The notes under the pieces were generated by a model that saw nothing but the letters and a program-made list of their open reading frames with translations, was not told the origin of the DNA and did not search any database. From Candidatus Scatomonas merdigallinarum (GTDB taxonomy: Bacteria > Bacillota > Clostridia > Lachnospirales > Lachnospiraceae), in contig DVKB01000034.1 of the NCBI GenBank assembly GCA_018716305.1, positions 124,001 through 188,000 of the forward strand: 64,000 bases of DNA, given 5' to 3'. This document shows, in pieces, positions 1-64,000 of this stretch (positions within the stretch are counted from its first letter, which is position 1; every line of letters begins with the position of its first letter). Position numbers and translations under genes: made by a program.

Positions 1-575
1 TCCTGCTCGTCCTTCATAGCCTGCAGACTTCCCAGAGCTTCCGCCTGCTGAGACTCTAATTCCTGTACCCGGGACACGGTGTCGGCGTATTCTTCCAGAC
101 AATCCCGGTCATATTCATACATCTGCTGGGTATATTCCGCCCGGTTCAGCAGCCCCGAGAGATCTCCGTCCTCCAGCAGGATCATAATCCATCCGGCATT
201 TCCCCCGTGTTCATATATGTACTGGATCCTGGTCTGCATGGCTTCATACTGTTTTGACTTGTCGTTTTCCGCCTGGGCCAGATTCTGCCGGGTCTCCTCC
301 AGAAGTTTTTCTTTATCCTCGATCTGCCGGCTGAGAGAGTCTACCGCGGACAGAGTAACCACCAGCTGCCCGTCCAGACTGCCGATCTCCTCCTCCATCT
401 GCTTCTTCTGATCTTCCAGCGACTGTATAGAATCCAGAAGTGTCTTTAAAGACTGGTCCGCCTCCTCTTTCTGATCCTTTATCTCAGTGACCGTGGGCGC
501 TGCCGCTGCGGTCAGAATCTGGGAACTGCACAGGGCGGCTGTGATCCCAAGAATTAATTTTTTTGTTTTACTCAT
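1..575 (-). CDS. Secreted coiled-coil protein, N-terminal part only (PcsB / murein hydrolase N-domain type)
   Basis: This gene runs off the left edge, so only about the first 190 residues are visible. The start is the ATG at 573-575, preceded on the minus strand by a short purine-rich stretch (AGGCAGG). Residues 1-26 form a signal peptide (MSKTKKLILGITAALC..., Ala-rich cleavage region). The rest is strongly heptad-like and rich in Gln, Glu and Lys, with a short aromatic/Gly break (YEHGGNAG) between two helical stretches. This is the architecture of the N-terminal coiled coil of PcsB/CwlO-type hydrolases, in which the helices regulate a C-terminal NlpC/P60, CHAP or M23 domain. The catalytic domain lies outside the window, so the enzymatic class is inferred. 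It is not in the ORF track because no stop codon is in view. Confidence 0.7.
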   Translation of the reverse strand, partial: MSKTKKLILGITAALCSSQILTAAAAPTVTEIKDQKEEADQSLKTLLDSIQSLEDQKKQMEEEIGSLDGQLVVTLSAVDSLSRQIEDKEKLLEETRQNLAQAENDKSKQYEAMQTRIQYIYEHGGNAGWIMILLEDGDLSGLLNRAEYTQQMYEYDRDCLEEYADTVSRVQELESQQAEALGSLQAMKDEQ

Positions 576-685
576 AAGAACCTGCCTGTATATTTTCTAT
601 AACAGAATTAGAATACCATTTTTATTGTGCAGATTCAATCAGATTTTTGTAAATAAAAGAAAAATCTGTACAATTTTCGGCACAG

Positions 686-734
686 AAAAAAAAGAAGCTG
701 GAAACCGACGGGGTTTCACACGCCGATTCCCAGC
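686..734 (-). terminator. Intrinsic terminator downstream of the PhoU-like gene
   Basis: On the minus strand a 14-bp stem (GCTGGGAATCGGCG pairing with the GTCGGTTTCCAGC side) is followed by a run of T. Three of the pairs are G-U in minus-strand RNA but would be A-C mismatches in plus-strand RNA, so the hairpin is strand-selective. It lies just past the stop of the PhoU-like gene. Confidence 0.75.
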
Positions 735-757
735 AAAATATTTTTCTCCATCTGTTT

Positions 758-1390
758 TTATTTTTGGCTCAGGACCTGCTTTCCCTCCGCTATGTAGATC
801 ACCCATCCGGCTACATTCACTACATGATCCGCAATCCGCTCATAATATTTGCCGATCATCAGCTGATCCACCAAAGACCCCTCTTTCAGAAGGCCCTGGG
901 TCAGTTCATTGCGGAATTTTACAAACAGTTCGTCCACCTTGTCATCCATATCAATCACCTGACGGGCCAGGGCAGTGTCAGAATTCTCCAGAGCCTCCAG
1001 TCCTTTGTCCAGCATCTCAATGGCAGCCCCGGCGATGTCCAGCAGCAGCTGGCAGGGACGATCCGTTTCTCCTGTCAGAAGGATTTCCGCGATATCCCCT
1101 CCGTTGATTCCAATCCGTTCCAGATCAGCGGCGATCTTCAGTGAACCGGACACCTGTCTCAAATCTGTGGCTACCGGCTGCTGCAGCAGAAGAAGACGGT
1201 TGCAGAGCGTCTCGATGAGACTTTCCATGTTGCTGATTTTTACACTTTTCTCGCAGATTTCATCCAGCTCCTCTTTATTCCTGCTGGAAAGCAGGCCGCA
1301 GGTGCTGCGGATGCTTTCCCGGCAGCTTTTGCCCATCTGGATTACAGATCTGCGAAGTTCTTCCAGCTCTTCATTAAAATTTGTCCTCAT
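758..1390 (-). CDS. phoU: PhoU-domain protein (phosphate-signalling regulator family)
   Basis: PhoU proteins link the Pst phosphate transporter to PhoR kinase activity and act in the cytoplasm as bundles of helices. The 210-residue product is close to the usual length and shows the two helical repeats of the family, with the characteristic E/D-rich stretches (for example DLRQVSGSLKIAADLERIG and KYYERIADHVVNVAGW). I use the ATG at 1390 (MRTNFNEELEEL) rather than the 239-residue ORF, because a strong AGGAGG sits just upstream of it and the extra 29 residues look non-native. No pst genes or PhoR are adjacent, so a role in phosphate control is by family only. A strand-specific terminator follows. 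Confidence 0.85.
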   Translation of the reverse strand: MRTNFNEELEELRRSVIQMGKSCRESIRSTCGLLSSRNKEELDEICEKSVKISNMESLIETLCNRLLLLQQPVATDLRQVSGSLKIAADLERIGINGGDIAEILLTGETDRPCQLLLDIAGAAIEMLDKGLEALENSDTALARQVIDMDDKVDELFVKFRNELTQGLLKEGSLVDQLMIGKYYERIADHVVNVAGWVIYIAEGKQVLSQK

Positions 1391-1527
1391 GCACAAAACC
1401 TCCTCTATCACCATCAGGCTCTCCTGAGCCTGTCTATTATTCAGTTTTACTTTATTCCAGCTTCTGTTATTTGTCAAATTAAATCTATGAAAAATTCAGA
1501 TATTTTATGTATTTTTCAAAAAATTAA

Positions 1528-2349
1528 TTATTTTTCATTTCTATGGGAGGGCTGGCTGGCTATAAAGAAACGCAGCAGTCTGGTCTTATGCAGAATAAAA
1601 ATGGAAAAATCCATAAACAGATGGGCGATCAGGGTGCTGACAATCACTCCGTTGGATTTCAAAAGAAAATCTGTGTAAAAGCCGAACCAACAGATAAAAG
1701 CCGAATATCCGCCCATCAGCAGAAGCAGGGGAAGATTGCGCGCCGCCCCTCTGAGCGTTTCCATAAAACTTTTGATTGTAAAATCAAAGTAAAGAAATCG
1801 TCCTACCGCCAGCGTAATAAAGTAAAGGATTAGTTCGTCATAATTTGTATCGTCATAAATAAAACGGATATACAGTAAAATCAGTACAATGTAGAAGGAG
1901 GACACCAGGCGCACCGCGGCCTTCTGTTCCGATTTTATGTGAGTCAGCTTTACCAGCACCACGTCAAACCAGCTGGTCAGAAAAACAGAGAGGACAATAA
2001 ACAAAAGCAGAAGAACGCTTTTATAGCGGATCCATATTTCCGCAGCCCGGGGCAGATACTGGGGCAGGTACGCGTCAATGAGATAGTAAAGGCTCAGAAA
2101 CAGCAGCACGGCCGTGCTGCTGAATACCATCTCATAAAAACTCTCAATGACCCGATATTGTTTTTTGCTGTGTTTTTGCAGTTCCCGCTCAGGCATGGGA
2201 GCGGCTGCCGTCCGCAGCTTTTTCTTTACCTGAATTTTCGCGGCGCAGAGAATCACCGCCAGCACGGCGAACATTCCCAGAAAAGATACAAGTAAAAAGA
2301 TACCGGCGTTTTTCAGGTTAAAATAGTGCAGCAGATAATATTCATTCAT
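1528..2349 (-). CDS. Integral membrane protein of unknown function
   Basis: The 273-residue protein has an N-terminal membrane segment (about residues 12-35), a cytoplasmic basic linker (KKKLRTAAA... HSKKQYR), and about five further hydrophobic segments, including LLLLFIVLSVFLTSWFDVVLV and FYIVLILLYIRFIY. I do not recognise a characterised family. The tail FMDFSIFILHKTRLLRFF is basic, which suggests a cytoplasmic C-terminus. The ATG at 2349 is chosen over the longer ORF because GGAAGGAG lies eight bases upstream. It stands alone between the PhoU-like gene and the riboflavin operon, so context does not suggest a job. Confidence 0.6.
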   Translation of the reverse strand: MNEYYLLHYFNLKNAGIFLLVSFLGMFAVLAVILCAAKIQVKKKLRTAAAPMPERELQKHSKKQYRVIESFYEMVFSSTAVLLFLSLYYLIDAYLPQYLPRAAEIWIRYKSVLLLLFIVLSVFLTSWFDVVLVKLTHIKSEQKAAVRLVSSFYIVLILLYIRFIYDDTNYDELILYFITLAVGRFLYFDFTIKSFMETLRGAARNLPLLLLMGGYSAFICWFGFYTDFLLKSNGVIVSTLIAHLFMDFSIFILHKTRLLRFFIASQPSHRNEK

Positions 2350-2442
2350 TTTGAAACTCCTTCCGAAACTTGAGGGCTTTTGCCCCAACATCGTTCTATA
2401 TCATAGTCCCAAAATGTCAAAAGAATGTGAACTTTTTATAAC

Positions 2443-2476
2443 AAAAACGGGAACCGATGCCTTCCCCCGGTTCCCG
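2443..2476 (-). terminator. Terminator at the end of the riboflavin operon
   Basis: A perfect 9-bp stem (CGGGAACCG / CGGTTCCCG, 11-nt loop) is followed on the minus strand by TTTTTG, seven bases after the HAD stop codon. It closes the rib operon. Confidence 0.75.
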
Positions 2477-2483
2477 CTGCTGA

Positions 2484-3137
2484 TTAAAGATAGTTCAGAA
2501 GATCCTCCGGCGTCTGAGCCAGACGTTGCGCTCCTCCCAGTTCTTCCGGAGAGCCAAATCCGTAAACACAGCCAATAAAGGGGCTTCCGCTGCTTTTGGC
2601 TGCCTCCAGATCGCTGTATCGATCTCCGATAACCACATAGGGCGGCGGGAAGCGATCCGTTACATGCAGTATGATCTCCGATTTCGGAGCAGACTGAAAG
2701 GACTCGCAGTCGAAAAAGAAATCAAACCACCGCTCCATGCGGAAAGCATCCCAGTGAATCTCTGCGTAGGAAGCCTGACAGTTGCTCAAAATCGCCATAG
2801 AATATCCCTTTTCTTTCAGCTGCCCCAGGATTTCCGGCATCCCGGGGTACCAGGCCGCCCGTCCCTCCTGTACCGCCTGCTTCATAGCTTCCCCCACCAG
2901 GGACGCTGCCTGCCCCTTGATTTCTCCCGGCAGGTCCGGCAGAAAGGAATTCCACATATCCCGGGTATTCATGCCCAGCCAGGAGGCGATCTTTTTCCCG
3001 GAGGCTTCGGGAACAGCGTATCCCTGCCGGCGCAGCCACTGAAAGGCCTGTTCCACCGCCGGTTCATAGATCCGCAGAGTATCGTGGATGGTGCCGTCGT
3101 AATCAAAGATCAGGGACGGCCTTTTTCCGGCGGCCAT
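2484..3137 (-). CDS. HAD-superfamily phosphatase, last gene of the riboflavin operon
   Basis: The 217-residue protein begins with the HAD nucleophile motif (FDYDGT, residues 11-16), has a helical cap (about 20-90), motif II (ILSNCQ), a Lys motif (APKSE) and the acidic motif IV (GDRYSDLEAA). This is the phosphoglycolate phosphatase-like branch. The ATG follows the ribH stop codon after a single base (TAA-G-ATG), so translation is probably coupled to ribH. Bacterial riboflavin synthesis needs a HAD phosphatase to dephosphorylate 5-amino-6-(5-phosphoribitylamino)uracil, a role filled by YcsE-, YbjI- or YigB-type enzymes elsewhere. Position makes this gene a candidate for that step, but the substrate is inference. 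Confidence 0.85.
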   Translation of the reverse strand: MAAGKRPSLIFDYDGTIHDTLRIYEPAVEQAFQWLRRQGYAVPEASGKKIASWLGMNTRDMWNSFLPDLPGEIKGQAASLVGEAMKQAVQEGRAAWYPGMPEILGQLKEKGYSMAILSNCQASYAEIHWDAFRMERWFDFFFDCESFQSAPKSEIILHVTDRFPPPYVVIGDRYSDLEAAKSSGSPFIGCVYGFGSPEELGGAQRLAQTPEDLLNYL

Positions 3138-3138
3138 C

Positions 3139-3612
3139 TTACAGCTGCCGCGCCAGGTTCACCATTTCAATGGCTGACAGGGCGCAGTCATATCCTTTGT
3201 TGCCCGCCTTGCTCCCGGCTCTGGCAATGGCCTGCTCGATGTTTTCCGTGGTTACGATTCCGAAAAGTACAGGAACCCCGGCGGCAAGCCCTGTCTGGGC
3301 AATGCCCTTGGACACTTCGCTGCACACGTAATCGTAGTGGCTGGTGTCTCCCCGGATCACGGCCCCCACGCAGATCACCGCGTCGTATTTGCCGGATTTT
3401 GCCATTTTGGAGGCGATGAGGGGAATCTCAAAAGCGCCCGGCACCCAGGCCGCAGTAATGTTTTCCTCCGCTACTCCATGGCGGACCAGGCCGTCCACGG
3501 CGCCGGACAGCAGCTTGCTGACAATGATTTCATTAAATCGGGAAGCCACAATGGCTGCTTTCATGCCCTCCGGGGCAACTACCTTTCCTTCCAGTACCTG
3601 AATCTGTTTCAT
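3139..3612 (-). CDS. ribH: 6,7-dimethyl-8-ribityllumazine synthase
   Basis: RibH condenses 5-amino-6-ribitylaminouracil with 3,4-dihydroxy-2-butanone 4-phosphate to give the lumazine precursor of riboflavin, usually as a 60-subunit capsid or pentamer. The 157-residue length is typical. Visible signatures are the substrate loop SRFNE (residues about 24-28), VPGAFEIPL, the phosphate-binding [14 protein letters not shown], and the C-terminal [14 protein letters not shown]. It is the fourth enzyme gene of the operon, starting 20 bases after ribBA. The HAD gene follows with one-base spacing. Control is through the FMN riboswitch upstream of ribD. Confidence 0.97.
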
Positions 3613-3632
3613 TTTCCTTTCCTCCTGACGTT

Positions 3633-4844
3633 TTAAAAGTGAATTTCTTTAAAAATGTGTCCCATTTTTTCCTGTTTGGTTTTCATATAGAAAGAGTCAT
3701 ATTTCTGGGGAGTGATTTCAATGGGGACCCGTTCCGTAATGGTAAGGCCGAACCCGTTGAGGCCATATACTTTCTGAGGATTGTTGGTGAGCAGCCGCAG
3801 GGATTTTGCTCCCAGATCCGACAGGATCTGAGCGCCCACCCAGTATTCCCGCAGATCCGGGGCAAAGCCCAGACGGATATTGGCTTCCACTGTATCCAGC
3901 CCCTGTTCCTGCAGCTCATAGGCTTTCAGCTTGTTGATGAGGCCGATGCCCCGGCCCTCCTGGCGCATATACAGAATAATGCCCCGGCCTTCCGCCTCCA
4001 CCTGCCGCATGGCGGCCTGCAGCTGATTTCCGCAGTCACAGCGCAGAGAGCCGAAGGTATCCCCGGTAAGACATTCCGAATGCACCCGGCAGAGAAGGTT
4101 CTCTCCATCGCCGATCTCTCCTTTTACCAGGGCTACGTGGTGTTCTCCCGTAATGTTGTTGATATATCCGTAGATCCGGAAATGGCCGTAACAGGTGGGC
4201 ATGTCCGCGCAGGCTTCCCGGACCACATGTTTTTCATGAATCCTGCAGTAATCCTGCAGTTCCTTGATGGTAATAAATTTCAGCCCGTATTTTTCCGCCA
4301 GTTTCCAGAGGCCGGGAGTGCGCATCATGGTACCGTCCTCCTCCATGACCTCGCAGCAGACCCCGCACTCTGTCAGCCCGGCCAGCCGCATGAGATCTAC
4401 CGTGGCCTCTGTGTGGCCGTTCCGCGCCAGCACGCCGCCCTTTCTGGACACCAGGGGGAAGACATGGCCGGGGCGCCGCAGATCCCCGGGAATCGTGGAG
4501 GGATCCGCGCATTTTCGCATAGTGTATCCCCTCTCCTGGGCAGAGATGCCGGTGGTGGTATCTTTGTGGTCCACGGACACGGTAAAGGCAGTACAGTGAT
4601 TGTCTGTATTTTCAGAAACCATCTGGGGCAGGCCCAGACGGGAGGCTACGGCGGCGCTCATAGGGGTGCAGATCAGCCCTCTGGCATGGCAGGCCATAAA
4701 ATTAATATTTTCGCAGGTGGCAAATTCCGCAGCGCAGATCATGTCCCCCTCGTTTTCCCGGTCCGGGTCATCTGTCACCAGGATAATCTTTCCCGCCCGC
4801 AGCTCCTCCAGTGCCTCCGGAACGGTGCTGTATTTCTGTTCCAT
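3633..4844 (-). CDS. ribBA: Bifunctional 3,4-dihydroxy-2-butanone-4-phosphate synthase / GTP cyclohydrolase II
   Basis: The 403-residue protein has the usual two-domain layout. Residues 1-200 are the RibB domain ([11 protein letters not shown] and ARGLICTPM motifs; [13 protein letters not shown] near 145), which makes dihydroxybutanone phosphate from ribulose 5-phosphate. Residues about 205-403 are the RibA domain, which opens GTP; the zinc cysteines are in [17 protein letters not shown] and the catalytic region is [10 protein letters not shown]. Both committing branches of riboflavin synthesis are therefore supplied by one gene. It lies between ribE (24-base gap) and ribH (20-base gap). Confidence 0.97.
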
Positions 4845-4868
4845 ATAAAAATCTCTCCTTTTCTACAC

Positions 4869-5537
4869 TTAAAAATCCAGTTCCCGGAGCATCTCCATGG
4901 TAATTCCGGAGGCTTCCGGCTTGGGCTGTGTTCCGGGATCTCTGCCCAAAACACAGCCCAGCAGTTTTTTTACGTATTTGCCGATCAGATCCGTCTCCAG
5001 ATTCACCAAATCGCCCGGCCTCTTTTTCAGCAGAATGGTTTCCTGTCCCGTATGGGGAATCACGGATACCTGAAAAGAAGTTTCTCCCACGGCAGCTACG
5101 GTCAGGCTGACGCCGTCGATGCAGACGGATCCTTTTTCCACAATCAGTTCCAGAAGCTCCTCCCCCGCGGCCACAGTCACCCATACCGCGTTTTCCTCCC
5201 GGCGAAGCCGGGTGATGCTGCCGGTTCCGTCAATATGCCCGGAGACCAGATGGCCTCCGAATCTCCCATCCGCGGCCATAGCTCGCTCCAGGTTTACCGG
5301 ATCCCCGGGCCGGCAGCCGGAGAGACTGCTCCGGCGCACCGTCTCCGCCATCACATCCGCGGTAAACCCATCCGGCTGGAGGGACACCACTGTCAGGCAG
5401 ATGCCGTTTACGGCGATACTGTCTCCGATCCCGGTTCCCTCCAGGACTTTTTTTGCCCGGATAGAAATGGTTCCGGAACTGCCGGATAAGGCAAGTGAGC
5501 GGATCCGCCCTGTCTCTTCTACGATTCCTGTAAACAT
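4869..5537 (-). CDS. ribE: Riboflavin synthase, alpha chain
   Basis: This enzyme dismutates two molecules of ribityllumazine into riboflavin and the pyrimidine recycled by RibH. The 222-residue product shows the internal duplication of the family: MFTGIVEETG opens the first barrel, and VSLTVAAV in the second half mirrors CLTVVSL in the first. HLVSGHIDG and IGKYVKKLL are family signatures. Its ATG overlaps the 3' end of ribD by 19 bases in another frame (5519-5537), which suggests translational coupling. Length and motifs are intact. Confidence 0.96.
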   Translation of the reverse strand: MFTGIVEETGRIRSLALSGSSGTISIRAKKVLEGTGIGDSIAVNGICLTVVSLQPDGFTADVMAETVRRSSLSGCRPGDPVNLERAMAADGRFGGHLVSGHIDGTGSITRLRREENAVWVTVAAGEELLELIVEKGSVCIDGVSLTVAAVGETSFQVSVIPHTGQETILLKKRPGDLVNLETDLIGKYVKKLLGCVLGRDPGTQPKPEASGITMEMLRELDF

Positions 5538-6658
5538 ATTTTTTTCTCCTTACCGTCGATCACTTTCCAGGAAAGCAGGAGGTCCTCTTCTATCCTGGAT
5601 ATTTCTGTCAGCTCCAGGGGAAATGCCTGATCCGGAGTTTCCACCCCCGGGCCTTCCACCGGAGATCTGCCTCCGCCGCCGAACAGTTTGGGGGCGATAA
5701 ATTCCCGGATTTCCCGGACGATTCCGGCCCGCAGGGCCGATTCATTGAGTCGGCCTCCTCCCTCCAGGAGAATGCTGTCAATGTTCTCGCGGCCCAGCTG
5801 CTTCATCAGTTCTCCCAGGTTGACTTTCTCCGGGGAATCCGGAACCTCCAGCACTCGGACTCCCCTTTCTTCCAGAGCCTTTTTTCTGGCGGTAAATTCC
5901 GGATCCCCCGCTGCGGCCCCGGAAGCGCAGGCGGCGATCACCGGAACCTGGTCCGCGGTCCGGCAGAGTTTTGAATCCAACGGAAGACGCAGACGGCTGT
6001 CACAGATAATGCGGATAGGGTTTCTCCTTCCCTCCTTTCGCACCGTGAGAAGAGGATCATCCGCCAGCACGGTGCCGATGCCCGCCAGGATTCCCATATA
6101 GCTCCAGCGCAGTTCCTGCACCTTCTGTCTGGCGGCTTCCCCGGTGATCCACTTGGAAGCGCCGGTGCGGGTGGCGATTTTCCCGTCGGCGGTCATGGCG
6201 TATTTCATCACCACATAGGGAGTGCCGGTGGTAATAAAATGAAAGAATACCGGATTCAGCCGGTCGCAGGCTTCTCTCATAAAATCTTCCTCCACCGTTA
6301 CCCCGGCCTGCCGCAGAATGGCAGCCCCTTTGCCGGAAACCTTTGGGTTGGGATCTCTGGAGCCGATGACCACCCGGGCGATTTTCTGTTCCAGAATCGC
6401 TTCCGTGCAGGGAGGAGTTCTCCCGTAATGACAGCAGGGTTCCAGAGTCACATACAGAGTTGCCCCCTCGGCAGACTCCCTCAGAGAACGGATGGCATTG
6501 CGCTCCGCGTGGAGTTCTCCCCATCGGGCATGCCAGCCCTCCCCGATGATCCTGCCGTCCTTTACAATAACCGCTCCTACCAGAGGATTGGGATTGGTCC
6601 AACCCCTTCCCCGCCCGGCCAGTTCGATGGCACGTTCCATAAATTCACGATCTGTCAT
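5519..6658 (-). CDS. ribD: Bifunctional diaminohydroxyphosphoribosylaminopyrimidine deaminase / 5-amino-6-(5-phosphoribosylamino)uracil reductase
   Basis: RibD does the second and third steps of riboflavin synthesis. The 379-residue protein has an N-terminal zinc deaminase (HAERNAI and EPCCHYGRTPPC, residues about 50-90) and a C-terminal NADPH reductase (MKYAMTADGKIAT, ILLEGGGRLNESAL). The ORF track starts at 6784, but the first 42 residues run through the riboswitch terminator region. The ATG at 6658 has AAAGGAG six bases upstream and begins with the typical MTDREFMERAIELA. It is the first gene of the operon, and its ribosome-binding site lies directly after the second leader terminator. Confidence 0.96.
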   Translation of the reverse strand: MTDREFMERAIELAGRGRGWTNPNPLVGAVIVKDGRIIGEGWHARWGELHAERNAIRSLRESAEGATLYVTLEPCCHYGRTPPCTEAILEQKIARVVIGSRDPNPKVSGKGAAILRQAGVTVEEDFMREACDRLNPVFFHFITTGTPYVVMKYAMTADGKIATRTGASKWITGEAARQKVQELRWSYMGILAGIGTVLADDPLLTVRKEGRRNPIRIICDSRLRLPLDSKLCRTADQVPVIAACASGAAAGDPEFTARKKALEERGVRVLEVPDSPEKVNLGELMKQLGRENIDSILLEGGGRLNESALRAGIVREIREFIAPKLFGGGGRSPVEGPGVETPDQAFPLELTEISRIEEDLLLSWKVIDGKEKKICLQES

Positions 6659-6674
6659 AGGCTCTCCTTTTTCT

Positions 6675-6720
6675 GAAAAAGCCCTGACAGAATTCCGTTT
6701 CCGGAATCTCTGACAGGGCT
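6675..6720 (-). terminator. Second leader hairpin, directly before the ribD ribosome-binding site
   Basis: On the minus strand a long stem (AGCCCTGTCAGA..., closed by a GAAA tetraloop between TTCCG and CGGAA) is followed by TTTTTC and then the AAAGGAG of ribD. Its 5' arm contains GAGATTCCGG, a 10-base string that also occurs in the FMN aptamer. The bases GGCTTTTTC that end this hairpin can instead pair with AAAAGGAGAGCC, which would cover the ribD ribosome-binding site. Confidence 0.75.
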
Positions 6721-6760
6721 CTTTGCTCACATTGTTCTTTCTGGCAGTCTCCCCGCAAAT

Positions 6761-6791
6761 AAAAAACTCTGAAATGAAACACATTTCAGAG
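6761..6791 (-). terminator. First leader terminator of the FMN riboswitch
   Basis: A perfect 10-bp stem (CTCTGAAATG / CATTTCAGAG, 5-nt loop) is followed on the minus strand by TTTTTT. It lies about 30 bases after the aptamer, the expected place for the expression platform. Confidence 0.85.
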
Positions 6792-6819
6792 CTGATTCAC
6801 GCAGAAAAACCGCCTCTCT

Positions 6820-6924
6820 CTTCTTCCATCCAGACTATACTGTCGGCCCCGGAATCTCACCGGATCCTGCCTTTCGGCTCGCGGGCTTTACCGCCGGTAG
6901 GGACTTGCACCCTGCCCTGAAGAT
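6820..6924 (-). promoter_or_regulatory. FMN riboswitch (RFN element)
   Basis: Read on the minus strand, the conserved RFN core is all present in order: TCTTCAGGGCAGGGTG, CCTACCGGCGGTAAAGCC, GCGAGCC, GGATCCGGTGAGATTCCGG, GGCCGACAGT and TCTGGATGGAAGAAG. FMN binding is known to favour termination before rib genes. Two hairpins with T-runs separate this aptamer from ribD, so control is probably transcriptional. Confidence 0.97.
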
Positions 6925-6946
6925 AGATATTTTTTTGACGAATTTT

Positions 6947-6975
6947 ATTATACTCCTGTTCTTTCAGAAAAGCAA
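6947..6975 (-). promoter_or_regulatory. Promoter of the riboflavin operon
   Basis: The minus strand has TTGCTT, 17 bases, then a perfect TATAAT, placed so that transcription starts shortly before the FMN aptamer. The 6659-7057 stretch has no gene and holds this promoter, the aptamer, both leader hairpins and a plus-strand promoter-like sequence at 7009-7036. Confidence 0.75.
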
Positions 6976-7008
6976 GGGAAATAATTTGTAAAATTCTCTT
7001 CTGACCTT

Positions 7009-7036
7009 TTGTTTTCCGGGATATTTCTGATACAAT
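7009..7036 (+). promoter_or_regulatory. Promoter-like sequence in front of an ABC-2 permease remnant
   Basis: TTGTTT, 16 bases, TACAAT on the plus strand, followed by GAGG and then ATG-TGA. It points at the 27-residue permease remnant and may be the orphaned promoter of a lost gene. Confidence 0.4.
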
Positions 7037-7057
7037 GAGGAAACGATGTGAGACAAA

Positions 7058-7138
7058 TTGAAAGCGATCATCCGCAAGGACTTCCGTGGAGTGGCGGCCA
7101 ACCGCAGACTGTTCCCGGCCCTGCAGATCATTCCCCCG
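7058..7138 (+). pseudogene. N-terminal remnant of an ABC-2 type permease
   Basis: Reading from the TTG at 7058, the plus strand encodes about 27 residues (LKAIIRKDFRGVAANRRLFPALQIIP) that look like the start of a NatB/ABC-2 permease: a basic, charged cytoplasmic head followed by the first hydrophobic residues. After that the frame changes character (PEFRKEIL...) and stops at about 7190. The membrane domain is absent. The end of the remnant meets the 3' end of the convergent MBL gene, so the break is near 7130. The family call rests on my recall of similar N-termini and needs a search. Confidence 0.4.
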
Positions 7139-7811
7139 GAATTTCGTAAAGAAATTCTGTCCATCTTCCTTTATAACTGTAACAGGGCATAAAGGGATGT
7201 TTTTTGCCCTTTAATTTTCCGGCCTTCAGATCTATAGCGTCCTTCAGATTTTTTTCCATGTATTCCGGTCCGATGGGACAGTCGTGATGGCAGGGAAGAA
7301 TGGTCACTGCCTGATCTGCGATGCCACAGAGTTTTTTCTGGCTCTCAATATAAAGGTCCAGATTCCGGTGCGCGCCGAACATAAAGATAGGGCCTTCCTT
7401 CTGGACGGAATCCCCGGGCAGCAGCAGCTTCTTTTCCCGGTCCAAAAAGGCAACGCTTCCGTAAGTATGTCCGGGGATTTCCAGAACTTCCAGACAAAAA
7501 TCTCCGCAGCGGAAAACGTCCCCCTCCCTCAGATCCTTTACTTCGATCCCGCTGTCCAACAGGTGCCAGTCTTTCTGATTCAGATAACAGCTGCCGAAAT
7601 CCTTCAGGCCGCCGGTGTGATCTCTGTCTCCGTGGGTCAGAAGCACCTGAACCGGAAGATCCGTGACCTCCCGCACTGCCTGATACACCCCGCTGTCCTC
7701 AAATCCCGTATCAATGAGCAGGGCCTGCTGCTCTCCCACAATCAGAAACTGCCGCACCCGGCCATCCTCCAGGATATAAAAGTGATCCATAAAAAGCTTG
7801 ATTTCTGTCAT
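7128..7811 (-). CDS. MBL-fold metallo-hydrolase
   Basis: The 227-residue protein has the beta-lactamase-fold metal motif as THGDRDHTGG (residues about 58-67). The usual HxHxDH is HxDxDH here, a variant seen in some MBL subfamilies. Further ligands are in IPGHTYGSVAFLD and PCHHDCPIG. Such proteins hydrolyse thioesters, lactones or similar substrates in the cytoplasm; the substrate is not predictable. The C-terminus (GRWTEFLYEIPGE) runs into the region of the permease remnant on the other strand, so the last few residues may have been replaced by a rearrangement. The gene is monocistronic. Confidence 0.85.
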   Translation of the reverse strand: MTEIKLFMDHFYILEDGRVRQFLIVGEQQALLIDTGFEDSGVYQAVREVTDLPVQVLLTHGDRDHTGGLKDFGSCYLNQKDWHLLDSGIEVKDLREGDVFRCGDFCLEVLEIPGHTYGSVAFLDREKKLLLPGDSVQKEGPIFMFGAHRNLDLYIESQKKLCGIADQAVTILPCHHDCPIGPEYMEKNLKDAIDLKAGKLKGKKHPFMPCYSYKGRWTEFLYEIPGE

Positions 7812-7987
7812 ACATGCCTCCTTTTATAAATCCGCTGTTTTGAAAGCGGCGTAACCCTCATAAAAAACTGAAAATCTTTTACATTTATTTTAACACGAAA
7901 CAGATACCGCCTCAATTCGGGACTTGCTTTTTTTGCGGAAATCAGGCATGATAGTACACGTACTTTAACAGAAAAGAGGGACATACA

Positions 7988-8434
7988 ATGCTGCAGATCA
8001 GAAAAATGACAGGGGCGGACGCAAAAACAGTTCTCCCCATGGTATACGGTTTTTACAGAAGCGACGCAGTGGATCACGCAGTGCCGGAAGAAACCCTGAA
8101 CCGGACCTTTCAGGCGGCAGTCACAGATGGCTCCCTACTGGAGGGATTCGTTTTGGAGGATGAGACCGGCGCGGTGGGCTTTGCCTATCTCTCCCCCTAC
8201 TACGCCTGCGAAGTAGGCGGCGTCAACATGATGCTGGAGGAAATCTTTATTATTCCGGAAGCCCAGGGAAAAGGATACGGCACGGAATTTTTCCGCTGGA
8301 TGGAGGAAACCTATCCGGAGGTGCGCCGGTTCCGTCTGGAAGTAACCGAAAGCAACCAGGCGGCGGTGAGGCTGTACAAAAAACTAGGGTATGATTTTAT
8401 CCGGTATGAGCAGATGGCAAAGGACCGGAAATAA
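7988..8434 (+). CDS. GNAT-family N-acetyltransferase
   Basis: The 148-residue product is a single GNAT domain. Residues about 78-95 hold the acetyl-CoA loop region (EEIFIIPEAQGKGYGTEFF, with the Q/R-x-x-G-x-G/A pattern as QGKGYG), and the C-terminal VTESNQAAVRLYKKLGYDF is the classic last strand and helix. The ATG at 7988 has AAGAGGG nine bases upstream. The substrate is not predictable. Its 3' end overlaps by 37 bases the stop region of a broken GNAT gene on the other strand. Confidence 0.9.
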   Translation: MLQIRKMTGADAKTVLPMVYGFYRSDAVDHAVPEETLNRTFQAAVTDGSLLEGFVLEDETGAVGFAYLSPYYACEVGGVNMMLEEIFIIPEAQGKGYGTEFFRWMEETYPEVRRFRLEVTESNQAAVRLYKKLGYDFIRYEQMAKDRK

Positions 8435-8647
8435 TTTTCTCCATCACAAAATTTGTCAGCAGGACTCCCCTGCGCTCCACCTGCTGTTCCCGGACCAGCC
8501 GGTATCCCCGTTTTTCAAAAAATCCTCTGGCAGTCAGAGAGGCGTGGGTACGGATCACTGCCGTGCCCGCCGCCTGCTCCAGAGCCTCACAGAGAGCGGT
8601 GGCAACGCCCTGCCGCTGAGTGTCTTTTTTCCGCCAAGCCGTATGCT
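8398..8647 (-). pseudogene. 5'-truncated GNAT acetyltransferase remnant
   Basis: On the minus strand, directly after the stop codon of the DUF3786 gene and in a different frame, about 80 codons read as the C-terminal half of a YafP-like acetyltransferase. They contain the acetyl-CoA loop DTQRQGVATALCEALE and the terminal TARGFFEKRGYRLVREQQV...NFVMEK. There is no start codon upstream in this frame and the N-terminal half is missing. It was not in the ORF track because only a late internal ATG exists. I read it as a decayed gene, not an overlapping functional one. Confidence 0.65.
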
Positions 8648-9271
8648 TCAGATCTCCCTCCTGGCTTCCGCAGGCCGCAGCAGTTCCAATACCAGGGTCC
8701 CCACAGTAACCGCATCCTCCACCGTCAGATAGTGATCCGCGGCCGCCTCCAGCAACAGCTTTCCGGAGGCGGGAAATTCTTCGTCCTCAAACCAGATGTT
8801 CACCAGCAGGGGATATCGGGGAAGGAAAGGAATCCTGGCACAGTAATCTCCTTTTCCCTGTATTTCCTCCGCCCCCAGCTTCTGAAAACTCTCCCGCACC
8901 TGTTCCGGTGTTTTCCCTTTCAGAAAGTTTCCCAGATCCCTCTCCGCGTCCCGGTCAAATTTGGTTCCCCGGATCACTCCCTCCCGCAGACTGCCGAAAT
9001 TGATCCATTTCCCGGTCAGGGGAGTTCCGTCCGCCAGATCCAGATAGTGGAGCAGGATCAGATGCTGCCATCCCTCCACCGGGGGCTGAAAGGTACAGTC
9101 CGTCCAGGAAAGTCGCAGTTCACGCCCCAGAGATAAGATCCGCAGGGAAGCCGTTTCCTCCACAAAGGTTACTCCCGCAAGTCCGGCGATCTCCCTGGGA
9201 TCCCGGATCCTCAGACGCTCCAGGGCTGCCTTTCTCATTTCCTCAAAAGCCCGGTTGGCTGTTTCTTTCAT
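8648..9271 (-). CDS. DUF3786 domain protein
   Basis: The 207-residue soluble protein matches the DUF3786 pattern as I recall it: a helical N-terminus, then HYLDLADGTPLTGKWINFGSLREG and a C-terminal LPRYPLLVNIWFEDEEFPASGKLLLEAAADHYLTVEDAVTVG. The family is found in anaerobes, sometimes near corrinoid and iron-sulfur proteins, and has no established reaction. The ATG at 9271 has AAAGGAGG upstream. It is divergent from the TetR gene with about 170 bases between. Confidence 0.8.
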   Translation of the reverse strand: MKETANRAFEEMRKAALERLRIRDPREIAGLAGVTFVEETASLRILSLGRELRLSWTDCTFQPPVEGWQHLILLHYLDLADGTPLTGKWINFGSLREGVIRGTKFDRDAERDLGNFLKGKTPEQVRESFQKLGAEEIQGKGDYCARIPFLPRYPLLVNIWFEDEEFPASGKLLLEAAADHYLTVEDAVTVGTLVLELLRPAEARREI

Positions 9272-9377
9272 ATAAATCCTCCTTTTGATCAGGCAATTCT
9301 TCTGATTTTCTCTGATTGAAGTATAACCTAAATAACCGCTTCTGTCTATTTTTATGGGCGATTCCTTCTTTCACCTC

Positions 9378-9417
9378 TTGACAGACTCTTTTCCGCGTCG
9401 TACAATAACATTGTTAT
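9378..9417 (+). promoter_or_regulatory. Consensus promoter and palindromic operator of the TetR gene
   Basis: TTGACA (9378-9383), 17 bases, TACAAT (9401-9406) is a near-perfect vegetative promoter. A perfect inverted repeat, ATAACATTGTTAT (9405-9417), starts inside the -10 box and covers the transcription start, an ideal place for autorepression by the TetR protein encoded next. Confidence 0.8.
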
Positions 9418-9442
9418 ATCACACTGCTATATGGAGGGGATC

Positions 9443-10060
9443 ATGGAAGAAACCGCTTCTGCTACACTGAATAATATCCTGCTGGCCGCCATGGAAGAAT
9501 TTTCCGACAAAGGCTTTCTGGGAGCCTCCCTGCGGCAGATCGTAAAAAAGGCTGGTGTTACCACCGGGGCGTTTTATGGCTATTTTTCCAGCAAGGAGGC
9601 TTTATTTGCCGCTCTTGTAGAACCCCATGCCGCCGCTCTTATGGGAAAGTTTATGGAAGCCCAGACCTCTTTTGCTGAACTCCCGGAAGAACAGCAGCCG
9701 GAACATATGGGAGTGGAATCCTCCCATTGTATCCACTGGATGGTGGATTATATCTGCCGGCATCGCGAACCGGTAAAGCTGCTGCTCTGCCGCTCAGAAG
9801 GCACCAGCTATGAGCATTTTGTCCATAATATGGTGGAGATCGAGGTAGAATATACCATAAAATATATGGAAGTCCTCCGGCATCTGGGGAAAAATATCCC
9901 CCAGCTGGATGAACAGATGTGCCATATCATTGCCAGCGGCATGTTTAACGGAGTATTTGAGGTCGTGATCCACGACATGCCCAGGGACAGAGCTCTGCGC
10001 TATGTGGATCAGCTGCGGGACTTTTATACAGCCGGATGGCTGAAATTAATGGGGCAGTAA
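9443..10060 (+). CDS. TetR/AcrR-family transcriptional regulator
   Basis: The 205-residue protein has an N-terminal HTH (SLRQIVKKAGVTTGAFYGYFSSKEALF, residues about 25-55), followed by a helical ligand-binding domain with no recognisable specificity. I choose the ATG at 9443 because GGAGGGG precedes it with good spacing; the ORF track starts four codons earlier. It lies upstream of and in the same direction as the ABC pair, so it probably controls that pair and itself. A 13-bp palindrome overlapping its promoter is the likely operator. Confidence 0.9.
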   Translation: MEETASATLNNILLAAMEEFSDKGFLGASLRQIVKKAGVTTGAFYGYFSSKEALFAALVEPHAAALMGKFMEAQTSFAELPEEQQPEHMGVESSHCIHWMVDYICRHREPVKLLLCRSEGTSYEHFVHNMVEIEVEYTIKYMEVLRHLGKNIPQLDEQMCHIIASGMFNGVFEVVIHDMPRDRALRYVDQLRDFYTAGWLKLMGQ

Positions 10061-10081
10061 GCCCCATTTTCTCGGCATGAT

Positions 10082-10099
10082 AGTTAGTTTGTTCTAACT
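10082..10099. promoter_or_regulatory. TTAG-type inverted repeat (site A) before the ABC pair
   Basis: AGTTAG-TTTGTT-CTAACT is a perfect 6-6-6 inverted repeat between the TetR gene and the ABC genes. It is the first of five related sites in this window (see also 13716, 25767, 25909 and 26071) and resembles the TTAGG...CTAA boxes of DtxR/IdeR-type iron regulators. Confidence 0.5.
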
Positions 10100-10131
10100 T
10101 CATGATAGATAAAAAGCTAGGAGGTATGATT

Positions 10132-11928
10132 TTGAAGCAAAAAAAACAAAGCAGCCTGTCCCGCATTTTAAGTTACGCAGGCGGGCACAAACATCTCACC
10201 CTGCTGGGCTGCCTTCTCTCCGCTCTTTCGGCGGTACTGGGGCTGATCCCCTATGTATGCGTCTGGCTGGCGGCAAGGAATGTACTGGAGGCCTGGCCCG
10301 GCACTGACGGAATATCCGGTCTGGCCCGCTGGGGCTGGACGGCGGTCTGGACCGCCATAGGCAGTATTCTCCTGTATTTTGCGGCCCTGATGTCTACCCA
10401 TATCGCCGCCTTCCGCACAGCCCGGAATATCCGGCGTGCCGCCATGGCCCATGTACTGAAGCTTCCCCTGGGATTTTTTACAGAAAATCAGTCCGGGCGG
10501 CTGCGGAAGCTCATTGATGATAACGCCGGCCTTACAGAAGATCTTCTGGCCCACAAACTTCCTGATCTGGCGGGAACGGCAGTCACTCCCGCGGCAGCTG
10601 TTGTCATGCTGTTTCTCTTCGACTGGAGAATGGGTCTTCTGTGTCTGCTCACTATGATCCTTGCCTTCCTCTCTATGTGCCTGATGATGGGCGGAAAAAA
10701 CGCCGGTTTCTTTCATCGGTATCAGAAGGAGATCGAGCGCATGAGCGGCGAGGCGGTAGAGTATGTCCGGGGCATTCCCGTGGTAAAGATGTTTCAGCAG
10801 ACCGTCTACTCTTTCAAAGCGTTTTACGCCGCCATCCGGGATTACAGTGATCTGGCCAGTCAGTATGCCATGAGCTGCAGGGTAGGACAGACCTGCTTCC
10901 TGACTTTTATCAACGGGGCATTCGCCCTGCTGATCCCGGCGGCGCTTCTGCTGGCCTCCGGAGGAGATATCCGGACCGTGCTGGTCAATTTTATCTTTTA
11001 TGCCCTGTTCGCCCCTGCCTGCGGCCAGATGATCAACCGGATTATGTATATGAGCGAGGCGGTCATGGAAGCGGACGAGGCGGTGGGCCGTCTGGAGGAA
11101 ATTCTCAGCCGGAAACCTATGGAAGAATCCAATGAGCGGAAATCTCCGGCAAATGCCGCCGTGTCCTTTGACCATGTGACCTTTACCTATCCCGGCGCAG
11201 AGAGACCGGCTCTCAAGGATGTATCTTTCTCTGTCCTTCCCGGCCGGGTAACGGCGCTGGTCGGGCCCTCCGGCGGAGGAAAGACTACAGCCGCCAGCCT
11301 GATCCCCCGCTTCTGGGACGCGGACAGGGGGACGGTTTCCATCGGCGGAGTCGATGTGCGGGAGATGGACACGGACGCTTTAATGAAACAGGTGGCCTTT
11401 GTATTCCAGGATACCCGGCTGTTCAAAGAAAGCCTTCTGGAGAACATCCGGGCTGCCAGACCGGAGGCTTCCAGAGAGGAGGTTCTGTCTGCCGCCCACG
11501 CTGCTCAGTGCGATGACATTCTGGAAAAACTTCCCCGGGGTCTGGATACTGTGGTGGGGACAAAAGGCGTTTACCTCTCCGGAGGAGAACAGCAGCGGAT
11601 CGCCCTGGCCCGCGCCATCCTGAAAGACGCTCCCATCGTCGTGCTGGATGAGGCCACAGCCTTTGCCGATCCGGAAAATGAACACCGGATCCAGAAGGCC
11701 TTTGAAGTGCTGACCAAGGGTAAAACTGTGCTGATGATCGCCCATCGCCTCTCAACGGTGCGGAATGCGGATTCCATTCTTGTCCTGCAGGGCGGAGAGA
11801 TCGCCGAGCAGGGAAACCATAAGAGCCTGCTGGCACAGCATGGCGCCTATGCCGCCATGTGGGAGGATTACCAGCGCAGCGCCAGGTGGAAGCTTGGAAA
11901 ACAAGGAAAGAAGGAGGGAACGGTATGA
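10132..11928 (+). CDS. ABC transporter, fused permease-ATPase, first half of heterodimer (YbtP/IrtA-like)
   Basis: The protein (about 598 residues) has a six-helix type IV transmembrane domain (about 15-310) and a C-terminal ATPase with Walker A (GPSGGGKTT), signature LSGGEQQRIALARA and Walker B (VVLDEATAFADPENE). The ADPENE variant after Walker B is typical, to my memory, of the YbtPQ/IrtAB group, exporter-fold proteins that import ferric siderophores. I prefer the TTG at 10132 because AGGAGG lies seven bases before it; the ATG at 10126 is too close to that site. Its stop overlaps the start of the next gene (ATGA). A TTAG-type inverted repeat lies upstream. Confidence 0.85.
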   Translation: MKQKKQSSLSRILSYAGGHKHLTLLGCLLSALSAVLGLIPYVCVWLAARNVLEAWPGTDGISGLARWGWTAVWTAIGSILLYFAALMSTHIAAFRTARNIRRAAMAHVLKLPLGFFTENQSGRLRKLIDDNAGLTEDLLAHKLPDLAGTAVTPAAAVVMLFLFDWRMGLLCLLTMILAFLSMCLMMGGKNAGFFHRYQKEIERMSGEAVEYVRGIPVVKMFQQTVYSFKAFYAAIRDYSDLASQYAMSCRVGQTCFLTFINGAFALLIPAALLLASGGDIRTVLVNFIFYALFAPACGQMINRIMYMSEAVMEADEAVGRLEEILSRKPMEESNERKSPANAAVSFDHVTFTYPGAERPALKDVSFSVLPGRVTALVGPSGGGKTTAASLIPRFWDADRGTVSIGGVDVREMDTDALMKQVAFVFQDTRLFKESLLENIRAARPEASREEVLSAAHAAQCDDILEKLPRGLDTVVGTKGVYLSGGEQQRIALARAILKDAPIVVLDEATAFADPENEHRIQKAFEVLTKGKTVLMIAHRLSTVRNADSILVLQGGEIAEQGNHKSLLAQHGAYAAMWEDYQRSARWKLGKQGKKEGTV

Positions 11929-13676
11929 CAAAGAAGTTACAGCACTTGTTTGCTCTCAGTGAAAAAGGGGCAAAGGATCTGGTGAAAGCCGTTATCTGGT
12001 GTTTCGTGTGCAATGTAAGCCTGATGCTTCCGGTGGGGGCTGTTCTGCTGACGGCCCGGCATCTTCTGGATTCCCTGGAAAAGGGAACCAGTCCTATGAA
12101 TGGATTCTGGATCTATGCCGGTTCCGGCGCGGCTGTCCTGATTCTGCTGTTTATTCTTCACTGGTTCCAGTACGCTTCTCTGTATCTGGCAACCTATCAG
12201 GAAAGCGCCAGCCGGCGGGTGAGCCTGGCGGAAACCCTGCGCCGGCTTCCCCTGAGCTTTTTCGGGAATCGGGATCTGAGCGACCTGACCTCCACCATGA
12301 TCGCGGACTGCTCCAGCCTGGATCAGATGTTCTCCCACTATGTTCCCCAGCTGTTCGCCTCCCTTTTCTCCACTCTGGTGATCGGCATTGCTATGTTCCT
12401 CAGCGACTGGCGGATGGCTCTGGCTGTTTTATGGGTAGTTCCTGCGGCTGTCCTGCTGACGGCAGGGAGCAAGAATATTCAGGATTCCTTTGGGGCCAAA
12501 AATATCCTGAATAAGCGGGCGGTGGCGGACTGCATCCAGGAAGGACTGGAAACCATACGGGAGATCAAAGCCTGCAGCCGCCAGAAAGCCTATATGAGAA
12601 AACTGGAAGAAAAGCTGGCCGCCATGGAGAAGGGCTCCATCCATTCCGAGCTGGCAACCGGCGTGTTTGTATGTTCCGCTCAGGCCTTCCTTCGTCTGGG
12701 TCTGGCAACTACCATTCTGACCGGCGGGGCGCTGCTGGCAGCCGGTGAACTTTCCTTCCTCTATTTTCTGGGATTCCTCTTTGCCGCCGCCAGGCTTTAT
12801 GATCCCCTGGGGCTGGTGCTTCAGAATATCGCCGCTACCTTCAATACCAAGCTGCAGATCCAGCGGATGCGCTCCATTCTGGAACAGCCGGTGCAGAAAG
12901 GAACCGAGGATTTCACACCGCAGAATTACGACATTTCCTTTGACCATGTATCCTTTGCCTATAGGGAAGGAGACGGTGTGCTGGAAGATGTGAGCTTTAC
13001 CGCCCGCCAGGGAGAAGTAACGGCTCTGATCGGGCCCTCCGGCGGCGGAAAATCCACAGCCTGCAAACTGGCGGCACGGTTTTGGGACGCTTCCAGGGGA
13101 ACCGTAACCCTCGGAGGCATAGATGTATCTACTGTAGAACCGGAAACACTGTTAAAATACTATTCCATGGTATTCCAGGATGTGGTGCTGTTCCGGGATA
13201 CCGTCATGGAAAATATCCGCCTGGGACGTCGGGATGCCACCGATGAGGAAGTTCTCGCTGCTGCCCGGGCTGCCCGGTGCGAGGAATTTGTCCGGAACCT
13301 TCCTCAGGGCTATCAGACCATGATCGGAGAAAATGGCTCTACCCTCTCCGGCGGCGAACGCCAGCGGATCTCCATTGCCCGCGCCTTGTTGAAGGACGCG
13401 CCGGTCATTCTTCTGGACGAGGCTACAGCCAGCCTGGATGTGGAGAACGAAAGCGCTGTTCAGGAAGCACTCTCCCGCCTGCTTCAGGGAAAGACTGTGC
13501 TGGTCATCGCTCACAGGATGCGCACGGTGGCCGGAGCGGATCACATCGTGGTGCTGGAGCGGGGCCGCGTTGCCCAACAGGGTACACCGGAAGAGCTGAT
13601 GCGGAAAGGCGGGCTTTACCGCCGGATGGCAGAACTTCAAAAAGAAACGGCACAGTGGAAACTGGGAACCAGATAG
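11925..13676 (+). CDS. ABC transporter, fused permease-ATPase, second half of heterodimer (YbtQ/IrtB-like)
   Basis: The 583-residue partner of the preceding gene has six transmembrane helices (about 20-310) and an ATPase with GPSGGGKST, LSGGERQRISIARA and VILLDEATASLDVENES. The ATG at 11925 shares ATGA with the stop of the first gene and has AAGGAGG upstream. The two genes surely form one heterodimer in the membrane. Drug export and siderophore or haem import are both possible for this fold; the TTAG-type site, the HMA gene downstream and the DtxR-like regulator in the window favour a metal-related role. Confidence 0.87.
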   Translation: MTKKLQHLFALSEKGAKDLVKAVIWCFVCNVSLMLPVGAVLLTARHLLDSLEKGTSPMNGFWIYAGSGAAVLILLFILHWFQYASLYLATYQESASRRVSLAETLRRLPLSFFGNRDLSDLTSTMIADCSSLDQMFSHYVPQLFASLFSTLVIGIAMFLSDWRMALAVLWVVPAAVLLTAGSKNIQDSFGAKNILNKRAVADCIQEGLETIREIKACSRQKAYMRKLEEKLAAMEKGSIHSELATGVFVCSAQAFLRLGLATTILTGGALLAAGELSFLYFLGFLFAAARLYDPLGLVLQNIAATFNTKLQIQRMRSILEQPVQKGTEDFTPQNYDISFDHVSFAYREGDGVLEDVSFTARQGEVTALIGPSGGGKSTACKLAARFWDASRGTVTLGGIDVSTVEPETLLKYYSMVFQDVVLFRDTVMENIRLGRRDATDEEVLAAARAARCEEFVRNLPQGYQTMIGENGSTLSGGERQRISIARALLKDAPVILLDEATASLDVENESAVQEALSRLLQGKTVLVIAHRMRTVAGADHIVVLERGRVAQQGTPEELMRKGGLYRRMAELQKETAQWKLGTR

Positions 13677-13680
13677 CTTC

Positions 13681-13733
13681 TTGACAGGCTGGAGCAAGAA
13701 TCGTATAATCAAAACAGTTAGTTTATACTAATT
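13681..13733 (+). promoter_or_regulatory. Perfect consensus promoter with TTAG-type operator (site B) before the HMA gene
   Basis: TTGACA (13681), 17 bases, TATAAT (13704-13709) is an exact consensus promoter. From 13716 the sequence AGTTAGTTTATACTAATT carries TTAGT-N4-ACTAA (13718-13731), placed on the transcription start. A very strong promoter blocked by an operator suits derepression on metal starvation. Confidence 0.75.
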
Positions 13734-13777
13734 AAAAATCAACCATAAAAATTTTAACAGGGAGGCGCGATAGAACT

Positions 13778-14023
13778 ATGTGGAAATATACCGTCGAAGT
13801 CCGGGGAATGATGTGCGGGATGTGCGAGGCACATGTAAACGACGCTGTGCGCAAAGCCTTCCCGGTAAAAAAAGTGAGTTCTTCCCGGGGCAAAAAGCAA
13901 ACGGTGGTCATTTCTGAAAGGGAACTGGACACATCGGCACTTTCGGACGCTATCCGCAAGACCGGGTACAAGGTTGGCGAAATCCGGAAAGAGCCCTATG
14001 AAAAGAAAGGGTTGTTCGGATAA
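13778..14023 (+). CDS. Small heavy-metal-associated (HMA) domain protein
   Basis: The 81-residue protein is one ferredoxin-like HMA domain with the metal-binding motif GMMCGMCEAHV (Cys13 and Cys16), the CxxC used by CopZ/Atx1-type copper chaperones and by P-type ATPase N-domains. The C-terminal GYKVGEIRKEPYEKKGLFG is typical of a form common in gut Clostridia. No copper ATPase is in the window, so partner and metal are unknown. The start codon is 11-13 bases after GGGAGG, rather far. It has its own strong promoter with a TTAG-type operator and a 17-bp hairpin after it. Confidence 0.85.
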   Translation: MWKYTVEVRGMMCGMCEAHVNDAVRKAFPVKKVSSSRGKKQTVVISERELDTSALSDAIRKTGYKVGEIRKEPYEKKGLFG

Positions 14024-14030
14024 CTCTTTC

Positions 14031-14071
14031 ATACAATACCGCCGCCCATGAATCGGGCGGCGGTATTGTAT
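14031..14071. terminator. Long 17-bp hairpin between convergent HMA and LysR genes
   Basis: ATACAATACCGCCGCCC pairs perfectly with GGGCGGCGGTATTGTAT over a 7-nt loop. It sits 8 bases after the HMA stop and 15 bases from the LysR stop, so it could serve both strands. The flanks lack a long T-run, so termination would rely on the stem and its AT-rich base. Confidence 0.6.
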
Positions 14072-14085
14072 GTACAGATCTTCTT

Positions 14086-14988
14086 TTAGACCTCCCCCAA
14101 TAGGCGGATAAATTCTTCTGCCAGAGGGGTTAATTTGGCGTTATTCCTTATAATATAGCCAAAATAAACGGACTCCTTTCCGGATTCAATGGGAATCCCG
14201 CGGATCTGAAACGGTTCAAACCGCCCGTGGATAATCTTGCCGGACACATATGCCAGCTTTGTGTCTCGCAGAAATTGCAGGATTTCGTAGCTGCTGTCTG
14301 CGGTAACGACTTTGGGACGATCTTTTAATGTCCTCACGTCATTTTTTACATAGCCCACAAAGTTCGTATAAGAAAAGAAATCTTCTCTTGGTTGGATCAG
14401 GCTCAACCCCCGCAGCTGCTGAACATTTATTGATTTCTCCTGATACATCGGATGGGACGGACCCAAAAAAAGATATAGAGGGACTTTTCTCAACAAATGA
14501 AACGTCTGCCGTTTATGCTGCAGCATATCCTGCAGCGCAAAATACTGATGACCGGGTACGCAGACAACGGCGAGTTCCACCATATGCCTGTGCAGATATC
14601 GTATACCGTCTTCTACCGTACCCTCCCGGATCTGAAATCGGACACTGTTTTTTTCATGCCTCTGGTAAAACTTTACATAAAGCTCTGCGATCTGGCAGTC
14701 GAAATTCGCGAACACAGAAAACTGATTCATCTCCTGCTCTTCTTTCAGGCTGCCGATCTTCTCCGCACCCCGCAGAATATCCAGCGCGTACTCATAAACC
14801 TTCCTTCCCTGTTCCGTCAAAACAACACCATTTGCCCGGCGCTTCAGCAGACACATGTTTAATTCTTCCTCCAGGGCCTTTATCGTCTTGCTGATATGCG
14901 GCTGCGAGGTATACAGCGCCTCCGCGGCTGCTTTAAAGCTTCCTGTATCCACGCTGACTACAAAAAAACGCAACTGTTTTAACTGCAT
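14086..14988 (-). CDS. LysR-family transcriptional regulator
   Basis: The 300-residue protein has the winged HTH at residues 1-60 (LKQLRFFVVSVDTGSFKAAAEALYTSQPHISKTIKALEE, quoted in part as the family hallmark) followed by a substrate-binding-like effector domain. GAGAAATC precedes the ATG. It starts 30 bases after the MATE stop on the same strand, so it may be the last gene of the cobalamin-riboswitch operon. LysR regulators usually act on a divergent neighbour, but here the neighbour HMA gene is convergent. The effector is not predictable. Confidence 0.9.
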   Translation of the reverse strand: MQLKQLRFFVVSVDTGSFKAAAEALYTSQPHISKTIKALEEELNMCLLKRRANGVVLTEQGRKVYEYALDILRGAEKIGSLKEEQEMNQFSVFANFDCQIAELYVKFYQRHEKNSVRFQIREGTVEDGIRYLHRHMVELAVVCVPGHQYFALQDMLQHKRQTFHLLRKVPLYLFLGPSHPMYQEKSINVQQLRGLSLIQPREDFFSYTNFVGYVKNDVRTLKDRPKVVTADSSYEILQFLRDTKLAYVSGKIIHGRFEPFQIRGIPIESGKESVYFGYIIRNNAKLTPLAEEFIRLLGEV

Positions 14989-15018
14989 GATTTCTCCTTT
15001 GCCGTTATTTATGTTGGT

Positions 15019-16383
15019 TCACTTAACTTTCCCTCTCCTGGCTGAATATTTACCGGCCTTCACCAGATACATCAGTAAAAAAGCTGCGCCCGCCGCAATC
15101 CATGAAACGATATAAATCCAAACAATGCATTCCATATTTTCATATCTGGGCTGAATCAGCCAGATTCCCGCTATGCGCAGGAGGCAGACCGTTGCAAGCG
15201 TTATAACCATGGGGAGCAATGTATTTCCCATGCCGCAGCATGCCCCGGACAGCGCTTCCGCCACTGCGTAAAACACATAAAAGGGAGCCATCATCTGCAT
15301 ATATTTCACTACCAGCGGAAGCAGAATCCGGGCGTCTTCGCCTGAGACAAACCAGCCTCCCATGGCACCTGCGCCCAGATACAGAAACAGGCTGATGACG
15401 GATACAGTACCCACAGACATGGCAGTTCCGGTCAGTACCCCTTTGTTTATACGATGTTTTTTCCCCGCCCCAAGATTTTGCGCCACATAAGTGGTCAAAG
15501 CCGGACCCATGGCATCAGCGGCCAGCCAGACGAACATATCCAGTTTGTTGCAAACTCCCCAGGCTGCGATAGAATCGCTTCCCATGCGGTTCACACTGAC
15601 CTGTACGATGGAATTTGCCACTGGAAAAAGCATAGACTGCAGGGCAAGAGGAAAACCTGTGACGACCATTCCCTTCGCGTATTTTGAACCTCCCCACAGG
15701 GGACCTTCTGACAATATCCCTTGTCCGCGCAGAACTCGGTTCAACAGAACAAACGCGCAGACCACACTGATAATCTGCGCAGCCACAGTGGCAGCCGCCG
15801 CTCCTTCTACGCCCAGCCCGCACAAGCCAACAAGCAGATAATCTCCAACGACATTGCTAAGAGAACATAAAACCAGTACGTATAAAGGACTTTTGGAATC
15901 ACCAAAAGCCCGCAGGATCCCTGCCGCCATATTATACAGGATCATCGACCAGATTCCGCCGAAGTAGATCCGCGTGTAGGCAAGGGTCTCCCCGAAAATA
16001 TTATCCGGCACACCCATTACCTGAAGCAACTGCGGCGAAAAAACAACTCCCGCTGCGCTGCAGGCGATTCCCAGCACCGCGGCAACCGTGCAGGCCGCGC
16101 GCACCGAACATTTCATACTTTCTTTATCGCTGGCTCCAAAATAGCGGGAAGTATGAATGGCCGCGCCGGCGGCAAGCCCGTTCATAAAATTGAGCGGGAA
16201 TTTAAATAGAGTCGCCACTGCGTCAATGGATGCCAGACCTTCCTTACCTGCAAATTGCCCTACGATCACCGCATCTGTAGTCACATACAGCTGCTGGATC
16301 AGGGTTCCCAGCATGATCGGCAGCACAAAGGCAAGAATCCCTCTGCTTATGCTTCCATCCAGAAGATTCACTGCTTTTTTCAT
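15019..16383 (-). CDS. MATE-family efflux transporter, coupled to an Opp/Nik-type importer
   Basis: The 454-residue protein has about 12 membrane segments and the MATE hallmarks in its first helices (VLPIMLGTLIQQLYVTTDAVIVGQFAG) and the repeat in the second half (MLFPVANSIVQVSVNRMGSDSIAAWGV). MATE proteins export organic compounds using H+ or Na+ gradients. The ATG overlaps the stop of the upstream ATPase gene as ATGA, so it is co-translated with an ABC importer under cobalamin-riboswitch control, an unusual partnership. Whether it exports a ligand that the importer recovers is inference. Confidence 0.92.
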   Translation of the reverse strand: MKKAVNLLDGSISRGILAFVLPIMLGTLIQQLYVTTDAVIVGQFAGKEGLASIDAVATLFKFPLNFMNGLAAGAAIHTSRYFGASDKESMKCSVRAACTVAAVLGIACSAAGVVFSPQLLQVMGVPDNIFGETLAYTRIYFGGIWSMILYNMAAGILRAFGDSKSPLYVLVLCSLSNVVGDYLLVGLCGLGVEGAAAATVAAQIISVVCAFVLLNRVLRGQGILSEGPLWGGSKYAKGMVVTGFPLALQSMLFPVANSIVQVSVNRMGSDSIAAWGVCNKLDMFVWLAADAMGPALTTYVAQNLGAGKKHRINKGVLTGTAMSVGTVSVISLFLYLGAGAMGGWFVSGEDARILLPLVVKYMQMMAPFYVFYAVAEALSGACCGMGNTLLPMVITLATVCLLRIAGIWLIQPRYENMECIVWIYIVSWIAAGAAFLLMYLVKAGKYSARRGKVK

Positions 16384-17387
16384 GCCGATCCCTTTCTGTC
16401 GTCCGCAAGACCTTCATAGCCTCCGTGTGTCTCTGGAAAAAGATAGCAGGCAACCAGATGCCCCGGCGTGATTTCCTCCAGGGCAGGTCTTTTCTGCCGG
16501 CAGATTTCCATACAGTGTACACAGCGATTCTGGAAGGGACATCCTGCCGGAACATCCAGAGGACTGGGAACGTCCCCTTCCAGACTTTCAATTTTTTTAT
16601 GAAAATCCATATGAATATCGAAAAGAGATCCCATCAGAGCTTTTGTGTACGGATGCCGCGCCTCCGTTCCAAGCTTTTTCCCCGGGATGATCTCCACCAG
16701 ATGCCCCAGATACATAACCGCCACTTCATCGGAAACAGAAGCCACTAAAGCAATATCATGACAGATAAAACCAATGGCCAGATTCATCTCCTTCTGCAGT
16801 CTGCGGATCAGCTGAATGACGGTTTTCTGTACGGAAACATCCAGGGCGGAGGTGGCCTCATCCAGAATCAGGACTTCCGGCTTTAGCGCCAGCGCCCGGG
16901 CGATTGCCACCCTCTGTCTCTGGCCGCCGCTGAGGCTGTGCGGGAAACGATCCATAAAATCACAGGGCAGTTCCACCATCTTCAACAGACTGCCGCAGAC
17001 CTGTTTTTTTTCCCCGGCGGTGATCTCTCTGTAGTTCATCAGCGGTTCACAGATGATATCCCGGATCCGCATTTTAGGGTTGAAGGATGTATTCGGATCC
17101 TGGAACACCATCTGAATATGTCTGCGGCTCTGCCGCAGTTTTTCCCCTTTCAGTTCAGACAGCTTATCCCCCCGGAAGACGATTTCTCCCTGATCCGGCT
17201 TTTCAAGGGCAACCAGCAGCCGCATAAAGGTGCTTTTTCCGCACCCGGATTCGCCCACCAGACCCAAGGTCTTCCCTCTGTAGAATTTTAAATTGATATC
17301 CTTGTTTGCTGTCAGATATTTTCCTTTTCCTGCGGGAAAAGTCTTTGTAATGTGTTTTGCTTCCAGGATCAGCTCCTCATTGTTCAA
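16380..17387 (-). CDS. Oligopeptide/nickel-type ABC importer ATPase, OppF/DppF-like
   Basis: The protein has Walker A (GESGCGKST), signature SGGQRQRVAIARAL, Walker B (VLILDEATSALD) and the C-terminal oligopeptide-transporter extension with the four-cysteine motif (CPFQNRCVHCMEICRQKRP) that marks the OppD/F family. The ORF track starts at 17420, but a TTG at 17387 (LNNEELILEA) has GGGAGG eight bases upstream, so I take that as the start; it overlaps the preceding ATPase gene by 11 bases. The pair energises the permeases encoded upstream. Confidence 0.9.
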   Translation of the reverse strand: MNNEELILEAKHITKTFPAGKGKYLTANKDINLKFYRGKTLGLVGESGCGKSTFMRLLVALEKPDQGEIVFRGDKLSELKGEKLRQSRRHIQMVFQDPNTSFNPKMRIRDIICEPLMNYREITAGEKKQVCGSLLKMVELPCDFMDRFPHSLSGGQRQRVAIARALALKPEVLILDEATSALDVSVQKTVIQLIRRLQKEMNLAIGFICHDIALVASVSDEVAVMYLGHLVEIIPGKKLGTEARHPYTKALMGSLFDIHMDFHKKIESLEGDVPSPLDVPAGCPFQNRCVHCMEICRQKRPALEEITPGHLVACYLFPETHGGYEGLADDRKGSA

Positions 17388-18162
17388 GCCACTCACCTCC
17401 CATAGACGGAACAGAAGCAATCAGTTTTCTGGTATAGGGATTCCGGGAAGCGTGAAGGATCTGCTCCCGATCCCCCTGATCTTCAATCCTTCCGTTGCGC
17501 ATCACAACTATGTGGTCGGCCATGTAAGCTGCCACACCGATATTGTGGGTTACAAGGATGATCCCTGTATGATATTCTGCCCGAAGTTCCATCATCTGCC
17601 GGACAATCTGTGCCTGTGTTGTCACATCCAGAGCGGAAGTGGGCTCATCCGCCAGCAGAAGCTTTGGCTGATAGGTCATCCCCATGGCGATCCCCACTCT
17701 CTGCCGCATGCCTCCCGACAGCTGGAAAGGATAGGAGCGCATCACATGATCTCCATCCGGAAGGCGCATCCGTTCCAGCATGGTGCTTCCTTTTTTCCAT
17801 GCATCCTTTTTGCTGATTTTTTCATGGGTCCGGAGGTATTCCACAAATACATTTCCCACACGGCGGGTGGGATTCATCATAGCTCCGCTGTCCTGAAAAA
17901 TCATGGAGATTTCCCTGCCTCGAAGAGCCCGCCATTGCCTTTCCGTATAACTAAGAAGAGATTTCCCGTTAAACACAATCTTCCCTCCCGTTACCTTTCC
18001 CGCCCCCGGCAGAAGCCCCATTACCGCGCGGATCACAGTTGTCTTTCCGCTTCCGCTTTCTCCCACCAGCGCAAGGATCTGCCCCGGCATCATCTCCATG
18101 GAAAAATCTATAACCGTCGGTATATTTTTGTAGGACACCGTCAAATGATCAATTTTCAGCAT
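17377..18162 (-). CDS. Oligopeptide/nickel-type ABC importer ATPase, OppD/NikD-like
   Basis: The 261-residue protein has Walker A (GESGSGKTT), signature LSGGMRQRVGIAMG and Walker B (LLLADEPTSALD). It lacks the long C-terminal cysteine extension of its partner and has the length of NikD. It overlaps the permease gene upstream by 7 bases and the OppF-like gene downstream by 11. With the neighbouring genes it forms a complete importer at the cytoplasmic membrane. Confidence 0.9.
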   Translation of the reverse strand: MLKIDHLTVSYKNIPTVIDFSMEMMPGQILALVGESGSGKTTVIRAVMGLLPGAGKVTGGKIVFNGKSLLSYTERQWRALRGREISMIFQDSGAMMNPTRRVGNVFVEYLRTHEKISKKDAWKKGSTMLERMRLPDGDHVMRSYPFQLSGGMRQRVGIAMGMTYQPKLLLADEPTSALDVTTQAQIVRQMMELRAEYHTGIILVTHNIGVAAYMADHIVVMRNGRIEDQGDREQILHASRNPYTRKLIASVPSMGGEWLEQ

Positions 18163-18995
18163 TTCCCTGCCTCCTGTTCATCCCTGGGATCCATAATATC
18201 CCGGAGAGAATCCCCCAGCATATTAAACACAACAACTACCAGAAAAATTGCCAACCCGGGAAAGATCGTCATCCAGGGGGCGCTCTGTATCAATCCCCGC
18301 CCCTCGTTCAGCATATAGCCCCATTCCGGTGCGGGCGGCTTCGCGCCGAATCCCAGAAAAGACAAGGCTGCAAGTTCCAGCATCATACCGCCCACATCTG
18401 TGGCTGCTGTGATGACCAGAATAGGCAGCGAATTTGGCAGCATATACGCTTTTATGATGTGAGAGGTTCTGGAGCCGGAGACGATGGCCGCGGACACGTA
18501 ATCCCTGTCCCGGATTTTTAATACCAGGGATCTTGCCAGTCTGGCGTATTTCGTCCAGCTGACAACGGTAATGGCAATCACTGCGTTTCTCATGCTGGAT
18601 CCGATAATGCCTGCTACCGCAAGGGCCAGCACCAGGCCTGGGAAGGCCACCATCATATCTGCGATACGCATAAGGATCGCGTCCACAACGCCTCCAAAAC
18701 AGCCGGCGATCACGCCCACGGCGGTGCCGATCAGAAAGACCAGAATCACCACGCCAAAAGTGGACGTTAAAGAAGCGCGGGCTCCGTAAATCACCCTGAC
18801 AAAAATATCTCTCCCCATTTTATCAGTTCCGAAAATATGTTCCCGGCTGGGAGCCTGCAGCGCATGGTCAATATTTCCGGTTAGGGGATCCGCGCCACCC
18901 GTGATCACCGGAGCAAAAACTGCTGTCAGAATGATGAGAACAGCCAGAACAGAAAAGATCATAAACTGCCTGTTTTTCAGAAAATCTTTTATCAT
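18156..18995 (-). CDS. Oligopeptide/nickel-type ABC importer permease, OppC/NikC-like
   Basis: The 279-residue inner-membrane protein starts with a short cytoplasmic tail and one helix, then the HIFGTDKMGRDIFVRVIYGARASL signature of DppC/NikC-type permeases. The coupling-helix EAA-type region and five further helices follow, with SFLGFGAKPPAPEWGYML before the last helix. It begins 8 bases after the OppB-like permease stop. Compared with the paralogue at 31148-32029 the sequence is clearly related but not recently duplicated. Confidence 0.92.
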   Translation of the reverse strand: MIKDFLKNRQFMIFSVLAVLIILTAVFAPVITGGADPLTGNIDHALQAPSREHIFGTDKMGRDIFVRVIYGARASLTSTFGVVILVFLIGTAVGVIAGCFGGVVDAILMRIADMMVAFPGLVLALAVAGIIGSSMRNAVIAITVVSWTKYARLARSLVLKIRDRDYVSAAIVSGSRTSHIIKAYMLPNSLPILVITAATDVGGMMLELAALSFLGFGAKPPAPEWGYMLNEGRGLIQSAPWMTIFPGLAIFLVVVVFNMLGDSLRDIMDPRDEQEAGKC

Positions 18996-19003
18996 ACCTA
19001 TTC

Positions 19004-19954
19004 TTATCTCCTCTTTATACGCATCCTGGGATCAATATATACATAGGAAGCGTCCACAATCAGATTGATCACCATATAAATCAATGCCATCCAGAGGACA
19101 TAGCCCTGGATCAGATTATAGTCACTGGAGGTTATGGCGGACACGGCCAGATTACCCAGACCCGGATAGGAAAAAATAACCTCCACCACCGATGTGCCTC
19201 CCAGGAGACTTCCCACAGAGAGTCCCAGCATGGTTACAAGAGGAAGCAGCGCATTAGGAAAGACATTTCCCCAGATAATCCGGCTTTTCTTGATCCCTCT
19301 TGCCTGGGCTCCGATTACGTAATCCTGGTTCAGTTCTTCCAGCACCGCGGCGCGCACCTGACGGGTATACTTGGAGGCCATGGCAATGGCCAGTGTCAAA
19401 GCCGGCAGGAACAAGCTCCTAAAATCACCGTCTGCGCTGATTACCGGAAAGATCGTAAATTTTACACAAAATGCCAGCATCAGCAGAAGCGCCACCCAGA
19501 AATTCGGCATGGCGCAGCCTGCGAAAGTAAACCCTCTTGCCAGATAATCCAGCCAGGAATTTTTGTACAACGCCGAAAAAACCCCCAGAGGAACCGACAG
19601 AAGCAGCATCATCCCCAGGGCCATAGCCGCCAGACGCAGGGTTGGCCCTATCCGTTCCAGCAGCAGTTCTGTCACAGGCTGGCGGAGGGAATAAGAGGTA
19701 CCGAAATCACCGTGAAGGCAGTTTCCCAGCCAGCGGACATACTGTGTCAAAAACGGATCGTTCAGCCCCATCTCCTCCCGAGTCTGCTCCACAATCTCTT
19801 CGGAAGGCATCTGCCCCATGGAGATATACATGTTTTCCACCGGATCCCCGGGAGATAAGTATGTCAGAAAAAAAGTGATAAAGCTGATCCCCACCAGAAC
19901 CACGACAATCTGCAGCAGCCTGGAGAGCAGCTGTTTTTTGCTCAATACGATCAC
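19004..19954 (-). CDS. Oligopeptide/nickel-type ABC importer permease, OppB/NikB-like
   Basis: The roughly 316-residue permease has the OppB N-terminal helix, the extracytoplasmic LSPGDPVENMY loop, and the ARGIKKSRIIWGNVFPNALLPLVTMLG coupling region, ending with the IDPRMRIK tail of the family. The track start is a GTG at 19954, almost touching the GAGGT site; the TTG at 19945 (LSKKQLL) is better spaced, so the true start may be three codons in. It forms the channel with the OppC-like protein. Confidence 0.9.
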   Translation of the reverse strand: MIVLSKKQLLSRLLQIVVVLVGISFITFFLTYLSPGDPVENMYISMGQMPSEEIVEQTREEMGLNDPFLTQYVRWLGNCLHGDFGTSYSLRQPVTELLLERIGPTLRLAAMALGMMLLLSVPLGVFSALYKNSWLDYLARGFTFAGCAMPNFWVALLLMLAFCVKFTIFPVISADGDFRSLFLPALTLAIAMASKYTRQVRAAVLEELNQDYVIGAQARGIKKSRIIWGNVFPNALLPLVTMLGLSVGSLLGGTSVVEVIFSYPGLGNLAVSAITSSDYNLIQGYVLWMALIYMVINLIVDASYVYIDPRMRIKRR

Positions 19955-19982
19955 ACCTCATTTCATCAGGAAAATACCCGGA

Positions 19983-21572
19983 TCATTCTGCCGGAACAAT
20001 TTCCGTAGTCAGCCAATAATAATCCGCTGTATGGATATGGGCATATCCTACACGCTCATTGGAATAAACCATGGAACTGTTATAGTAACCATCTACGATT
20101 ACCAGGGCATCATCTATGATAATCTGCTGCATTTCCTTTACCAGTTCTTTTCTTCTCCCCGGATCCAGTTCATTCTGCAGAGATTCATACAACTGGTCAT
20201 ATTCCGGATTGGAATACCCGCAGTAAGTAGTTTCGGAGTACCAGTTGCCGAGATACTCCAGCGGATCGCCGGTTCCCACAGTGGTCCAGTTATTATTGTT
20301 CAGATCATAATCTCCCGCAGCCAATTTGCTCCACTGATCGTCGGAACTTCCGTATTCAGCTGTGACTCCGATGCCGATTTCCGCCAGGTACTGGGTATGC
20401 GCGTCTGAGAAATCATTTAACAGACGATTTTCGTAGGAAACATAGCGAAGATTAATATTCTGCCCCTCCAGTTCCCGGATACCGTCCCCATCGGTATCTA
20501 TAATTCCCGCATTGTCCAGCAGTTCCCTGGCCCCTTCCGGATCATAGGCATAGGGATCTGTCAGTTCCTCATAGCCGTAATCCAGATTGGAAGGCAGTAC
20601 GGAAATACCGGCTGTATACAGGCCGCCGATGGTTTTGGATGCGCAGATCTGGTCTTTATCAATCGCCATGAGGATCGCCTGGCGGAGGGTATCGTTGGCT
20701 AAAACCCCGTCCAGGTTCATCCAGCTGAATCCGCAGCGCACGCCGGTGGCGATATCCACGGTAAAGTCAGGATTCTCCTGAAAATCCTGAATGTCGGAAA
20801 CATTGGTGATGTTTTCCACCAGATCTACCTGGCCGCTCTGCAGGGCCATGGTCTTTGCGGAGGCATCTCCCATGAAAAGAATATTCACTTTCTCATAGGG
20901 AACTTCTTCATAATAATTGGGATTGGCTGCCATCTCGTAACCGACTCCCACGCCCTCAAACTGGCTTACCATATAGGGGCCGGTTCCGATGACCCCATTC
21001 ATGAAATCCTCTGTATGTTCTATATCAACCACCGCCATGACCGGATAAGCCAGCTGCCCCGGCAGGTCATTGTACGGCTGACTTGTAAGGATCGTCAGTG
21101 TATTTGCCTGGTCATCCGCTGTGATTTCCGCTTCAAACTCCAGATATTTTTCCGCGTTGGCCGAAGACTCTTCGGATACTTCTCTCAGATATTCAAAGCA
21201 TTCCTTTACCTTTGAAGGGGTTACCTGACAGCCGTCCGAAAAATAAATATCGTCTCTCAGGGTAATCACCCATTTGGTATGCTCCTCATTTACTGTATAG
21301 CTTTCAGCCAGCCATGGCTCCGTATTCATTTCATCATCGAACCGGAAAAGAGCCTCCGTAATACCATAGCGCATGGCATTCCAGGCGCCGTTGGGCGTCA
21401 GAGAAAAATTCAGGGAGCCGTCATCGTACATCTGGCATCCGAAATTTAAAACCTTTTCTTCCCCGGCATGTGATTCCGCAGTTTTGGAGTTATCCGAACG
21501 GCTGCATCCGGAGAGCAGGAAAAGCGCGCTAATAGCTGCCATTCCAAAAACAAGATACTTTCTGGGCTTCAT
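19983..21572 (-). CDS. Extracellular solute-binding lipoprotein, SBP family 5 (Opp/Nik type)
   Basis: The 529-residue protein has a lipoprotein signal peptide with lipobox LLSGC (Cys23), so it is anchored outside the membrane. The SBP_bac_5 pattern follows (LRDDIYFSDG, TGPYMV, and a calcium-loop-like DTDGDGIRELEG also found in the paralogue at 29583). Family members bind peptides, nickel chelates or opines, and specificity cannot be read here. I start at the ATG at 21572 with GAGAGGAAG upstream; the longer ORF reads back into the leader terminator. It is the first gene of the cobalamin-riboswitch operon. Confidence 0.92.
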   Translation of the reverse strand: MKPRKYLVFGMAAISALFLLSGCSRSDNSKTAESHAGEEKVLNFGCQMYDDGSLNFSLTPNGAWNAMRYGITEALFRFDDEMNTEPWLAESYTVNEEHTKWVITLRDDIYFSDGCQVTPSKVKECFEYLREVSEESSANAEKYLEFEAEITADDQANTLTILTSQPYNDLPGQLAYPVMAVVDIEHTEDFMNGVIGTGPYMVSQFEGVGVGYEMAANPNYYEEVPYEKVNILFMGDASAKTMALQSGQVDLVENITNVSDIQDFQENPDFTVDIATGVRCGFSWMNLDGVLANDTLRQAILMAIDKDQICASKTIGGLYTAGISVLPSNLDYGYEELTDPYAYDPEGARELLDNAGIIDTDGDGIRELEGQNINLRYVSYENRLLNDFSDAHTQYLAEIGIGVTAEYGSSDDQWSKLAAGDYDLNNNNWTTVGTGDPLEYLGNWYSETTYCGYSNPEYDQLYESLQNELDPGRRKELVKEMQQIIIDDALVIVDGYYNSSMVYSNERVGYAHIHTADYYWLTTEIVPAE

Positions 21573-21607
21573 TTTTTCTTCCTCTCTTTGCTGTTTGTTA
21601 CAAAGCC

Positions 21608-21639
21608 AAAAAAAAGATCTGATGCTCCCGCACCAGATC
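21608..21639 (-). terminator. Leader terminator of the cobalamin riboswitch
   Basis: On the minus strand GATCTGGTGC-GGGA-GCATCAGATC (10-bp stem, one G-U pair) is followed by eight T residues. It lies between the aptamer and the solute-binding protein start, as expected of the switch's expression platform. Confidence 0.85.
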
Positions 21640-21741
21640 GGATCCTCTTTTCCACACAAAAAATGCTCGATTGCCTGCTTTTAAACAAAACAACGAATCG
21701 TATAGAATAAAGATTTCTCGTCCTCCGCAAGAACCTTTGAC

Positions 21742-21903
21742 AGAAAATAAGCAGGTCTCCTGGCTTAAGCATTCTTGTCCTCGGCGCCTTCCCAGGGGAT
21801 TTCCCCAGTGGCATTCTGCCTTGGACCAGCTATTACAGTGACGGGATCGCTCCGGATTTTCACCGGATTCCCTTTTAATCAGAACAGCTCTGAACTTATT
21901 TCT
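21742..21903 (-). promoter_or_regulatory. Cobalamin riboswitch
   Basis: Read on the minus strand, the conserved order is present: AAAAGGGAATCCGGTGAAAATCCGGAGC, CCCGTCACTGTAA, then the B12-box region GCCACTGGG, GGGAAGGCGCCGAGGA and GCCAGGAGACCTGC. The ends pair as a P1 stem (AGAAATAAG with CTTATTTTCT), which fixes the limits. Adenosylcobalamin or a related corrinoid would be expected to shut off the operon below. The gene-free stretch 21573-22015 holds this element, its terminator and its promoter. Confidence 0.95.
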
Positions 21904-21934
21904 CACGGCTTAACTGCCGGCTTTGTACCGGTCT

Positions 21935-21963
21935 ATTATAGCATCGGCCTTATGCCGCGTCCA
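21935..21963 (-). promoter_or_regulatory. Promoter of the cobalamin-riboswitch operon
   Basis: On the minus strand a perfect TATAAT lies 17 bases after a weak TGGACG. Transcription would start about 25 bases before the aptamer. Confidence 0.6.
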
Positions 21964-22015
21964 GAATTTTTTCGGATCGTTATATTACAATTTGTTATGT
22001 CAAACCTCTCCCGCA

Positions 22016-23181
22016 TTACGCTCTTTTTCTGACCCTCCGCACCAGCAGCGCCAGTGCCAGAACAGCCGCCGCAAAAAGCAGCTGCCACGCGCAGCCCTCC
22101 AGCAGACGCTGCTTCAGCGCCCCGGCAAGCTCCGAATGTGTCCCCAGGATCCCGTTATTTTCTTCATACCAGTAAACAGGCAGAAACCGGATGACGTTCC
22201 GCACGCCGGGACTCAGCAGGGACACCGGGATAAACACGCCGCCCAGAAAACTCATGCCCAGAGCCAGGACATTCGCCAGCCCGTTGACGCCGTTGGCGCT
22301 TCCCGCCAGATGCACTACCAGAAAGGCGACGGACAGCCCCACCAGCACCATGGAGGCCACGTTCAGGGCGTACCAGCCCAGATGCGGCTCCGATGGGAGC
22401 CCGCCCGGATTCATCAGCCACACCATCAGGAAGCTGGCACAGAAGAACGCCGCGCCGATCACCGCAAAGGCCAGCAGCATTTCCAGAAGGCGGCGGGACG
22501 CGCTGACCGCCGAGGCCCGCAGCCTCCTCCGGATCTCCGGGCGCTGATAATCCAGCATGACAAAGCCGATCACATAGCAGGACAGCGCCATGAGGATATA
22601 GGGCAGATACTGAAACGTTCCCGCCACCCTGCTCATCTTTGTATTGCCGGAAAGCAGGGAGACAGCTGTCTCTTCTCCCGAAACCGCTTCCATGTGCTCC
22701 GCCGCCTCTTCCGCTGTGAAACCGGCCTGCAGGTACAGGGCCGCGCTTGAGAGCCACCCCTCCGCCAGCTCCCTGACGTAATAGCTCTGACCGGAGCCTG
22801 GCCGTCCTGTTCCCTCCAGCACGTCCCCGGCGTCCGCGCCGTTTTTCGCCGCCTCCAGAAGCCGCTCCTCAAAGCCTTCCGGAATCACCAGCACATACTG
22901 GATATTGCCGTAATACAGCTCTTCCTGCAGCCGGGACTGCTCGTCAGGGAGCTCCTTCACGTCCTGCGTCCGCTTCAGGTAGCCGGTCAGGGCGGCTGAC
23001 AGCATGCTCCCGTCCCGGTCCACCACCGTCAGCGCCACCGTTTCCGTCTCATAGGCATTCCCCGCCCCGTTTTCCATGGAACGGGTCATCAGCATCCCCA
23101 GCACCAGGAAAATAGCCAGATAGAGCAGGATCACCGCTTTCTGGCGGAGCGCCCCAGAAGATAACCCTTAAAGACTGTCAT
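22016..23181 (-). pseudogene. ABC-2 type permease with a frameshift near its start
   Basis: The ORF track begins at a GTG at 23134, but the real N-terminus lies upstream. The ATG at 23181 has AAGGAGGGGG before it, overlaps the preceding stop by 14 bases and opens MTVFKGYLLG. One base is missing in a run of four C on the plus strand (23152-23155). Restoring five gives MTVFKGYLLGALRQKAVILLYLAIF, a smooth ABC-2 N-terminus. The rest (about 375 residues) is intact: a large extracytoplasmic domain after helix 1 and five C-terminal helices (YILMALSCYVIGFVML, VLALGMSFLGGVFIP). No matching ATPase gene is present. The frameshift could be a sequencing error in a homopolymer. Confidence 0.7.
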
Positions 23182-24934
23182 AGCGCCCCCTCCTTGTCAT
23201 GAGCCAGGAACCCAGCAGAAAGATCAGACTTTCCGCCCCCATCAGAAGCAGGTTCATCCCCAGTCTCCCCATGTCGTCATAAACAGCGATGCAGTAGAAG
23301 GAATCGGCAATCAGAGCAGCCGGATTGATCCGGTTAATCATGGGCGCATGCTTTTCCACCAGATCCTTCATGCCGCTGATCATCAGTCCGGCCAGGAACG
23401 CGCAGAAGATGGATGAGCCGATCAGAACCGCCGTTTTCATATTCTGGCTCCATTTCCCGTTGCCTGCCAACCAACCAGCTTTAGACTTCAACCAGAACTG
23501 AAGCTCGTTATAATTTGTATTGTAGTCCGTCAAGAGTATTCCCGTATTCGGTAAAAGGAAATATTTCTCCGGGCTCATTGAATCCACATATTCTTTTAAC
23601 GCGCAAAAACTCTGTACCAGCTCATCCGTAATTTCCGGCTCTTCCGGCTCTGTTGTCTGCGCGTCCTCCACCGTCACTGTCACGCTGCCCGAGACCGCCG
23701 TATCGGAAACACTTGTCGCACTGATCGTTGCCGTTCCGGCTTTCAGAGCGGTTACATTTCCATCTTCGTCAACAATGGCGATCTCTTCACTGTCCGAGCT
23801 CCACGTTACGGATTGATCCGCATTTTCCGGCGAAACATCCGCAGTAAATTTTGAAGTTTCGCCCACTTCCATGGATTTTGCGCCTGACACCATAACCGAC
23901 TCCGGCACAACTGCGGTTTCTCCAACCGGAGTCAGATAATCCCAGTAAAAACCAAGAAACGCACTCTGAATCGTGCTTCCCATTCCGCCTGCTCCGACTC
24001 TGATATATACAACCGGATCGTCGTCTGGTGGCGTAAACGTCATGGTTTCAATAGCATCTATTATCATAGTTCCGAAACTGAAATCCTGTATATATTGATA
24101 TTCCGCTCCGTCCTGCGGTTCGCTCGGAAGACCGCCTTTGGCGTTCGTGTCCGTCTGCCACTCCTCTTTACTATCGTACCACTGGAACAGATAGCACCCC
24201 GCCACGTTCGCACTCCAATGGAGTGAAACGTAAACCTGCCCGTCTTTTACTTCTACATCGGCGGTATTCATCATCGTTGTTCCATCTATCCCGTCAAACG
24301 TCACGTTTCCCATCGACGTATGGGCAATGATATAATTCCCGTTTTCGTCTGTTTCAAATGCAGCCTCCGGAAGTGAGAACGCGAAATTATTCGGATTCAT
24401 AAACAGCCTGAACGGAACCTGATATGTTCCATCTTGAAGATCATCAGGAAGACTTGCCGTAGGCACGTAATAATATGGATCCGCGTCATCCTCCAGATAA
24501 AACGTATAGTTTATATCTGTTATGTCCGCATTCTCAGCCATCATCTCTATCCCGTTAGAGGAATCCACCTCTGTATAAGTCGCGTTGTATGCGCCTTCTT
24601 GTTCTTCTGTCAATGTTTCTCCAGAAGCCTCTGTATCAGTCTCGTTTCCGTCATTTTCTTCTGCCGAAGAGTTGTTGTCCGATGTTTCCGCTGTTGTTCC
24701 TGCGCTCTCGCCCGCAGTTTCGCTAGCTCCCTCATCTGGGATATTGCTATCTGGTGTTTCCTCTGTTGTCTCCATAGTCTCGTCAGTCCCTTCAGCCGAT
24801 GAACTGCCGTCCTGTGTTTCCGCTATCGTCTCTGTATTTACGTCCGAGGCCAGAACTGACAGCGGTTGAGCTGCCGCCATTGATACGCTAAGAAGCGTGC
24901 ACAGCCCGTATTTCATCAATTTCTTTTTTTTCAT
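23168..24934 (-). CDS. Chimeric protein: secreted Big2/NEAT-like surface protein fused to the tail of an ABC-2 permease
   Basis: Residues 1-29 are a signal peptide. Residues 30-130 are a Thr/Glu/Ser-rich low-complexity spacer with internal repeats (TETIAETQDGSSSAEG, TAETSDNNSSAEEN). Residues about 165-335 look like a NEAT-type beta domain (DGTYQVPFRLFMNPNN, SMGNVTF). Residues 343-424 are a Big2 immunoglobulin-like domain. From about residue 488 the sequence becomes a typical ABC-2 permease C-terminus: GNGKWSQNMKTAVLIG, two helices, HAPMINRINPAALIADSF and the ending RRGRYDSL. Base composition also shifts at about 23,475, AT-rich before and GC-rich after. I read this as an in-frame deletion joining two genes. 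Whether it is expressed is unknown. Confidence 0.75.
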   Translation of the reverse strand: MKKKKLMKYGLCTLLSVSMAAAQPLSVLASDVNTETIAETQDGSSSAEGTDETMETTEETPDSNIPDEGASETAGESAGTTAETSDNNSSAEENDGNETDTEASGETLTEEQEGAYNATYTEVDSSNGIEMMAENADITDINYTFYLEDDADPYYYVPTASLPDDLQDGTYQVPFRLFMNPNNFAFSLPEAAFETDENGNYIIAHTSMGNVTFDGIDGTTMMNTADVEVKDGQVYVSLHWSANVAGCYLFQWYDSKEEWQTDTNAKGGLPSEPQDGAEYQYIQDFSFGTMIIDAIETMTFTPPDDDPVVYIRVGAGGMGSTIQSAFLGFYWDYLTPVGETAVVPESVMVSGAKSMEVGETSKFTADVSPENADQSVTWSSDSEEIAIVDEDGNVTALKAGTATISATSVSDTAVSGSVTVTVEDAQTTEPEEPEITDELVQSFCALKEYVDSMSPEKYFLLPNTGILLTDYNTNYNELQFWLKSKAGWLAGNGKWSQNMKTAVLIGSSIFCAFLAGLMISGMKDLVEKHAPMINRINPAALIADSFYCIAVYDDMGRLGMNLLLMGAESLIFLLGSWLMTRRGRYDSL

Positions 24935-25025
24935 AACGATCCACTTTCTTCAAACAAATTTGAATCGGATTCCCGCGCAAAACTGCGGGAATCCTTTTTC
25001 CTGAAAATCGAGATCCTTTCCTGAC

Positions 25026-25733
25026 TTAGTCGGCTACGTTAAATCCATAGTAAGCAGTCGGATTTTTCATAGCATCCGGAAGGAGACTTATGATCCAGTT
25101 TGGAAGTCCCGTAATGTTTGTTGCAAACTCTATCAGAAGCATATTGTCCATAGAACCCGCGTTATCTGTCGAACCATCTTCGAACTGCATTCCCTGAGCA
25201 CCGTTCTCCAACGTAACCGTCAAAACATTACCATCTGCACTTGCCGCCGCCGCTTTCTCTTCACCATTTAAATAGTAATGGACGGTTGCGCCGCTCAATG
25301 TTCCAGATGCGGTAATTCCCATGAACGTATAACTTATGGACTGCGTTTCAATCATCAGCGTAATAGTACCGTCATTGTTGACTGTAACATTTGAAATGTC
25401 AGAATTCTGCACGATTCCCCCATCTGACATGGAAATGCCCTCATTATCTGCCTTGTAAGAATGATGTGCTGAGATTTTTGCTGTTCCCGACGTATATACG
25501 CCGTCTTTTCCAAGTGTTCCGAGATCAAATTCATCTTCTATCGCAGCTTTTGTATCGTTTGCTGCCCTGACCTCGCTCTGGATTTTCACATCAGATTCTA
25601 TAGCTTCCTGAATTTCCATAACCTGATGCGCTGTCGGCTCAACCGAAACAGTCTCCGCCGCCATTACCGGCACAACGCCCGTGCTTAACATCGTCGCTGC
25701 TGCCAAAACTGCTGCTAATTTCTTGAACTTCAT
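25026..25733 (-). CDS. Secreted protein, NEAT-like, possible haem/iron surface protein
   Basis: The 235-residue protein has a clear signal peptide (cleavage after about residue 25, PVMAA). The mature part has a beta-rich pattern: SMSDGGIVQNSDISNVTV, DGTITLMIETQSI, FMGITASGTLSGATVHYYLNG. This resembles the S/G-x-G/D-N-A strand and YY-x-N-G ends of NEAT-type haem-binding domains in Clostridia, though no definite haem Tyr motif can be assigned. There is no sortase motif or membrane anchor. AAAGGAGG precedes the ATG. Two TTAG-type sites lie upstream, so iron regulation is plausible. The family call is tentative. Confidence 0.55.
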   Translation of the reverse strand: MKFKKLAAVLAAATMLSTGVVPVMAAETVSVEPTAHQVMEIQEAIESDVKIQSEVRAANDTKAAIEDEFDLGTLGKDGVYTSGTAKISAHHSYKADNEGISMSDGGIVQNSDISNVTVNNDGTITLMIETQSISYTFMGITASGTLSGATVHYYLNGEEKAAAASADGNVLTVTLENGAQGMQFEDGSTDNAGSMDNMLLIEFATNITGLPNWIISLLPDAMKNPTAYYGFNVAD

Positions 25734-25766
25734 AATCAGGCCCTCCTTTGATATTTATATATTTGA

Positions 25767-25784
25767 TTAGTTTTTACTAACTAA
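25767..25784. promoter_or_regulatory. TTAG-type operator (site C)
   Basis: TTAGTTTTTACTAACTAA, nested in a GATTAG...CTAATC inverted repeat (25765-25786), about 35 bases upstream of the NEAT-like gene. It matches site D at 16 of 18 positions. Confidence 0.6.
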
Positions 25785-25864
25785 TCTGTTTTAGAAAAGG
25801 AAAGCAATCAGGCCTTCCACAACACGATTTTATCAGATAATCACAGGATAGCAAGCTGTTTTTT

Positions 25865-25883
25865 TGTTACTCCCACCGTAACA
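25865..25883. repeat. TGTTACTCCCACCGTAACA repeat, copy 1
   Basis: An exact 19-base sequence with inverted ends (TGTTAC/GTAACA, extended here to 9 bp as TTTTGTTAC/GTAACAAAA). A second exact copy lies 102 bases away. Probably a binding site for an unknown regulator. The gene-free stretch 25734-26108 contains both copies and three TTAG-type sites. Confidence 0.6.
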
Positions 25884-25908
25884 AAACGGCTGTTTTTCAT
25901 TTCTTGTA

Positions 25909-25926
25909 TTAGGCTTTACTAACTAA
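25909..25926. promoter_or_regulatory. TTAG-type operator (site D)
   Basis: TTAGGCTTTACTAACTAA lies between the two TGTTACTCCCACCGTAACA copies. Of the sites in the window it is the most DtxR-box-like (TTAGG half). Confidence 0.6.
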
Positions 25927-25966
25927 AATCCCTTAAAACAAGCTGCTTTTCGGCTTTTACCAGTGA

Positions 25967-25985
25967 TGTTACTCCCACCGTAACA
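25967..25985. repeat. TGTTACTCCCACCGTAACA repeat, copy 2
   Basis: This is the second exact 19-base copy, in the same orientation as copy 1, 102 bases downstream of it and about 75 bases upstream of the promoter-like sequence of the YgbA-like gene. Confidence 0.6.
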
Positions 25986-26039
25986 GAAATTTATATTTTT
26001 TCAGAATCTGGGGATTTTCGGTGTGCCTGAAAGCTTTTC

Positions 26040-26086
26040 TTGCTTTTTCGTCCTATTTTCGCTATACTTCAGTTAGTGTGCATTAA
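26040..26086 (+). promoter_or_regulatory. Promoter and TTAG-type site (site E) of the YgbA-like gene
   Basis: TTGCTT (26040), 17 bases, TATACT (26063-26068), followed by AGTTAGTGTGCATTAAC (26071-26087), an imperfect member of the TTAG family located at the expected transcription start. Confidence 0.55.
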
Positions 26087-26108
26087 CCGAAAAGTGAGGA
26101 AACTGTCT

Positions 26109-26357
26109 ATGAAGATCCACATATGGCAGGCCCTGCATGACACAGAGGCCCGCAGAGAAATGGAAAAAGAAAGCCTGGAGCAGATGATCCGGATCTACTG
26201 CCACGGAAAACACCGCGCACGGAAGGGCCAGCTCTGCCCTGACTGCCTGAAATTCCGTGATTACGCCTGGAAACGCACGGACAAATGTCCCTTCATGAAG
26301 ACCAAGACCTTCTGCAGCCGCCTGCCTGAGCGCCGGTTCTTCATATTTTCTGGATAA
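26109..26357 (+). CDS. YgbA_NO-family small cysteine protein, probably C-terminally truncated
   Basis: The 82-residue product from the ATG at 26109 has EKESLEQMIRIYCHGKH, LCPDCLKFRDYAWKRTDKCPF and KTFCS, the pattern of the 'nitrous oxide-stimulated promoter' family (YgbA_NO), small Cys-rich proteins linked to nitrosative stress in enterobacteria. In the family as I recall it, a further CxxHCY motif and about 25 residues follow; here the frame continues as RLPERRFFIFSG and stops, so the second cysteine pair is lost. The 3' end overlaps the DtxR-like gene by 17 bases, which suggests a deletion at this junction. The gene sits behind a TTAG-type site. Confidence 0.6.
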   Translation: MKIHIWQALHDTEARREMEKESLEQMIRIYCHGKHRARKGQLCPDCLKFRDYAWKRTDKCPFMKTKTFCSRLPERRFFIFSG

Positions 26358-27165
26358 TCATGGAAAAAATCGCCGTTCGGATATGAATTTTCTTCTCCTT
26401 CAGCGGCGCGCAGGTCCGGAGCCTGCAGTTTCCGATCAGCAGATTTTCCTCCGCATGGTAGGTGTAATCCAGCATTTCCGCCGGAAAGGAATAATAATCC
26501 CCGTCCTTTACTGTCGGCTCGAAGCCCTTCTTCCCTTCATATTCCAATTCCGCCAGCTTTCCATGAAGCATCAGACGTTCCATCAGGTTCCGGCGTTCCA
26601 GGGCCACCGCCTTCAGCCGGATGGTTCCTGTTCCCTTTCTGACGCGCAGCGTGGCGGGATGCTCCATCCCCCGGTCTGCCATCGAAAGATATTTTCCACG
26701 TTCAAAATTCTCCCGGTAGATCACAAAGGCCACCGGATAGTCTCCATCTCCCAGCATATCCGCGAATTCTGAAAAAGTCAGGTTCCGCAGCGGCTTCAGC
26801 TGCTGGAAGAGCCGGTTAAGCCGGGTTCTTCGGAAAAGCTGCTCTTTCATACCTTCCGTGAGGAACATCACCATCTGCATGGCGTTTTCCCGGTTTTCAT
26901 TCTCATCCAGATGCACGGTCTCCTGCAGGTATTCCTCCATAAGCCTGAGCTCTTCCCGGTACCGTCCGGCTATCGCTTTCCCTTCCTCTGTCAGTCTCAG
27001 TGAATCCCCGCAGACAATCTTCTGTGACACCAGATAACTGATATTCCGGCTGGCAGAAGCCTTGGACACCTGGAAAAAACGGGCCAGCTCCGTAACGGTA
27101 ACGGTTTTTTTCTCATCTGTATCCAGATAAAGCAGATACGCCAGACGCTTCGTTGTCATTTCCAT
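26341..27165 (-). CDS. DtxR/MntR-like winged-helix regulator with an unusual C-terminal domain
   Basis: The 274-residue protein starts with a winged HTH (TVTVTELARFFQVSKASASRNISYLVSQKIV, residues about 20-50) and a wing ending LTEEGKAIAG. A helical stretch, REELRLMEEYLQETVHLDENENRENAMQM, recalls the metal-binding dimer helices of DtxR proteins (Glu- and His-bearing). The C-terminal 130 residues (beta-rich, HPATLRVRKGTGTIRLKAVAL) are not a domain I recognise. This architecture is common in Clostridia. It is the best candidate to bind the TTAG-type sites. Its start codon is only 24 bases from a 55-bp palindrome and IS remnant, so its native promoter may be gone. Confidence 0.6.
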   Translation of the reverse strand: MEMTTKRLAYLLYLDTDEKKTVTVTELARFFQVSKASASRNISYLVSQKIVCGDSLRLTEEGKAIAGRYREELRLMEEYLQETVHLDENENRENAMQMVMFLTEGMKEQLFRRTRLNRLFQQLKPLRNLTFSEFADMLGDGDYPVAFVIYRENFERGKYLSMADRGMEHPATLRVRKGTGTIRLKAVALERRNLMERLMLHGKLAELEYEGKKGFEPTVKDGDYYSFPAEMLDYTYHAEENLLIGNCRLRTCAPLKEKKIHIRTAIFSMIIQKI

Positions 27166-27188
27166 GTATTACTATCATCCTTTTCTTT

Positions 27189-27243
27189 GATTGAATAATT
27201 CGCAAACCCCCATCTCAGATGGGGGTTTGCGAATTATTCAATC
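27189..27243. repeat. Perfect 55-bp palindrome
   Basis: GATTGAATAATTCGCAAACC... reads the same on both strands over 27-bp arms around one central base (27216). It lies between the DtxR-like gene and the transposase remnant. The core CCCCCATCT-C-AGATGGGGG would make a stable hairpin on either strand. Perfect arms of this length suggest a recent origin, for example from abutted inverted IS ends. Confidence 0.9.
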
Positions 27244-27846
27244 AGTAAATACGATCACGTTTGACGCTGTCAAACAGGCAGTTGCACTTTTGGGGAAGGC
27301 CACTTTTGTCATGGACCGTGGTTATGATGAAAATAAGATATTCCTCCTGCTGGATCACTTGAAGCAGGATTACGTGATCCGTCTGACTTCCAAACGCAAA
27401 CTGCTTTACCATAACAAATGGACTCAAGCAACGGAACTGCGGAACCGGCGGAAAGGCAAGATAAAAGCAGATGTTTTTTTTAAAGGGAAAGAACATACCG
27501 CATATCTTTCCCATGTCAAGGTTCAGATCACTGCCTCCCGAAAGGATATTTATCTGGTTCTGGTCTATGGCATTACGGAACATCCGATGATGCTGGCCAC
27601 AAACAAAGAGATCCGTTCAAAGGATGATGTGATCCGCATTGCCAGGACCTACTTTTCCAGATGGCGGATCGAGGAATATTTCCGTTGTAAGAAGCAGACC
27701 CGCTCAGGGAGAAAGTCAGTTTCTGCTATTACCGGCTGGCGAAAGGCATCTCCGGCATACTGTCGTATGCAAAGCAAGGCGTCAGGCTGTGGTTCCAGAC
27801 AAAACGTCCGGCATACCGTCAGCTCTGCCTTACGCTGACCGCTTAA
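27241..27846 (+). pseudogene. IS4-type transposase remnant
   Basis: The reading frame carries DDE transposase features: FVMDRGYDENKIF (a catalytic Asp) and YFSRWRIEEYFRCKKQ (the Y-R/W-E-K signature with the catalytic Glu). The N-terminal half is missing and the frame starts inside the palindrome. After RCKKQ the frame breaks; the authentic C-terminus resumes in another frame as EKVSFCYYRLAKGISGILSYAK, ending at the TAA at 27844. Between these two parts roughly 60-70 residues expected for the family are missing. It is a dead element, marking this stretch as a rearrangement site. It lies in the 854-base gene-free stretch 27166-28019, which also holds the palindrome and the IR at 27855-27967. 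Confidence 0.85.
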
Positions 27847-27854
27847 ATAAAAGA

Positions 27855-27967
27855 ATATGTCACCCAAAGCCCGGTTCCGGCGGGGCTTATTAAAGTGCCT
27901 CTACTCTCGGTACTGCCATTCTGAATTTCTCAAAAAATCGGCAGATTGGTACTTTGGGTAGACATAT
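27855..27967. repeat. Imperfect inverted repeat flanking the 3' side of the IS remnant
   Basis: ATATGTC-ACCCAAAG (27855-27869) pairs with CTTTGGGT-A-GACATAT (27952-27967), 15 bp with one bulged base. It encloses 82 bases with no gene. This may be the right end of the old element or a small non-autonomous repeat. Confidence 0.45.
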
Positions 27968-28019
27968 CTGTTTTTTATTGCAGTTTGCGGAAACTCAAGA
28001 TCCTCTCCTTCAGACCTGC

Positions 28020-28778
28020 TCACAGAACCGCCTGGATGAGTTTTATGGTGTACGCTTTCCGGGGATGAAGGATTACCTGCTCCGGCGTTCCCTCTTCCAC
28101 GATCCTGCCTTCCGCCATGACCAGCACCCGGTCACAGAACTGCTGCACCAGAGCCAGGTCATGGCAGATAAACAGGTAGGACAGCCCCCACTCCCGCTTC
28201 AGGGAGGCTAACAATTCCAGAACCTGTTTCTGTACCGTGACATCCAGGGCGCTGGTAGCCTCATCGCAGATCAGCAGCCGGGGCTCCACCGCCAGCGCTC
28301 TGGCGATGGCCGCCCGCTGGCACTGGCCTCCGCTGACCTCATGGGGATAGCGGCCGGCAAAGTCCGCCGGAAGTCCGCACTGCATAAAAAGCTTCTCCAC
28401 CCGCCTTTTTCGCTCTTTGGAAGAAAGGCCGGTATTTTTCAGGCTTTCTCCCACCCCGTCCCCCAGGGTCCGGCGGGGGTCAAAGGATTCCGCCGGAGAC
28501 TGAAAGACCATCTGCAGCTGCCGGTATACCTGGCGCTGCTCCCGGGACTTCAGATGAGTGACCGCTCTGCCCCCAAGATAGATCTCCCCCTCCGAGGGCT
28601 TCAAAAGCCCGGTGATCATTCTGGCCACCGTGCTTTTGCCGGATCCGGATTCCCCCACGATGCCCAGAGTTTCTCCGGGAAGAAGGCAGAAGCTTACATG
28701 GTCCACAGCGGCCAGTTCCTCCTGTCCTTTTTTCTGAAATGTTTTGGTCAGTTTTTTTACTTCCAGCAAAGGTTCCAT
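28020..28778 (-). CDS. Opp/Nik-type ABC importer ATPase, OppF/NikE-like (second system)
   Basis: The 252-residue ATPase has GESGSGKST, SGGQCQRAAIARAL and LICDEATSALDVTVQ. It is shorter than the first system's OppF-like protein because it lacks the cysteine-rich C-terminal extension; this is the NikE length. It directly abuts its partner ATPase gene (28778/28779). It is the last gene of the second importer operon, whose 3' flank is the IS remnant region. Confidence 0.9.
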   Translation of the reverse strand: MEPLLEVKKLTKTFQKKGQEELAAVDHVSFCLLPGETLGIVGESGSGKSTVARMITGLLKPSEGEIYLGGRAVTHLKSREQRQVYRQLQMVFQSPAESFDPRRTLGDGVGESLKNTGLSSKERKRRVEKLFMQCGLPADFAGRYPHEVSGGQCQRAAIARALAVEPRLLICDEATSALDVTVQKQVLELLASLKREWGLSYLFICHDLALVQQFCDRVLVMAEGRIVEEGTPEQVILHPRKAYTIKLIQAVL

Positions 28779-29561
28779 CTAATTTTTCTCCAGCACCGGC
28801 ACAGCGGCCAGCAGCTCCTTTGTATAGTTTTCCCGGGGACGGCCCAGCACCTGCGGGGCCGGTCCGTACTCCACAGCCTCCCCCGCCTTTAAAACAAGGA
28901 CTGTATCCGCCATGGCCCGGACCACTCCCAGATTATGGGTCACCAGCACCATGGCTGTGCCGTACAGTTCCCGCGTCAGCAGCAGTTCCTCCACCGCCTG
29001 TCTCTGCACAGAGACGTCCAGGGCGCTGGTAGGCTCATCCGCCAGCAGGATCTCCGGCTTCAGGAGCATGGCCATGGCGATCCCCACTCTCTGGTTCATG
29101 CCCCCGGAAAGTTCAAAGGGATAGCCGGCCAATATCCGTTCCCCTTCCCGGAAACCCAGCCGGGCAAAAAGCTCCAGGGCTTCTGTATCGCTTTCCTTCC
29201 GGGTGATCTTTCTGTGAGCGGAAAGACTCTCAAAGATCTGGCTGCCGATGGTGCGCACCGGACACAGGGCGGCTCCGGCGTCCTGAAAGATCATGCCGAT
29301 CTGCGCGCCCCGGATCTTCCGCAGTTCCTTTTCCGTAAGATCCGGCAGGTTCCGGTCCCGATACAGGATCTCTCCTTGGGTCACCAGGCCTCCCTGGCCC
29401 AGGATCCCCAGGGCCCCCCGGATCAGGGAGCTTTTTCCGCTGCCGGATTCCCCCACAATTCCCAGGATTTCTCCGGACTTCAGGGTAAAATTGATATCAC
29501 GGACTGCCGGGATCCCGTTATAGGAGATCTCCACCGACCGGTAAACAAGTAATTCTTCCAT
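28779..29561 (-). CDS. Opp/Nik-type ABC importer ATPase, OppD/NikD-like (second system)
   Basis: The 260-residue ATPase has GESGSGKSS, LSGGMNQRVGIAMA and ILLADEPTSALDVSVQ, with an intact His switch (LVTHNLG). It resembles the protein at 17377-18162 in length and in the MRQRVGIAMG/MNQRVGIAMA region, so the two operons are paralogous. It begins 21 bases after the solute-binding protein stop. Confidence 0.9.
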   Translation of the reverse strand: MEELLVYRSVEISYNGIPAVRDINFTLKSGEILGIVGESGSGKSSLIRGALGILGQGGLVTQGEILYRDRNLPDLTEKELRKIRGAQIGMIFQDAGAALCPVRTIGSQIFESLSAHRKITRKESDTEALELFARLGFREGERILAGYPFELSGGMNQRVGIAMAMLLKPEILLADEPTSALDVSVQRQAVEELLLTRELYGTAMVLVTHNLGVVRAMADTVLVLKAGEAVEYGPAPQVLGRPRENYTKELLAAVPVLEKN

Positions 29562-29582
29562 GGTTTTCTCCGTTCCGCCGCC

Positions 29583-31151
29583 TCAGCCGCCGATATCCAG
29601 ATCCGCGGTGATCTCGTAATAATCGCAGGGATGCGCTGTCAGTCCCGTAACCGAAGCGTCTGCGACCATGCTCATCCGCAGATGGGAGGCAAACACAAAG
29701 GCATTGTCCTTCAGAATCACCTGCTGCATTTCCACAGCCAGTTCCTGCCGGCGGGCGCTGTCAAAGGTCCGGGACATCTCCTCCGCCAGGTTCTCCAGCT
29801 CATCGCTGTGATAATGGCCGTCATTGTTGGCGGAGCTGTCCAGGCAGCGGTAGGTAAAGAAATATTCCGGATCTCCCGTGGGCGCTGTCACCATGGCGCT
29901 GACGTAAATGTCCCAGGCAGAAGGGTCTGTGCGGATGCTGTTGTGGTCCGCGGTGCTGTTGATCTCCACCTGAAAACCGATCTCTCCCAGAGTGGACTGG
30001 GCATACTCCGCCAGCAGCGGCAGCTCCTGGCGGCTGGGATAGGTGAGCCAGCGCAGGGTCAGCAAAGTTCCCTCTTTTTCCCGGATTCCATCCCCATCTG
30101 TATCGATCCAGCCCGCTTCCTCCAGTACCTTTTCGGCTTCTTCCGGATCATAGGTTTCCGTGGAAACCGCGTCGCCGCCAAAGATAAAGTTTTCCGGGAA
30201 TACCCCTTCTGCCGGATATCCGTTGCCCCCCAGCAGGGTCTCCACAAAGCCCTCCTTATCGATGCCCAGGGCAATGGCTTTGCGCACCGCGGGATCCCCG
30301 GTAACGGGGCTTTCAAAGTTCATGGTGCCGAAAAATGCCCGGCTGGTGGCACAGCTGGTAAAGGAGTACTGTTCATTTTCAAACAAAGGATAGCTGGCGT
30401 AGGGCATGCCGTAGGCCACATCGATCTCTCCCGACTGCAGAGCCATAGTCAGGGTATCTCCGTCAGTAATGGTGCGGACCGTAACCTTGTCCAGCTTCGG
30501 CTCCCCTCCCCAGTAGTTTTCATTTTTCACCAGCTCCAGTCCGCTGTCTGTCACCAGGGAAACCGCCTGGTAAGGCCCGGTGCCGGAGACAATCCCCTCC
30601 TCTGTGACTCCCGCCTCCATGTCGATGACGCAGCCGTAGGGATCCGCCAGATAATGGATCAGGGCAGGCACCGGCTCAGCGGTGTGTATGGTCAGAGTAT
30701 AACCCTCCGCGGTGATCTCCCGGATTTGCAGGTCCTCCGCCGCCCGGACATGGACAGAGATCAGATCCTCCAGGCATTCTTTCACCGACTGAGCGTCCAT
30801 ATGCCGGCCGCTGGCAAAGTCCACATCCTCCCGGAGCTGAATCACCCAGGTCAGCTCGTCCGTGTTTTCATAGCTTTTCGCCAGCCAGGGCTCTATCTCC
30901 ATGGAATCGGAAAAGCGGAACAGAGTCTCCCCCACTCCGTAGCGGATGCAGGCCCAGCCGCTGTTGTCCCGGTGGGGATTGATGTCGGGTTCTCCGTTTT
31001 CCGCGTTAAAGGTGGTATCGCCCCACACCAGCGACTTTTCTCCGGAGGTCTCCGGAGATGGCTCCTGAGCCAGCGTTCCGCCGCTGCACCCGGACAGCAG
31101 AGAAATCAGCAGTCCGGCGGCCAGGAATGTGGTCCATGTTTTTTTTCTCAT
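29583..31151 (-). CDS. Solute-binding lipoprotein, SBP family 5 (second Opp/Nik-type system)
   Basis: The 522-residue lipoprotein has lipobox LLSGC (Cys22). The family-5 pattern is clear: IRYGVGETLFRF, LREDVDFASGRHMDAQSVKECLE, TGPYQAVSL and DTDGDGIREKEG. The same GxxxLFRF opening and DTDGDGIRE loop occur in the paralogue at 19983, so the two proteins probably bind related ligands. Overlaps of 4 bases with the permease gene upstream show a tight operon. The substrate (peptide, nickel or cobalt chelate, opine) is not determined. Confidence 0.92.
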   Translation of the reverse strand: MRKKTWTTFLAAGLLISLLSGCSGGTLAQEPSPETSGEKSLVWGDTTFNAENGEPDINPHRDNSGWACIRYGVGETLFRFSDSMEIEPWLAKSYENTDELTWVIQLREDVDFASGRHMDAQSVKECLEDLISVHVRAAEDLQIREITAEGYTLTIHTAEPVPALIHYLADPYGCVIDMEAGVTEEGIVSGTGPYQAVSLVTDSGLELVKNENYWGGEPKLDKVTVRTITDGDTLTMALQSGEIDVAYGMPYASYPLFENEQYSFTSCATSRAFFGTMNFESPVTGDPAVRKAIALGIDKEGFVETLLGGNGYPAEGVFPENFIFGGDAVSTETYDPEEAEKVLEEAGWIDTDGDGIREKEGTLLTLRWLTYPSRQELPLLAEYAQSTLGEIGFQVEINSTADHNSIRTDPSAWDIYVSAMVTAPTGDPEYFFTYRCLDSSANNDGHYHSDELENLAEEMSRTFDSARRQELAVEMQQVILKDNAFVFASHLRMSMVADASVTGLTAHPCDYYEITADLDIGG

Positions 31152-32029
31152 TTTGTTCTTCTCCTTTTTCTCTGTCCGTTTCTGGGATCCAGATAATCCC
31201 GCACAGTGTCCCCCAGAAGGTTAAAAAGCACTACAGAAGCAAAAATCCCAAGTCCCGGGGTCAGTACCACCCAGGGATAGGTCTGCAGCATACTCCTGCC
31301 GCTGCTCATCATACTGCCCCACTCCGCTGTGGGGGGCTGGGCTCCCAGCCCCAGAAAAGAAAGGGCCGCGATCTCCATCATCATGGTGCCGATATCCAGC
31401 ATGGCCGTCACCAGCACCGGGCCGGCGATGTTGGGCAGGATGTGGCGGAAAAGGATCCCCAAAGAAGAGGTTCCGGAAAGCTTTGCCGCCTGGATATAGG
31501 TGAGATTTTTCACCGTCAGAGTCTGGCTCCTGGCCAGTCTGGCATATTTGGGCCAGCTCACCGCCGCCAGGGCAATCACCGCGTTTTGGATGCCGCCCTG
31601 GAGCACTGCCGCCACAGCCATGGCGAACACCAGCCCCGGAAAAGCCAGGCAGATGTCCGAGACCCGCATGATCACCGCGTCCAGGGCTCCGCCGAAATAG
31701 CCGCAGAGCAGCCCCAGAAGAGTCCCTCCCACGGCGATGATCCCCACCAGAATCAGGGCAGAAAAAATACTGGTCTGTCCCCCTACGATCACCCGGGAGA
31801 GCATATCCCTCCCGTACCGGTCCGTGCCGAAGGGATGATCCGGGCTTGGGGGCTGCAGGGCAATAGACAGATCCTGCCCGTTGGGGTCATAGGGGCAGAT
31901 CCATTCCGCGAAAACCGCCGCCAGCAGCAGGGCGATAACCAGAGACAGGAACAGGATCAGACGGATCCTGGTGTGATCGGCCCGGATCCTCTGCCGGCGC
32001 GCCCCGATCTTTTCAGTATGAGAATTCAT
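31148..32029 (-). CDS. Opp/Nik-type ABC importer permease, OppC/NikC-like (second system)
   Basis: The 293-residue membrane protein carries HPFGTDRYGRDMLSRVIVGGQTS, the NikC/DppC hallmark, then five to six helices and SFLGLGAQPPTAEWGSMM. The N-terminal region is basic (KIGARRQRIRADH), consistent with a cytoplasmic tail. Both its start and its stop share ATGA overlaps with neighbours, so it is translated with the OppB-like permease and the binding protein. Confidence 0.92.
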   Translation of the reverse strand: MNSHTEKIGARRQRIRADHTRIRLILFLSLVIALLLAAVFAEWICPYDPNGQDLSIALQPPSPDHPFGTDRYGRDMLSRVIVGGQTSIFSALILVGIIAVGGTLLGLLCGYFGGALDAVIMRVSDICLAFPGLVFAMAVAAVLQGGIQNAVIALAAVSWPKYARLARSQTLTVKNLTYIQAAKLSGTSSLGILFRHILPNIAGPVLVTAMLDIGTMMMEIAALSFLGLGAQPPTAEWGSMMSSGRSMLQTYPWVVLTPGLGIFASVVLFNLLGDTVRDYLDPRNGQRKRRRTK

Positions 32030-32970
32030 GCCTTCTCACCTCCCAGCCGCACCCGGGGATCCAGGGCCCGGTAGCAAAGATCCGTAATAAGATTCACCGC
32101 CACATAGATCACGGCCATCCACACTACGTAAGCCTGGATCACAGGATAATCCCGCATATTGATGGCGTCCACCGCCAGCTTTCCCACCCCGTCCCACATA
32201 AAAATGGACTCCACAATGGCAGTCCCTCCCAGGAGACTGCCCAGAGACAGAGCCATGAGAGTGAGAATCGCGGACAGACAGGAACGCAGGACATATTTCC
32301 GCAGGATCACGGAAAAAGGCACCCCTCTGGCCCTTGCTCCCGTCACATAGTCCTTGCCCAGCTCCTCCAGCACCGCCGCCCGGATCTGCCGCATATATTT
32401 AGCGGACATGGCAATGGCCAGGGTCAGGGCCGGCAGGGCCGCGCTCCTGAGGCTCAGACCCTCCGAAATCACCGGAAAAACGGGAATATATATGGCCAGC
32501 AGATACATCAGCACCAGAGCCACAAAAAAGTTGGGAAGGCTGCTGCCGATAAAACTGCACACCCGGATCAGATAGTCCGTAAATCGATTCTGTCTTACCG
32601 CCGCCAGAATTCCCAGAGGCAGGGAGATCACCACCGTCAGCCCCATGGACAGCACCGTCAGAAGCAGGGTTGCCGGCAGCTTGGACACAAAGACAGAAAA
32701 TACATCGCTGCCGGAAATATAGCTGGTGCCCAGATCTCCTGTAAGAAATCCTCCCAGCCAGCGGAAATACTGCGCCAGAAATGGCTGATCCAGCCCCAGC
32801 TCCGCTCTCCGGGCGGCGATCACCTCCGGGGAGAGGGCCACTCCGGAAACCTCCGACTGCTGCAGCACCGCGTCGCTGCCGGCGATCCGCATCAGGGCGA
32901 AAGAAAGAAAGGTAATGCCCAGCAGGATGGGAATCAGCAGAAGCAGCCTGCGGATCACATATTTCTTCAT
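32026..32970 (-). CDS. Opp/Nik-type ABC importer permease, OppB/NikB-like (second system)
   Basis: I take the ATG at 32970 (MKKYVIRRLLLLIPILLG), which overlaps the methyltransferase stop as ATGA; the 366-residue ORF of the track only reads back through that gene. The 314-residue protein has the OppB first helix, the DLGTSYISG loop, ARGVPFSVILRKYVLRSCLSAILTLMALS as coupling region, and the ending LDPRVRLGGEKA. It pairs with the OppC-like protein encoded next. Confidence 0.92.
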   Translation of the reverse strand: MKKYVIRRLLLLIPILLGITFLSFALMRIAGSDAVLQQSEVSGVALSPEVIAARRAELGLDQPFLAQYFRWLGGFLTGDLGTSYISGSDVFSVFVSKLPATLLLTVLSMGLTVVISLPLGILAAVRQNRFTDYLIRVCSFIGSSLPNFFVALVLMYLLAIYIPVFPVISEGLSLRSAALPALTLAIAMSAKYMRQIRAAVLEELGKDYVTGARARGVPFSVILRKYVLRSCLSAILTLMALSLGSLLGGTAIVESIFMWDGVGKLAVDAINMRDYPVIQAYVVWMAVIYVAVNLITDLCYRALDPRVRLGGEKA

Positions 32971-33767
32971 GATATCTCCTTCTGGCTCAGATTCTTTACC
33001 GCCCGGATCAGAAACATGGGGGTAGAGGAATTGTTGATCCTCTCCTCCCGGGTCCAGACCCGTCTCCAGATCTCCGGATCCGCCTCCATCTCCATTCCCA
33101 GTCTCTCCAGGACCTTCCGGTCCCATTCCGGGCGGAGAGCCAGGGAAAGGGGCGCCTGCACGGCAATGGCCTCCATGGCGGGGATATCCGTCCCGTCGGT
33201 CTCGTTGGCCACCCCTTCCGCCAGGATATTCTCCCGGTCCTTCAGATACCCTTCCCGGGCCTCCCGGTCATACAGATACCGGTACCAGTTGGCGTCAAAG
33301 TTCAGCAGAAGCCCGCCGGGCTTCAGGACCCGGCACCATTCCCCGTAGGCTTTCTCCGGGTGGGGCAGGTTCCAGGTAAGGTTCCTGGTAACGATCACGT
33401 CAAAACGGTTCTCCGGGAATTCCAGCTGTTCCGCGTTCATTCGCAGAAAACAGATGCGGTCCCTCCAGATCCCCGCGTTATTCCCGGCCTCCTTCAGCAT
33501 GGATTCCGTATAGTCCACAGCGGTAACCTGATACCCCATTTCCGCCAGGATCACCGAAAAAAAACCGGGGCCGCAGCCTATGTCCAGAACAGAAAGTTCC
33601 CCCGGCTTCCGTTCCGGATACTGCCGGCTGATCTGCTCAAAAAGAACTCCGCCCCACACCTGATGCTGACCGGAGTTCAGTTCACTTTTATTCACTTCAG
33701 AATATCCGGCCGCCCGGTTGGTCCAGTAGGCCTGATTCTCTGTTTCATACTGCCGAAATGTCTGCAT
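32967..33767 (-). CDS. Class I SAM-dependent methyltransferase, first gene of the second importer operon
   Basis: The 266-residue enzyme has motif I as VLDIGCGPGFFS (residues about 60-71), an acidic motif II (VTAVDYTESML) and the motif FDVIVTRNLTWNLPHPEKAY. The C-terminus ends STPMFLIRAVK. The same unusual elements (VTRNLTW.LP..EKAY, N/S-x-TP-x-FLIRA) recur in the C-terminal half of the fusion protein at 35959. AAGGAGG precedes the ATG. A methyltransferase heading an importer operon suggests that it modifies the imported compound or makes a chelator. Its substrate is unknown. Confidence 0.9.
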   Translation of the reverse strand: MQTFRQYETENQAYWTNRAAGYSEVNKSELNSGQHQVWGGVLFEQISRQYPERKPGELSVLDIGCGPGFFSVILAEMGYQVTAVDYTESMLKEAGNNAGIWRDRICFLRMNAEQLEFPENRFDVIVTRNLTWNLPHPEKAYGEWCRVLKPGGLLLNFDANWYRYLYDREAREGYLKDRENILAEGVANETDGTDIPAMEAIAVQAPLSLALRPEWDRKVLERLGMEMEADPEIWRRVWTREERINNSSTPMFLIRAVKNLSQKEIS

Positions 33768-33776
33768 ACATCCTCC

Positions 33777-33835
33777 TTAAAACCCGTCGTTCTTTGGTTC
33801 TCCCCTATAGTATCATACGGGTTTTAAGGCTGTAA
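33777..33835 (-). promoter_or_regulatory. Promoter of the methyltransferase-importer operon within an 11-bp inverted repeat
   Basis: On the minus strand TTACAG (33830-33835), 17 bases, TACTAT (33807-33812). The perfect repeat TTAAAACCCGT / ACGGGTTTTAA (33777-33787 and 33817-33827) brackets the -10 box and the transcription start. The inner arm runs directly into the AAGGAGG of the methyltransferase gene. It is a candidate operator pair for the nearby MarR protein. Confidence 0.6.
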
Positions 33836-33854
33836 GCCCCCCCTGGGGATAAAA

Positions 33855-35282
33855 TTACTGCCGGGGCTGACTTTGCGAAGGCTTTTCCAGAGCTTTTTTA
33901 AACCGGAAGGCAAAGAGAATGGCCGTAAAGGTTACCGCCAGGGTGTCTGCCGCCGGTTCCGCCAGGTACACGGAGGTGGTCTTCTCCAAAGGCAGGATTC
34001 CCGGAAGCAGGTAGATCATAGGAATCAGCAGGACAAACTTCCGCACAACCGCCACCGCGATGGATTCCACCGCTCTGCCCAGGGCGTTAAAGGTCATCTG
34101 GCAGGCCATCTGGATTCCGAAGAGGAACATGACCCCCATGTAGATCCGCAGGGCAGTCCCGGTATAGGCGATCAGCTCCGGGCTGGTGGTAAACATGGCG
34201 GCAAACACTCCGGGAAACAGCATAACCAGAGCCCATAAGATCCCCGCGTAGGCCATGCTGACTTTCAGCAGGAGCCGGAAAGCCCCCTTGACTCTTCCGT
34301 AGTCCCCGGCCCCGTAGCAGTAGCTGATGATGGGCTGGGCGCCCTGTCCCAGTCCCTGCAGGGGGAGCATGGCGAACTGCATGACGCTGGTGAGAATGGT
34401 CATTGCTCCCACGGCAATGTCTCCTCCATAGTTCTGAAGAGAACTGTTAAAGCAGACGGAGATCACACTCTCGCTGGCCTGCATGATAAAGGTAGCCGCC
34501 CCCAGGGCCACGCAGGGGCCTATCACCTTGGGAACCAGCCGCAGATTCTTCTTTCGGATCCGCAGAAAGGTCCGCTTTCCGCAGAGAAAACTCACCACCC
34601 AGAGGCAGGAGAGGGCCTGGGAAATAATCGTGGCCAGCGCCGCGCCCCGGACGTTCATTCCCAGTCCGAAAATAAAGATGGGATCCAGGATAATGTTGGA
34701 CACTGCCCCGATCAGCACAGAGAGCATGCCGGTCTTCGCAAAGCCCTGGGCAGTGATAAACGCGTTCATTCCCAGGGTCAGCTCCACAAAAATGGTTCCC
34801 ACGGCGTAGATGTTCATGTAGTCCACCCCGTAGCCGATGGTCTTTTCACTGGCCCCGAAGGCCATGAGCAAATCCCGGTTCCAGATCAGCAGTACCGCTG
34901 TCAGGATCACGGAAAGGAGGATCTGCAGGACAAAGCAGTTGCCCAATGTTTTCTCCGCGGAATCCTTATCCTTCCTGCCCATAAAAATAGAAGCCCTGGG
35001 AGATCCCCCGTAGCCTACCAGTGCCGCGAAGGCGGATACGATCAGAATCAGAGGCATGCATACGCCTACCCCTGTCAGGGCGGAGGCTCCGATATCCGGA
35101 ATATGCCCGATATAGATCCGGTCTACAATGTTGTACAGCATATTGATCAGCTGCGCCGCCACCGTGGGCAGAGCCAGCTTAACCAGTAATTTCCCCAGAG
35201 GCTCCCTCCGCAGAAATTCCTTGCTGTTCTCCGGAGTTTTCTGAAGTTCCATGTCTGTCTGTTCCTGTTCTTTCTGTTTCAT
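33855..35282 (-). CDS. MATE-family efflux transporter (second)
   Basis: The 475-residue protein has 12 predicted membrane segments and a MepA-type start (LVKLALPTVAAQLINMLYNIVDRIYIGHI). Its length and the AVGAMTILTSVMQFAMLPLQGLGQGAQPIISY segment are typical of the subgroup. The ATG overlaps the MarR stop as ATGA. It lies just upstream of the methyltransferase-importer operon on the same strand (87-base gap). Its presence beside a second Opp/Nik-type importer mirrors the first system. Confidence 0.93.
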   Translation of the reverse strand: MKQKEQEQTDMELQKTPENSKEFLRREPLGKLLVKLALPTVAAQLINMLYNIVDRIYIGHIPDIGASALTGVGVCMPLILIVSAFAALVGYGGSPRASIFMGRKDKDSAEKTLGNCFVLQILLSVILTAVLLIWNRDLLMAFGASEKTIGYGVDYMNIYAVGTIFVELTLGMNAFITAQGFAKTGMLSVLIGAVSNIILDPIFIFGLGMNVRGAALATIISQALSCLWVVSFLCGKRTFLRIRKKNLRLVPKVIGPCVALGAATFIMQASESVISVCFNSSLQNYGGDIAVGAMTILTSVMQFAMLPLQGLGQGAQPIISYCYGAGDYGRVKGAFRLLLKVSMAYAGILWALVMLFPGVFAAMFTTSPELIAYTGTALRIYMGVMFLFGIQMACQMTFNALGRAVESIAVAVVRKFVLLIPMIYLLPGILPLEKTTSVYLAEPAADTLAVTFTAILFAFRFKKALEKPSQSQPRQ

Positions 35283-35734
35283 TGGGGATCACTTCTCCTT
35301 CCTTCCAGGGCATTCCTGGAATTTTCAAACAGCCGGCGCTGGAGTTCTACCAGAGTTTCCAGATCCCGGCTGGAAAAACCCTGCAGCACCGCGGCCAGAA
35401 ACTCCTCTCTGACCTGGTCCACCGCCTCCATCAGGGGCTTTGCCTGTTCCCGCAGCCGCAGATGGATCTTTCTTCTGTCCTCCCGGTCCGGCAGCCGTTC
35501 CAGCAGGGACTTCCGGATCAGGGACTCCACCGCCTTGGAGACGGCGCCCTTGGAGATCATCCGCAGTTCCGTAATGTCCCCCGCCGTGTCTTTTTCAGGG
35601 TTATTCAGCAGAAAACTCACAATCTCCGCTTCAGCCACCGTCAGATCGTGGTCCGTGCAGACGCGCTTCAGCATTCGGTCGTACAAGCGGAACAGGCCCC
35701 GCAGACCGGTAAATATTTCTGTTGTGGGAGTCAT
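35279..35734 (-). CDS. MarR-family transcriptional regulator
   Basis: The 151-residue protein has the winged HTH of MarR: TVAEAEIVSFLLNNPEKDTAGDITELRMISKGAVSKAVESL, with the wing DREDRRKIHLRL, flanked by dimer helices. AAGGAG lies upstream. It is co-transcribed and translationally coupled with the MATE gene, the usual MarR-exporter arrangement. A perfect 17-bp palindrome between its promoter and its start codon is the likely autoregulatory site. Whether it also controls the importer operon is unknown. Confidence 0.92.
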   Translation of the reverse strand: MTPTTEIFTGLRGLFRLYDRMLKRVCTDHDLTVAEAEIVSFLLNNPEKDTAGDITELRMISKGAVSKAVESLIRKSLLERLPDREDRRKIHLRLREQAKPLMEAVDQVREEFLAAVLQGFSSRDLETLVELQRRLFENSRNALEGRRSDPQ

Positions 35735-35756
35735 CCTTTTTTTCTCCTTTGTTTTT

Positions 35757-35819
35757 TTGTAAACAGTTTACAAAGAAACTATATGGGTAACAGTATACCA
35801 TTTACAGAAAAGAAGTCAA
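35757..35819 (-). promoter_or_regulatory. Promoter and operator of the marR-MATE operon
   Basis: On the minus strand TTGACT (35814-35819), 16 bases, TATACT (35792-35797). Downstream, TTGTAAAC-A-GTTTACAA (35757-35773) is a perfect 8-1-8 palindrome of the kind bound by MarR dimers, between the transcription start and the ribosome-binding site. Confidence 0.75.
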
Positions 35820-35827
35820 GGTCCCCT

Positions 35828-35885
35828 GCGGCAAAAATCCAGGCCCGGCGACTGCGAAAGACTGCCAGGCCTGGATTTTTGCCGC
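35828..35885. repeat. Long stem-loop with perfect 18-bp arms
   Basis: GCGGCAAAAATCCAGGCC pairs exactly with GGCCTGGATTTTTGCCGC across a 22-base loop. It lies between the stop of the M14-methyltransferase fusion and the marR promoter. It could be a terminator of the fusion gene, but no T-run follows the stem; the T-run is inside the arm. Confidence 0.8.
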
Positions 35886-35958
35886 GGATATTTTCAATGA
35901 GTGAATTCATGGCTTCAGTATAAGCCCTGTCCCTGTCCTCCGCAAGCCCCCGTGGGGG

Positions 35959-37698
35959 TTATTTCTTCTGCTGATTTCTGACCTTGGACGCCCGGATCAG
36001 AAACAGGGGCGTGGGATTGTAAAATTCATCCTTCTCCCGGTAGATTTCTCTTCCGATCCCCAGTTCGATCTGTACAGAAGTCATGCCTGCCGCTTCCAGA
36101 GCCTCCAGATCCCAGCCGGGACGGCTGCAGGCGGTAATAGACAGCTGCCGTTTCAGCCGCTCGCACTCCTCCAGCATTTCTCTCCCCAGTCTGTGGTGCG
36201 CGTGATTCTGGGGCAGGCCCCTGGAATCCGTACAGTCCTCCTTGCCGTAATCGGCGTCAAAATTCAGCAGCACACCGTCCTCCTTCAGAACCCGGCTCCA
36301 CTCCCGGTAGGCCTTTTCCGCGTCCGGCAGAGTCCAGGTAAGATTTCTGGTAACCAGAACGTCAAAGGTTCCGTCAGAAAATTCCGGGTTCTCCGCGTCC
36401 ATAACCTGAAACCTGCAGCGGCTCCGCTCTTCCGCCGACAGTTCCTCCGCCGCAAGTTCTTCGGCCCCCCGGATCATGCCGGGAGTGAGATCAATGCCGG
36501 TGACCTCATATCCTTCCCTGGCCAGCAGAATGGAGAAAAACCCCGTGCCGCAGCCCACATCCAGGATTTTCAGTTGCTTTTTCCCCGGCAGATGCTTCCG
36601 CAGGATCTCCAGAAAGCGGTCCGCCAGAGAACTGTGAAGCTCCTGTCTCCTCTGCTCCAGAAAATCCCGGCTGCGTTTGGACCAGTAGCCGGCGATCTGT
36701 TCCTTCCGGTCATCAGAATGATAGTCAATCTTTCCGTAAGCGATCATGGGACCGTTCTCGCAGACCTGCAGACTTCCCGTCTGGTAGAGGATCACACCGT
36801 TTTCCTGGGCCACAGACTCCTCCAGGATATTTCCCTCGTAGTCCCTGGTGACTCCCAGAAGATCCCCCACGCTGAACAGATCTCCCGGGCGTTTTTCAGG
36901 ATACCAGAGGCCGAAGCAGGAAGCCGCCTGATACTGAATATCCGTCACTTCCAGGGGATAGTGGGTTCTGACGATATGGCCCCCGGGGCAGATTCCCAGA
37001 TAATCCAGGATGCTCCGCACATCCTTTTTGGCGGACTGAACCTCCTCGCCGCTCCAGGCTCCCATGCCGCCCCGCTCCAGGAGAACGCTGGGGATCCCGC
37101 GGGAGGCTGCGTAGTTGTAAGAACCTCCGGAGTCCACCTCCGAGCGGACCATATAGGGCACGTCTGCCTGTCTTGCCATTTCCCGGGAGATCCGGGTCAC
37201 CTCCGGATCCGCCTTTCCCGCGTAATAAATATAGGGGGCCAGTTCCTCATAGTCATCTCCGCTGTGGAGATCAATATAATAATCCGCCTCTTTGTGAAGG
37301 TGTTTCACCACCGCCGCTGCCAGGCGCTCCGTGACGGTTCCCATCGGATCCCCGGGGAATTCCCGGTTCAGGTTTTTTCCATCCTCCCGGCTGACGCTGC
37401 CCAGCCGGTTTTCAAAATCCTTCCGGTTCACAGTCTTTACCAGCAGGATCCGGCCGCTGACCTGCTCCGGCAAAAGTTCCTCCGCCAGTTCCAGCACTGC
37501 CTGGATTCCCACGTATTCCCCGGCGTGGACGCCGGCGGTGATCAGCACGGTTTTCCCGGGGGCCTTACCGCAGAGGATCGTGGCCGGAACCGAAAAGCCG
37601 CTCTCTCCCAGCTCCAGTATGCCGCTTATTTTTTCCCCCGGCCGGACCTCCTCCGGACGGATGATCTTTGTCTCGTATTTTTTGTATCCTTTCGCCAT
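35959..37698 (-). CDS. Fusion of M14/AstE-type zinc amidase and class I SAM methyltransferase
   Basis: Taking the ATG at 37698, the 579-residue protein has two parts. Residues 1-325 are a succinylglutamate desuccinylase/aspartoacylase-like domain with zinc ligands HAGE (His58, Glu61) and LHSGD (His145) and a likely catalytic Glu208 (LLERG). It includes a C-terminal beta domain. Residues 335-579 are a methyltransferase with ILDVGCGTGFFS and VTRNLTWTLPDAEKAY, ending PTPLFLIRASK, paralogous to the enzyme at 32967. The ATG at 37719 is an alternative start. AstE-like enzymes cleave N-acyl amino acids or peptides. The pairing suggests that one molecule is deacylated and methylated. The reaction is unknown. 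Confidence 0.88.
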   Translation of the reverse strand: MAKGYKKYETKIIRPEEVRPGEKISGILELGESGFSVPATILCGKAPGKTVLITAGVHAGEYVGIQAVLELAEELLPEQVSGRILLVKTVNRKDFENRLGSVSREDGKNLNREFPGDPMGTVTERLAAAVVKHLHKEADYYIDLHSGDDYEELAPYIYYAGKADPEVTRISREMARQADVPYMVRSEVDSGGSYNYAASRGIPSVLLERGGMGAWSGEEVQSAKKDVRSILDYLGICPGGHIVRTHYPLEVTDIQYQAASCFGLWYPEKRPGDLFSVGDLLGVTRDYEGNILEESVAQENGVILYQTGSLQVCENGPMIAYGKIDYHSDDRKEQIAGYWSKRSRDFLEQRRQELHSSLADRFLEILRKHLPGKKQLKILDVGCGTGFFSILLAREGYEVTGIDLTPGMIRGAEELAAEELSAEERSRCRFQVMDAENPEFSDGTFDVLVTRNLTWTLPDAEKAYREWSRVLKEDGVLLNFDADYGKEDCTDSRGLPQNHAHHRLGREMLEECERLKRQLSITACSRPGWDLEALEAAGMTSVQIELGIGREIYREKDEFYNPTPLFLIRASKVRNQQKK

Positions 37699-37756
37699 AG
37701 CTTCCAGTCCTTTTCTCATGTTATTCTTTTCCGCCGAAACGGAAATCACAGAATCT

Positions 37757-37785
37757 ACTATAAAGGGCCTGGGGAAATACCGCAA
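37757..37785 (-). promoter_or_regulatory. Promoter of the M14-methyltransferase gene
   Basis: On the minus strand TTGCGG (37780-37785), 17 bases, TATAGT (37757-37762). Upstream, GGAAATA and TATTTCC form an inverted repeat around the -35 region. A 12-bp stem, GAGCCGGGAATC / GATTCCCGGCTC (37848-37876), lies further upstream, just past the DUF362 stop, and may terminate that gene although no T-run follows it. Confidence 0.55.
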
Positions 37786-37897
37786 CCCACCCCGGGGGAT
37801 ATTTCCGGACCCTTTTTGGGGTTCAGGAATACCCGGTGAAACATTTCGAGCCGGGAATCCTTAAGATTCCCGGCTCTGCGGCGTTCTGCGCATTTTT

Positions 37898-38788
37898 TTA
37901 AATCTCAATCAGTTCGTACTCCCTGGAACCCATGCCCAGATCCGCGGCCGCCTCAATGGTATGGATTCCGTTGCGGCTGTTGACCCGCTCCATGAAATGC
38001 TCCTTTCCGGGATCATCGGAACGGAGCACCAGATCCATGCAGGCCTGATCGATGGCCACCGGATCCAGGGAAGCCAGAATGCCGATATCCTTCATGCAGG
38101 GATCTTCCGCCACTTCGCAGCAGTCGCAGTCCACGGAAAGATTTTTCATAACGTTGATAAAAGCGATCTTGTCCTTAAAATAAGCGGTAATGCTGGACGC
38201 CGCGTCCGCCATGGCTTCCGGAAAGGCCACTTCGCTGGCGTGCTGTTTCCAGGTCTCATAGCGGTCATCGGTCTTTCCGGCGCTGTGAATCAGCGCCTTG
38301 CCTCTGGAACTGGCGCAGCCGATAGCCAGCTGTTTCAGGGCCCCGCCGTATCCTCCCATGGGATGGCCTTTAAAGTGGGCCAGGACCAGCATGGAGTCAT
38401 AATGAACCGTGTGACTTCCCACATGATTCTCCTTCAGGACTTTGCCTCCGGGAACCGGCCATACCAGATCCGGCTCCTCCGCGTCCAGAATATCCACCTG
38501 GAAATACTTGGTCCATCCGTGTTCCTGGATTAATTTCCAGTGCTCCTCGGTATGATCCCTCACGCCTCCGCAGGCATCCCCGTAAGCGGTGTTGGTCTCT
38601 ACCACCGTGCCCTGCACTTCCTCCACCATGGGCTTCCAGAATTCCGGACGAAGATAGTTCTGATTGCCCCTTTCGCCGGAGTGAACCTTTACAGCCACCT
38701 TTCCCGGCAGGGTAATCCCCAGGGCGTGATACATCTTTACTACGGATTCCGGCGTAATTTCTTTTGTGAAATAAACCTTTGCTTTCAT
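37898..38788 (-). CDS. DUF362 domain protein
   Basis: The 296-residue protein matches the DUF362 family: VAVKVHSGERGNQNYLRPEF, then VLAHFKGHPMGGYGGALKQLAIGCASS, and DPVAIDQACMDLV near the end. Some family members carry ferredoxin clusters; here there is only a compact CDCCEVAEDPC segment (about residues 216-226), which could hold metal or a cluster. The function of the family is not established. AGGAGGG precedes the ATG. It stands between the fusion gene and the repeat region and has no obvious operon partner. Confidence 0.85.
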   Translation of the reverse strand: MKAKVYFTKEITPESVVKMYHALGITLPGKVAVKVHSGERGNQNYLRPEFWKPMVEEVQGTVVETNTAYGDACGGVRDHTEEHWKLIQEHGWTKYFQVDILDAEEPDLVWPVPGGKVLKENHVGSHTVHYDSMLVLAHFKGHPMGGYGGALKQLAIGCASSRGKALIHSAGKTDDRYETWKQHASEVAFPEAMADAASSITAYFKDKIAFINVMKNLSVDCDCCEVAEDPCMKDIGILASLDPVAIDQACMDLVLRSDDPGKEHFMERVNSRNGIHTIEAAADLGMGSREYELIEI

Positions 38789-38825
38789 AGACTTTACCCT
38801 CCTGCAGACGGTCAGATGATTATGA

Positions 38826-39022
38826 TGACACCAGGGTCAAATAGATATGCTTTTCATGCCTGCATGAAAAAGCATATCGACTTGACCCGCAAAACACCGA
38901 AAAGGAGCCATTTTTCGCAAAAAAATGTGCGGATTTGAGGTGTTTTAGGATTGTGAGAGCGCAAAGCGCGGAACAATCCGTGGTGTCAAGAGGTCAAATT
39001 AAAATTTGACCTCTTGACACCA
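38826..39022. repeat. Structured intergenic repeat element, about 197 bp
   Basis: TGACACCA occurs at both ends as a direct repeat (38826-38833 and 39015-39022), enclosing GGTCAAAT...ATTTGACC inverted ends. Inside are several stems: GGGTCAA with TTGACCC around a 15-bp hairpin (38834-38888), AAAACACC with GGTGTTTT (38891-38946), GGATTGT with ACAATCC (38948-38979), and a perfect 20-bp arm palindrome (38981-39022). No ORF is present. It may be a MITE-like or REP-like repeat; a structured RNA is possible. Confidence 0.75.
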
Positions 39023-39073
39023 TGTCACTGCTTAAACAGTATCACCTTGCTGACATTGTGTCAACCTTTAATT

Positions 39074-40339
39074 TTATCTTCTGGCCAGCTCTCTGGTAAT
39101 GTCCTCCCAGGTCACGCCCTTTTCCGCCATGAGTACCATCACATGGTAGAGAAAATCCGAGATTTCGTACTTGATCTCCTCCTTGTCCGGATTCTTGGCG
39201 GCGATGACGATCTCCGTACACTCCTCCCCTACCTTTTTCAGAATCTTGTCGATGCCTTTCTCAAACAGATAGTTGGTATAGGATCCTTCTTTCGGATGAA
39301 TCTTTCTGTCCTGAATCACCGCGAAGACATTTTCAAAGACCTTCAGAGGATTGGCGCCGTCATATTCCTTACGGGCCAGCTCCCGGTAAAAGCAGGAGCG
39401 GCTGCCCGTATGGCAGGCGGCCCCGATCTGGGACACTTTGGCCAGCAGCGTGTCATTGTCGCAGTCAATGGAAAGAGACTTTACGTACTGAAAATGTCCG
39501 GAGGTCAGTCCCTTCACCCACAGTTCCTGACGGCTGCGGCTCCAGTAGGTCATTCTCCCGGTGGCCAGAGTAGCCTCATAGGCTTCCCGGTTCATATAGG
39601 CCAGCATCAGCACCTGGTCTGTCTTGTAATCCTGAACAACGCAGGGAATCAGGCCGTCACCGTTCAATTTGAATTCTTCCCAGGGGATGCTGCTCTCAAA
39701 GGTATTCACGGGAATCCCCCGCTGTTTCAGGGCGTGTTTCAGCTGCGTATAATTTCCCTGCTCCAGAACTTTGCCCGTAAGGGCCGCCGCGCTCTGACCG
39801 CAGAGAAGTTCTTCCGGGTTCCCCTGATCCGCCAGCACCAGCACCGGCAGGGAAGTCCTCGCTTTCAGCGCGTCCTGCATTCCCTCATCGCAGAGCAGCA
39901 GGCCGGCAAACTCCTGGATCTCCGGCCGGCAGTTTTCAAAGGCTTCCAGATCCGGCAGATAGACGGTGATCTTCTCTTTCCCGAATTTCTGGGAAACCTC
40001 TTTCAAAATCTTCCGGTTGCCCTCCTTGGAAAAATTCAGCACGGCCCGGCGGCAGCCGGCGTAGATCAGTTTCTTTACATCTTCCATGCGCTTTACGTTC
40101 CCGGCGCCTATCACCGGCACCTCCGCGGCGGCGCAGATTTTTTTTATTACTTCCAGGGCTTCCTCGTGGTCTTTGTCCCCTTCGGAGAGATCAAACACCA
40201 GCACCTCATCCGCCCCCTGATTTCCAAAATTCCCGGCCAGCTTCACCGGATCCGGATCCTCCAGTGCCTGGAAATCCGCGAAATTTTTTACTGCCTGCCC
40301 TTTTTTCAGATAAAGGCAGGGAATAATCAGCTTGTCCAT
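39074..40339 (-). CDS. hisIE: Phosphoribosyl-AMP cyclohydrolase / phosphoribosyl-ATP pyrophosphatase with an N-terminal HisA/HisF-like domain
   Basis: The 421-residue protein is twice the usual HisIE length. Residues about 218-318 are HisI ([23 protein letters not shown]; zinc Cys in CDNDT and ACHTGSRSC). Residues about 335-421 are HisE ([26 protein letters not shown]). Residues 1-205 resemble a HisA/HisF barrel ([36 protein letters not shown]), but the catalytic Asp of the IPCLD motif is Tyr10, so this part is probably not an active HisF. It is the last gene of the his operon, 9 bases after hisB. HisI and HisE act on the second and third steps of histidine synthesis. Confidence 0.93.
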
Positions 40340-40348
40340 ATTCTCTCC

Positions 40349-40939
40349 TTACTCCAGGCTTCCCTTGGTGGAAAGCACATCGGTGATTCTGGGATCCAGG
40401 CAGGACGCCTGGTCCAGAGCTTTGGCAAAGGCCTTAAACAGAGCTTCCGCCATGTGGTGGCTGTTCCAGCCGGAAAGGATCTTCATGTGGAGATTCATGC
40501 CGCAGGAATAAGAGACCGCGTAGAAAAATTCCCGCACCATCTCGCTGCCCATATCTCCCAGCCGCTCCGCGGGAAAGGTTCCCTCAAAGGAAAAGTAAGG
40601 CCTGCCTCCCAGGTCAATGGCGCAGAGCACCAGAGTCTCGTCCATGGGCAGGATACAGCTTCCGTAGCGTCGGATCCCCCGCTTGTCTCCCAGGGCCTTG
40701 CGGAGCGCGGCTCCCAGGACAATACCTGTGTCCTCTACGGTGTGGTGGTCGTCCACCTCCAGATCTCCCCCCACCGTAATCTCCAGATCGAAAAGTCCGT
40801 GTCTGGCAAATCCCGCCAGCATGTGATCGAAAAATCCCACTCCCGTATGAATTTCATAGCTTCCATTTCCGTCCAGATCCAGCTTCAGATCAATGTCTGT
40901 CTCCCGGGTGGTCCGGATCTCTTCCGCGCGTCTTCTCAT
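40349..40939 (-). CDS. hisB: Imidazoleglycerol-phosphate dehydratase
   Basis: HisB dehydrates imidazoleglycerol phosphate to imidazoleacetol phosphate. The 196-residue protein has the metal-binding HTGVGFFDHMLAGFARHG and DDHHTVEDTGIVLG repeats and the second set, GWNSHHMAEALFKAFAKAL. The ATG at 40939 is preferred over the track start at 40960, because AAGGAG lies seven bases before it and it follows the hisD stop by one base. This is the single-domain bacterial form, not fused to the phosphatase. Confidence 0.97.
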   Translation of the reverse strand: MRRRAEEIRTTRETDIDLKLDLDGNGSYEIHTGVGFFDHMLAGFARHGLFDLEITVGGDLEVDDHHTVEDTGIVLGAALRKALGDKRGIRRYGSCILPMDETLVLCAIDLGGRPYFSFEGTFPAERLGDMGSEMVREFFYAVSYSCGMNLHMKILSGWNSHHMAEALFKAFAKALDQASCLDPRITDVLSTKGSLE

Positions 40940-40940
40940 A

Positions 40941-42242
40941 TCAGGACTCCTTTCCCTCAAAGCGCGCCGCGATGGCGTTGGCGTGAGCCGTCAGCTGCTC
41001 GCAGGCGGCAAACTGCTCAATATCACGGTGGATCTCCTCCAGGGCCTCCCTGGAATAATAGATGACGCTGGACTTCTTTACAAAATCATCCACGGACAGG
41101 GGTGAGAAAAACTTTGCCGTTCCGTTGGTGGGCAGCACATGGTTGGGGCCGGCAAAATAATCTCCCAGAGGTTCGCAGCTGTACTCACCCAGGAAAATCG
41201 CCCCCGCGTTGCGGATCTGGGTCATCACTTCGAAGGGGTTGGACATGACGATCTCCAGGTGCTCCGGGGCGATAGAGTTGACCGTGTCCACCGCTTCCCG
41301 GCGGTCCGCCGCCACCAGAATGTAGCCGAAATGATCCAGAGACTTCTCAATGATCTCCCGGCGGGACAGAACCTTCAGATATTCCTGGATCTCCCGGGAA
41401 ACCGCCTCCCCGAAAGAACGGCTGGTGGTCACCAGAATGGCGGAGGCCATCTCGTCGTGTTCCGCCTGGGAGAGAAGGTCTGCGGCCACATAGCGGGGAT
41501 TGGCCGTCTCATCCGCCAGCACGGTGATCTCGCTGGGGCCGGCAATGGAGTCAATGCTCACATTTCCGTAAACTGCCTTTTTGGCCAGAGCCACATAGAT
41601 GTTGCCGGGTCCCACGATTTTATCCACCTTTGGAATGCTCTCCGTGCCGAAGGCCAGAGCCGCGATGGCCTGGGCGCCTCCCGCCTTGTAGATCCGGTCC
41701 ACTCCCGCCTCCTGGGCGGAAACCAGCACCGCCGGATTCACTTTTCCCTGGGCGTCACAGGGAGTAGCCATGATGATCTCCGAAACACCCGCCACTTTGG
41801 CCGGCAGAATGTTCATCAGCACAGAGGAAGGGTACACTGCCTTTCCCCCCGGCACGTAGACTCCCACTCTTGCCATGGGGGTCACCTTCTGGCCCAGCAA
41901 AGTTCCTTTTTCCGTGGTGTGGAACCAGCTGTTCTGTTTCTGCCTTTCGTGGTAATCCCGGATATTCACCAGCGCCTTGCGGATCACCTCCGTCAGCTTT
42001 TCGTCCACCAGGGTGTAGGCCTCCCGGATTTCCTCCTCTGTCACCTGCACCGTCGTTTTGTCCAGCCTGGCGTGATCGAATTTTTCCGTATAGGCGAAAA
42101 GCGCCTGGTCTCCCTTCTCTTTAACCGCCGCTACAATTTCCCCCACCGCGGCCTCAAAGGTTCCGTACTGGTTGGGGCTGCGCTTCAGCAGATTTTCCAG
42201 AATGTCTTTCTTTGTCTCTTCCGTCAGTGTCACAATTCTCAT
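40941..42242 (-). CDS. hisD: Histidinol dehydrogenase
   Basis: HisD oxidises histidinol twice to histidine with NAD and zinc, the last steps of the pathway. The 433-residue length is standard. Visible hallmarks are the PGGKAVYPSSVLMNILPAKVAGV segment, VDKIVGPGNIYVALAK, the IDSIAGPSEITVLAD signature and the C-terminal EHLEIV motif carrying catalytic residues. It lies between hisG (18-base gap) and hisB. Confidence 0.98.
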   Translation of the reverse strand: MRIVTLTEETKKDILENLLKRSPNQYGTFEAAVGEIVAAVKEKGDQALFAYTEKFDHARLDKTTVQVTEEEIREAYTLVDEKLTEVIRKALVNIRDYHERQKQNSWFHTTEKGTLLGQKVTPMARVGVYVPGGKAVYPSSVLMNILPAKVAGVSEIIMATPCDAQGKVNPAVLVSAQEAGVDRIYKAGGAQAIAALAFGTESIPKVDKIVGPGNIYVALAKKAVYGNVSIDSIAGPSEITVLADETANPRYVAADLLSQAEHDEMASAILVTTSRSFGEAVSREIQEYLKVLSRREIIEKSLDHFGYILVAADRREAVDTVNSIAPEHLEIVMSNPFEVMTQIRNAGAIFLGEYSCEPLGDYFAGPNHVLPTNGTAKFFSPLSVDDFVKKSSVIYYSREALEEIHRDIEQFAACEQLTAHANAIAARFEGKES

Positions 42243-42260
42243 GCTTGTCCTCTCCTTCTC

Positions 42261-42914
42261 TCAGGCTCCCGCGGCTCCTGATGCCATCCGCTTCATATTT
42301 CGGATCAGCTCTGTGATCCGGGCGTTTTCCATTCTCATGCTCACCGGGTTTACCACCATGCGGGCGGACAGGGGGCAGATTTCTTCCAGAACCTGCAGGC
42401 CGTTTTCTCTCAGAGTGCTTCCTGTTTCCACAATGTCCACGATCACCTCGGACAGCCCCACAATGGGGGCCAGCTCAATGGAGCCGTTGAGTTTGATGAT
42501 CTCCACCGTCTGATTTTTCTGGTTGTAAAAATAATCCTTGGCGATTACCGGGTACTTGGTGGCCACCCGGATCAGCTGGTTGTGGTTCAGATATTCCCTG
42601 GCGCTCTCCGGCCCGCAGACGCACATGCGGCAGGCTCCGAACCCCAGATCCAGCACCTCGTAAATCTTCCGGCCCTCTTCCATAATGGTATCTTTTCCCA
42701 CAATGCCGATATCCGCGGCGCCGTATTCTACATAGGTGGGAACATCCGGCCCTTTGGCCAGGAAAAACCGCAGTTTTTTCTCCTCATTGACAAAGATCAG
42801 CTTCCGGGAATTTTTATCTTTCATCTCCTGGCAGGTGATGCCCATTCCCTCCAGAAGCTCCAGAGTTTTGTATGCCAGCCGTCCCTTGGTCAGGGCAAAG
42901 GTTAAATATCTCAT
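42261..42914 (-). CDS. hisG: ATP phosphoribosyltransferase, short catalytic form
   Basis: HisG joins ATP and PRPP in the first committed step. At 217 residues this is the short form that lacks the C-terminal regulatory domain, so it needs HisZ, which is encoded directly upstream. Family features are [22 protein letters not shown] at the start, [14 protein letters not shown], and the PRPP loop [13 protein letters not shown]. It starts 25 bases after hisZ. Confidence 0.97.
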
Positions 42915-42939
42915 ATTATCTGTCCTCTTTTTTCTGTAG

Positions 42940-44199
42940 TCACTGTCTCAGATACGGGCTCATGTCCACCCGTTCCGTCTGGCCGCTGGAAAGATTCAAG
43001 GCGTATACTTCCCTTTCTGAGCGAAAATAAATGATGCCGCCAAACTGATTTCTCATTCCATACTGGCGGTAATCCTCCAGAACCCGGCCCGGCTCAAAGC
43101 GGACGCAGGCCATATCCATTCCCCTGGCTCTGTGGGCAGCCGTAAAGGCAAGAGCCAATTTTTCCAGCCTGGCAGGATACAGCACCATGGTCATGGAGTT
43201 TTCCACGGGAATGCCGATGCGCTGCCGCTCCAGAGCGTTCAGCAGGGCGTCCACCTCCGCGGTGAATCCCACAGCCGGGGCGTCCTTCCCGTAGCGGGCC
43301 AGAAGGCGGTCATAGCGTCCCCCTTTGATCACCGCGTCCCCGGTGCCGTAGGTAAAGGCCTGGAAAATAATGCCGGTATAATACTCATAGGGGCTCAGCA
43401 TGCCCAGATCAAATACCACATACTTTTCGCAGCCGTAGGCCTCCAGGAGCTCCCGGATCCGTTTCAGCCGCTCCAGGGCCTCCAGAGCTTTGGGATTTCG
43501 GGTCAGGTGTCCTGCCGCCTCCAGCATTTCCCGCTCCCCGATGAGCTCCGGAATCCGGTCGATGACCGCCGCCAGATTATCTTTCAATCCAAGCTTCTGC
43601 ACCATTTCCTGGGCGCCGAACCGGTTTTTGATAATCAGCAGGTGCTTCAGCTCCTGCCTCTGCTCCTGGGAAAGGCCGGCCTCCTCCGCCAGAGCGTTAA
43701 AAAATCCGGCGTGGCCCACGCTGACCTGAAACTCCTTCAGATTGGCTTTTTTCATCACGGAAACAGCCATAGCGATCATCTCTGCGTCGGCTTCCGCGCT
43801 GTTCTCATTGAGAAACTCCACGCCCATCTGGGTACTCTCCCTGAGCCTTCCCTGATAGCTGGAATTATTGATAAAAACGCTGCCCTGGTAGCAGAGCCGG
43901 ATGGGCATGGACTCCTCCGCGAAATACATGGAGGCAGCCCGGGCAATGGAGGGGGTAAAATCCGGCCGCAGGGCCAGGGTATTGCCGTCCCGGTCAAAGA
44001 ACTTGTAAAGATTCCGGGAGGAAACCGTTCCCACTTCTTTGCCGAATACATCAAAAAACTCAAAGGAAGGAGTTTCGATGTGCTGATAGCCGTATGTATG
44101 AAACAGACGCTCGATCTGCCGCTCCAGCACCCGTTTCCGGGCGCACTCTCTTCCGTAGGTATCCCGGACTCCCTCCGGGGTGTGAATAAATTTTTTCAT
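42940..44199 (-). CDS. hisZ: ATP phosphoribosyltransferase regulatory subunit HisZ
   Basis: The 419-residue protein is a histidyl-tRNA synthetase paralogue without tRNA-charging function; it binds short HisG and gives histidine feedback. Class II synthetase-like motifs are visible (THTPEGVRD opening, [37 protein letters not shown]). The C-terminal anticodon-binding domain of HisRS is absent or reduced, as usual for HisZ. It is the first gene of a five-gene his operon (hisZ-G-D-B-IE). hisC, hisH, hisA and hisF are not in this window. I see no T-box in the short leader. Confidence 0.95.
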
Positions 44200-44231
44200 T
44201 GTTTTGTCTCCTGACGCTTTAGTCTGCTACC

Positions 44232-44259
44232 ATATTATCACATGAAAACGATTTGTCAA
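44232..44259 (-). promoter_or_regulatory. Promoter of the his operon
   Basis: On the minus strand TTGACA (44254-44259), 16 bases, TAATAT (44232-44237). The -35 box overlaps the stop codon of recU. The leader to hisZ is only about 25-30 bases, leaving no room for a T-box or attenuator. Confidence 0.7.
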
Positions 44260-44789
44260 TCCCTAGTCAGCAAATCTTTCTGCAGCCCCTCCAGATAGGG
44301 AACCAGAACTCCCTGTTCCCCCTCCAGGAAAAAAGAGCGGTCCAGTTCGTCCATCCGAAAACTTTTCCGCCCCCCTTCTTCCCTGCGTCTCCAGAATGTT
44401 TCCAGCTCCCGCAGGCGCAGATAATAGAAAATATTTTTTTCCGCAAAGTACAGCAGCAGAAAGGCCACCCCCTTCTGCTTTTCAAACTCCTGCATAAACA
44501 GCAGCTGATGTTCATGGATATTGGCCAGAGGAAACACCTCCGTCTGGCATTCTTTGGCGTCAAAGCAGACAGGAATCCCCTGTACGGCTCCGATGTAGTC
44601 CACGGTACTTTTTTTATCAAAATATGCAAGGGTAATGTGCCGGTGCTCCTGATCGATCCGTATGGGAGTGATGGGGGTGGGCACCTTCTGGATCAGCGCC
44701 AGCCCCTTTTCCCGGTACTGCTCATTGGTGCGGTTGATGAGTTCTTCCAGGGTAGATCCCCGAAGTCCTCTGGAATTCCAGGTTGCCAT
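44256..44789 (-). CDS. recU: Holliday junction resolvase RecU
   Basis: RecU cuts Holliday junctions in Gram-positive bacteria, replacing RuvC. The 177-residue protein has the nuclease core: NSRGLRGSTLEELINRTNEQY, the metal site STVDYIGAVQGIPVCFDAKEC (Asp and the ExK-like DAKE), and HQLLFMQEFEKQKGVAFLLLYF. The start is the ATG at 44789. It lies downstream of lepB in a minus-strand run. Its 3' end carries the -35 box of the his promoter. No pbp gene, its usual partner in Bacillus, is adjacent. Confidence 0.92.
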   Translation of the reverse strand: MATWNSRGLRGSTLEELINRTNEQYREKGLALIQKVPTPITPIRIDQEHRHITLAYFDKKSTVDYIGAVQGIPVCFDAKECQTEVFPLANIHEHQLLFMQEFEKQKGVAFLLLYFAEKNIFYYLRLRELETFWRRREEGGRKSFRMDELDRSFFLEGEQGVLVPYLEGLQKDLLTRD

Positions 44790-44798
44790 AGACTCCTC

Positions 44799-45368
44799 CT
44801 ATTTTACCAGGGAAATACGGTTCAATGGCCAGTACCGGAACAGGGCCTTGCCCAGGATCTTATCCCTTGCCACATATTTATGGTTCCAGAACCGTGAGTC
44901 GTGGGAATTGTTCCGGTTGTCCCCCATCATAAAATAACAGTCCTCAGGCACCTGATAAACCCCGTCCCCTTTTCCATCCGGCGTCTCCGGGCAGAAGCTG
45001 TCGTCCAGAGGCGTATCCGAGCCGTCAATGTAGACTTTTCCGTCGATAATTGTGACGGTTTCCCCCGGCAGGCCTATGATCCGCTTGATGTACAGCTGGC
45101 TTTCATCGTCCGGATATTTAAAAATCACAATGTCAAAGCGCTCCGGATCACCGAAGGTGTAGGCCAGACGGTTTCCAAAGATCTGATCGCCTGCCAGAAT
45201 AGTGTTTTCCATAGACTCCGAAGGAATCCGGGCATTGACCACCACAAAGTTGGTCAGCAGAATCACCGCGGCGACCACCACCAGGATCAGCCGCACATAT
45301 TCCCAGATCTCCCTGCCGATGCTCTTTCGGGCAGAGGGTTCCTCCTTTATTTCGTCCTGATCATTCAT
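44799..45368 (-). CDS. lepB: Signal peptidase I
   Basis: Type I signal peptidase removes signal peptides from secreted proteins at the outer membrane face. The 189-residue protein has one N-terminal membrane helix (LILVVVAAVILLTNFVVV), the catalytic serine motif PSESMENTI, the lysine motif YIKRIIGLPGETV and the C-terminal GDNRNNSHDSRFW. It is the Gram-positive single-anchor form. It overlaps the RluA-type gene downstream by 8 bases. Confidence 0.95.
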   Translation of the reverse strand: MNDQDEIKEEPSARKSIGREIWEYVRLILVVVAAVILLTNFVVVNARIPSESMENTILAGDQIFGNRLAYTFGDPERFDIVIFKYPDDESQLYIKRIIGLPGETVTIIDGKVYIDGSDTPLDDSFCPETPDGKGDGVYQVPEDCYFMMGDNRNNSHDSRFWNHKYVARDKILGKALFRYWPLNRISLVK

Positions 45369-46353
45369 ACAAAGCCTCCTGTAAATTCAGGTTTTTTATT
45401 ATTTTCTTCAGCTGCTCCGGAAGAGGCGCTTCCAGCGTTTTCCCGGACAGATTCTCCAGCGTTTGGGGGCAGCGGTGAAAGCAGATCTGCCAGGCATGGA
45501 GGAACTGACGCTTCAGCCCGTACTGCCGGCGGAATCTGTCATTCAGCTTTGGATCTCCGTATTTAGGGTCCCCCGCCAGAGGATGCCCGATGCCGGCCAG
45601 ATGGCCGCGGATCTGATGAGATTTTCCCGTGATCAGCTCTGTCTTCAGCAGGGTGCAGTCCCCGGACCATCCCAAAGGCTCGTAAGCCGTCTCAATGGGA
45701 ACGCCCCCCGCCCCCGGAAAAGAAGTTACCGTGACCTGGTTTCTCTTTTCATCTTTTCTGAGATACCCGGATATCCGGCATTTTTCTCTCAGAGTTCCCT
45801 GAACCAGACAGAGATAGTATTTTTCCATATCCCTCTTCCGGAACAGCTCCGCCAGAGCCTGGGCTGCCCCCATGGTCTTTCCGGCCAGCACCAGCCCGCT
45901 GGTATTGCGGTCCAGACGGTTGGCGATGCCCGGGTGGAAGCCCTGCCGCTCCTCCGGTTTCAGAGCCCCCGACTTCAGGAGATAGCCGGTTACATATTCC
46001 ACCAGGGAAAGATCCCCGGGAGCCGCTTTCTGGGAAAGCATCCCCGCCGGCTTATTCACCGCCAGCACCTGGCTGTCCTCATAGAGCACCAGCGCCGGAT
46101 CCAGAGCAGGCAGTTCCCGGTCCCGGTTTTCTCCGCCCATAAATTTGTTCAGAGTCTCCTCCGAAAAAAACAGCCGCAGAGCGTCTCCCTCCCGAAGAAG
46201 TTCCTTTCCTTCCGCCCTCCGACCATTTAACACAATATTTTTCTTGCGCATCATTTTGTAGAGAAAGCCTTTTCCCGCTGACGGCAGATAGCGGAGCAGG
46301 TACTTGTCCAGCCGCTGTCCCGCCTCCCGGGATGTAATCGTAATCTCTTTCAT
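45361..46353 (-). CDS. RluA-family pseudouridine synthase
   Basis: The 330-residue enzyme has an N-terminal S4 RNA-binding domain (GQRLDKYLLRYLPSAGKGFLYKMMRKKNIVLNGRRA) and the RluA catalytic motif NRLDRNTSGLVLAGKT with the active Asp. Such enzymes make pseudouridine in 23S rRNA or tRNA; the exact target (RluC/RluD or other) is not decidable from sequence alone. It overlaps lepB by 8 bases. Confidence 0.92.
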   Translation of the reverse strand: MKEITITSREAGQRLDKYLLRYLPSAGKGFLYKMMRKKNIVLNGRRAEGKELLREGDALRLFFSEETLNKFMGGENRDRELPALDPALVLYEDSQVLAVNKPAGMLSQKAAPGDLSLVEYVTGYLLKSGALKPEERQGFHPGIANRLDRNTSGLVLAGKTMGAAQALAELFRKRDMEKYYLCLVQGTLREKCRISGYLRKDEKRNQVTVTSFPGAGGVPIETAYEPLGWSGDCTLLKTELITGKSHQIRGHLAGIGHPLAGDPKYGDPKLNDRFRRQYGLKRQFLHAWQICFHRCPQTLENLSGKTLEAPLPEQLKKIIKNLNLQEALYE

Positions 46354-46378
46354 GCAGAACCTCCCTTCAGGCCCGTGC

Positions 46379-47005
46379 TCAGAGAGAAAGCGCCAGAAGC
46401 AGATGCTTTACCAGCTGGCTTCTGGAAAGATCCGGATATTTCTCATCCGGAGTGAAATGTTCCGCGGCCGCCGCCTCAAATTCCGCCTGTCTGGCCCTGA
46501 GGGTGTCCAGCCGTTCCAGAAACGCCTTTTTCTGATCGAAGATCTTCACCGTCATCTTATACCGGTTGGCTCTTAAGGTTTTTGTAATATGCTCCTCCAT
46601 AAAGTCCAGTTCTCTGCGTTTTACCGGCCGGTCCGTGTAAGCGGCCACATAATCGCCGCACACCGCCGCCGCGTCCACAAAAATGCTGACGTCTCTGGTG
46701 GTCATATAAAGTTCATAGGCCATGACGAGATCTCCGGCCCTGGCGCTGATCTCCTGGTAAAGCTCCTGCTTCATGGGCTTTTGGAGCCACATCATAATCA
46801 TGCTCACCAGAGACATGCACACCGGAATGCATCCCACCAGGGCGATGACCGTATAGATGTTGTACCGGTCTCCCCGGTTCAGGATCATGCCCACGGCAAA
46901 AAAAGCTGCCGGCAGCAGACAGCAGGCCAGCGTCCGCATGAGGCGGAGCAGTTTCTGCTGACGGATGTAGCCGAAATCACCTTTTTTTATTTTTCCTCTT
47001 TTCAT
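46379..47005 (-). CDS. Membrane protein of unknown function with two adjacent helices
   Basis: The 208-residue protein starts with a basic tail (MKRGKIKKGDFGYIRQQKLLR), two hydrophobic segments (LACCLLPAAFFAVGMIL, VIALVGCIPVCMSLVSMIMMW) and a long soluble C-terminal part of about 125 residues (ELYMTTRDVSIFVDAAAVCGDYVAAY, helical). I do not recognise a characterised family. The ATG at 47005 has GAGAGGAA upstream and is favoured over the track start. It overlaps the YgiQ gene by 29 bases, so the two are probably co-transcribed. Confidence 0.65.
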   Translation of the reverse strand: MKRGKIKKGDFGYIRQQKLLRLMRTLACCLLPAAFFAVGMILNRGDRYNIYTVIALVGCIPVCMSLVSMIMMWLQKPMKQELYQEISARAGDLVMAYELYMTTRDVSIFVDAAAVCGDYVAAYTDRPVKRRELDFMEEHITKTLRANRYKMTVKIFDQKKAFLERLDTLRARQAEFEAAAAEHFTPDEKYPDLSRSQLVKHLLLALSL

Positions 47006-48872
47006 TGCCTGTTTCCTCTCTTCCACGGCCAATTTTACCAGACAATTCTCTTTTAGACAAGCGCTTTCTTTTCTGTCCCGGAGGCGTCGGGGGGATCAGG
47101 GCCTTGGGGCCATAGCCTATGAGATCCCTGCGTCCGCAGATTTCCAGGGCTTCCCGCACCAGTTCATAATTTTCCGGAACACGGTACTGGATCAGGGCTC
47201 TCTGCATAGCTTTCTCATGGGTTCCCCTGGGGATATGAAGCTTTTCCCCGGTGAAGGGATGCCTTCCGGTATAATACATGCAGGTGGAAACCGTAGAGGG
47301 CGTGGGATAAAAATCCTGGGCCTGCTCCGGAATAAATCCCATATCCCGGATGTATTCCGCCAGCTTCACCGCGTCTTTTAAGGTGGAGCCAGGGTGGGAA
47401 GAAATGAAATACGGAAGCACATACTGCCGCTTTCCCGATTTTTCATTGCAGGCGTTAAATTTTTTCAGGAATTCCTCATACACCTTATGGGAAGGTTTTC
47501 CCATACACCGGAGCACTTCCTCCGATACATGCTCCGGCGCCACCCGCAGCTGGCCGCTGATATGGTGCCGGACCAACTCCCGCAGAAAGGTGCCGTCCCG
47601 GTCGGCGGCCACGTAATCAAAGCGGATTCCGGAACGGATAAAGACCTTTTTAACCCCGGGAAGTTCCCGCAGCTTCCGGAGAATCCCTACATATTTCCGG
47701 TGGTCCACCCGGAGATTTCCGCAGGGTTTGGGAAACAGGCACTGGCGGCGGGCGCAGACTCCCCGGGTCAGCTGCTTCTCACAGGCGGGGGCCGTGAAGT
47801 CTGCGGTGGGCCCTCCCACATCGTGGATATACCCCTTAAATTCTTTGTCCCGAATCAGAATCTTTGCCTCCCGGATCAGGGATTCCTCGCTTCTGGCCTG
47901 GACCACCCGGCCTTCGTGGAAGGTCAGCGCGCAGAAATTGCAGCCGCCGAAACAGCCCCGGCTGCTGGTGAGAGAAAAACGGATCTCGGAAAAAGCCGGG
48001 ATCCCTCCCGTCTGGTCGTACATGGGGTGCCAGGCCCTCATATAGGGCAGCTCATAGACATCGTCCATCTCACCCTCGGTGAGCGGTGCCGCCGGCGGAT
48101 TCTGCACCACATATCCTCTGGATCCGTAATCTTCCGCCAGTACCCTGCCGGTAATGGAATCTGTGTTTTCATATTGGATCCGGAAGCTTTTCCCGTAGGC
48201 TTCCCGATCCACGGAAACCTCCTCCCAGGAGGGGAGAAACACCGGATCCGTCATCTCCGGAATCTCTCTGGTTTTATAGACAGTTCCCGGAATAAAGGTA
48301 AGAGAAGACACCGGCAGCCCGCTGTCCAAGGCCTCCGCGATGGCGGCAATGGAGCGCTCCCCCATGCCGTAGGAGATCAGATCCGCCCCGGAATCCAGAA
48401 GTACCGAGCGCCGGACTTTGTCTGACCAGTAATCATAGTGGGCCAGTCTCCTGAGGCTGGCCTCAATACCGCCCAGGATCACCGGCGTATGTTTATAGGT
48501 CCTGCGGATGAGGTTTCCGTAAACCGTCACTGCCCGGTCCGGCCGCAGCCCGGACTTCCCTCCCGGAGAATAGGCGTCAAAGCTGCGCTTCTTTTTAGCC
48601 GCCGTATAGTGGTTCACCATGGAATCCATGTTTCCGGAGGATACTAAAAAAGCCAGCCTTGGCTCTCCGAACACAGCGATGCTGTCGTCCCTTTTCCAGT
48701 CCGGCTGCGGGATCACAGCCACCTTGTAGCCTCTGGACTCCAGAACCCGGCTGATCACGGCCGGGCCGAAGGAGGAATGATCCACGTAAGCGTCTCCGAT
48801 CACATAGACAAAATCCGGCCGCTCCCAGCCCAGCTTTTCCATTTCTTCTCTTGTAACCGGCAAAAAACCCAT
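46977..48872 (-). CDS. YgiQ-family radical SAM protein
   Basis: The roughly 631-residue protein has the radical SAM cluster motif SSRGCFGGCNFCALTFHEG (CxxxCxxC), an N-terminal DUF3362/B12-binding-like region (YVIGDAYVDHSSFGPAVISRVLE), and a conserved C-terminal part (VAPEHVSEEVLRCMGKPSHKVYEEF; QDFYPTPSTVSTCMYYTG). The family is widespread in anaerobes with no assigned reaction. The ATG at 48872 (MGFLPVTREEM) is preferred over 48893 because a GAGAGG site precedes it. It follows the RsuA-type gene by 4 bases. Confidence 0.93.
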   Translation of the reverse strand: MGFLPVTREEMEKLGWERPDFVYVIGDAYVDHSSFGPAVISRVLESRGYKVAVIPQPDWKRDDSIAVFGEPRLAFLVSSGNMDSMVNHYTAAKKKRSFDAYSPGGKSGLRPDRAVTVYGNLIRRTYKHTPVILGGIEASLRRLAHYDYWSDKVRRSVLLDSGADLISYGMGERSIAAIAEALDSGLPVSSLTFIPGTVYKTREIPEMTDPVFLPSWEEVSVDREAYGKSFRIQYENTDSITGRVLAEDYGSRGYVVQNPPAAPLTEGEMDDVYELPYMRAWHPMYDQTGGIPAFSEIRFSLTSSRGCFGGCNFCALTFHEGRVVQARSEESLIREAKILIRDKEFKGYIHDVGGPTADFTAPACEKQLTRGVCARRQCLFPKPCGNLRVDHRKYVGILRKLRELPGVKKVFIRSGIRFDYVAADRDGTFLRELVRHHISGQLRVAPEHVSEEVLRCMGKPSHKVYEEFLKKFNACNEKSGKRQYVLPYFISSHPGSTLKDAVKLAEYIRDMGFIPEQAQDFYPTPSTVSTCMYYTGRHPFTGEKLHIPRGTHEKAMQRALIQYRVPENYELVREALEICGRRDLIGYGPKALIPPTPPGQKRKRLSKRELSGKIGRGREETGNEKRKNKKR

Positions 48873-48876
48873 GCTT

Positions 48877-49611
48877 CTACCTCTCTCTGGCATTTTTCAG
48901 CTTCATCAGTTCCTTCAGTTCCTCCTGGGTAAGCCTTCTGGACTCTCCAGGCTTCAGGCATTCATCCAGGCGCAGGGGCCCCATGGACAGCCGTTTCAGA
49001 AAGGTTACCCTTTTATCCAGCGCTTCAAACATTCTCTTAATCTGATGGAACCGTCCTTCTTCTATGGTGACGATCACCCGGCTGAGCTCCCCGGCTTCCA
49101 GAATGAATAAATCCGCCGGCAGAGTGGGGGTCTCATCCCCGATATCCAGGCCCTCCTGAAAAGCGTGCTGATCCGCGCTCCCCACCCGGCCGTCAATGAC
49201 CGCGTAATATTCTTTTGGCACATGCCTGCCGGGAGCCAGCAGGCGGTGGGAAAGAACTCCGTCGTTGGTAATCAGCAGCAGTCCCTCTGTATCTTTGTCC
49301 AGCCGCCCTACCGGGGACAGATCCCGGCGCCGCGGCGCCGGCAGCAGATCCAGCACGGTTCGCTGAAATCGGTCTCTGGAAGCTGTCACCACCCCCTGGG
49401 GCTTGTTCAGCATAAAATATTGAAACTCTTCGTACACCACCGGAACCCCGTCCGCCGCTACCAGGTCTGTTTCAGCGTCCACCCGCAGTTCCGGCTTCGC
49501 TGCCGGCTGCCCGTTGACAGTAATCCGTCCGCAGCGGATCATCTCTTTCAGATTTTTCCTGGTATCCACTCCCATTTCCGACAGAAATTTATCCAAACGC
49601 ATTTTTTTCAT
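48877..49611 (-). CDS. RsuA/RluB-family pseudouridine synthase
   Basis: The 244-residue enzyme has an S4 domain (MRLDKFLSEMGVDTRKNLKEMIRCGRITVNG) and the catalytic motif VGRLDKDTEGLLLITNDG. The C-terminal LSRVIVTIEEGRFHQIKRMFEALDKRVTFLKRLSMGPLRLDE pattern is that of RsuA (16S rRNA position 516) rather than RluB, but the target is inferred. It sits between the RsmF-like and YgiQ genes in a tight run of RNA-modification genes. Confidence 0.9.
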   Translation of the reverse strand: MKKMRLDKFLSEMGVDTRKNLKEMIRCGRITVNGQPAAKPELRVDAETDLVAADGVPVVYEEFQYFMLNKPQGVVTASRDRFQRTVLDLLPAPRRRDLSPVGRLDKDTEGLLLITNDGVLSHRLLAPGRHVPKEYYAVIDGRVGSADQHAFQEGLDIGDETPTLPADLFILEAGELSRVIVTIEEGRFHQIKRMFEALDKRVTFLKRLSMGPLRLDECLKPGESRRLTQEELKELMKLKNARER

Positions 49612-49629
49612 GTTCTTCCTCCAGCCCCG

Positions 49630-50991
49630 CTACTGCCATCTCCACCCCGGCTGATATTTGTTTTTCAGATTCTGTCCTGCCAGCTTGGCAAAACCGAGAG
49701 GGAACCCGTCCGTACAGATCAGCTGCCATCCGGATGCCCGGGCCCTCCCGCCCTCCTGCTCCGGAAGCAGAGAGATGGTCTCTCCTTTCAGGTATTTCAC
49801 TGTCCTGGGATCTGCGGAAGACAGATCCAGCACAGAGTCAAATTCCTCCTTTTTCAGAGCCATGGCCAGGGCCTGGGAAGGTTCAAATCTTCCTCTGCGG
49901 ACCGATCCCAGAAGAAGTCCGGTGCGCAGAAAACGGATCCCCTTTTTTATTTCCATTTCCGGACACAGGGCGTAAATCTGCTCTTTATGGCACAGAAACT
50001 CGTATCCGCTGAAATCCCGGCGCACCTGTTTCAGAAAATCTTCCGCTTCCGGCGGGAGCGTTCCCTTCCGCTTTCGGACCGGTTCTGACGCCGCCTCAAA
50101 AGTTCCGGATTTTTTCAGAAGAGCCAGGAAATGCCCTTCCCCCGGCATTTTGTGAGGATAAATCCGCACAGCTTCCGAAAGCCCCAGTTTTCCGGGTTCA
50201 AACCCCTCAAAATACGGTGTCACCGGTTCCGGGGACAGATCCGGATGGTTCTTAAGAAGCTTCAGAATCTGCTCCTCATTTTCTTTTAGAGAAAAGGTGC
50301 AGGTAGAATAGAGCAGCTTTCCGCCGGGGCGCAGCATCCGCCAGGCGGCCTGGAGCAGCCGGGCCTGGACTTCCGCGTAGGAATCCGGCCCCGCCTGCTC
50401 CCAGTAGGCTGCCATGCGGCTGTCCCGGCGGAACATCCCCTCCCCGGAACAGGGCGCGTCCACCAGAATCTTGTCAAATCCCTCCGGCCAGGCTTCCGCC
50501 AGCCTGCCGGGATCTTCGCTGGCCACCAGGATATTGGCCGCCCCTGCCAGCTCCAGGTTTTTCAGGAGGCCTCCGGCTCTGGAGGCGCTGATATCATTAG
50601 CCAGCAGGAATCCCCTGCCCTGAAGCCTGGCCGCCAGCTCTGTGGCCTTGCCGCCCGGAGCCGCGCAGAGATCCAGCACCCGGTCCCCGGGGCTCACCGG
50701 AAGACGGGAGGCCGGCGTCATGGCGCTGGGCTCCTGAAGATAATAAAGGCCCGCATAGTAATGAGGATGTCTGGCCGGTGAGGCCGCACCCTCATAGTAG
50801 AATCCGTTGGGGATCCAGGGCACAGCCCTGAGATCCCACTCTGAAATTTTTAAAAACCGTTCCGGTGAGATCTTCAGGGTATTGACCCGAAGTCCGCTCC
50901 TGGGAGGCTGGCCAAAGCTCTCCAGATACTCTTGGTAATCCTCTCCCAGAAGCTTTCTCATTTCCAGACAGTATTTCTCCGGCAGCTTCAT
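49630..50991 (-). CDS. RsmF-like rRNA cytosine-C5 methyltransferase (NOL1/NOP2/Sun family)
   Basis: The 453-residue enzyme has the SAM site VLDLCAAPGGKATELAARLQGRG, the catalytic and release cysteines (VDAPCSGEGMFRRD and YSTCTFSLKENEEQ) and a C-terminal RsmF-type PUA-like domain. The N-terminal LRVNTLKISPE opening is also family-like. The target is probably 16S rRNA m5C, but the position cannot be read from sequence. It abuts the alarmone synthetase gene (12 bases) and precedes the RsuA-type gene by 18 bases. Confidence 0.93.
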   Translation of the reverse strand: MKLPEKYCLEMRKLLGEDYQEYLESFGQPPRSGLRVNTLKISPERFLKISEWDLRAVPWIPNGFYYEGAASPARHPHYYAGLYYLQEPSAMTPASRLPVSPGDRVLDLCAAPGGKATELAARLQGRGFLLANDISASRAGGLLKNLELAGAANILVASEDPGRLAEAWPEGFDKILVDAPCSGEGMFRRDSRMAAYWEQAGPDSYAEVQARLLQAAWRMLRPGGKLLYSTCTFSLKENEEQILKLLKNHPDLSPEPVTPYFEGFEPGKLGLSEAVRIYPHKMPGEGHFLALLKKSGTFEAASEPVRKRKGTLPPEAEDFLKQVRRDFSGYEFLCHKEQIYALCPEMEIKKGIRFLRTGLLLGSVRRGRFEPSQALAMALKKEEFDSVLDLSSADPRTVKYLKGETISLLPEQEGGRARASGWQLICTDGFPLGFAKLAGQNLKNKYQPGWRWQ

Positions 50992-51003
50992 TCTCGTTCC
51001 TCT

Positions 51004-51816
51004 CTACAGATCTTCCGTCACGCTCTGGGCGCGGTATCCTTCCGCGATCATATCCAGCTGGGTATGAAAATGCTTCAGCTCCGCCATATCGTTCAGGGCG
51101 TAGATCCGGTAAAATTCCTCCTGGATCTTTTCTACCTCCCTCTGGCTGGTGACCCGGTACATATTTTCAATATTGTTCAGAATATCCGCCACCATCCGAT
51201 GCTGCAGCTGGGAGGAAAGCTGGGCGTCCATGATCTCGCTGCGGACAGAGGACATTTCGTTATCCAGAGCAATAATGGCGTTGGCCGCGTTGCTGAGCCT
51301 CCGTTTGATATGCTCCGGAATTCTTTCCTTGTATTTATACTGAAGGGAATGCTCCACCGTAGCCCAGAAATCCATAGCCATAGTCCGGATCTGGATTTCC
51401 ATCTGCAGCTTTTTCGGCCCTTCCAGGGTATGGACCGTATAGAAAATAATCAGGTGATAGCTGCGGTATCCGCTCTCCTTCATGTTTTTTACATAGTCTT
51501 TTTCGTACTGTACTTCAATGTCGGAGCGCTCCTCGATCATCCGGGATACCTTCTCGATATCCTCTACAAACTGACAGATAATCCTCACTCCGGCAATATC
51601 CTCCACCAGCTCTTCCAGCTGATCCATGGGTATATTTTTTCTCTTCATTTTGTCCAGAATGCTGCTGACCGTCTTGACGCGCCCTTCCACGCTCTCAATC
51701 GGACAGTACATGCCCCGGTCCTGATATTCCTTTTTCATATGGCGGAACTTCAGCACCAGTTCCTGCACCGCCAGCTCATACGGTCCAAGAAGTTTATGCC
51801 ATAACAAAATATCCAT
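51004..51816 (-). CDS. Small alarmone synthetase, RelQ/YjbM-type (p)ppGpp synthetase
   Basis: The 270-residue protein has only the synthetase domain, without HD hydrolase or TGS/ACT domains. Motifs seen are EDIAGVRIICQFVEDIEKVSRMIE, the catalytic-loop-like KDYVKNMKESGYRSYHLIIFY, and MEIQIRTMAMDFWATVEHSLQYKY. It is longer than B. subtilis YjbM (211) because of a helical C-terminal extension that ends TEDL. It would make ppGpp or pGpp in response to stress, with activity set by expression or allostery. The start at 51816 has a weak ribosome-binding site. Confidence 0.93.
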   Translation of the reverse strand: MDILLWHKLLGPYELAVQELVLKFRHMKKEYQDRGMYCPIESVEGRVKTVSSILDKMKRKNIPMDQLEELVEDIAGVRIICQFVEDIEKVSRMIEERSDIEVQYEKDYVKNMKESGYRSYHLIIFYTVHTLEGPKKLQMEIQIRTMAMDFWATVEHSLQYKYKERIPEHIKRRLSNAANAIIALDNEMSSVRSEIMDAQLSSQLQHRMVADILNNIENMYRVTSQREVEKIQEEFYRIYALNDMAELKHFHTQLDMIAEGYRAQSVTEDL

Positions 51817-51869
51817 GGTACTTCTCCCCTATACATGTATTCTTTCTACTTGAACAGTTTACACGATTC

Positions 51870-52724
51870 TCACGCATTGTCAAGAATCCTAAGCAGAGGA
51901 TAGGGATTTACGGAGATTTCCTTTCCCTCCTCTGAGGTGAAATAAATGCCCAGATGCAGATGCACCGGAAACAGGCCTTGGGTGCCCTCCGGACCGTAGC
52001 CTGTGTCGCCCATAAATCCCAGCAGCTCCCCGGCGCGGATCTGTTCTCCCGGCTGAAAATTCCGGGCATAATCCGACAGATGGGCGTAATAAAAGTATCC
52101 TCCGGAGGGGCTGCGGACGCCGATCCGCCAGCCTCCCAGGTTCAGCCAGCCGATGTTTTCCACATATCCGTCTGTCATGCTGACCACCGGATATATTCCG
52201 CCCTCTGCCGGGGTTTCCCGTCCGCTCTCCCGGCAGAAAAGATCCGTCCCCTCGTGCCGTCTCTCTCCCTGGTCTCCTCTGGCGTCCATCCAGCCGTCCT
52301 CATAGGCTACATCCAAAACTTTATTTTCCAGGTTTCCCACCGGCATGGCCCTGAGGTCCGACCAGACCGCCCGGAGCGCGTCGGTCACTGCCTCCAGGGC
52401 TTCCGGTTTCCAGCGTTCCAGTACGGTTCGGTATCTCCGGTAATGTTCCGGCCGGACGCGGCCGGCGTCATCCAGGCTGAAACGGTTCACAATGAGAAAA
52501 ACAGCCAGAACCTCCCAGACCTCTTCCCCCAGTTCCGCGGCGGCTTCCTCCGCCTTCGCGAAAGCTTCCAGAGTGATTTCCTGCTTTCGGAACGCTTCTG
52601 ATTCCACTGTGCCGGCAGATAGATTTCCCGCCACAGCCAGAGCGTCCAGAAAGCTTTGAAATATCAGCGTCAGGCACAGCACTGCCGCCAGCAGTGAAAA
52701 ACAGATCATTCCCCGCCGTCTCAT
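51870..52724 (-). CDS. Secreted M23-family peptidase-like protein (LytM fold)
   Basis: The 284-residue protein has an N-terminal membrane anchor or signal segment (MICFSLLAAVLCLTLIFQSF), a helical middle, and a C-terminal LytM domain with the zinc motifs HEGTDLF (HxxxD) and HLHLGIY (HxH). These are the catalytic set of M23 endopeptidases, which cut peptidoglycan cross-bridges. A sporulation role (SpoIIQ-like) is possible but not shown. It stands between pepD and the alarmone synthetase with a 53-base gap on the 3' side and 75 bases on the 5' side. Confidence 0.88.
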   Translation of the reverse strand: MRRRGMICFSLLAAVLCLTLIFQSFLDALAVAGNLSAGTVESEAFRKQEITLEAFAKAEEAAAELGEEVWEVLAVFLIVNRFSLDDAGRVRPEHYRRYRTVLERWKPEALEAVTDALRAVWSDLRAMPVGNLENKVLDVAYEDGWMDARGDQGERRHEGTDLFCRESGRETPAEGGIYPVVSMTDGYVENIGWLNLGGWRIGVRSPSGGYFYYAHLSDYARNFQPGEQIRAGELLGFMGDTGYGPEGTQGLFPVHLHLGIYFTSEEGKEISVNPYPLLRILDNA

Positions 52725-52799
52725 AGAGCCCTCCGGAATTTATCCGCACTCTCTCTATTTTACGCCCGCCGGATCCCTCCTATGCCTTGGGCGCGGCGT

Positions 52800-54257
52800 T
52801 TATCTCAGTTCCCGCAGGACACGGAGAAGGTATTCGTAAACTCTTCCCGCGGAGGAGACAGAAAGACGTTCCTCTGTGGTGTGGATATCCAGGATGTCCG
52901 GCCCGATGGATACACAGTCCAGATCCGGCAGGCCGTCATAAAACAGGCCGCACTCCAGCCCTGCGTGGATCACTTCCACCGCCGGCTCGGTTCCGTACAT
53001 ATCCCGGTATACCTCCGTCATTTTATCTCTCAGGGGCGACTGCTCCCGAAACTCCCAGGCCGGATACGCCCCTTCCGTATGAAATTCTCCTCCCAGAAAT
53101 TCCGTGAGATAGCAGATTCTGTCCCCAAGAGCCGCTTTCGCGCTGCCCACCGAGCTTCTGACGCTGACCGCGGCGGAGAGCTCCTCCGGATTCAGGCAGA
53201 GAATGCCCAGATTGCTGGAGGTCTCCACCAGCCCGGGAATGACCCCGCTCATTTTCTCCACACCGTTGGGCACATTCATCAGGAAAAAGATAACTTTCTG
53301 CAGGCTGGTGGGGTGAAGGGCCGGTTCTGTTCCCGCTCCCTTTTCCTCGGCCGTAAGGATGAGTCCCTCCTCTGTTCCTCTGTATTCTCCCCTAAGTTCC
53401 TCCTGAAGCTCCCGAAGGGTTTCTTTCAGCAGCTCTTTCTCATCGCTGTCGATCCCCACCAGCATTCTGGTCTCCCGGGGGATCGCGTTGTCCTTGGTTC
53501 CTCCGGAAAGTTCAGACAGCACATATTCCACTCTCTGTCCCAGCCGGTACAGGAGCCGGCCGGCCAGAAGGTTGGAATTTGCTCTGTTTTTGTGGATCTC
53601 GCTGCCGGAGTGCCCTCCCTGCAGGCCGGAGATAGTAATCTCATACCAGCAGCCGGACACGGCTCCGAACCGCACCGGAATCCCGCACCTGGCTGTCATC
53701 CCCCCGGCGCATCCGCAGAGCAGATGGCCTTCCTCCTCAGAATCCAGGTTAATAAGCCGCCGGCCCTTCAGGGCAGACAGATCCAGGGCGCCCGCCCCCA
53801 AAAGGCCGATCTCCTCATCCGCGGTGATCACCGCCTCCAGCGGCGGATGGGGAATATCCCGGCTTTCCAGAATCGCCAGCATGTAGGCCACCGCGATTCC
53901 GTCATCTCCTCCCAGAGTGGTATCCCTGGCGGACAGGAAATCCCCCTCCAGGATCAGATCCAGTCCTTCTGTCTGAAAATCATGAGACGACCCGGGCTTT
54001 TTCTCGCAGACCATATCGGAATGGCCCTGGAGAATTACCACAGGGGAATGTTCATAGCCTTCGGTTCCCTCTTTTAGAATCACCACATTGCCGGCGGAAT
54101 CCTGGGCTGCCTCCAGGCCGTGATTCCGGGCAAATTCCATGAGATAAGCGCTGATTTTCTGCGTATGTCCGGAGCCTCTGGGGATTCTGCTGATCTCCTG
54201 AAAATAGTAAAATACCCGTTCCGGCTGAAGTGTATTTAATAATTCCATATCTGTCAT
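52800..54257 (-). CDS. pepD: Aminoacyl-histidine dipeptidase (peptidase D, M20)
   Basis: PepD hydrolyses Xaa-His dipeptides (carnosinase-like) in the cytoplasm with two zinc ions. The 485-residue length is standard. Metal-site motifs are QGHSDMVCEK (His/Asp), TTLGGDDGIAVAYMLAI (bridging Asp), ITADEEIGLLGA (catalytic and metal Glu) and NLDSEEEGHLLCGCAGG. It is divergent from the ylbJ gene with a 98-base gap. Confidence 0.95.
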   Translation of the reverse strand: MTDMELLNTLQPERVFYYFQEISRIPRGSGHTQKISAYLMEFARNHGLEAAQDSAGNVVILKEGTEGYEHSPVVILQGHSDMVCEKKPGSSHDFQTEGLDLILEGDFLSARDTTLGGDDGIAVAYMLAILESRDIPHPPLEAVITADEEIGLLGAGALDLSALKGRRLINLDSEEEGHLLCGCAGGMTARCGIPVRFGAVSGCWYEITISGLQGGHSGSEIHKNRANSNLLAGRLLYRLGQRVEYVLSELSGGTKDNAIPRETRMLVGIDSDEKELLKETLRELQEELRGEYRGTEEGLILTAEEKGAGTEPALHPTSLQKVIFFLMNVPNGVEKMSGVIPGLVETSSNLGILCLNPEELSAAVSVRSSVGSAKAALGDRICYLTEFLGGEFHTEGAYPAWEFREQSPLRDKMTEVYRDMYGTEPAVEVIHAGLECGLFYDGLPDLDCVSIGPDILDIHTTEERLSVSSAGRVYEYLLRVLRELR

Positions 54258-54355
54258 CCCTTTCTTTCCCTGATTTTGCTGTTCCGCGTTTTATTTTTAC
54301 ACACCTATTTTAAAAAAGCAAGGCATATAGATAATTAAAACAGCCCGGAGCGCAT

Positions 54356-55282
54356 ATGCGGAAATATATTTTCTTTTTTCTTCTGATCCCTCTGTTTATC
54401 TATCTCCTGTTCTCTCCCGGGGAGGCCGTCCGCGCTTCGGCAAAAGGCGTGGATCTGTGGTTTCACACAGTTCTTCCCGCGCTGCTTCCCTTTATTATTC
54501 TGTCAGGGATTCTGGTTCGCTCCGGGATCCTGCTTCCGATTTTCCGGAAAGCGGACAAAATTTTCCGGATTTTCCCGGGACTGTCCGGCGCCGGCGTTTA
54601 CGCTCTGCTTCTTGGCATCTTCTGCGGGTTTCCCATGGGCGCCAAAATCACCGCGGAACTTCTCCGGGAAGGCAGCGTCAGTTTTCGGGAAGCAAAGCTG
54701 CTGCTCCAGGTCTCCAACCATGTAAGCCCGGCCTTTCTTCTGGGCTACGCCGCGTCCCTGCTGCCGGATCCCGGCTGGGCTTTTCCCGCCGCGGTACTTT
54801 ACTACAGTGCTGCCGCCGCCTCATTTTTCCTCACCCGGGGCTTTCCCGCAGTACATTTTGCTACCGGAAAAATCCGCAAAAAAGAGGCATCCAGATCCAT
54901 CTCTCCTGAAGAACTTCTGGATACCTCTATTATGGACGGGTTTCTTGTAATCTTAAAGCTGGGCGGATACATTATCCTTTTTACGGTCTGGTCAGAAATG
55001 GTTCGATCCATGTCCGGGGGATTTCCTGTTCTGGCGCCTGTCTGCGCCATCTTCCTGGAAATATCCTCCGGAACAGAAATCCTGCTGTCCGCTCCGCTTC
55101 CTCCCGTTCTGCGGATGACACTTCTGCTGGCAGGTCTGTCTTTCGGCGGAATTTCCACCGCCGCCCAGACCGCCGGCATGATCCGCGGATCAGGTCTGCG
55201 CCTCTCTCTCTACCTGAAGGGCAAACTGCTGCAGGCAGGCCTGGCAGCCGCCTTTACCTTACTCTTCTTCGCCGTCGTCTAA
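54356..55282 (+). CDS. ylbJ: Sporulation integral membrane protein YlbJ
   Basis: YlbJ is needed for proper spore formation in Bacillus and acts in the mother cell. The 308-residue protein has the family pattern: VDLWFHTVLPALLPFIILSGILVRSG, the GIFCGFPMGAKITAELLREGSVSFREAKLLLQVSNHVSPAFLLGY motif and about eight membrane segments with a Gate/nucleoside-recognition fold. The ATG at 54356 has CGGAG upstream. Its 3' end overlaps the convergent coiled-coil gene by 24 bases. Confidence 0.92.
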   Translation: MRKYIFFFLLIPLFIYLLFSPGEAVRASAKGVDLWFHTVLPALLPFIILSGILVRSGILLPIFRKADKIFRIFPGLSGAGVYALLLGIFCGFPMGAKITAELLREGSVSFREAKLLLQVSNHVSPAFLLGYAASLLPDPGWAFPAAVLYYSAAAASFFLTRGFPAVHFATGKIRKKEASRSISPEELLDTSIMDGFLVILKLGGYIILFTVWSEMVRSMSGGFPVLAPVCAIFLEISSGTEILLSAPLPPVLRMTLLLAGLSFGGISTAAQTAGMIRGSGLRLSLYLKGKLLQAGLAAAFTLLFFAVV

Positions 55283-55897
55283 ATCATCCGCGTCAAAGGC
55301 TGTATCATCCAGCTCCTGCGGAGCCTCCTGGGCAGGATCCGCGGCAGCGGCCTGCTGCTGCGGCGCCAGCTCGCTTCTGTTTTTATTCACGATATCGTAG
55401 CAGCTCTGCAGAGAACCGATGAAGCTGCTGTAGCGCTCGCCTACATCCGCCAGGGTACTGCCCATGATCTGGGAAAGGTTGGCCAGCATATCGTCCGTAT
55501 AGGAAATGGCGCTCATGCGGATATTGTTGGCGTCCTGCTGGGCGGAATCCAGAATCCCCTGGGCCTGCTGGTTGGCCGCGTTGACTGTCTCCGTCGCCTG
55601 GGCGTAAGCCTGCTGCATGACGGCGGTCTGCTCTACCAGTTCCCTGGCGTGAGCCTGGGCCTCCGCCACAATATTGTCCGCCTTGGACTGAGCGTCCGCC
55701 AGAATGGCGTCCTTGTTGCTGATGATCTTCTGATATCTCTTGATCTCATCGGGAGTCTTCAGACGGAGCTCTCTGAGAAGTTCCTCCAGCTCCTCTTTAT
55801 TTACTACAATCTTGGTAGTGGAAAGCGGCTGATACCGGCAGCTCTCCACAAATTCTTCGATCTCTTCAATAATCTGTTCAATTCTGCTGCTGCTCAT
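55259..55897 (-). CDS. Coiled-coil protein, H+-ATPase subunit H-like / DivIVA-like
   Basis: The 212-residue cytoplasmic protein is helical from about residue 1 to 165, with a strong coiled-coil stretch (KADNIVAEAQAHARELVEQTAVMQQAYAQATETVNAANQQAQ, quoted in part) and an acidic C-terminal tail (DDTAFDADDLDDGEEE). Databases often name it 'vacuolar-type ATPase subunit H', but no V-ATPase genes are near, and the pattern also fits DivIVA/GpsB-type scaffold helices. It precedes no clear partner; coaD and rsmD lie upstream on the same strand. Function unknown. Confidence 0.7.
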   Translation of the reverse strand: MSSSRIEQIIEEIEEFVESCRYQPLSTTKIVVNKEELEELLRELRLKTPDEIKRYQKIISNKDAILADAQSKADNIVAEAQAHARELVEQTAVMQQAYAQATETVNAANQQAQGILDSAQQDANNIRMSAISYTDDMLANLSQIMGSTLADVGERYSSFIGSLQSCYDIVNKNRSELAPQQQAAAADPAQEAPQELDDTAFDADDLDDGEEE

Positions 55898-55919
55898 GTT
55901 ATTTTCTCCTTATCACATT

Positions 55920-56426
55920 CTACTCGCCCTGTTCGGTCAGACCGTGGACTGCCCGGTATTTTCTGCGAATTTCCCGGGCCACATATTCCGGCACAAAATT
56001 ATGTATGTCCCCGCCGAAAGCAGCTACTTCCTTTACTGTAGTGGAACTCAGATACGCGTATTCCAGAGAAGTGATCAGAAACGTCGTATCAATATCCGGC
56101 GCCAAAATCCGGTTCGTCTGTGCCATCTGCAGTTCATATTCAAAATCTGTAATAGCCCGCAGGCCTCTGACGATCACCTTGGCATCACAGGCCCTGGCAA
56201 AATCTACGGACAGACCGCTGAAAGATGTTACTTTCACATTCGGGATATCCTCAGTTACTTTCTTAAGTATATTAACACGTTCTTCCACAGAAAACAACGG
56301 AGTTTTTGCTGAATTGTTCAGCACGCCGATAATGACTTCGTCAAAAAGCTCCGCCGCCCTGCGGACTACGTCCATATGTCCAAAGGTAACCGGGTCAAAG
56401 GTTCCCGGATATACGGCTGTTCTCAT
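55920..56426 (-). CDS. coaD: Phosphopantetheine adenylyltransferase
   Basis: CoaD makes dephospho-CoA from 4'-phosphopantetheine and ATP, the penultimate step of CoA synthesis. The 168-residue length and motifs are standard: [19 protein letters not shown] (the nucleotidyltransferase T/HxGH-type site), [21 protein letters not shown], and [15 protein letters not shown]. It overlaps rsmD by 4 bases (ATGA type). Confidence 0.97.
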
Positions 56427-56992
56427 ATCTTTTTCTCCCCTCCCCCGCGCTTCAGAAAAAGATGCGCATTGGTTTTGTATTTTTTGATTCTGGTCACAGT
56501 AAACCCTGCCTGCTCCACCCAGTCAAAGCCTGTATCCATGGAGGCTTCCACCACCAGAAGGGTATTTTCGTCCACGCATTCTGCCTCTCGCAGACGTTCC
56601 AGGACTTCCCGCTCAAGCCCTTTCCTGTAGGGGGGATCCATAAAAATAATGCCGAAGGGCTCCTGCTTTCGCAGTCTTTCTACAGCCTGCCTAGCATCCA
56701 TCACCCATACTTCGGCATCGCCCTCAAGTCCTGTAAATTTCAGATTTTCCCGGATGCAGGCCGCTGCTTTGCGGCTCTGCTCCACAAAACAGCAGCTGCG
56801 GGCTCCCCGGCTCAGGGCCTCAATGCCTATAGCTCCGCTGCCGCTGAACAGATCCAGGAAACGGCAGCCCGAAATCCTGGGATTTAATATATTAAAAAGC
56901 GTCTCTTTGATCCGGTCCGTGGTAGGACGGGTATCCGTGCCCGGCACAGTCTTCAGCGGAAGACTCCGGCACTTTCCGGCGATCACTCGCAT
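56423..56992 (-). CDS. rsmD: 16S rRNA (guanine-N2)-methyltransferase RsmD
   Basis: RsmD methylates G966 of 16S rRNA. The 189-residue protein has [12 protein letters not shown], the SAM motif [20 protein letters not shown] and the catalytic (N/D)PPY box as FMDPPYRKG. The rsmD-coaD pair is a common Firmicute arrangement, and here the genes overlap by 4 bases. It starts 11 bases after the mgsA stop. Confidence 0.95.
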
Positions 56993-57003
56993 ATCTTATA
57001 TCC

Positions 57004-57408
57004 TCAATTCTGTTCTCTCAGCTGTTCTCGCCATTCCAGATCGCCTCTGTCCAGTCCCAGGATCAGCGACTCGGCCGTGGCGATATTGGTAGCCACCGGA
57101 ATATTATACTGATCGCAGCTGCGGACGATCTGGTACACATCAGGTTCCTTTGGATCGATCATGGCCGGATTGTAAAAAAAGATTACCATATCCATATCTC
57201 CCCGCTCGATCATCTCCGTAAACTGCTTATCTCCTCCTACGCTGCCCGCCAGAAATTTGTGAACCTTGAGATTTGTCACCTCTTCGATCCTTCTTCCGGT
57301 AGTCCCTGTAGCGTAAATCTCGTGTTTTATTAAAATGCCTTTATAGGCAATGCAAAAATCTTCGATGAGACTTTTCTTGCTGTTATGTGCGATTATGCCG
57401 ACATTCAT
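57004..57408 (-). CDS. mgsA: Methylglyoxal synthase
   Basis: MgsA converts dihydroxyacetone phosphate to methylglyoxal, a bypass of lower glycolysis when phosphate is short. The 134-residue length is close to the short bacterial form. Motifs seen are GIIAHNSKKSL (phosphate loop), YATGTTGRRIEE, GSVGGDKQFTEMI and VIFFYNPAMIDP. It heads the mgsA-rsmD-coaD set. A sporulation-type promoter for the divergent SASP gene lies about 155 bases away. Confidence 0.93.
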   Translation of the reverse strand: MNVGIIAHNSKKSLIEDFCIAYKGILIKHEIYATGTTGRRIEEVTNLKVHKFLAGSVGGDKQFTEMIERGDMDMVIFFYNPAMIDPKEPDVYQIVRSCDQYNIPVATNIATAESLILGLDRGDLEWREQLREQN

Positions 57409-57542
57409 GGAATCTATCTCCTCCTATCCATCTCACGCTAGAAACCATTATAACAAATCGCTAAAAACTTCGCAATTCTTTTCGGCATTTTATACACTTT
57501 ACCAGCGGACCGGTCCTTTGCCTGCGGATACAAAAACTTCCA

Positions 57543-57571
57543 GTTTATTTTCACGGCTTCCTCACATACTA
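57543..57571 (+). promoter_or_regulatory. Possible sigma-G promoter of the SASP gene
   Basis: GTTTA (57543), 17 bases, CATACTA (57565-57571) fits the relaxed forespore sigma-G consensus. It lies about 60 bases before the SASP start. The -35 match is weak. Confidence 0.45.
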
Positions 57572-57632
57572 CCACTGTAACGAAATCATCGTTGCGAAAT
57601 CAGAAGAAAGAAAACAAAGGAGGCGTATGAAA

Positions 57633-57854
57633 ATGGCTAATCGTTCATCTAATACGACTGCAGTACCGGAAGCAAAAGGAGCTATGGATCGTTTTAAATT
57701 TGAAGTTGCCAGCGAGCTGGGAGTCCCCCTCTCTGACGGATACAACGGCAATCTGACTTCCAAGCAGAACGGATCCGTAGGGGGCTATATGGTCAAAAAA
57801 ATGATCGAGGCCCAGGAGCGGCAGATGTCCGGCGGAAGCGGCCAGCAGTACTAA
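57633..57854 (+). CDS. Alpha/beta-type small acid-soluble spore protein
   Basis: SASPs coat DNA in the spore core and are degraded at germination. The product of about 73 residues has the two family blocks: MDRFKFEVASELGVPL (with the GPR protease site) and GNLTSKQNGSVGGYMVKKMIE. The track starts at 57627, but AAAGGAGG is only 3 bases from that ATG and 9 from the ATG at 57633, so I favour the second (MANRSS). It is followed by a bidirectional terminator. Its presence shows that the organism can sporulate. Confidence 0.96.
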   Translation: MANRSSNTTAVPEAKGAMDRFKFEVASELGVPLSDGYNGNLTSKQNGSVGGYMVKKMIEAQERQMSGGSGQQY

Positions 57855-57869
57855 ATTTTTCCTTTAAAA

Positions 57870-57908
57870 ATCGGATAGGGGAAGTTTCTTCCCCTACCCG
57901 ATCTTTTT
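57870..57908. terminator. Bidirectional terminator between SASP and DUF6465 genes
   Basis: The stem TCGG(A)TAGGGGAAG / CTTCCCCTA(C)CCGA has T-rich flanks on both sides (TTTTTT after it on the plus strand, TTTTT on the minus). One A-C mismatch in plus-strand RNA becomes G-U on the minus strand. It separates two convergent genes. Confidence 0.8.
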
Positions 57909-57912
57909 TCTT

Positions 57913-58359
57913 TTACAGTTCAAAGCTTCCTGTCATTTCCTCATTGACTACATAGTATACCATATTTTCTTCGGGTTTCACGTATAATTTGATTGCTTTG
58001 ATCTCCTTTTCCGCTTTTCCCGCTGCTGTCCACGCTTCTTTCGCTCTGCGTGTCCAATCCTCTGCCTGTACTTCTCTGCCGGCATACTGAAGAATCACGG
58101 AAGAAACAGGCTCCTGAGCCTCCGCTTTCGTTTCAGCTGTTTTTTTAACGGCTGTCTTCTTCGCCGCGGGTTTCTTCTCCGCAGCTTTTTTTACAGCAGC
58201 AGTTTTTACCGCCGCTTTCTCTTCGGTCTTTTCAGCGGCTTTCGGCGCTTGCTTCACCTCGTCCGCTTTTTTGGCGCTTACGGTTGCTTTAACAGCTTCC
58301 ACAGATGTCTTCTTTTCTCCGGCCTTGACTGCTGCAACTGGTGATTTTTTTTCTACCAT
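57913..58359 (-). CDS. DUF6465 protein, Lys/Ala-rich, histone H1-like N-terminus
   Basis: The 148-residue protein has about 85 residues of Lys/Ala/Thr-rich repeats (KKAAEKKPAAKKTAVKKTAE), like histone H1 or HU-tail sequences, followed by a compact domain (SSVILQYAGREVQAEDWTRRAKEAWTA...LYVKPEENMVYYVVNEEMTGSFEL), which matches the DUF6465 C-domain as I recall it. It is probably DNA- or surface-binding, with unknown role. The ATG at 58359 (MVEKKSP) has GGGAGGAG upstream; the track start at 58377 lacks one. Confidence 0.85.
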   Translation of the reverse strand: MVEKKSPVAAVKAGEKKTSVEAVKATVSAKKADEVKQAPKAAEKTEEKAAVKTAAVKKAAEKKPAAKKTAVKKTAETKAEAQEPVSSVILQYAGREVQAEDWTRRAKEAWTAAGKAEKEIKAIKLYVKPEENMVYYVVNEEMTGSFEL

Positions 58360-58500
58360 GTTACACACTCCTCCCACGCTTATGCGTGAATTATGATTCT
58401 TATAATTTCTTCCATATCATACGCTTTTTCCCGATTTATTGCAAGGCGGTCCCCAAAATTCAATGCAACTTTGTAAGTTTCAACCAGTTTTGTATAAAAT

Positions 58501-60555
58501 TCAAAGTCCAATGTCATCAATTTGACGTTCCATATAGCGGTCCAGACAGTGCCTAAGCTCCCGGTTTTCCGGGCGTTCCAGATCCGGATCCAAGGCGGTC
58601 ACATCCCCTGCCGCCCGGCTGGCCTCCTTCAGAACGGAGGCATCCTGATAGATATCCGCGATCTGAAATTCCGCCATTCCGCTCTGCCTCAGCCCGAACA
58701 GATCTCCCGGGCCTCTCTGCTTCAGGTCTTCCTCCGCGATATAAAATCCGTCGTTGGAACGGTTCAGAACTTCCAGCCTTCTGGAGCTTTCTTCCTTTCC
58801 GTCTCCCTGCATAAAAATACAGTAGGACTGGCTGCTGCCTCTTCCCACCCGTCCCCGGAGCTGATGCAGCTGGGCAAGACCGAACCGCTCGGCATTTTCC
58901 ACCACCATCACCGTGGCGTTGGGCACATTGACTCCCACCTCAACGACGGTGGTGGACACCAGAATCTGGATCCGGTTTTCCGCGAAGGCCTCCATAATCT
59001 CCGTTTTCTGAGCTGGCTTCATCCGACCGTGAAGAGGCTCGATACGGACTGCTTCCGGAAAAATTTCCCGCAGCCGTCTGGTACAGGACATAACGTCCTC
59101 GCAGTCCAGTTCCTCGCTTTCTTCCACCATGGGACAGATCACATAGACCTGGTGGCCTTTTTCTATTTCCTTCTGCATAAAACGGCAGGCAGTCTGCCGG
59201 TAAGAGGGATCCACCACGCAGTTTTTAATGGGCAGCCGCCTGGCAGGAAGCTCATCCAGCACGGAGATATCCAGATCTCCGTAGAGGATCACCGCCAGAG
59301 TCCTGGGAATGGGGGTGGCGCTCATAACCAGCACATGGGGCTTGGCGCTTTTTTCATTCAGCAGCATTCTCTGGCGCACGCCGAACCGGTGCTGCTCATC
59401 TGTAATCACCAGGGCCAGATTCCGGTACTCCACCGCGTCCTGAATCAGAGCGTGGGTTCCGATGATAAACCGCGCTTCCCCGCTGCGGATGGAGGCATAG
59501 GCCTTTTTCCGTTCCGCAGCCGTGCAGCTGCCGGTGAGCAGCACCGGTTCCATGTCTGCCATGTGATTTTCCCGCAGCAGCCTGCTGATTGTCTCAAAAT
59601 GCTGTCTTGCCAGCACTTCGGTAGGCGCCATCAGCGCGCTCTGATAACCGTTCTCTCCGGTCATAACCATGGCAAGGAAGGCCAGAATGGTCTTTCCGCT
59701 CCCCACGTCCCCCTGGATCAGACGGTTCATGCGGGTGTTCCCTTTCAGGTCCCTTTCGATCTCGTTCCAGACCCGCAGCTGTCCGCCTGTGAGCTGATAG
59801 GGGAGCTGTTCCATGATCTCCTCTGTTTTCCACACCGCCTTCATAGGCCAGCGGTTCCGTGCGGTTTCCGTTTTATCTTTCAGCCGGTAAAGCCCCAGCA
59901 GGAAAAGCAGAAATTCATCGAATACCAGCCGCCTCCTGGCCGCCTCCAGAGCCTGGCGGTTTTCGGGAAAATGGATATTTTCCAGGGCTTCTGAAAGGCC
60001 GCAGAGCCCGTATTCCGCCCGTATCTCTTCGGAGAGGTATTCTCCGGGACATCCTTTTTCCAACGCCTGGCGCACCGCTCTGGCTACCGTTTTGCCGGAA
60101 AGTCCGGCGGTCAGGGCGTACACCGGCTGCAGGCGCCCTTCCAGTTCCCCGTACTGGGCCGGGGTAAAGATCTCCGGATGTTCCATGATCCGCCGCCCGT
60201 TCTTCTCCGCCACCTTCCCCCGAAATACGTAAAGGGATCCTCTCCTCAGGGTACTTCGCAGAAAGGGCATATGAAACCAGTTCACCTGCAGGCTTCCCGT
60301 CTCATCCCGGAGATACACAATGGTAAGGGTATGGCGCCCGGAGGTTTTGATTTCCGGAGCTCTTTCAATGGGGCCGGCCACCGCGTTTTTGGCTCCGGTT
60401 TTCAGCTCCCCTATGGCTGCCGGGCTCTCATAACAGTCATACGCTCTGGGATAATAGCGGAGCAGCTGTTCCAGATCGCAGATCCCTGCTTTTTGAAACA
60501 GCCGCTCCGTCTTATCACCGATTCCTTTTAAAGACTTCAGTGATTCGTTCTTCAT
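58501..60555 (-). CDS. recG: ATP-dependent DNA helicase RecG
   Basis: RecG remodels stalled replication forks and Holliday junctions. The 684-residue protein has the N-terminal wedge OB domain (SLKGIGDKTERLFQKAGI opening, FHMPFLRSTLRRGSLYVFRGKV), Walker A (QGDVGSGKTI), DEQH box (VITDEQHRFGVRQR), motif III (MSATPIPRTLAV) and QLRGRVGRG near the end. Length is standard. It begins 19 bases after the FakA-like gene. Confidence 0.97.
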   Translation of the reverse strand: MKNESLKSLKGIGDKTERLFQKAGICDLEQLLRYYPRAYDCYESPAAIGELKTGAKNAVAGPIERAPEIKTSGRHTLTIVYLRDETGSLQVNWFHMPFLRSTLRRGSLYVFRGKVAEKNGRRIMEHPEIFTPAQYGELEGRLQPVYALTAGLSGKTVARAVRQALEKGCPGEYLSEEIRAEYGLCGLSEALENIHFPENRQALEAARRRLVFDEFLLFLLGLYRLKDKTETARNRWPMKAVWKTEEIMEQLPYQLTGGQLRVWNEIERDLKGNTRMNRLIQGDVGSGKTILAFLAMVMTGENGYQSALMAPTEVLARQHFETISRLLRENHMADMEPVLLTGSCTAAERKKAYASIRSGEARFIIGTHALIQDAVEYRNLALVITDEQHRFGVRQRMLLNEKSAKPHVLVMSATPIPRTLAVILYGDLDISVLDELPARRLPIKNCVVDPSYRQTACRFMQKEIEKGHQVYVICPMVEESEELDCEDVMSCTRRLREIFPEAVRIEPLHGRMKPAQKTEIMEAFAENRIQILVSTTVVEVGVNVPNATVMVVENAERFGLAQLHQLRGRVGRGSSQSYCIFMQGDGKEESSRRLEVLNRSNDGFYIAEEDLKQRGPGDLFGLRQSGMAEFQIADIYQDASVLKEASRAAGDVTALDPDLERPENRELRHCLDRYMERQIDDIGL

Positions 60556-60574
60556 AATCCGGGCGTTCCCGCGG

Positions 60575-62248
60575 TTATTCTACTGAAATGATACAGTAGT
60601 AAACCGGCTGTCCGCCCTCATTCACCTCCACATCGCAGTCCGGATATTTTTCGGAAACCATGGCTCCCAGTTTTTCCGCTTCTTCCCCGCTGAAGCCCTC
60701 GCCATAGTAGATGCTGATCAGTTCCGCCTCATCCTTCATCATGGCATCCACCGTCTCCATAGATACGGTCAGGATATCCTGTCCCACTGCCAGAATCCCC
60801 GAATCTCCTACCGCCATAATATCTCCCTGGCGGATCTCCTTGTCGTCAATATGGGTATCCCGCACCGCGTAGGTAACCTGTCCCGTCCTTACCGTCCGGA
60901 TCATTTCCCCCATAATCTCCGCGTTTTCTTCCGCTGATTTTTCCGGCGCGTAGTTGATAATGGCCGTGATCCCCTGAGGAATGGTCTTGGTGGGGATTAC
61001 CAGAATCTTCTTGTCTTTGGTAAGGCCTGCCGCCTGATTGGCCGCCAGGATGATGTTTTTATTGTTGGGATAAATAAATATAGTTTTTGCCGGAACCTGC
61101 CGGATGGCGTTGAGCATGTCCTCGGTGCTGGGATTCATGGTCTGTCCTCCCTCGATGAGGTAATCCACGTCCAGTCCCTTAAAAATCTCATTGAATCCGT
61201 CTCCCACAGAAACCGAGATAAAGCCCACTTCCTTCAAGGGCGTCTCCGCCTCCCGGGGCTGCTCCTGCTCCTTCGCCAGCTTCTCCGCGTTTTTTATAAC
61301 TCTTTCGTGATGCTCTTCCCGCATATTATCGATTTTCATGCGGGTCAAGGCGCCGAAAGTCAGCGCCTTTTGGATGGCAAGGCCTGGATCGTTGGTATGT
61401 ACATGTACCTTGACGATCTCCTCATCCGCCACCAGCACCACGGAATCTCCGATAGACATCAGATACTCTTTGAACCCCTGTTCTTCCGCGTCGGTCAGCG
61501 CTCTGGTAAGCAGAATAATAAATTCCGTGCAGTATCCGTATTTTATGTCAGCCTCAGCCAGCGGCACCGAACCGGAAATTTCCGCCGGTTTCTTTTCCGT
61601 TGAGGGCACAGAAAAATCGAGAGGAATTTCCTTGCCGAGAAACGCATCGCAGGCTCCCTCCAGCACCGTCACCAGACCCTGGCCGCCGGAATCCACGACT
61701 CCTGCCTCTTTTAAGACAGGGAGCATCTCCGGCGTCTGTTCCAGCACCTGCCTGGCGTGCTCCAGGACCTGTCCGAGAAATTCTGAAAGTTCCATGTCCT
61801 CTTCTGAAAGCTGCGCCGCCTTTTCGGCAACCCCCTTGGCCACCGTAAGGATAGTTCCTTCCTTTGGCTTCATAACCGCCTTGTAAGCGGTCTCCACTGC
61901 TTTCTGGGCAGCCGCCGCCAGCAGCTTGGCATCAATTTCTTCCTCATCCCGAATGGCTTTGGTAAATCCCCTAAGAAGCTGAGACAGAATCACGCCGGAA
62001 TTTCCTCTGGCCCCCCGCAGGGAACCGGAAGAAATAGCCTTGGCCAGATCTTTGACTGTGATCTTGTCAAGCTCCTGAACCTCCTTGACCGCGGACATAA
62101 TGGTCATAGTCATGTTGGTTCCCGTGTCCCCGTCGGGTACGGGAAAAACATTCAGTTCATTGATCCATTCTTTTTTTAATTCCAGATTTTTTGCTCCTGC
62201 CAGAAACATTCTGGCAAGCAGGGCAGCATCTATCTTGTTTGCTGACAC
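60575..62248 (-). CDS. fakA: DAK2-domain protein, FakA/YloV family (fatty acid kinase subunit)
   Basis: FakA with a FakB lipid-binding protein phosphorylates exogenous fatty acids. The 557-residue protein has the N-terminal DhaL-like kinase (INELNVFPVPDGDTGTNMTMTIMSAV, with the DxDxGxN-type site) and GARGNSGVILSQLLRGF, a middle linker domain and the DegV-like C-terminal domain. Length is family-standard. It is next to the Asp23-type gene, an arrangement kept in most Firmicutes (yloU-yloV). No FakB gene is in view. Confidence 0.92.
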   Translation of the reverse strand: MSANKIDAALLARMFLAGAKNLELKKEWINELNVFPVPDGDTGTNMTMTIMSAVKEVQELDKITVKDLAKAISSGSLRGARGNSGVILSQLLRGFTKAIRDEEEIDAKLLAAAAQKAVETAYKAVMKPKEGTILTVAKGVAEKAAQLSEEDMELSEFLGQVLEHARQVLEQTPEMLPVLKEAGVVDSGGQGLVTVLEGACDAFLGKEIPLDFSVPSTEKKPAEISGSVPLAEADIKYGYCTEFIILLTRALTDAEEQGFKEYLMSIGDSVVLVADEEIVKVHVHTNDPGLAIQKALTFGALTRMKIDNMREEHHERVIKNAEKLAKEQEQPREAETPLKEVGFISVSVGDGFNEIFKGLDVDYLIEGGQTMNPSTEDMLNAIRQVPAKTIFIYPNNKNIILAANQAAGLTKDKKILVIPTKTIPQGITAIINYAPEKSAEENAEIMGEMIRTVRTGQVTYAVRDTHIDDKEIRQGDIMAVGDSGILAVGQDILTVSMETVDAMMKDEAELISIYYGEGFSGEEAEKLGAMVSEKYPDCDVEVNEGGQPVYYCIISVE

Positions 62249-62270
62249 AACAGGTTTCCTCCTCTAAAAC

Positions 62271-62627
62271 TCAGTCTATAACGCGCACGCCTTCCACCAG
62301 GATGCGGACCCGGTCCACTTCCATCCCTGTAAACGACTCCAGCTTGTATTTCACATTTCCGATCAGATTATCTGCCACCGCGGAAATACTGACGCCATAT
62401 GCCACAATGACATGAAAATCCAGTGCAATCTTATTGTCGTTGATGGTTACGTTGATGCCGTGTTTAATGCTGTCCTTCCGGAGTAATTTTACCAGTCCGT
62501 CTTTCATGTTGACTGCCGCCATTCCCACGATGCCGAAACACTCTACCGCTACGCTCCCGGCATAGGTGGCGATGACATCCGTGTTGATGACAACCTCTCC
62601 CAATCCTGTATTCACACGACCCTTCAT
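62271..62627 (-). CDS. Asp23/Gls24 family envelope stress protein (YloU-like)
   Basis: The 118-residue protein has the Asp23 domain: GEVVINTDVIATYAGSVAVECFGIVGMA, NVTINDNKIALDFHVIVAYG and NVKYKLESFTGMEVDRVRILVEGV. The family sits at the membrane or in the cytoplasm and is linked to cell-envelope stress. It precedes the FakA-like gene by 22 bases and is divergent from rpmB. Confidence 0.93.
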   Translation of the reverse strand: MKGRVNTGLGEVVINTDVIATYAGSVAVECFGIVGMAAVNMKDGLVKLLRKDSIKHGINVTINDNKIALDFHVIVAYGVSISAVADNLIGNVKYKLESFTGMEVDRVRILVEGVRVID

Positions 62628-62759
62628 GTCTTACGCTCCCTTCCCTGCAGATTTCTCAATATTCCTACAGAAGGACATACTGAATTAATACGAGTATAAC
62701 CGATTTTGCCATAAATTGAAATATAAAATTGAAAAACCCTGTAAAATTTATTTTAACGC

Positions 62760-62788
62760 TTGCAAAATCCATATATTTCTGATAGAAT
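62760..62788 (+). promoter_or_regulatory. Promoter of rpmB
   Basis: TTGCAA (62760-62765), 17 bases, TAGAAT (62783-62788), 59 bases before the rpmB start. Confidence 0.7.
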
Positions 62789-62847
62789 AGGCTGTGTTGT
62801 GGGTCTGCGTATACTGCGGCTCAAGTTTATATCAAGGAGGTGCAATC

Positions 62848-63033
62848 ATGGCAAAGTGTGCAATCTGCGAAAAAGGCGTTTATTTCGGAAACAATGTAAG
62901 CCATTCTCATAGACGTTCCAACAAGATGTGGAAATCCAATGTGAAGTCCGTTCGTGTGAAAACCGAGAATGGAAACAAAAGAATGTACGTTTGTACTTCC
63001 TGCTTGAGAAGCGGAAAAGTAGAGCGTGCGTAA
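62848..63033 (+). CDS. rpmB: 50S ribosomal protein L28
   Basis: The 61-residue protein starts at the ATG at 62848 (MAKCAICEKG) after AAGGAGGTG. The track's longer ORF adds 18 unrelated residues. It has two cysteine pairs (CAIC near the start and CTSC in the last strand), so this is the zinc-binding (C+) form, and the NVSHSHRRSNKMWKSN core. The C+ form would be the zinc-replete paralogue if a C- form exists elsewhere. A strong terminator follows. Confidence 0.97.
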   Translation: MAKCAICEKGVYFGNNVSHSHRRSNKMWKSNVKSVRVKTENGNKRMYVCTSCLRSGKVERA

Positions 63034-63040
63034 AAAGTAA

Positions 63041-63069
63041 AGGCTGCCCGGCGGGCAGCCTGTTTTTTT
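63041..63069 (+). terminator. Terminator of rpmB
   Basis: AGGCTGCCC-GGC-GGGCAGCCT (9-bp stem) followed by GTTTTTTT, eight bases after the rpmB stop. Confidence 0.9.
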
Positions 63070-63090
63070 GAAAAAATCCGGCGGCGTTTC

Positions 63091-63228
63091 TCAGGAACAG
63101 AACAGATTGTAGCCTGCCAGCATCAGAAGCCCTGCCGCTACAACCGCGCAGAACGCGCCGGGAATCAGAATTCCGAGAAAGATCCCCACGCCTGTCCAGA
63201 ACATCAGGAAACCCGCCAGTCGTCTCAT
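63091..63228 (-). CDS. Small membrane protein, 45 residues (not in ORF track)
   Basis: The ATG at 63228 starts MRRLAGFLMFWTGVGIFLGI and ends CS before a TGA at 63091. It is one hydrophobic pass of about 30 residues after a basic start. It begins 3 bases after the YtfJ stop on the same strand. Its reading frame, start and hydrophobicity fit a real small gene co-transcribed with ytfJ, but there is no recognised family. Confidence 0.6.
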   Translation of the reverse strand: MRRLAGFLMFWTGVGIFLGILIPGAFCAVVAAGLLMLAGYNLFCS

Positions 63229-63231
63229 GCA

Positions 63232-63645
63232 TTAATCCTGCTCATCTTCCATCTCTTGGTGTATTATATGCTCAAACTCTTCCTCCGTATACGTGTCCCT
63301 GCCGCCTTTTTTGGTAAACTTCGCCGCGATATCCGGGATCATATCCAGGATCTTGGTAACCGCGTCCTGGTTCTTTACATTCACAAGTTTTGTGCCGTTG
63401 CTGTTAATGACCAAGATGGCGCTGGGTGTGATCTTTCCGCCCATACCGCCTCCGCCGTTGTTTTTCGCCTCGTTGGAGAAGGCTCCGGCGGCTACTCCGA
63501 AGGAGACGTCCACCAGCGGAAGGATAATGTTTTCCCCGATGTGGATGGCGTCGCCCACTACTGTCTTGGTAGTGATAAAACTGTCCATGCCTTTAAAAAG
63601 CGCCTCCACGGTAGACTGGAAATCGTTATTGTTCTTCTCTGACAT
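63232..63645 (-). CDS. ytfJ: Sporulation protein YtfJ (GerW family)
   Basis: GerW-family proteins help form or localise spore components and are needed for normal germination in Bacillus. The 137-residue protein has the family pattern: VVGDAIHIGENIILPLVDVSFGVAAGAF, GGGGMGGKITPSAILVINSNGTKLVNVKN and DMIPDIAAKF. It starts directly after the DUF2953 gene (2-base gap). The ytfI-ytfJ order is known in spore formers. Confidence 0.95.
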   Translation of the reverse strand: MSEKNNNDFQSTVEALFKGMDSFITTKTVVGDAIHIGENIILPLVDVSFGVAAGAFSNEAKNNGGGGMGGKITPSAILVINSNGTKLVNVKNQDAVTKILDMIPDIAAKFTKKGGRDTYTEEEFEHIIHQEMEDEQD

Positions 63646-63647
63646 TG

Positions 63648-64000
63648 CTATGCCTCCTTATGCTGAAATTTTTTTATAACACGCTGTACGTATTTATCTC
63701 TGTAGATTGCCAGACCATGCCTCAGCAGTACAAAAAGCACGATCCGCCCTTTCAGATTCACATCCGCCTCCAGGCAGGGCTCCTGAAAATCCGGAATCAC
63801 CCGGAGCCCCTCCGGGATCAGAGGAAGAAACATTCCCACCGCGCCGATGGCCTGGCCGGTTGCCGCCGGATCGGAAAAGCCAAACCGCACATAGCCCCGC
63901 ACCTTTTTGGGAAGTATGTGCCGCAGAATCACAGCTCCCCGGCGCTTTACGGTTTTCCAGGCTCTTTTAAATGTCAGCGAAGTGAAAAATCCATACCATT
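63648..64000 (-). CDS. DUF2953 domain protein, C-terminal part (cut by window edge)
   Basis: The visible 117 residues read on from the right edge in one frame (WYGFFTSLTFKRAWKTVKRR...). They include VRGYVRFGFSDPAATGQAIGAVGMFLPLIPEG and a cysteine-containing DFQEPCLEADVNLKGRIVLFVLL. This is the C-terminal region of DUF2953 (YtfI-like) proteins, found next to ytfJ in spore formers. The track's start at 63932 is an internal ATT/ATG. The N-terminus and likely membrane segment lie outside the window. Confidence 0.85.
   Translation of the reverse strand, partial: WYGFFTSLTFKRAWKTVKRRGAVILRHILPKKVRGYVRFGFSDPAATGQAIGAVGMFLPLIPEGLRVIPDFQEPCLEADVNLKGRIVLFVLLRHGLAIYRDKYVQRVIKKFQHKEA

Follow-up and report, generated by a model that had tools for sequence, protein, structure and literature searches.

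The window analysed here is a stretch of 64,000 nucleotides from Candidatus Scatomonas merdigallinarum, a member of the Lachnospiraceae. On its minus strand, from 35959 to 37719, runs one unbroken frame of 586 residues that joins a deacylase half to a methyltransferase half. The true start of this gene is probably M8 (base 37698), the second ATG among the start candidates, which is the likelier one because AAAGGA stands nine bases upstream of it. Pfam places AstE_AspA_cat (PF24827) at residues 54-240 (91.8 bits, cut-off 25) and Methyltransf_11 (PF08241) at residues 386-485 (80.1 bits, cut-off 21.2); the reading of the gene as a deacylase-methyltransferase fusion, put forward in a preliminary description of this DNA, is thus borne out by two domains in a single uninterrupted frame. 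A second, free methyltransferase (MT1) forms a tight operon with an ABC importer in the order MT1-NikB-NikC-NikA-NikD-NikE, the MT1 stop and the nikB start overlapping in ATGA at 32970-32967. The features are collected in the table, and MT1, the zinc domain (AstE) and the fused methyltransferase (MT2) are together referred to below as the module.

Table. Features of the module, its importer and the genes between them, in positions of the window
Feature	Position	Strand	Basis or remark
AstE/AspA (DoeB-like) zinc deacylase domain	36715..37719	-	N-terminal; Pfam PF24827, DoeB alignment, Foldseek
H65, zinc ligand	37527-37525	-	Part of HAGE; DoeB alignment
E68, zinc ligand	37518-37516	-	Part of HAGE; DoeB alignment
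H152, zinc ligand	37266-37264	-	Part of LHSGD; DoeB alignment
E215, predicted general base	37077-37075	-	Analogy with AstE/AspA family
Class I SAM methyltransferase domain MT2	35959..36714	-	C-terminal; Pfam PF08241, conserved motifs
MarR-family regulator	35279..35734	-	Pfam MarR_2; 4-base overlap with MATE, translationally coupled
MATE efflux transporter	33855..35282	-	Between MT1 and fusion; Pfam MatE
MT1, free paralogous SAM methyltransferase	32967..33767	-	Pfam; 41% identity to MT2
NikB-type permease	32026..32970	-	NCBIfam Opp2B 339 bits vs cut-off 350; nickel_nikB 300
NikC-type permease	31148..32029	-	NCBIfam Opp2C nickel transporter permease 316.4 bits, above cut-off 300
NikA-type solute-binding lipoprotein	29583..31151	-	Best PDB matches: nickel-binding proteins 3t66, SaNikA 4ofj
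NikD-type ATPase	28779..29561	-	CntD/CntF/NikD models 230-237 bits, below their cut-offs
NikE-type ATPase	28020..28778	-	NikE model 245 bits, below cut-off

Structure prediction, which the preliminary description had proposed as a check, gave an AlphaFold2 model (46 aligned relatives) that is confident in both domains, with a mean pLDDT of 90 and a pTM of 0.77. The top Foldseek match to this model is DoeB (6twm; E 1.5e-26, TM-score by target 0.84), followed by further members of the DoeB fold family and then by ordinary SAM methyltransferases. When the AstE domain was aligned with DoeB (6twl/6twm) and 3cdx, its nearest solved relatives, and with its homologues, the zinc ligands H65, E68 and H152 proved invariant in all 61 AstE domains, while E215, which by analogy is expected to be the general base of the deacylase domain, is kept in 59 of the 61. 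On the methyltransferase side, motif I (LDVGCGTGFF at residues 386-395; DVGCGTGFFS at 387-396) is retained in 109 MT2 sequences together with the signatures YW..R, RNLTWTLP and RPxWD, and MT1 has the same motif framework. The earlier statement that the zinc and SAM motifs are intact therefore extends to the relatives, and an inactive zinc site, which had been named as a point that would count against the fusion's proposed role, is ruled out by the invariance of the ligands. E215 is replaced by Lys in the fused protein of L055 (LLKRGG) and, by inference, in the near-identical L075, both with the zinc ligands retained; from this substitution, the deacylase of these two loci may be inactive.

A search for the domain pair, likewise suggested in the preliminary description, found the full fusion in 13 of 299 genomes of the same family as the source, nearly all from different genera, and a scan of named genomes added fusions from Blautia, Fusicatenibacter saccharivorans, Lactonifactor longoviformis, Robinsoniella and uncultured Lachnospiraceae. 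The nonredundant set holds 39 distinct fused sequences, of which 24 are AstE-MT2 and 15 are triple MT1-AstE-MT2 fusions; four further relatives are MT1-MT2 fusions without AstE. In the AstE tree, the fused sequences form one clade and the difference between fused and separate forms amounts to one change, consistent with a single origin of AstE-MT2 (support 93), and an artefact or frameshift as the source of the fusion is ruled out by 39 distinct sequences in that clade. In the same tree, MT1 has switched between joined and separate about eight times, at least two of these changes being forced by strongly supported branches. MT1 and MT2 share 41% identity over 241 residues and fall into two clean, separate clades, in keeping with the paralogy that had been noted between the fused half and the free enzyme. 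As the three parts have been repeatedly fused in differing combinations, there is good evidence that MT1, AstE and MT2 cooperate, and the earlier suggestion of two consecutive steps on one substrate gains from the age and conservation of the pair, from the triple and MT1-MT2 fusions, and from the proximity of AstE and methyltransferase genes. Homologues with separate and unlinked halves had been named as counting against it; a few AstE homologues of this kind do exist (L043 in G049 and L053 in G263), and the remainder of the separate relatives of the fused clade, 16 of 18 by inspection, have a methyltransferase gene close by. Many loci carry the methyltransferases without AstE, and some distant loci appear to have a single methyltransferase. 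One locus of genome G102 (L066:8758-10444) holds a decayed second copy of MT1 and AstE-MT2 with an internal stop, still near a nik operon; an intact MT1/fusion copy lies elsewhere in that genome. A plasmid or phage origin of the fusion was also considered and rejected, the matches being to stand-alone AstE-like proteins or generic methyltransferases only, with no record at 80% coverage.

The most consistent neighbour of the module is the importer. NikB or NikC lies within 8 kb in 57 of the 77 module loci with full flanks and in 20 of the 23 fusion loci, against a chance of about 2% for a random gene, as derived from 3.8 NikB-like genes per genome; the 20 loci without a linked importer include three fusion loci. 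In L076, L096, L098 and L101 the order is MT1-[AstE-MT2]-NikB-C-A-D-E and the genes stand a few bases apart, and the pairing of a methyltransferase with the importer recurs in loci from other families of the phylum. AstE is likewise found without methyltransferases in operons with Nik-type importers, where the NikA proteins of L206 and L211 score 604 and 632 bits (nickel_nikA cut-off 393), and since these AstE-only loci adjoin a nickel-type NikA, both halves of the fusion are independently tied to nickel import. The NikA of the window itself stays under the equivalog cut-offs (Opp5A_nikA 349 vs 600; nickel_nikA 180 vs 393). Across 65 NikA orthologues the pocket retains R97 and is without the residues corresponding to R137 and H416 of E. 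coli NikA, and the window protein is also without W100 and W398. R137 is presumably a contact of Ni-(L-His)2 in E. coli NikA. H416 is such a contact (PMC11091072). With both residues missing from the shared pocket, the sequence comparison suggests that the nickel ligand of this importer differs from two histidines.

The wider genomic context also points to nickel. Module genes are present in 25 of 27 genomes with a NikB orthologue versus 25 of 272 without (Fisher p 2e-20), and urease is present in 10 of 13 fusion genomes versus 11 of 286 without the fusion (p 7e-11), both p-values overstating independence because the associations come partly from related genera. CO dehydrogenase, counted in the fusion genomes only, occurs in 12 of the 13, and the thirteenth has HypB, such that none of these genomes lacks all three of CO dehydrogenase, urease and HypB; taken by itself, HypB shows no significant association with the fusion over the 299 genomes. 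Among individual loci, a urease operon adjoins MT2 in L132, MT1-MT2 is followed in L034 by HypB and then by [NiFe]-hydrogenase-type genes, HypB adjoins the module in L146 and L147, CbiM does so in L122, and CsoR-family metal-sensing repressors with His-rich tails lie near it in L118, L139 and L090. The first of these (L132:3660-12050) has MT2 and a MATE gene directly beside the urease operon and no Nik genes, which suggests that methyltransferase and exporter can serve urease on their own.

Apart from the importer, the surroundings of the module vary. Neighbour clustering over 131 loci returned ABC ATPases, LysR, MATE, HypB, FmdE, CsoR and the like, with no conserved extra biosynthetic partner. 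MATE genes lie near 15 of these 131 loci and no exporter is constantly present; the MATE protein of the window is a possible exporter. In the same-genus genome of L054 the order is [AstE-MT2]-MT1-NikB-NikC-NikA-NikD-NikE with neither MATE nor MarR in between, which argues that the MarR-MATE pair is an insertion in the window. An FmdE-family gene lies near the module in five loci (L080, L084 and L121 among them), in L084 directly before MT1 and in the same direction, and may represent an additional module component. DUF362 was rejected as a partner for want of a recurrent close link. A histidine operon lies near the fusion gene in the window, and histidine metabolism was rejected as the source of the substrate, the adjacency of hisIE and AstE occurring in one genome (L053) and at no other locus; there (L053:7211-9558) hisIE closes the histidine biosynthesis operon and the start of the stand-alone AstE relative follows 38 bases further on, and the same genome also has a triple fusion. 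Elsewhere in the window, a Clostridiales-1 RNA (RF01699, an sRNA family; 120 bits) lies at 38826-38988 on the plus strand between DUF362 and the histidine operon. A regulator resembling DtxR/MarR, whose matches to Fe_dep_repr_C and to NEAT-like domains are weak, lies at 26341-27165 on the minus strand, between the module-linked importer operon and a second one described below; its surroundings include an Ig-domain protein (23168-24934) and a secreted protein (25026-25733) for which Pfam gives no match.

Given the nickel importer and the nickel-enzyme context, neither of which entered the preliminary description, we infer that the substrate is a nickel ligand, that is, a ligand of the transported metal as opposed to a generic N-acyl amino acid. 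The fusion probably makes or processes a nickel-carrying small molecule, and it is reasonably likely that fusion and MT1 both act on the organic compound with which Ni(II) passes through the neighbouring NikABCDE-type importer. In such a scheme, the precursor of the ligand would be of amino-acid type, and the zinc domain would strip it of an acyl (or aspartyl-like) group, freeing an amine or cutting an amide; MT2 and MT1 would each transfer a SAM-derived group, most likely methyl, to the same molecule, and the fusion would serve to hold the intermediate in place. Deacylation followed by methylation of the freed amine or carboxylate, as first proposed, is a guess as far as the exact chemistry is concerned.

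Whether such a ligand would be made or taken apart is a separate matter. Of the two, we think it more probable that the enzymes mature a nickelophore made by the cell itself than that they break down a chelate taken up from outside, since synthesis of a secreted ligand agrees with the operon layout and since opine metallophore clusters, the opine-zincophore included, sometimes carry extra methyl- or acetyltransferases (PMC7438024). In its fullest form, this would make MT1, AstE and MT2 a dedicated nickelophore pathway for a NikABCDE-type importer, consisting of a deacylase and two SAM-dependent transferases and widespread among gut Lachnospiraceae (Blautia, Fusicatenibacter and Lactonifactor among them), a proposal that we put forward as tentative. 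Its main rival is turnover, wherein a foreign nickel chelate of host, dietary or microbial origin is imported and its ligand is then processed by the enzymes, through stripping and methylation, such that nickel is released and the ligand can neither bind again nor exit. Siderophore hydrolases release iron in an analogous manner, the AstE-only loci pair importer and hydrolase as a minimal unit, units of a single methyltransferase and an importer exist in distant families, and neither a constant exporter nor co-occurrence of a scaffold-building enzyme (ligase, opine dehydrogenase, nicotianamine synthase) with the module was seen. However, an operon with enzymes first and importer second resembles metallophore synthesis loci, several loci adjoin MATE genes, and methylation of a released ligand spends SAM to no obvious gain; we regard turnover as somewhat unlikely. 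It is a more doubtful proposition that MT1 and MT2 are 3-amino-3-carboxypropyl transferases that combine SAM with an amino acid such as histidine into a nicotianamine- or staphylopine-like chelator, while AstE would take off a protecting acyl group. SAM transfer of this kind underlies the making of staphylopine-type chelators (CntL; PMC7438024), and the module offers two enzymes that use SAM but none that would otherwise build a scaffold. A CntL-type nicotianamine synthase (PF03059) was absent from all 21 module genomes, with the control genome positive, so this step would be vacant. Yet the sequence and fold of the two proteins match ordinary methyltransferases, with no similarity to NAS or CntL seen. 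An opine metallophore route is likewise not evident in view of the missing NAS-family gene; staphylopine dehydrogenase CntM (PF10100) was also found in 0 of 21 module genomes, although no control genome matched this model either.

The metal itself might also be another than nickel. The window contains, some 6 kb away from the importer of the module, a second, paralogous NikA-B-C-D-E-like operon (16380-21914, minus strand). A strong cobalamin riboswitch (RF00174, 21733-21914) stands in front of it, and a MATE gene (15019-16383) and a LysR gene (14086-14988) come after it; this operon likely serves B12-controlled cobalt uptake. In L065 (7870-13878) the AstE-MT2 fusion has the cobalt chelatase CbiK directly upstream and the large subunit of a diol dehydratase on its downstream side, and CbiM (L122) and BtuC-like permeases occur near some loci. 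Given the riboswitch on the paralogous importer and the CbiK gene, cobalt may be served too. That the module serves cobalt or corrinoid uptake instead of nickel is unlikely, however, as riboswitch control of the module's own operon was rejected after neither this operon in the window nor 23 related loci gave a match, and as the link to urease and CO dehydrogenase is strong and HypB genes are neighbours. Least probable is that the fusion is a generic bifunctional amino-acid-modifying enzyme whose importer neighbourhood is incidental: some members are indeed unlinked to the importer, but the linkage stands more than 30-fold above chance across many families of the phylum, and these linkage statistics strongly disfavour it.

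The nickel-ligand reading can be set against several known systems. DoeB/EutE, the N-alpha-acetyl-2,4-diaminobutyrate deacetylase (6twl, 6twm; TIGR02994), shares the fold of the fusion, its zinc site HxxE...H and the NLNR-FPG motif, and is its best structural match at 26-28% identity, whereas the fusion falls below the DoeB equivalog TIGR02994 (100.3 bits vs cut-off 402.7) and, unlike DoeB, is joined to a methyltransferase and linked to nickel importers. Aspartoacylase, succinylglutamate desuccinylase and the M14-like cyanophycin dipeptide hydrolase CphZ belong to the same wider fold family, and the aspartoacylase/CphZ group removes acyl or beta-aspartyl groups from amino acids; the fusion is distant from AstE and CphZ (12-18%), and its context differs. 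In the urease system of Blautia (PMC12001548), which belongs to the same organism group, the enzyme needs nickel; according to the 2025 study of this system, whose text never uses the word methyltransferase, the nickel transport genes are located at other sites of the genome (PMC12001548), and the module is a candidate for the nickel-transport part. In this organism group both urease and CO dehydrogenase depend on nickel, and the module may bear on its supply. E. coli NikABCDE is a homologous five-gene importer, from which the window operon differs by carrying enzymes; L-histidine from the environment is believed to fill the ligand's role in E. coli, and as of 2024 a nickelophore dedicated to NikABCDE was stated as not known (PMC11091072), such that the module is a testable nickelophore candidate. 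The portion of a 2009 survey of nickel and cobalt use considered here describes no link between module and importer (PMC2667541), and the open literature (subscription journals and preprints lying outside the scope) yielded no description either of the two domains occurring together or of their connection with nickel import. There is a real chance that the module is the first dedicated nickelophore pathway for a NikABCDE-type importer, and named genes in cultured gut bacteria now allow a NikABCDE nickelophore to be tested for. The closest parallel in kind is offered by the staphylopine and pseudopaline cnt systems, in which an ABC metal-chelate importer of the same family is encoded with small-molecule enzymes; unlike cnt, the module has a deacylase and methyltransferases as its enzymes and no constant exporter. 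We rate metal-chelate uptake systems with ligand-modifying enzymes as a known kind, and the deacylase-methyltransferase module as a new form of it.
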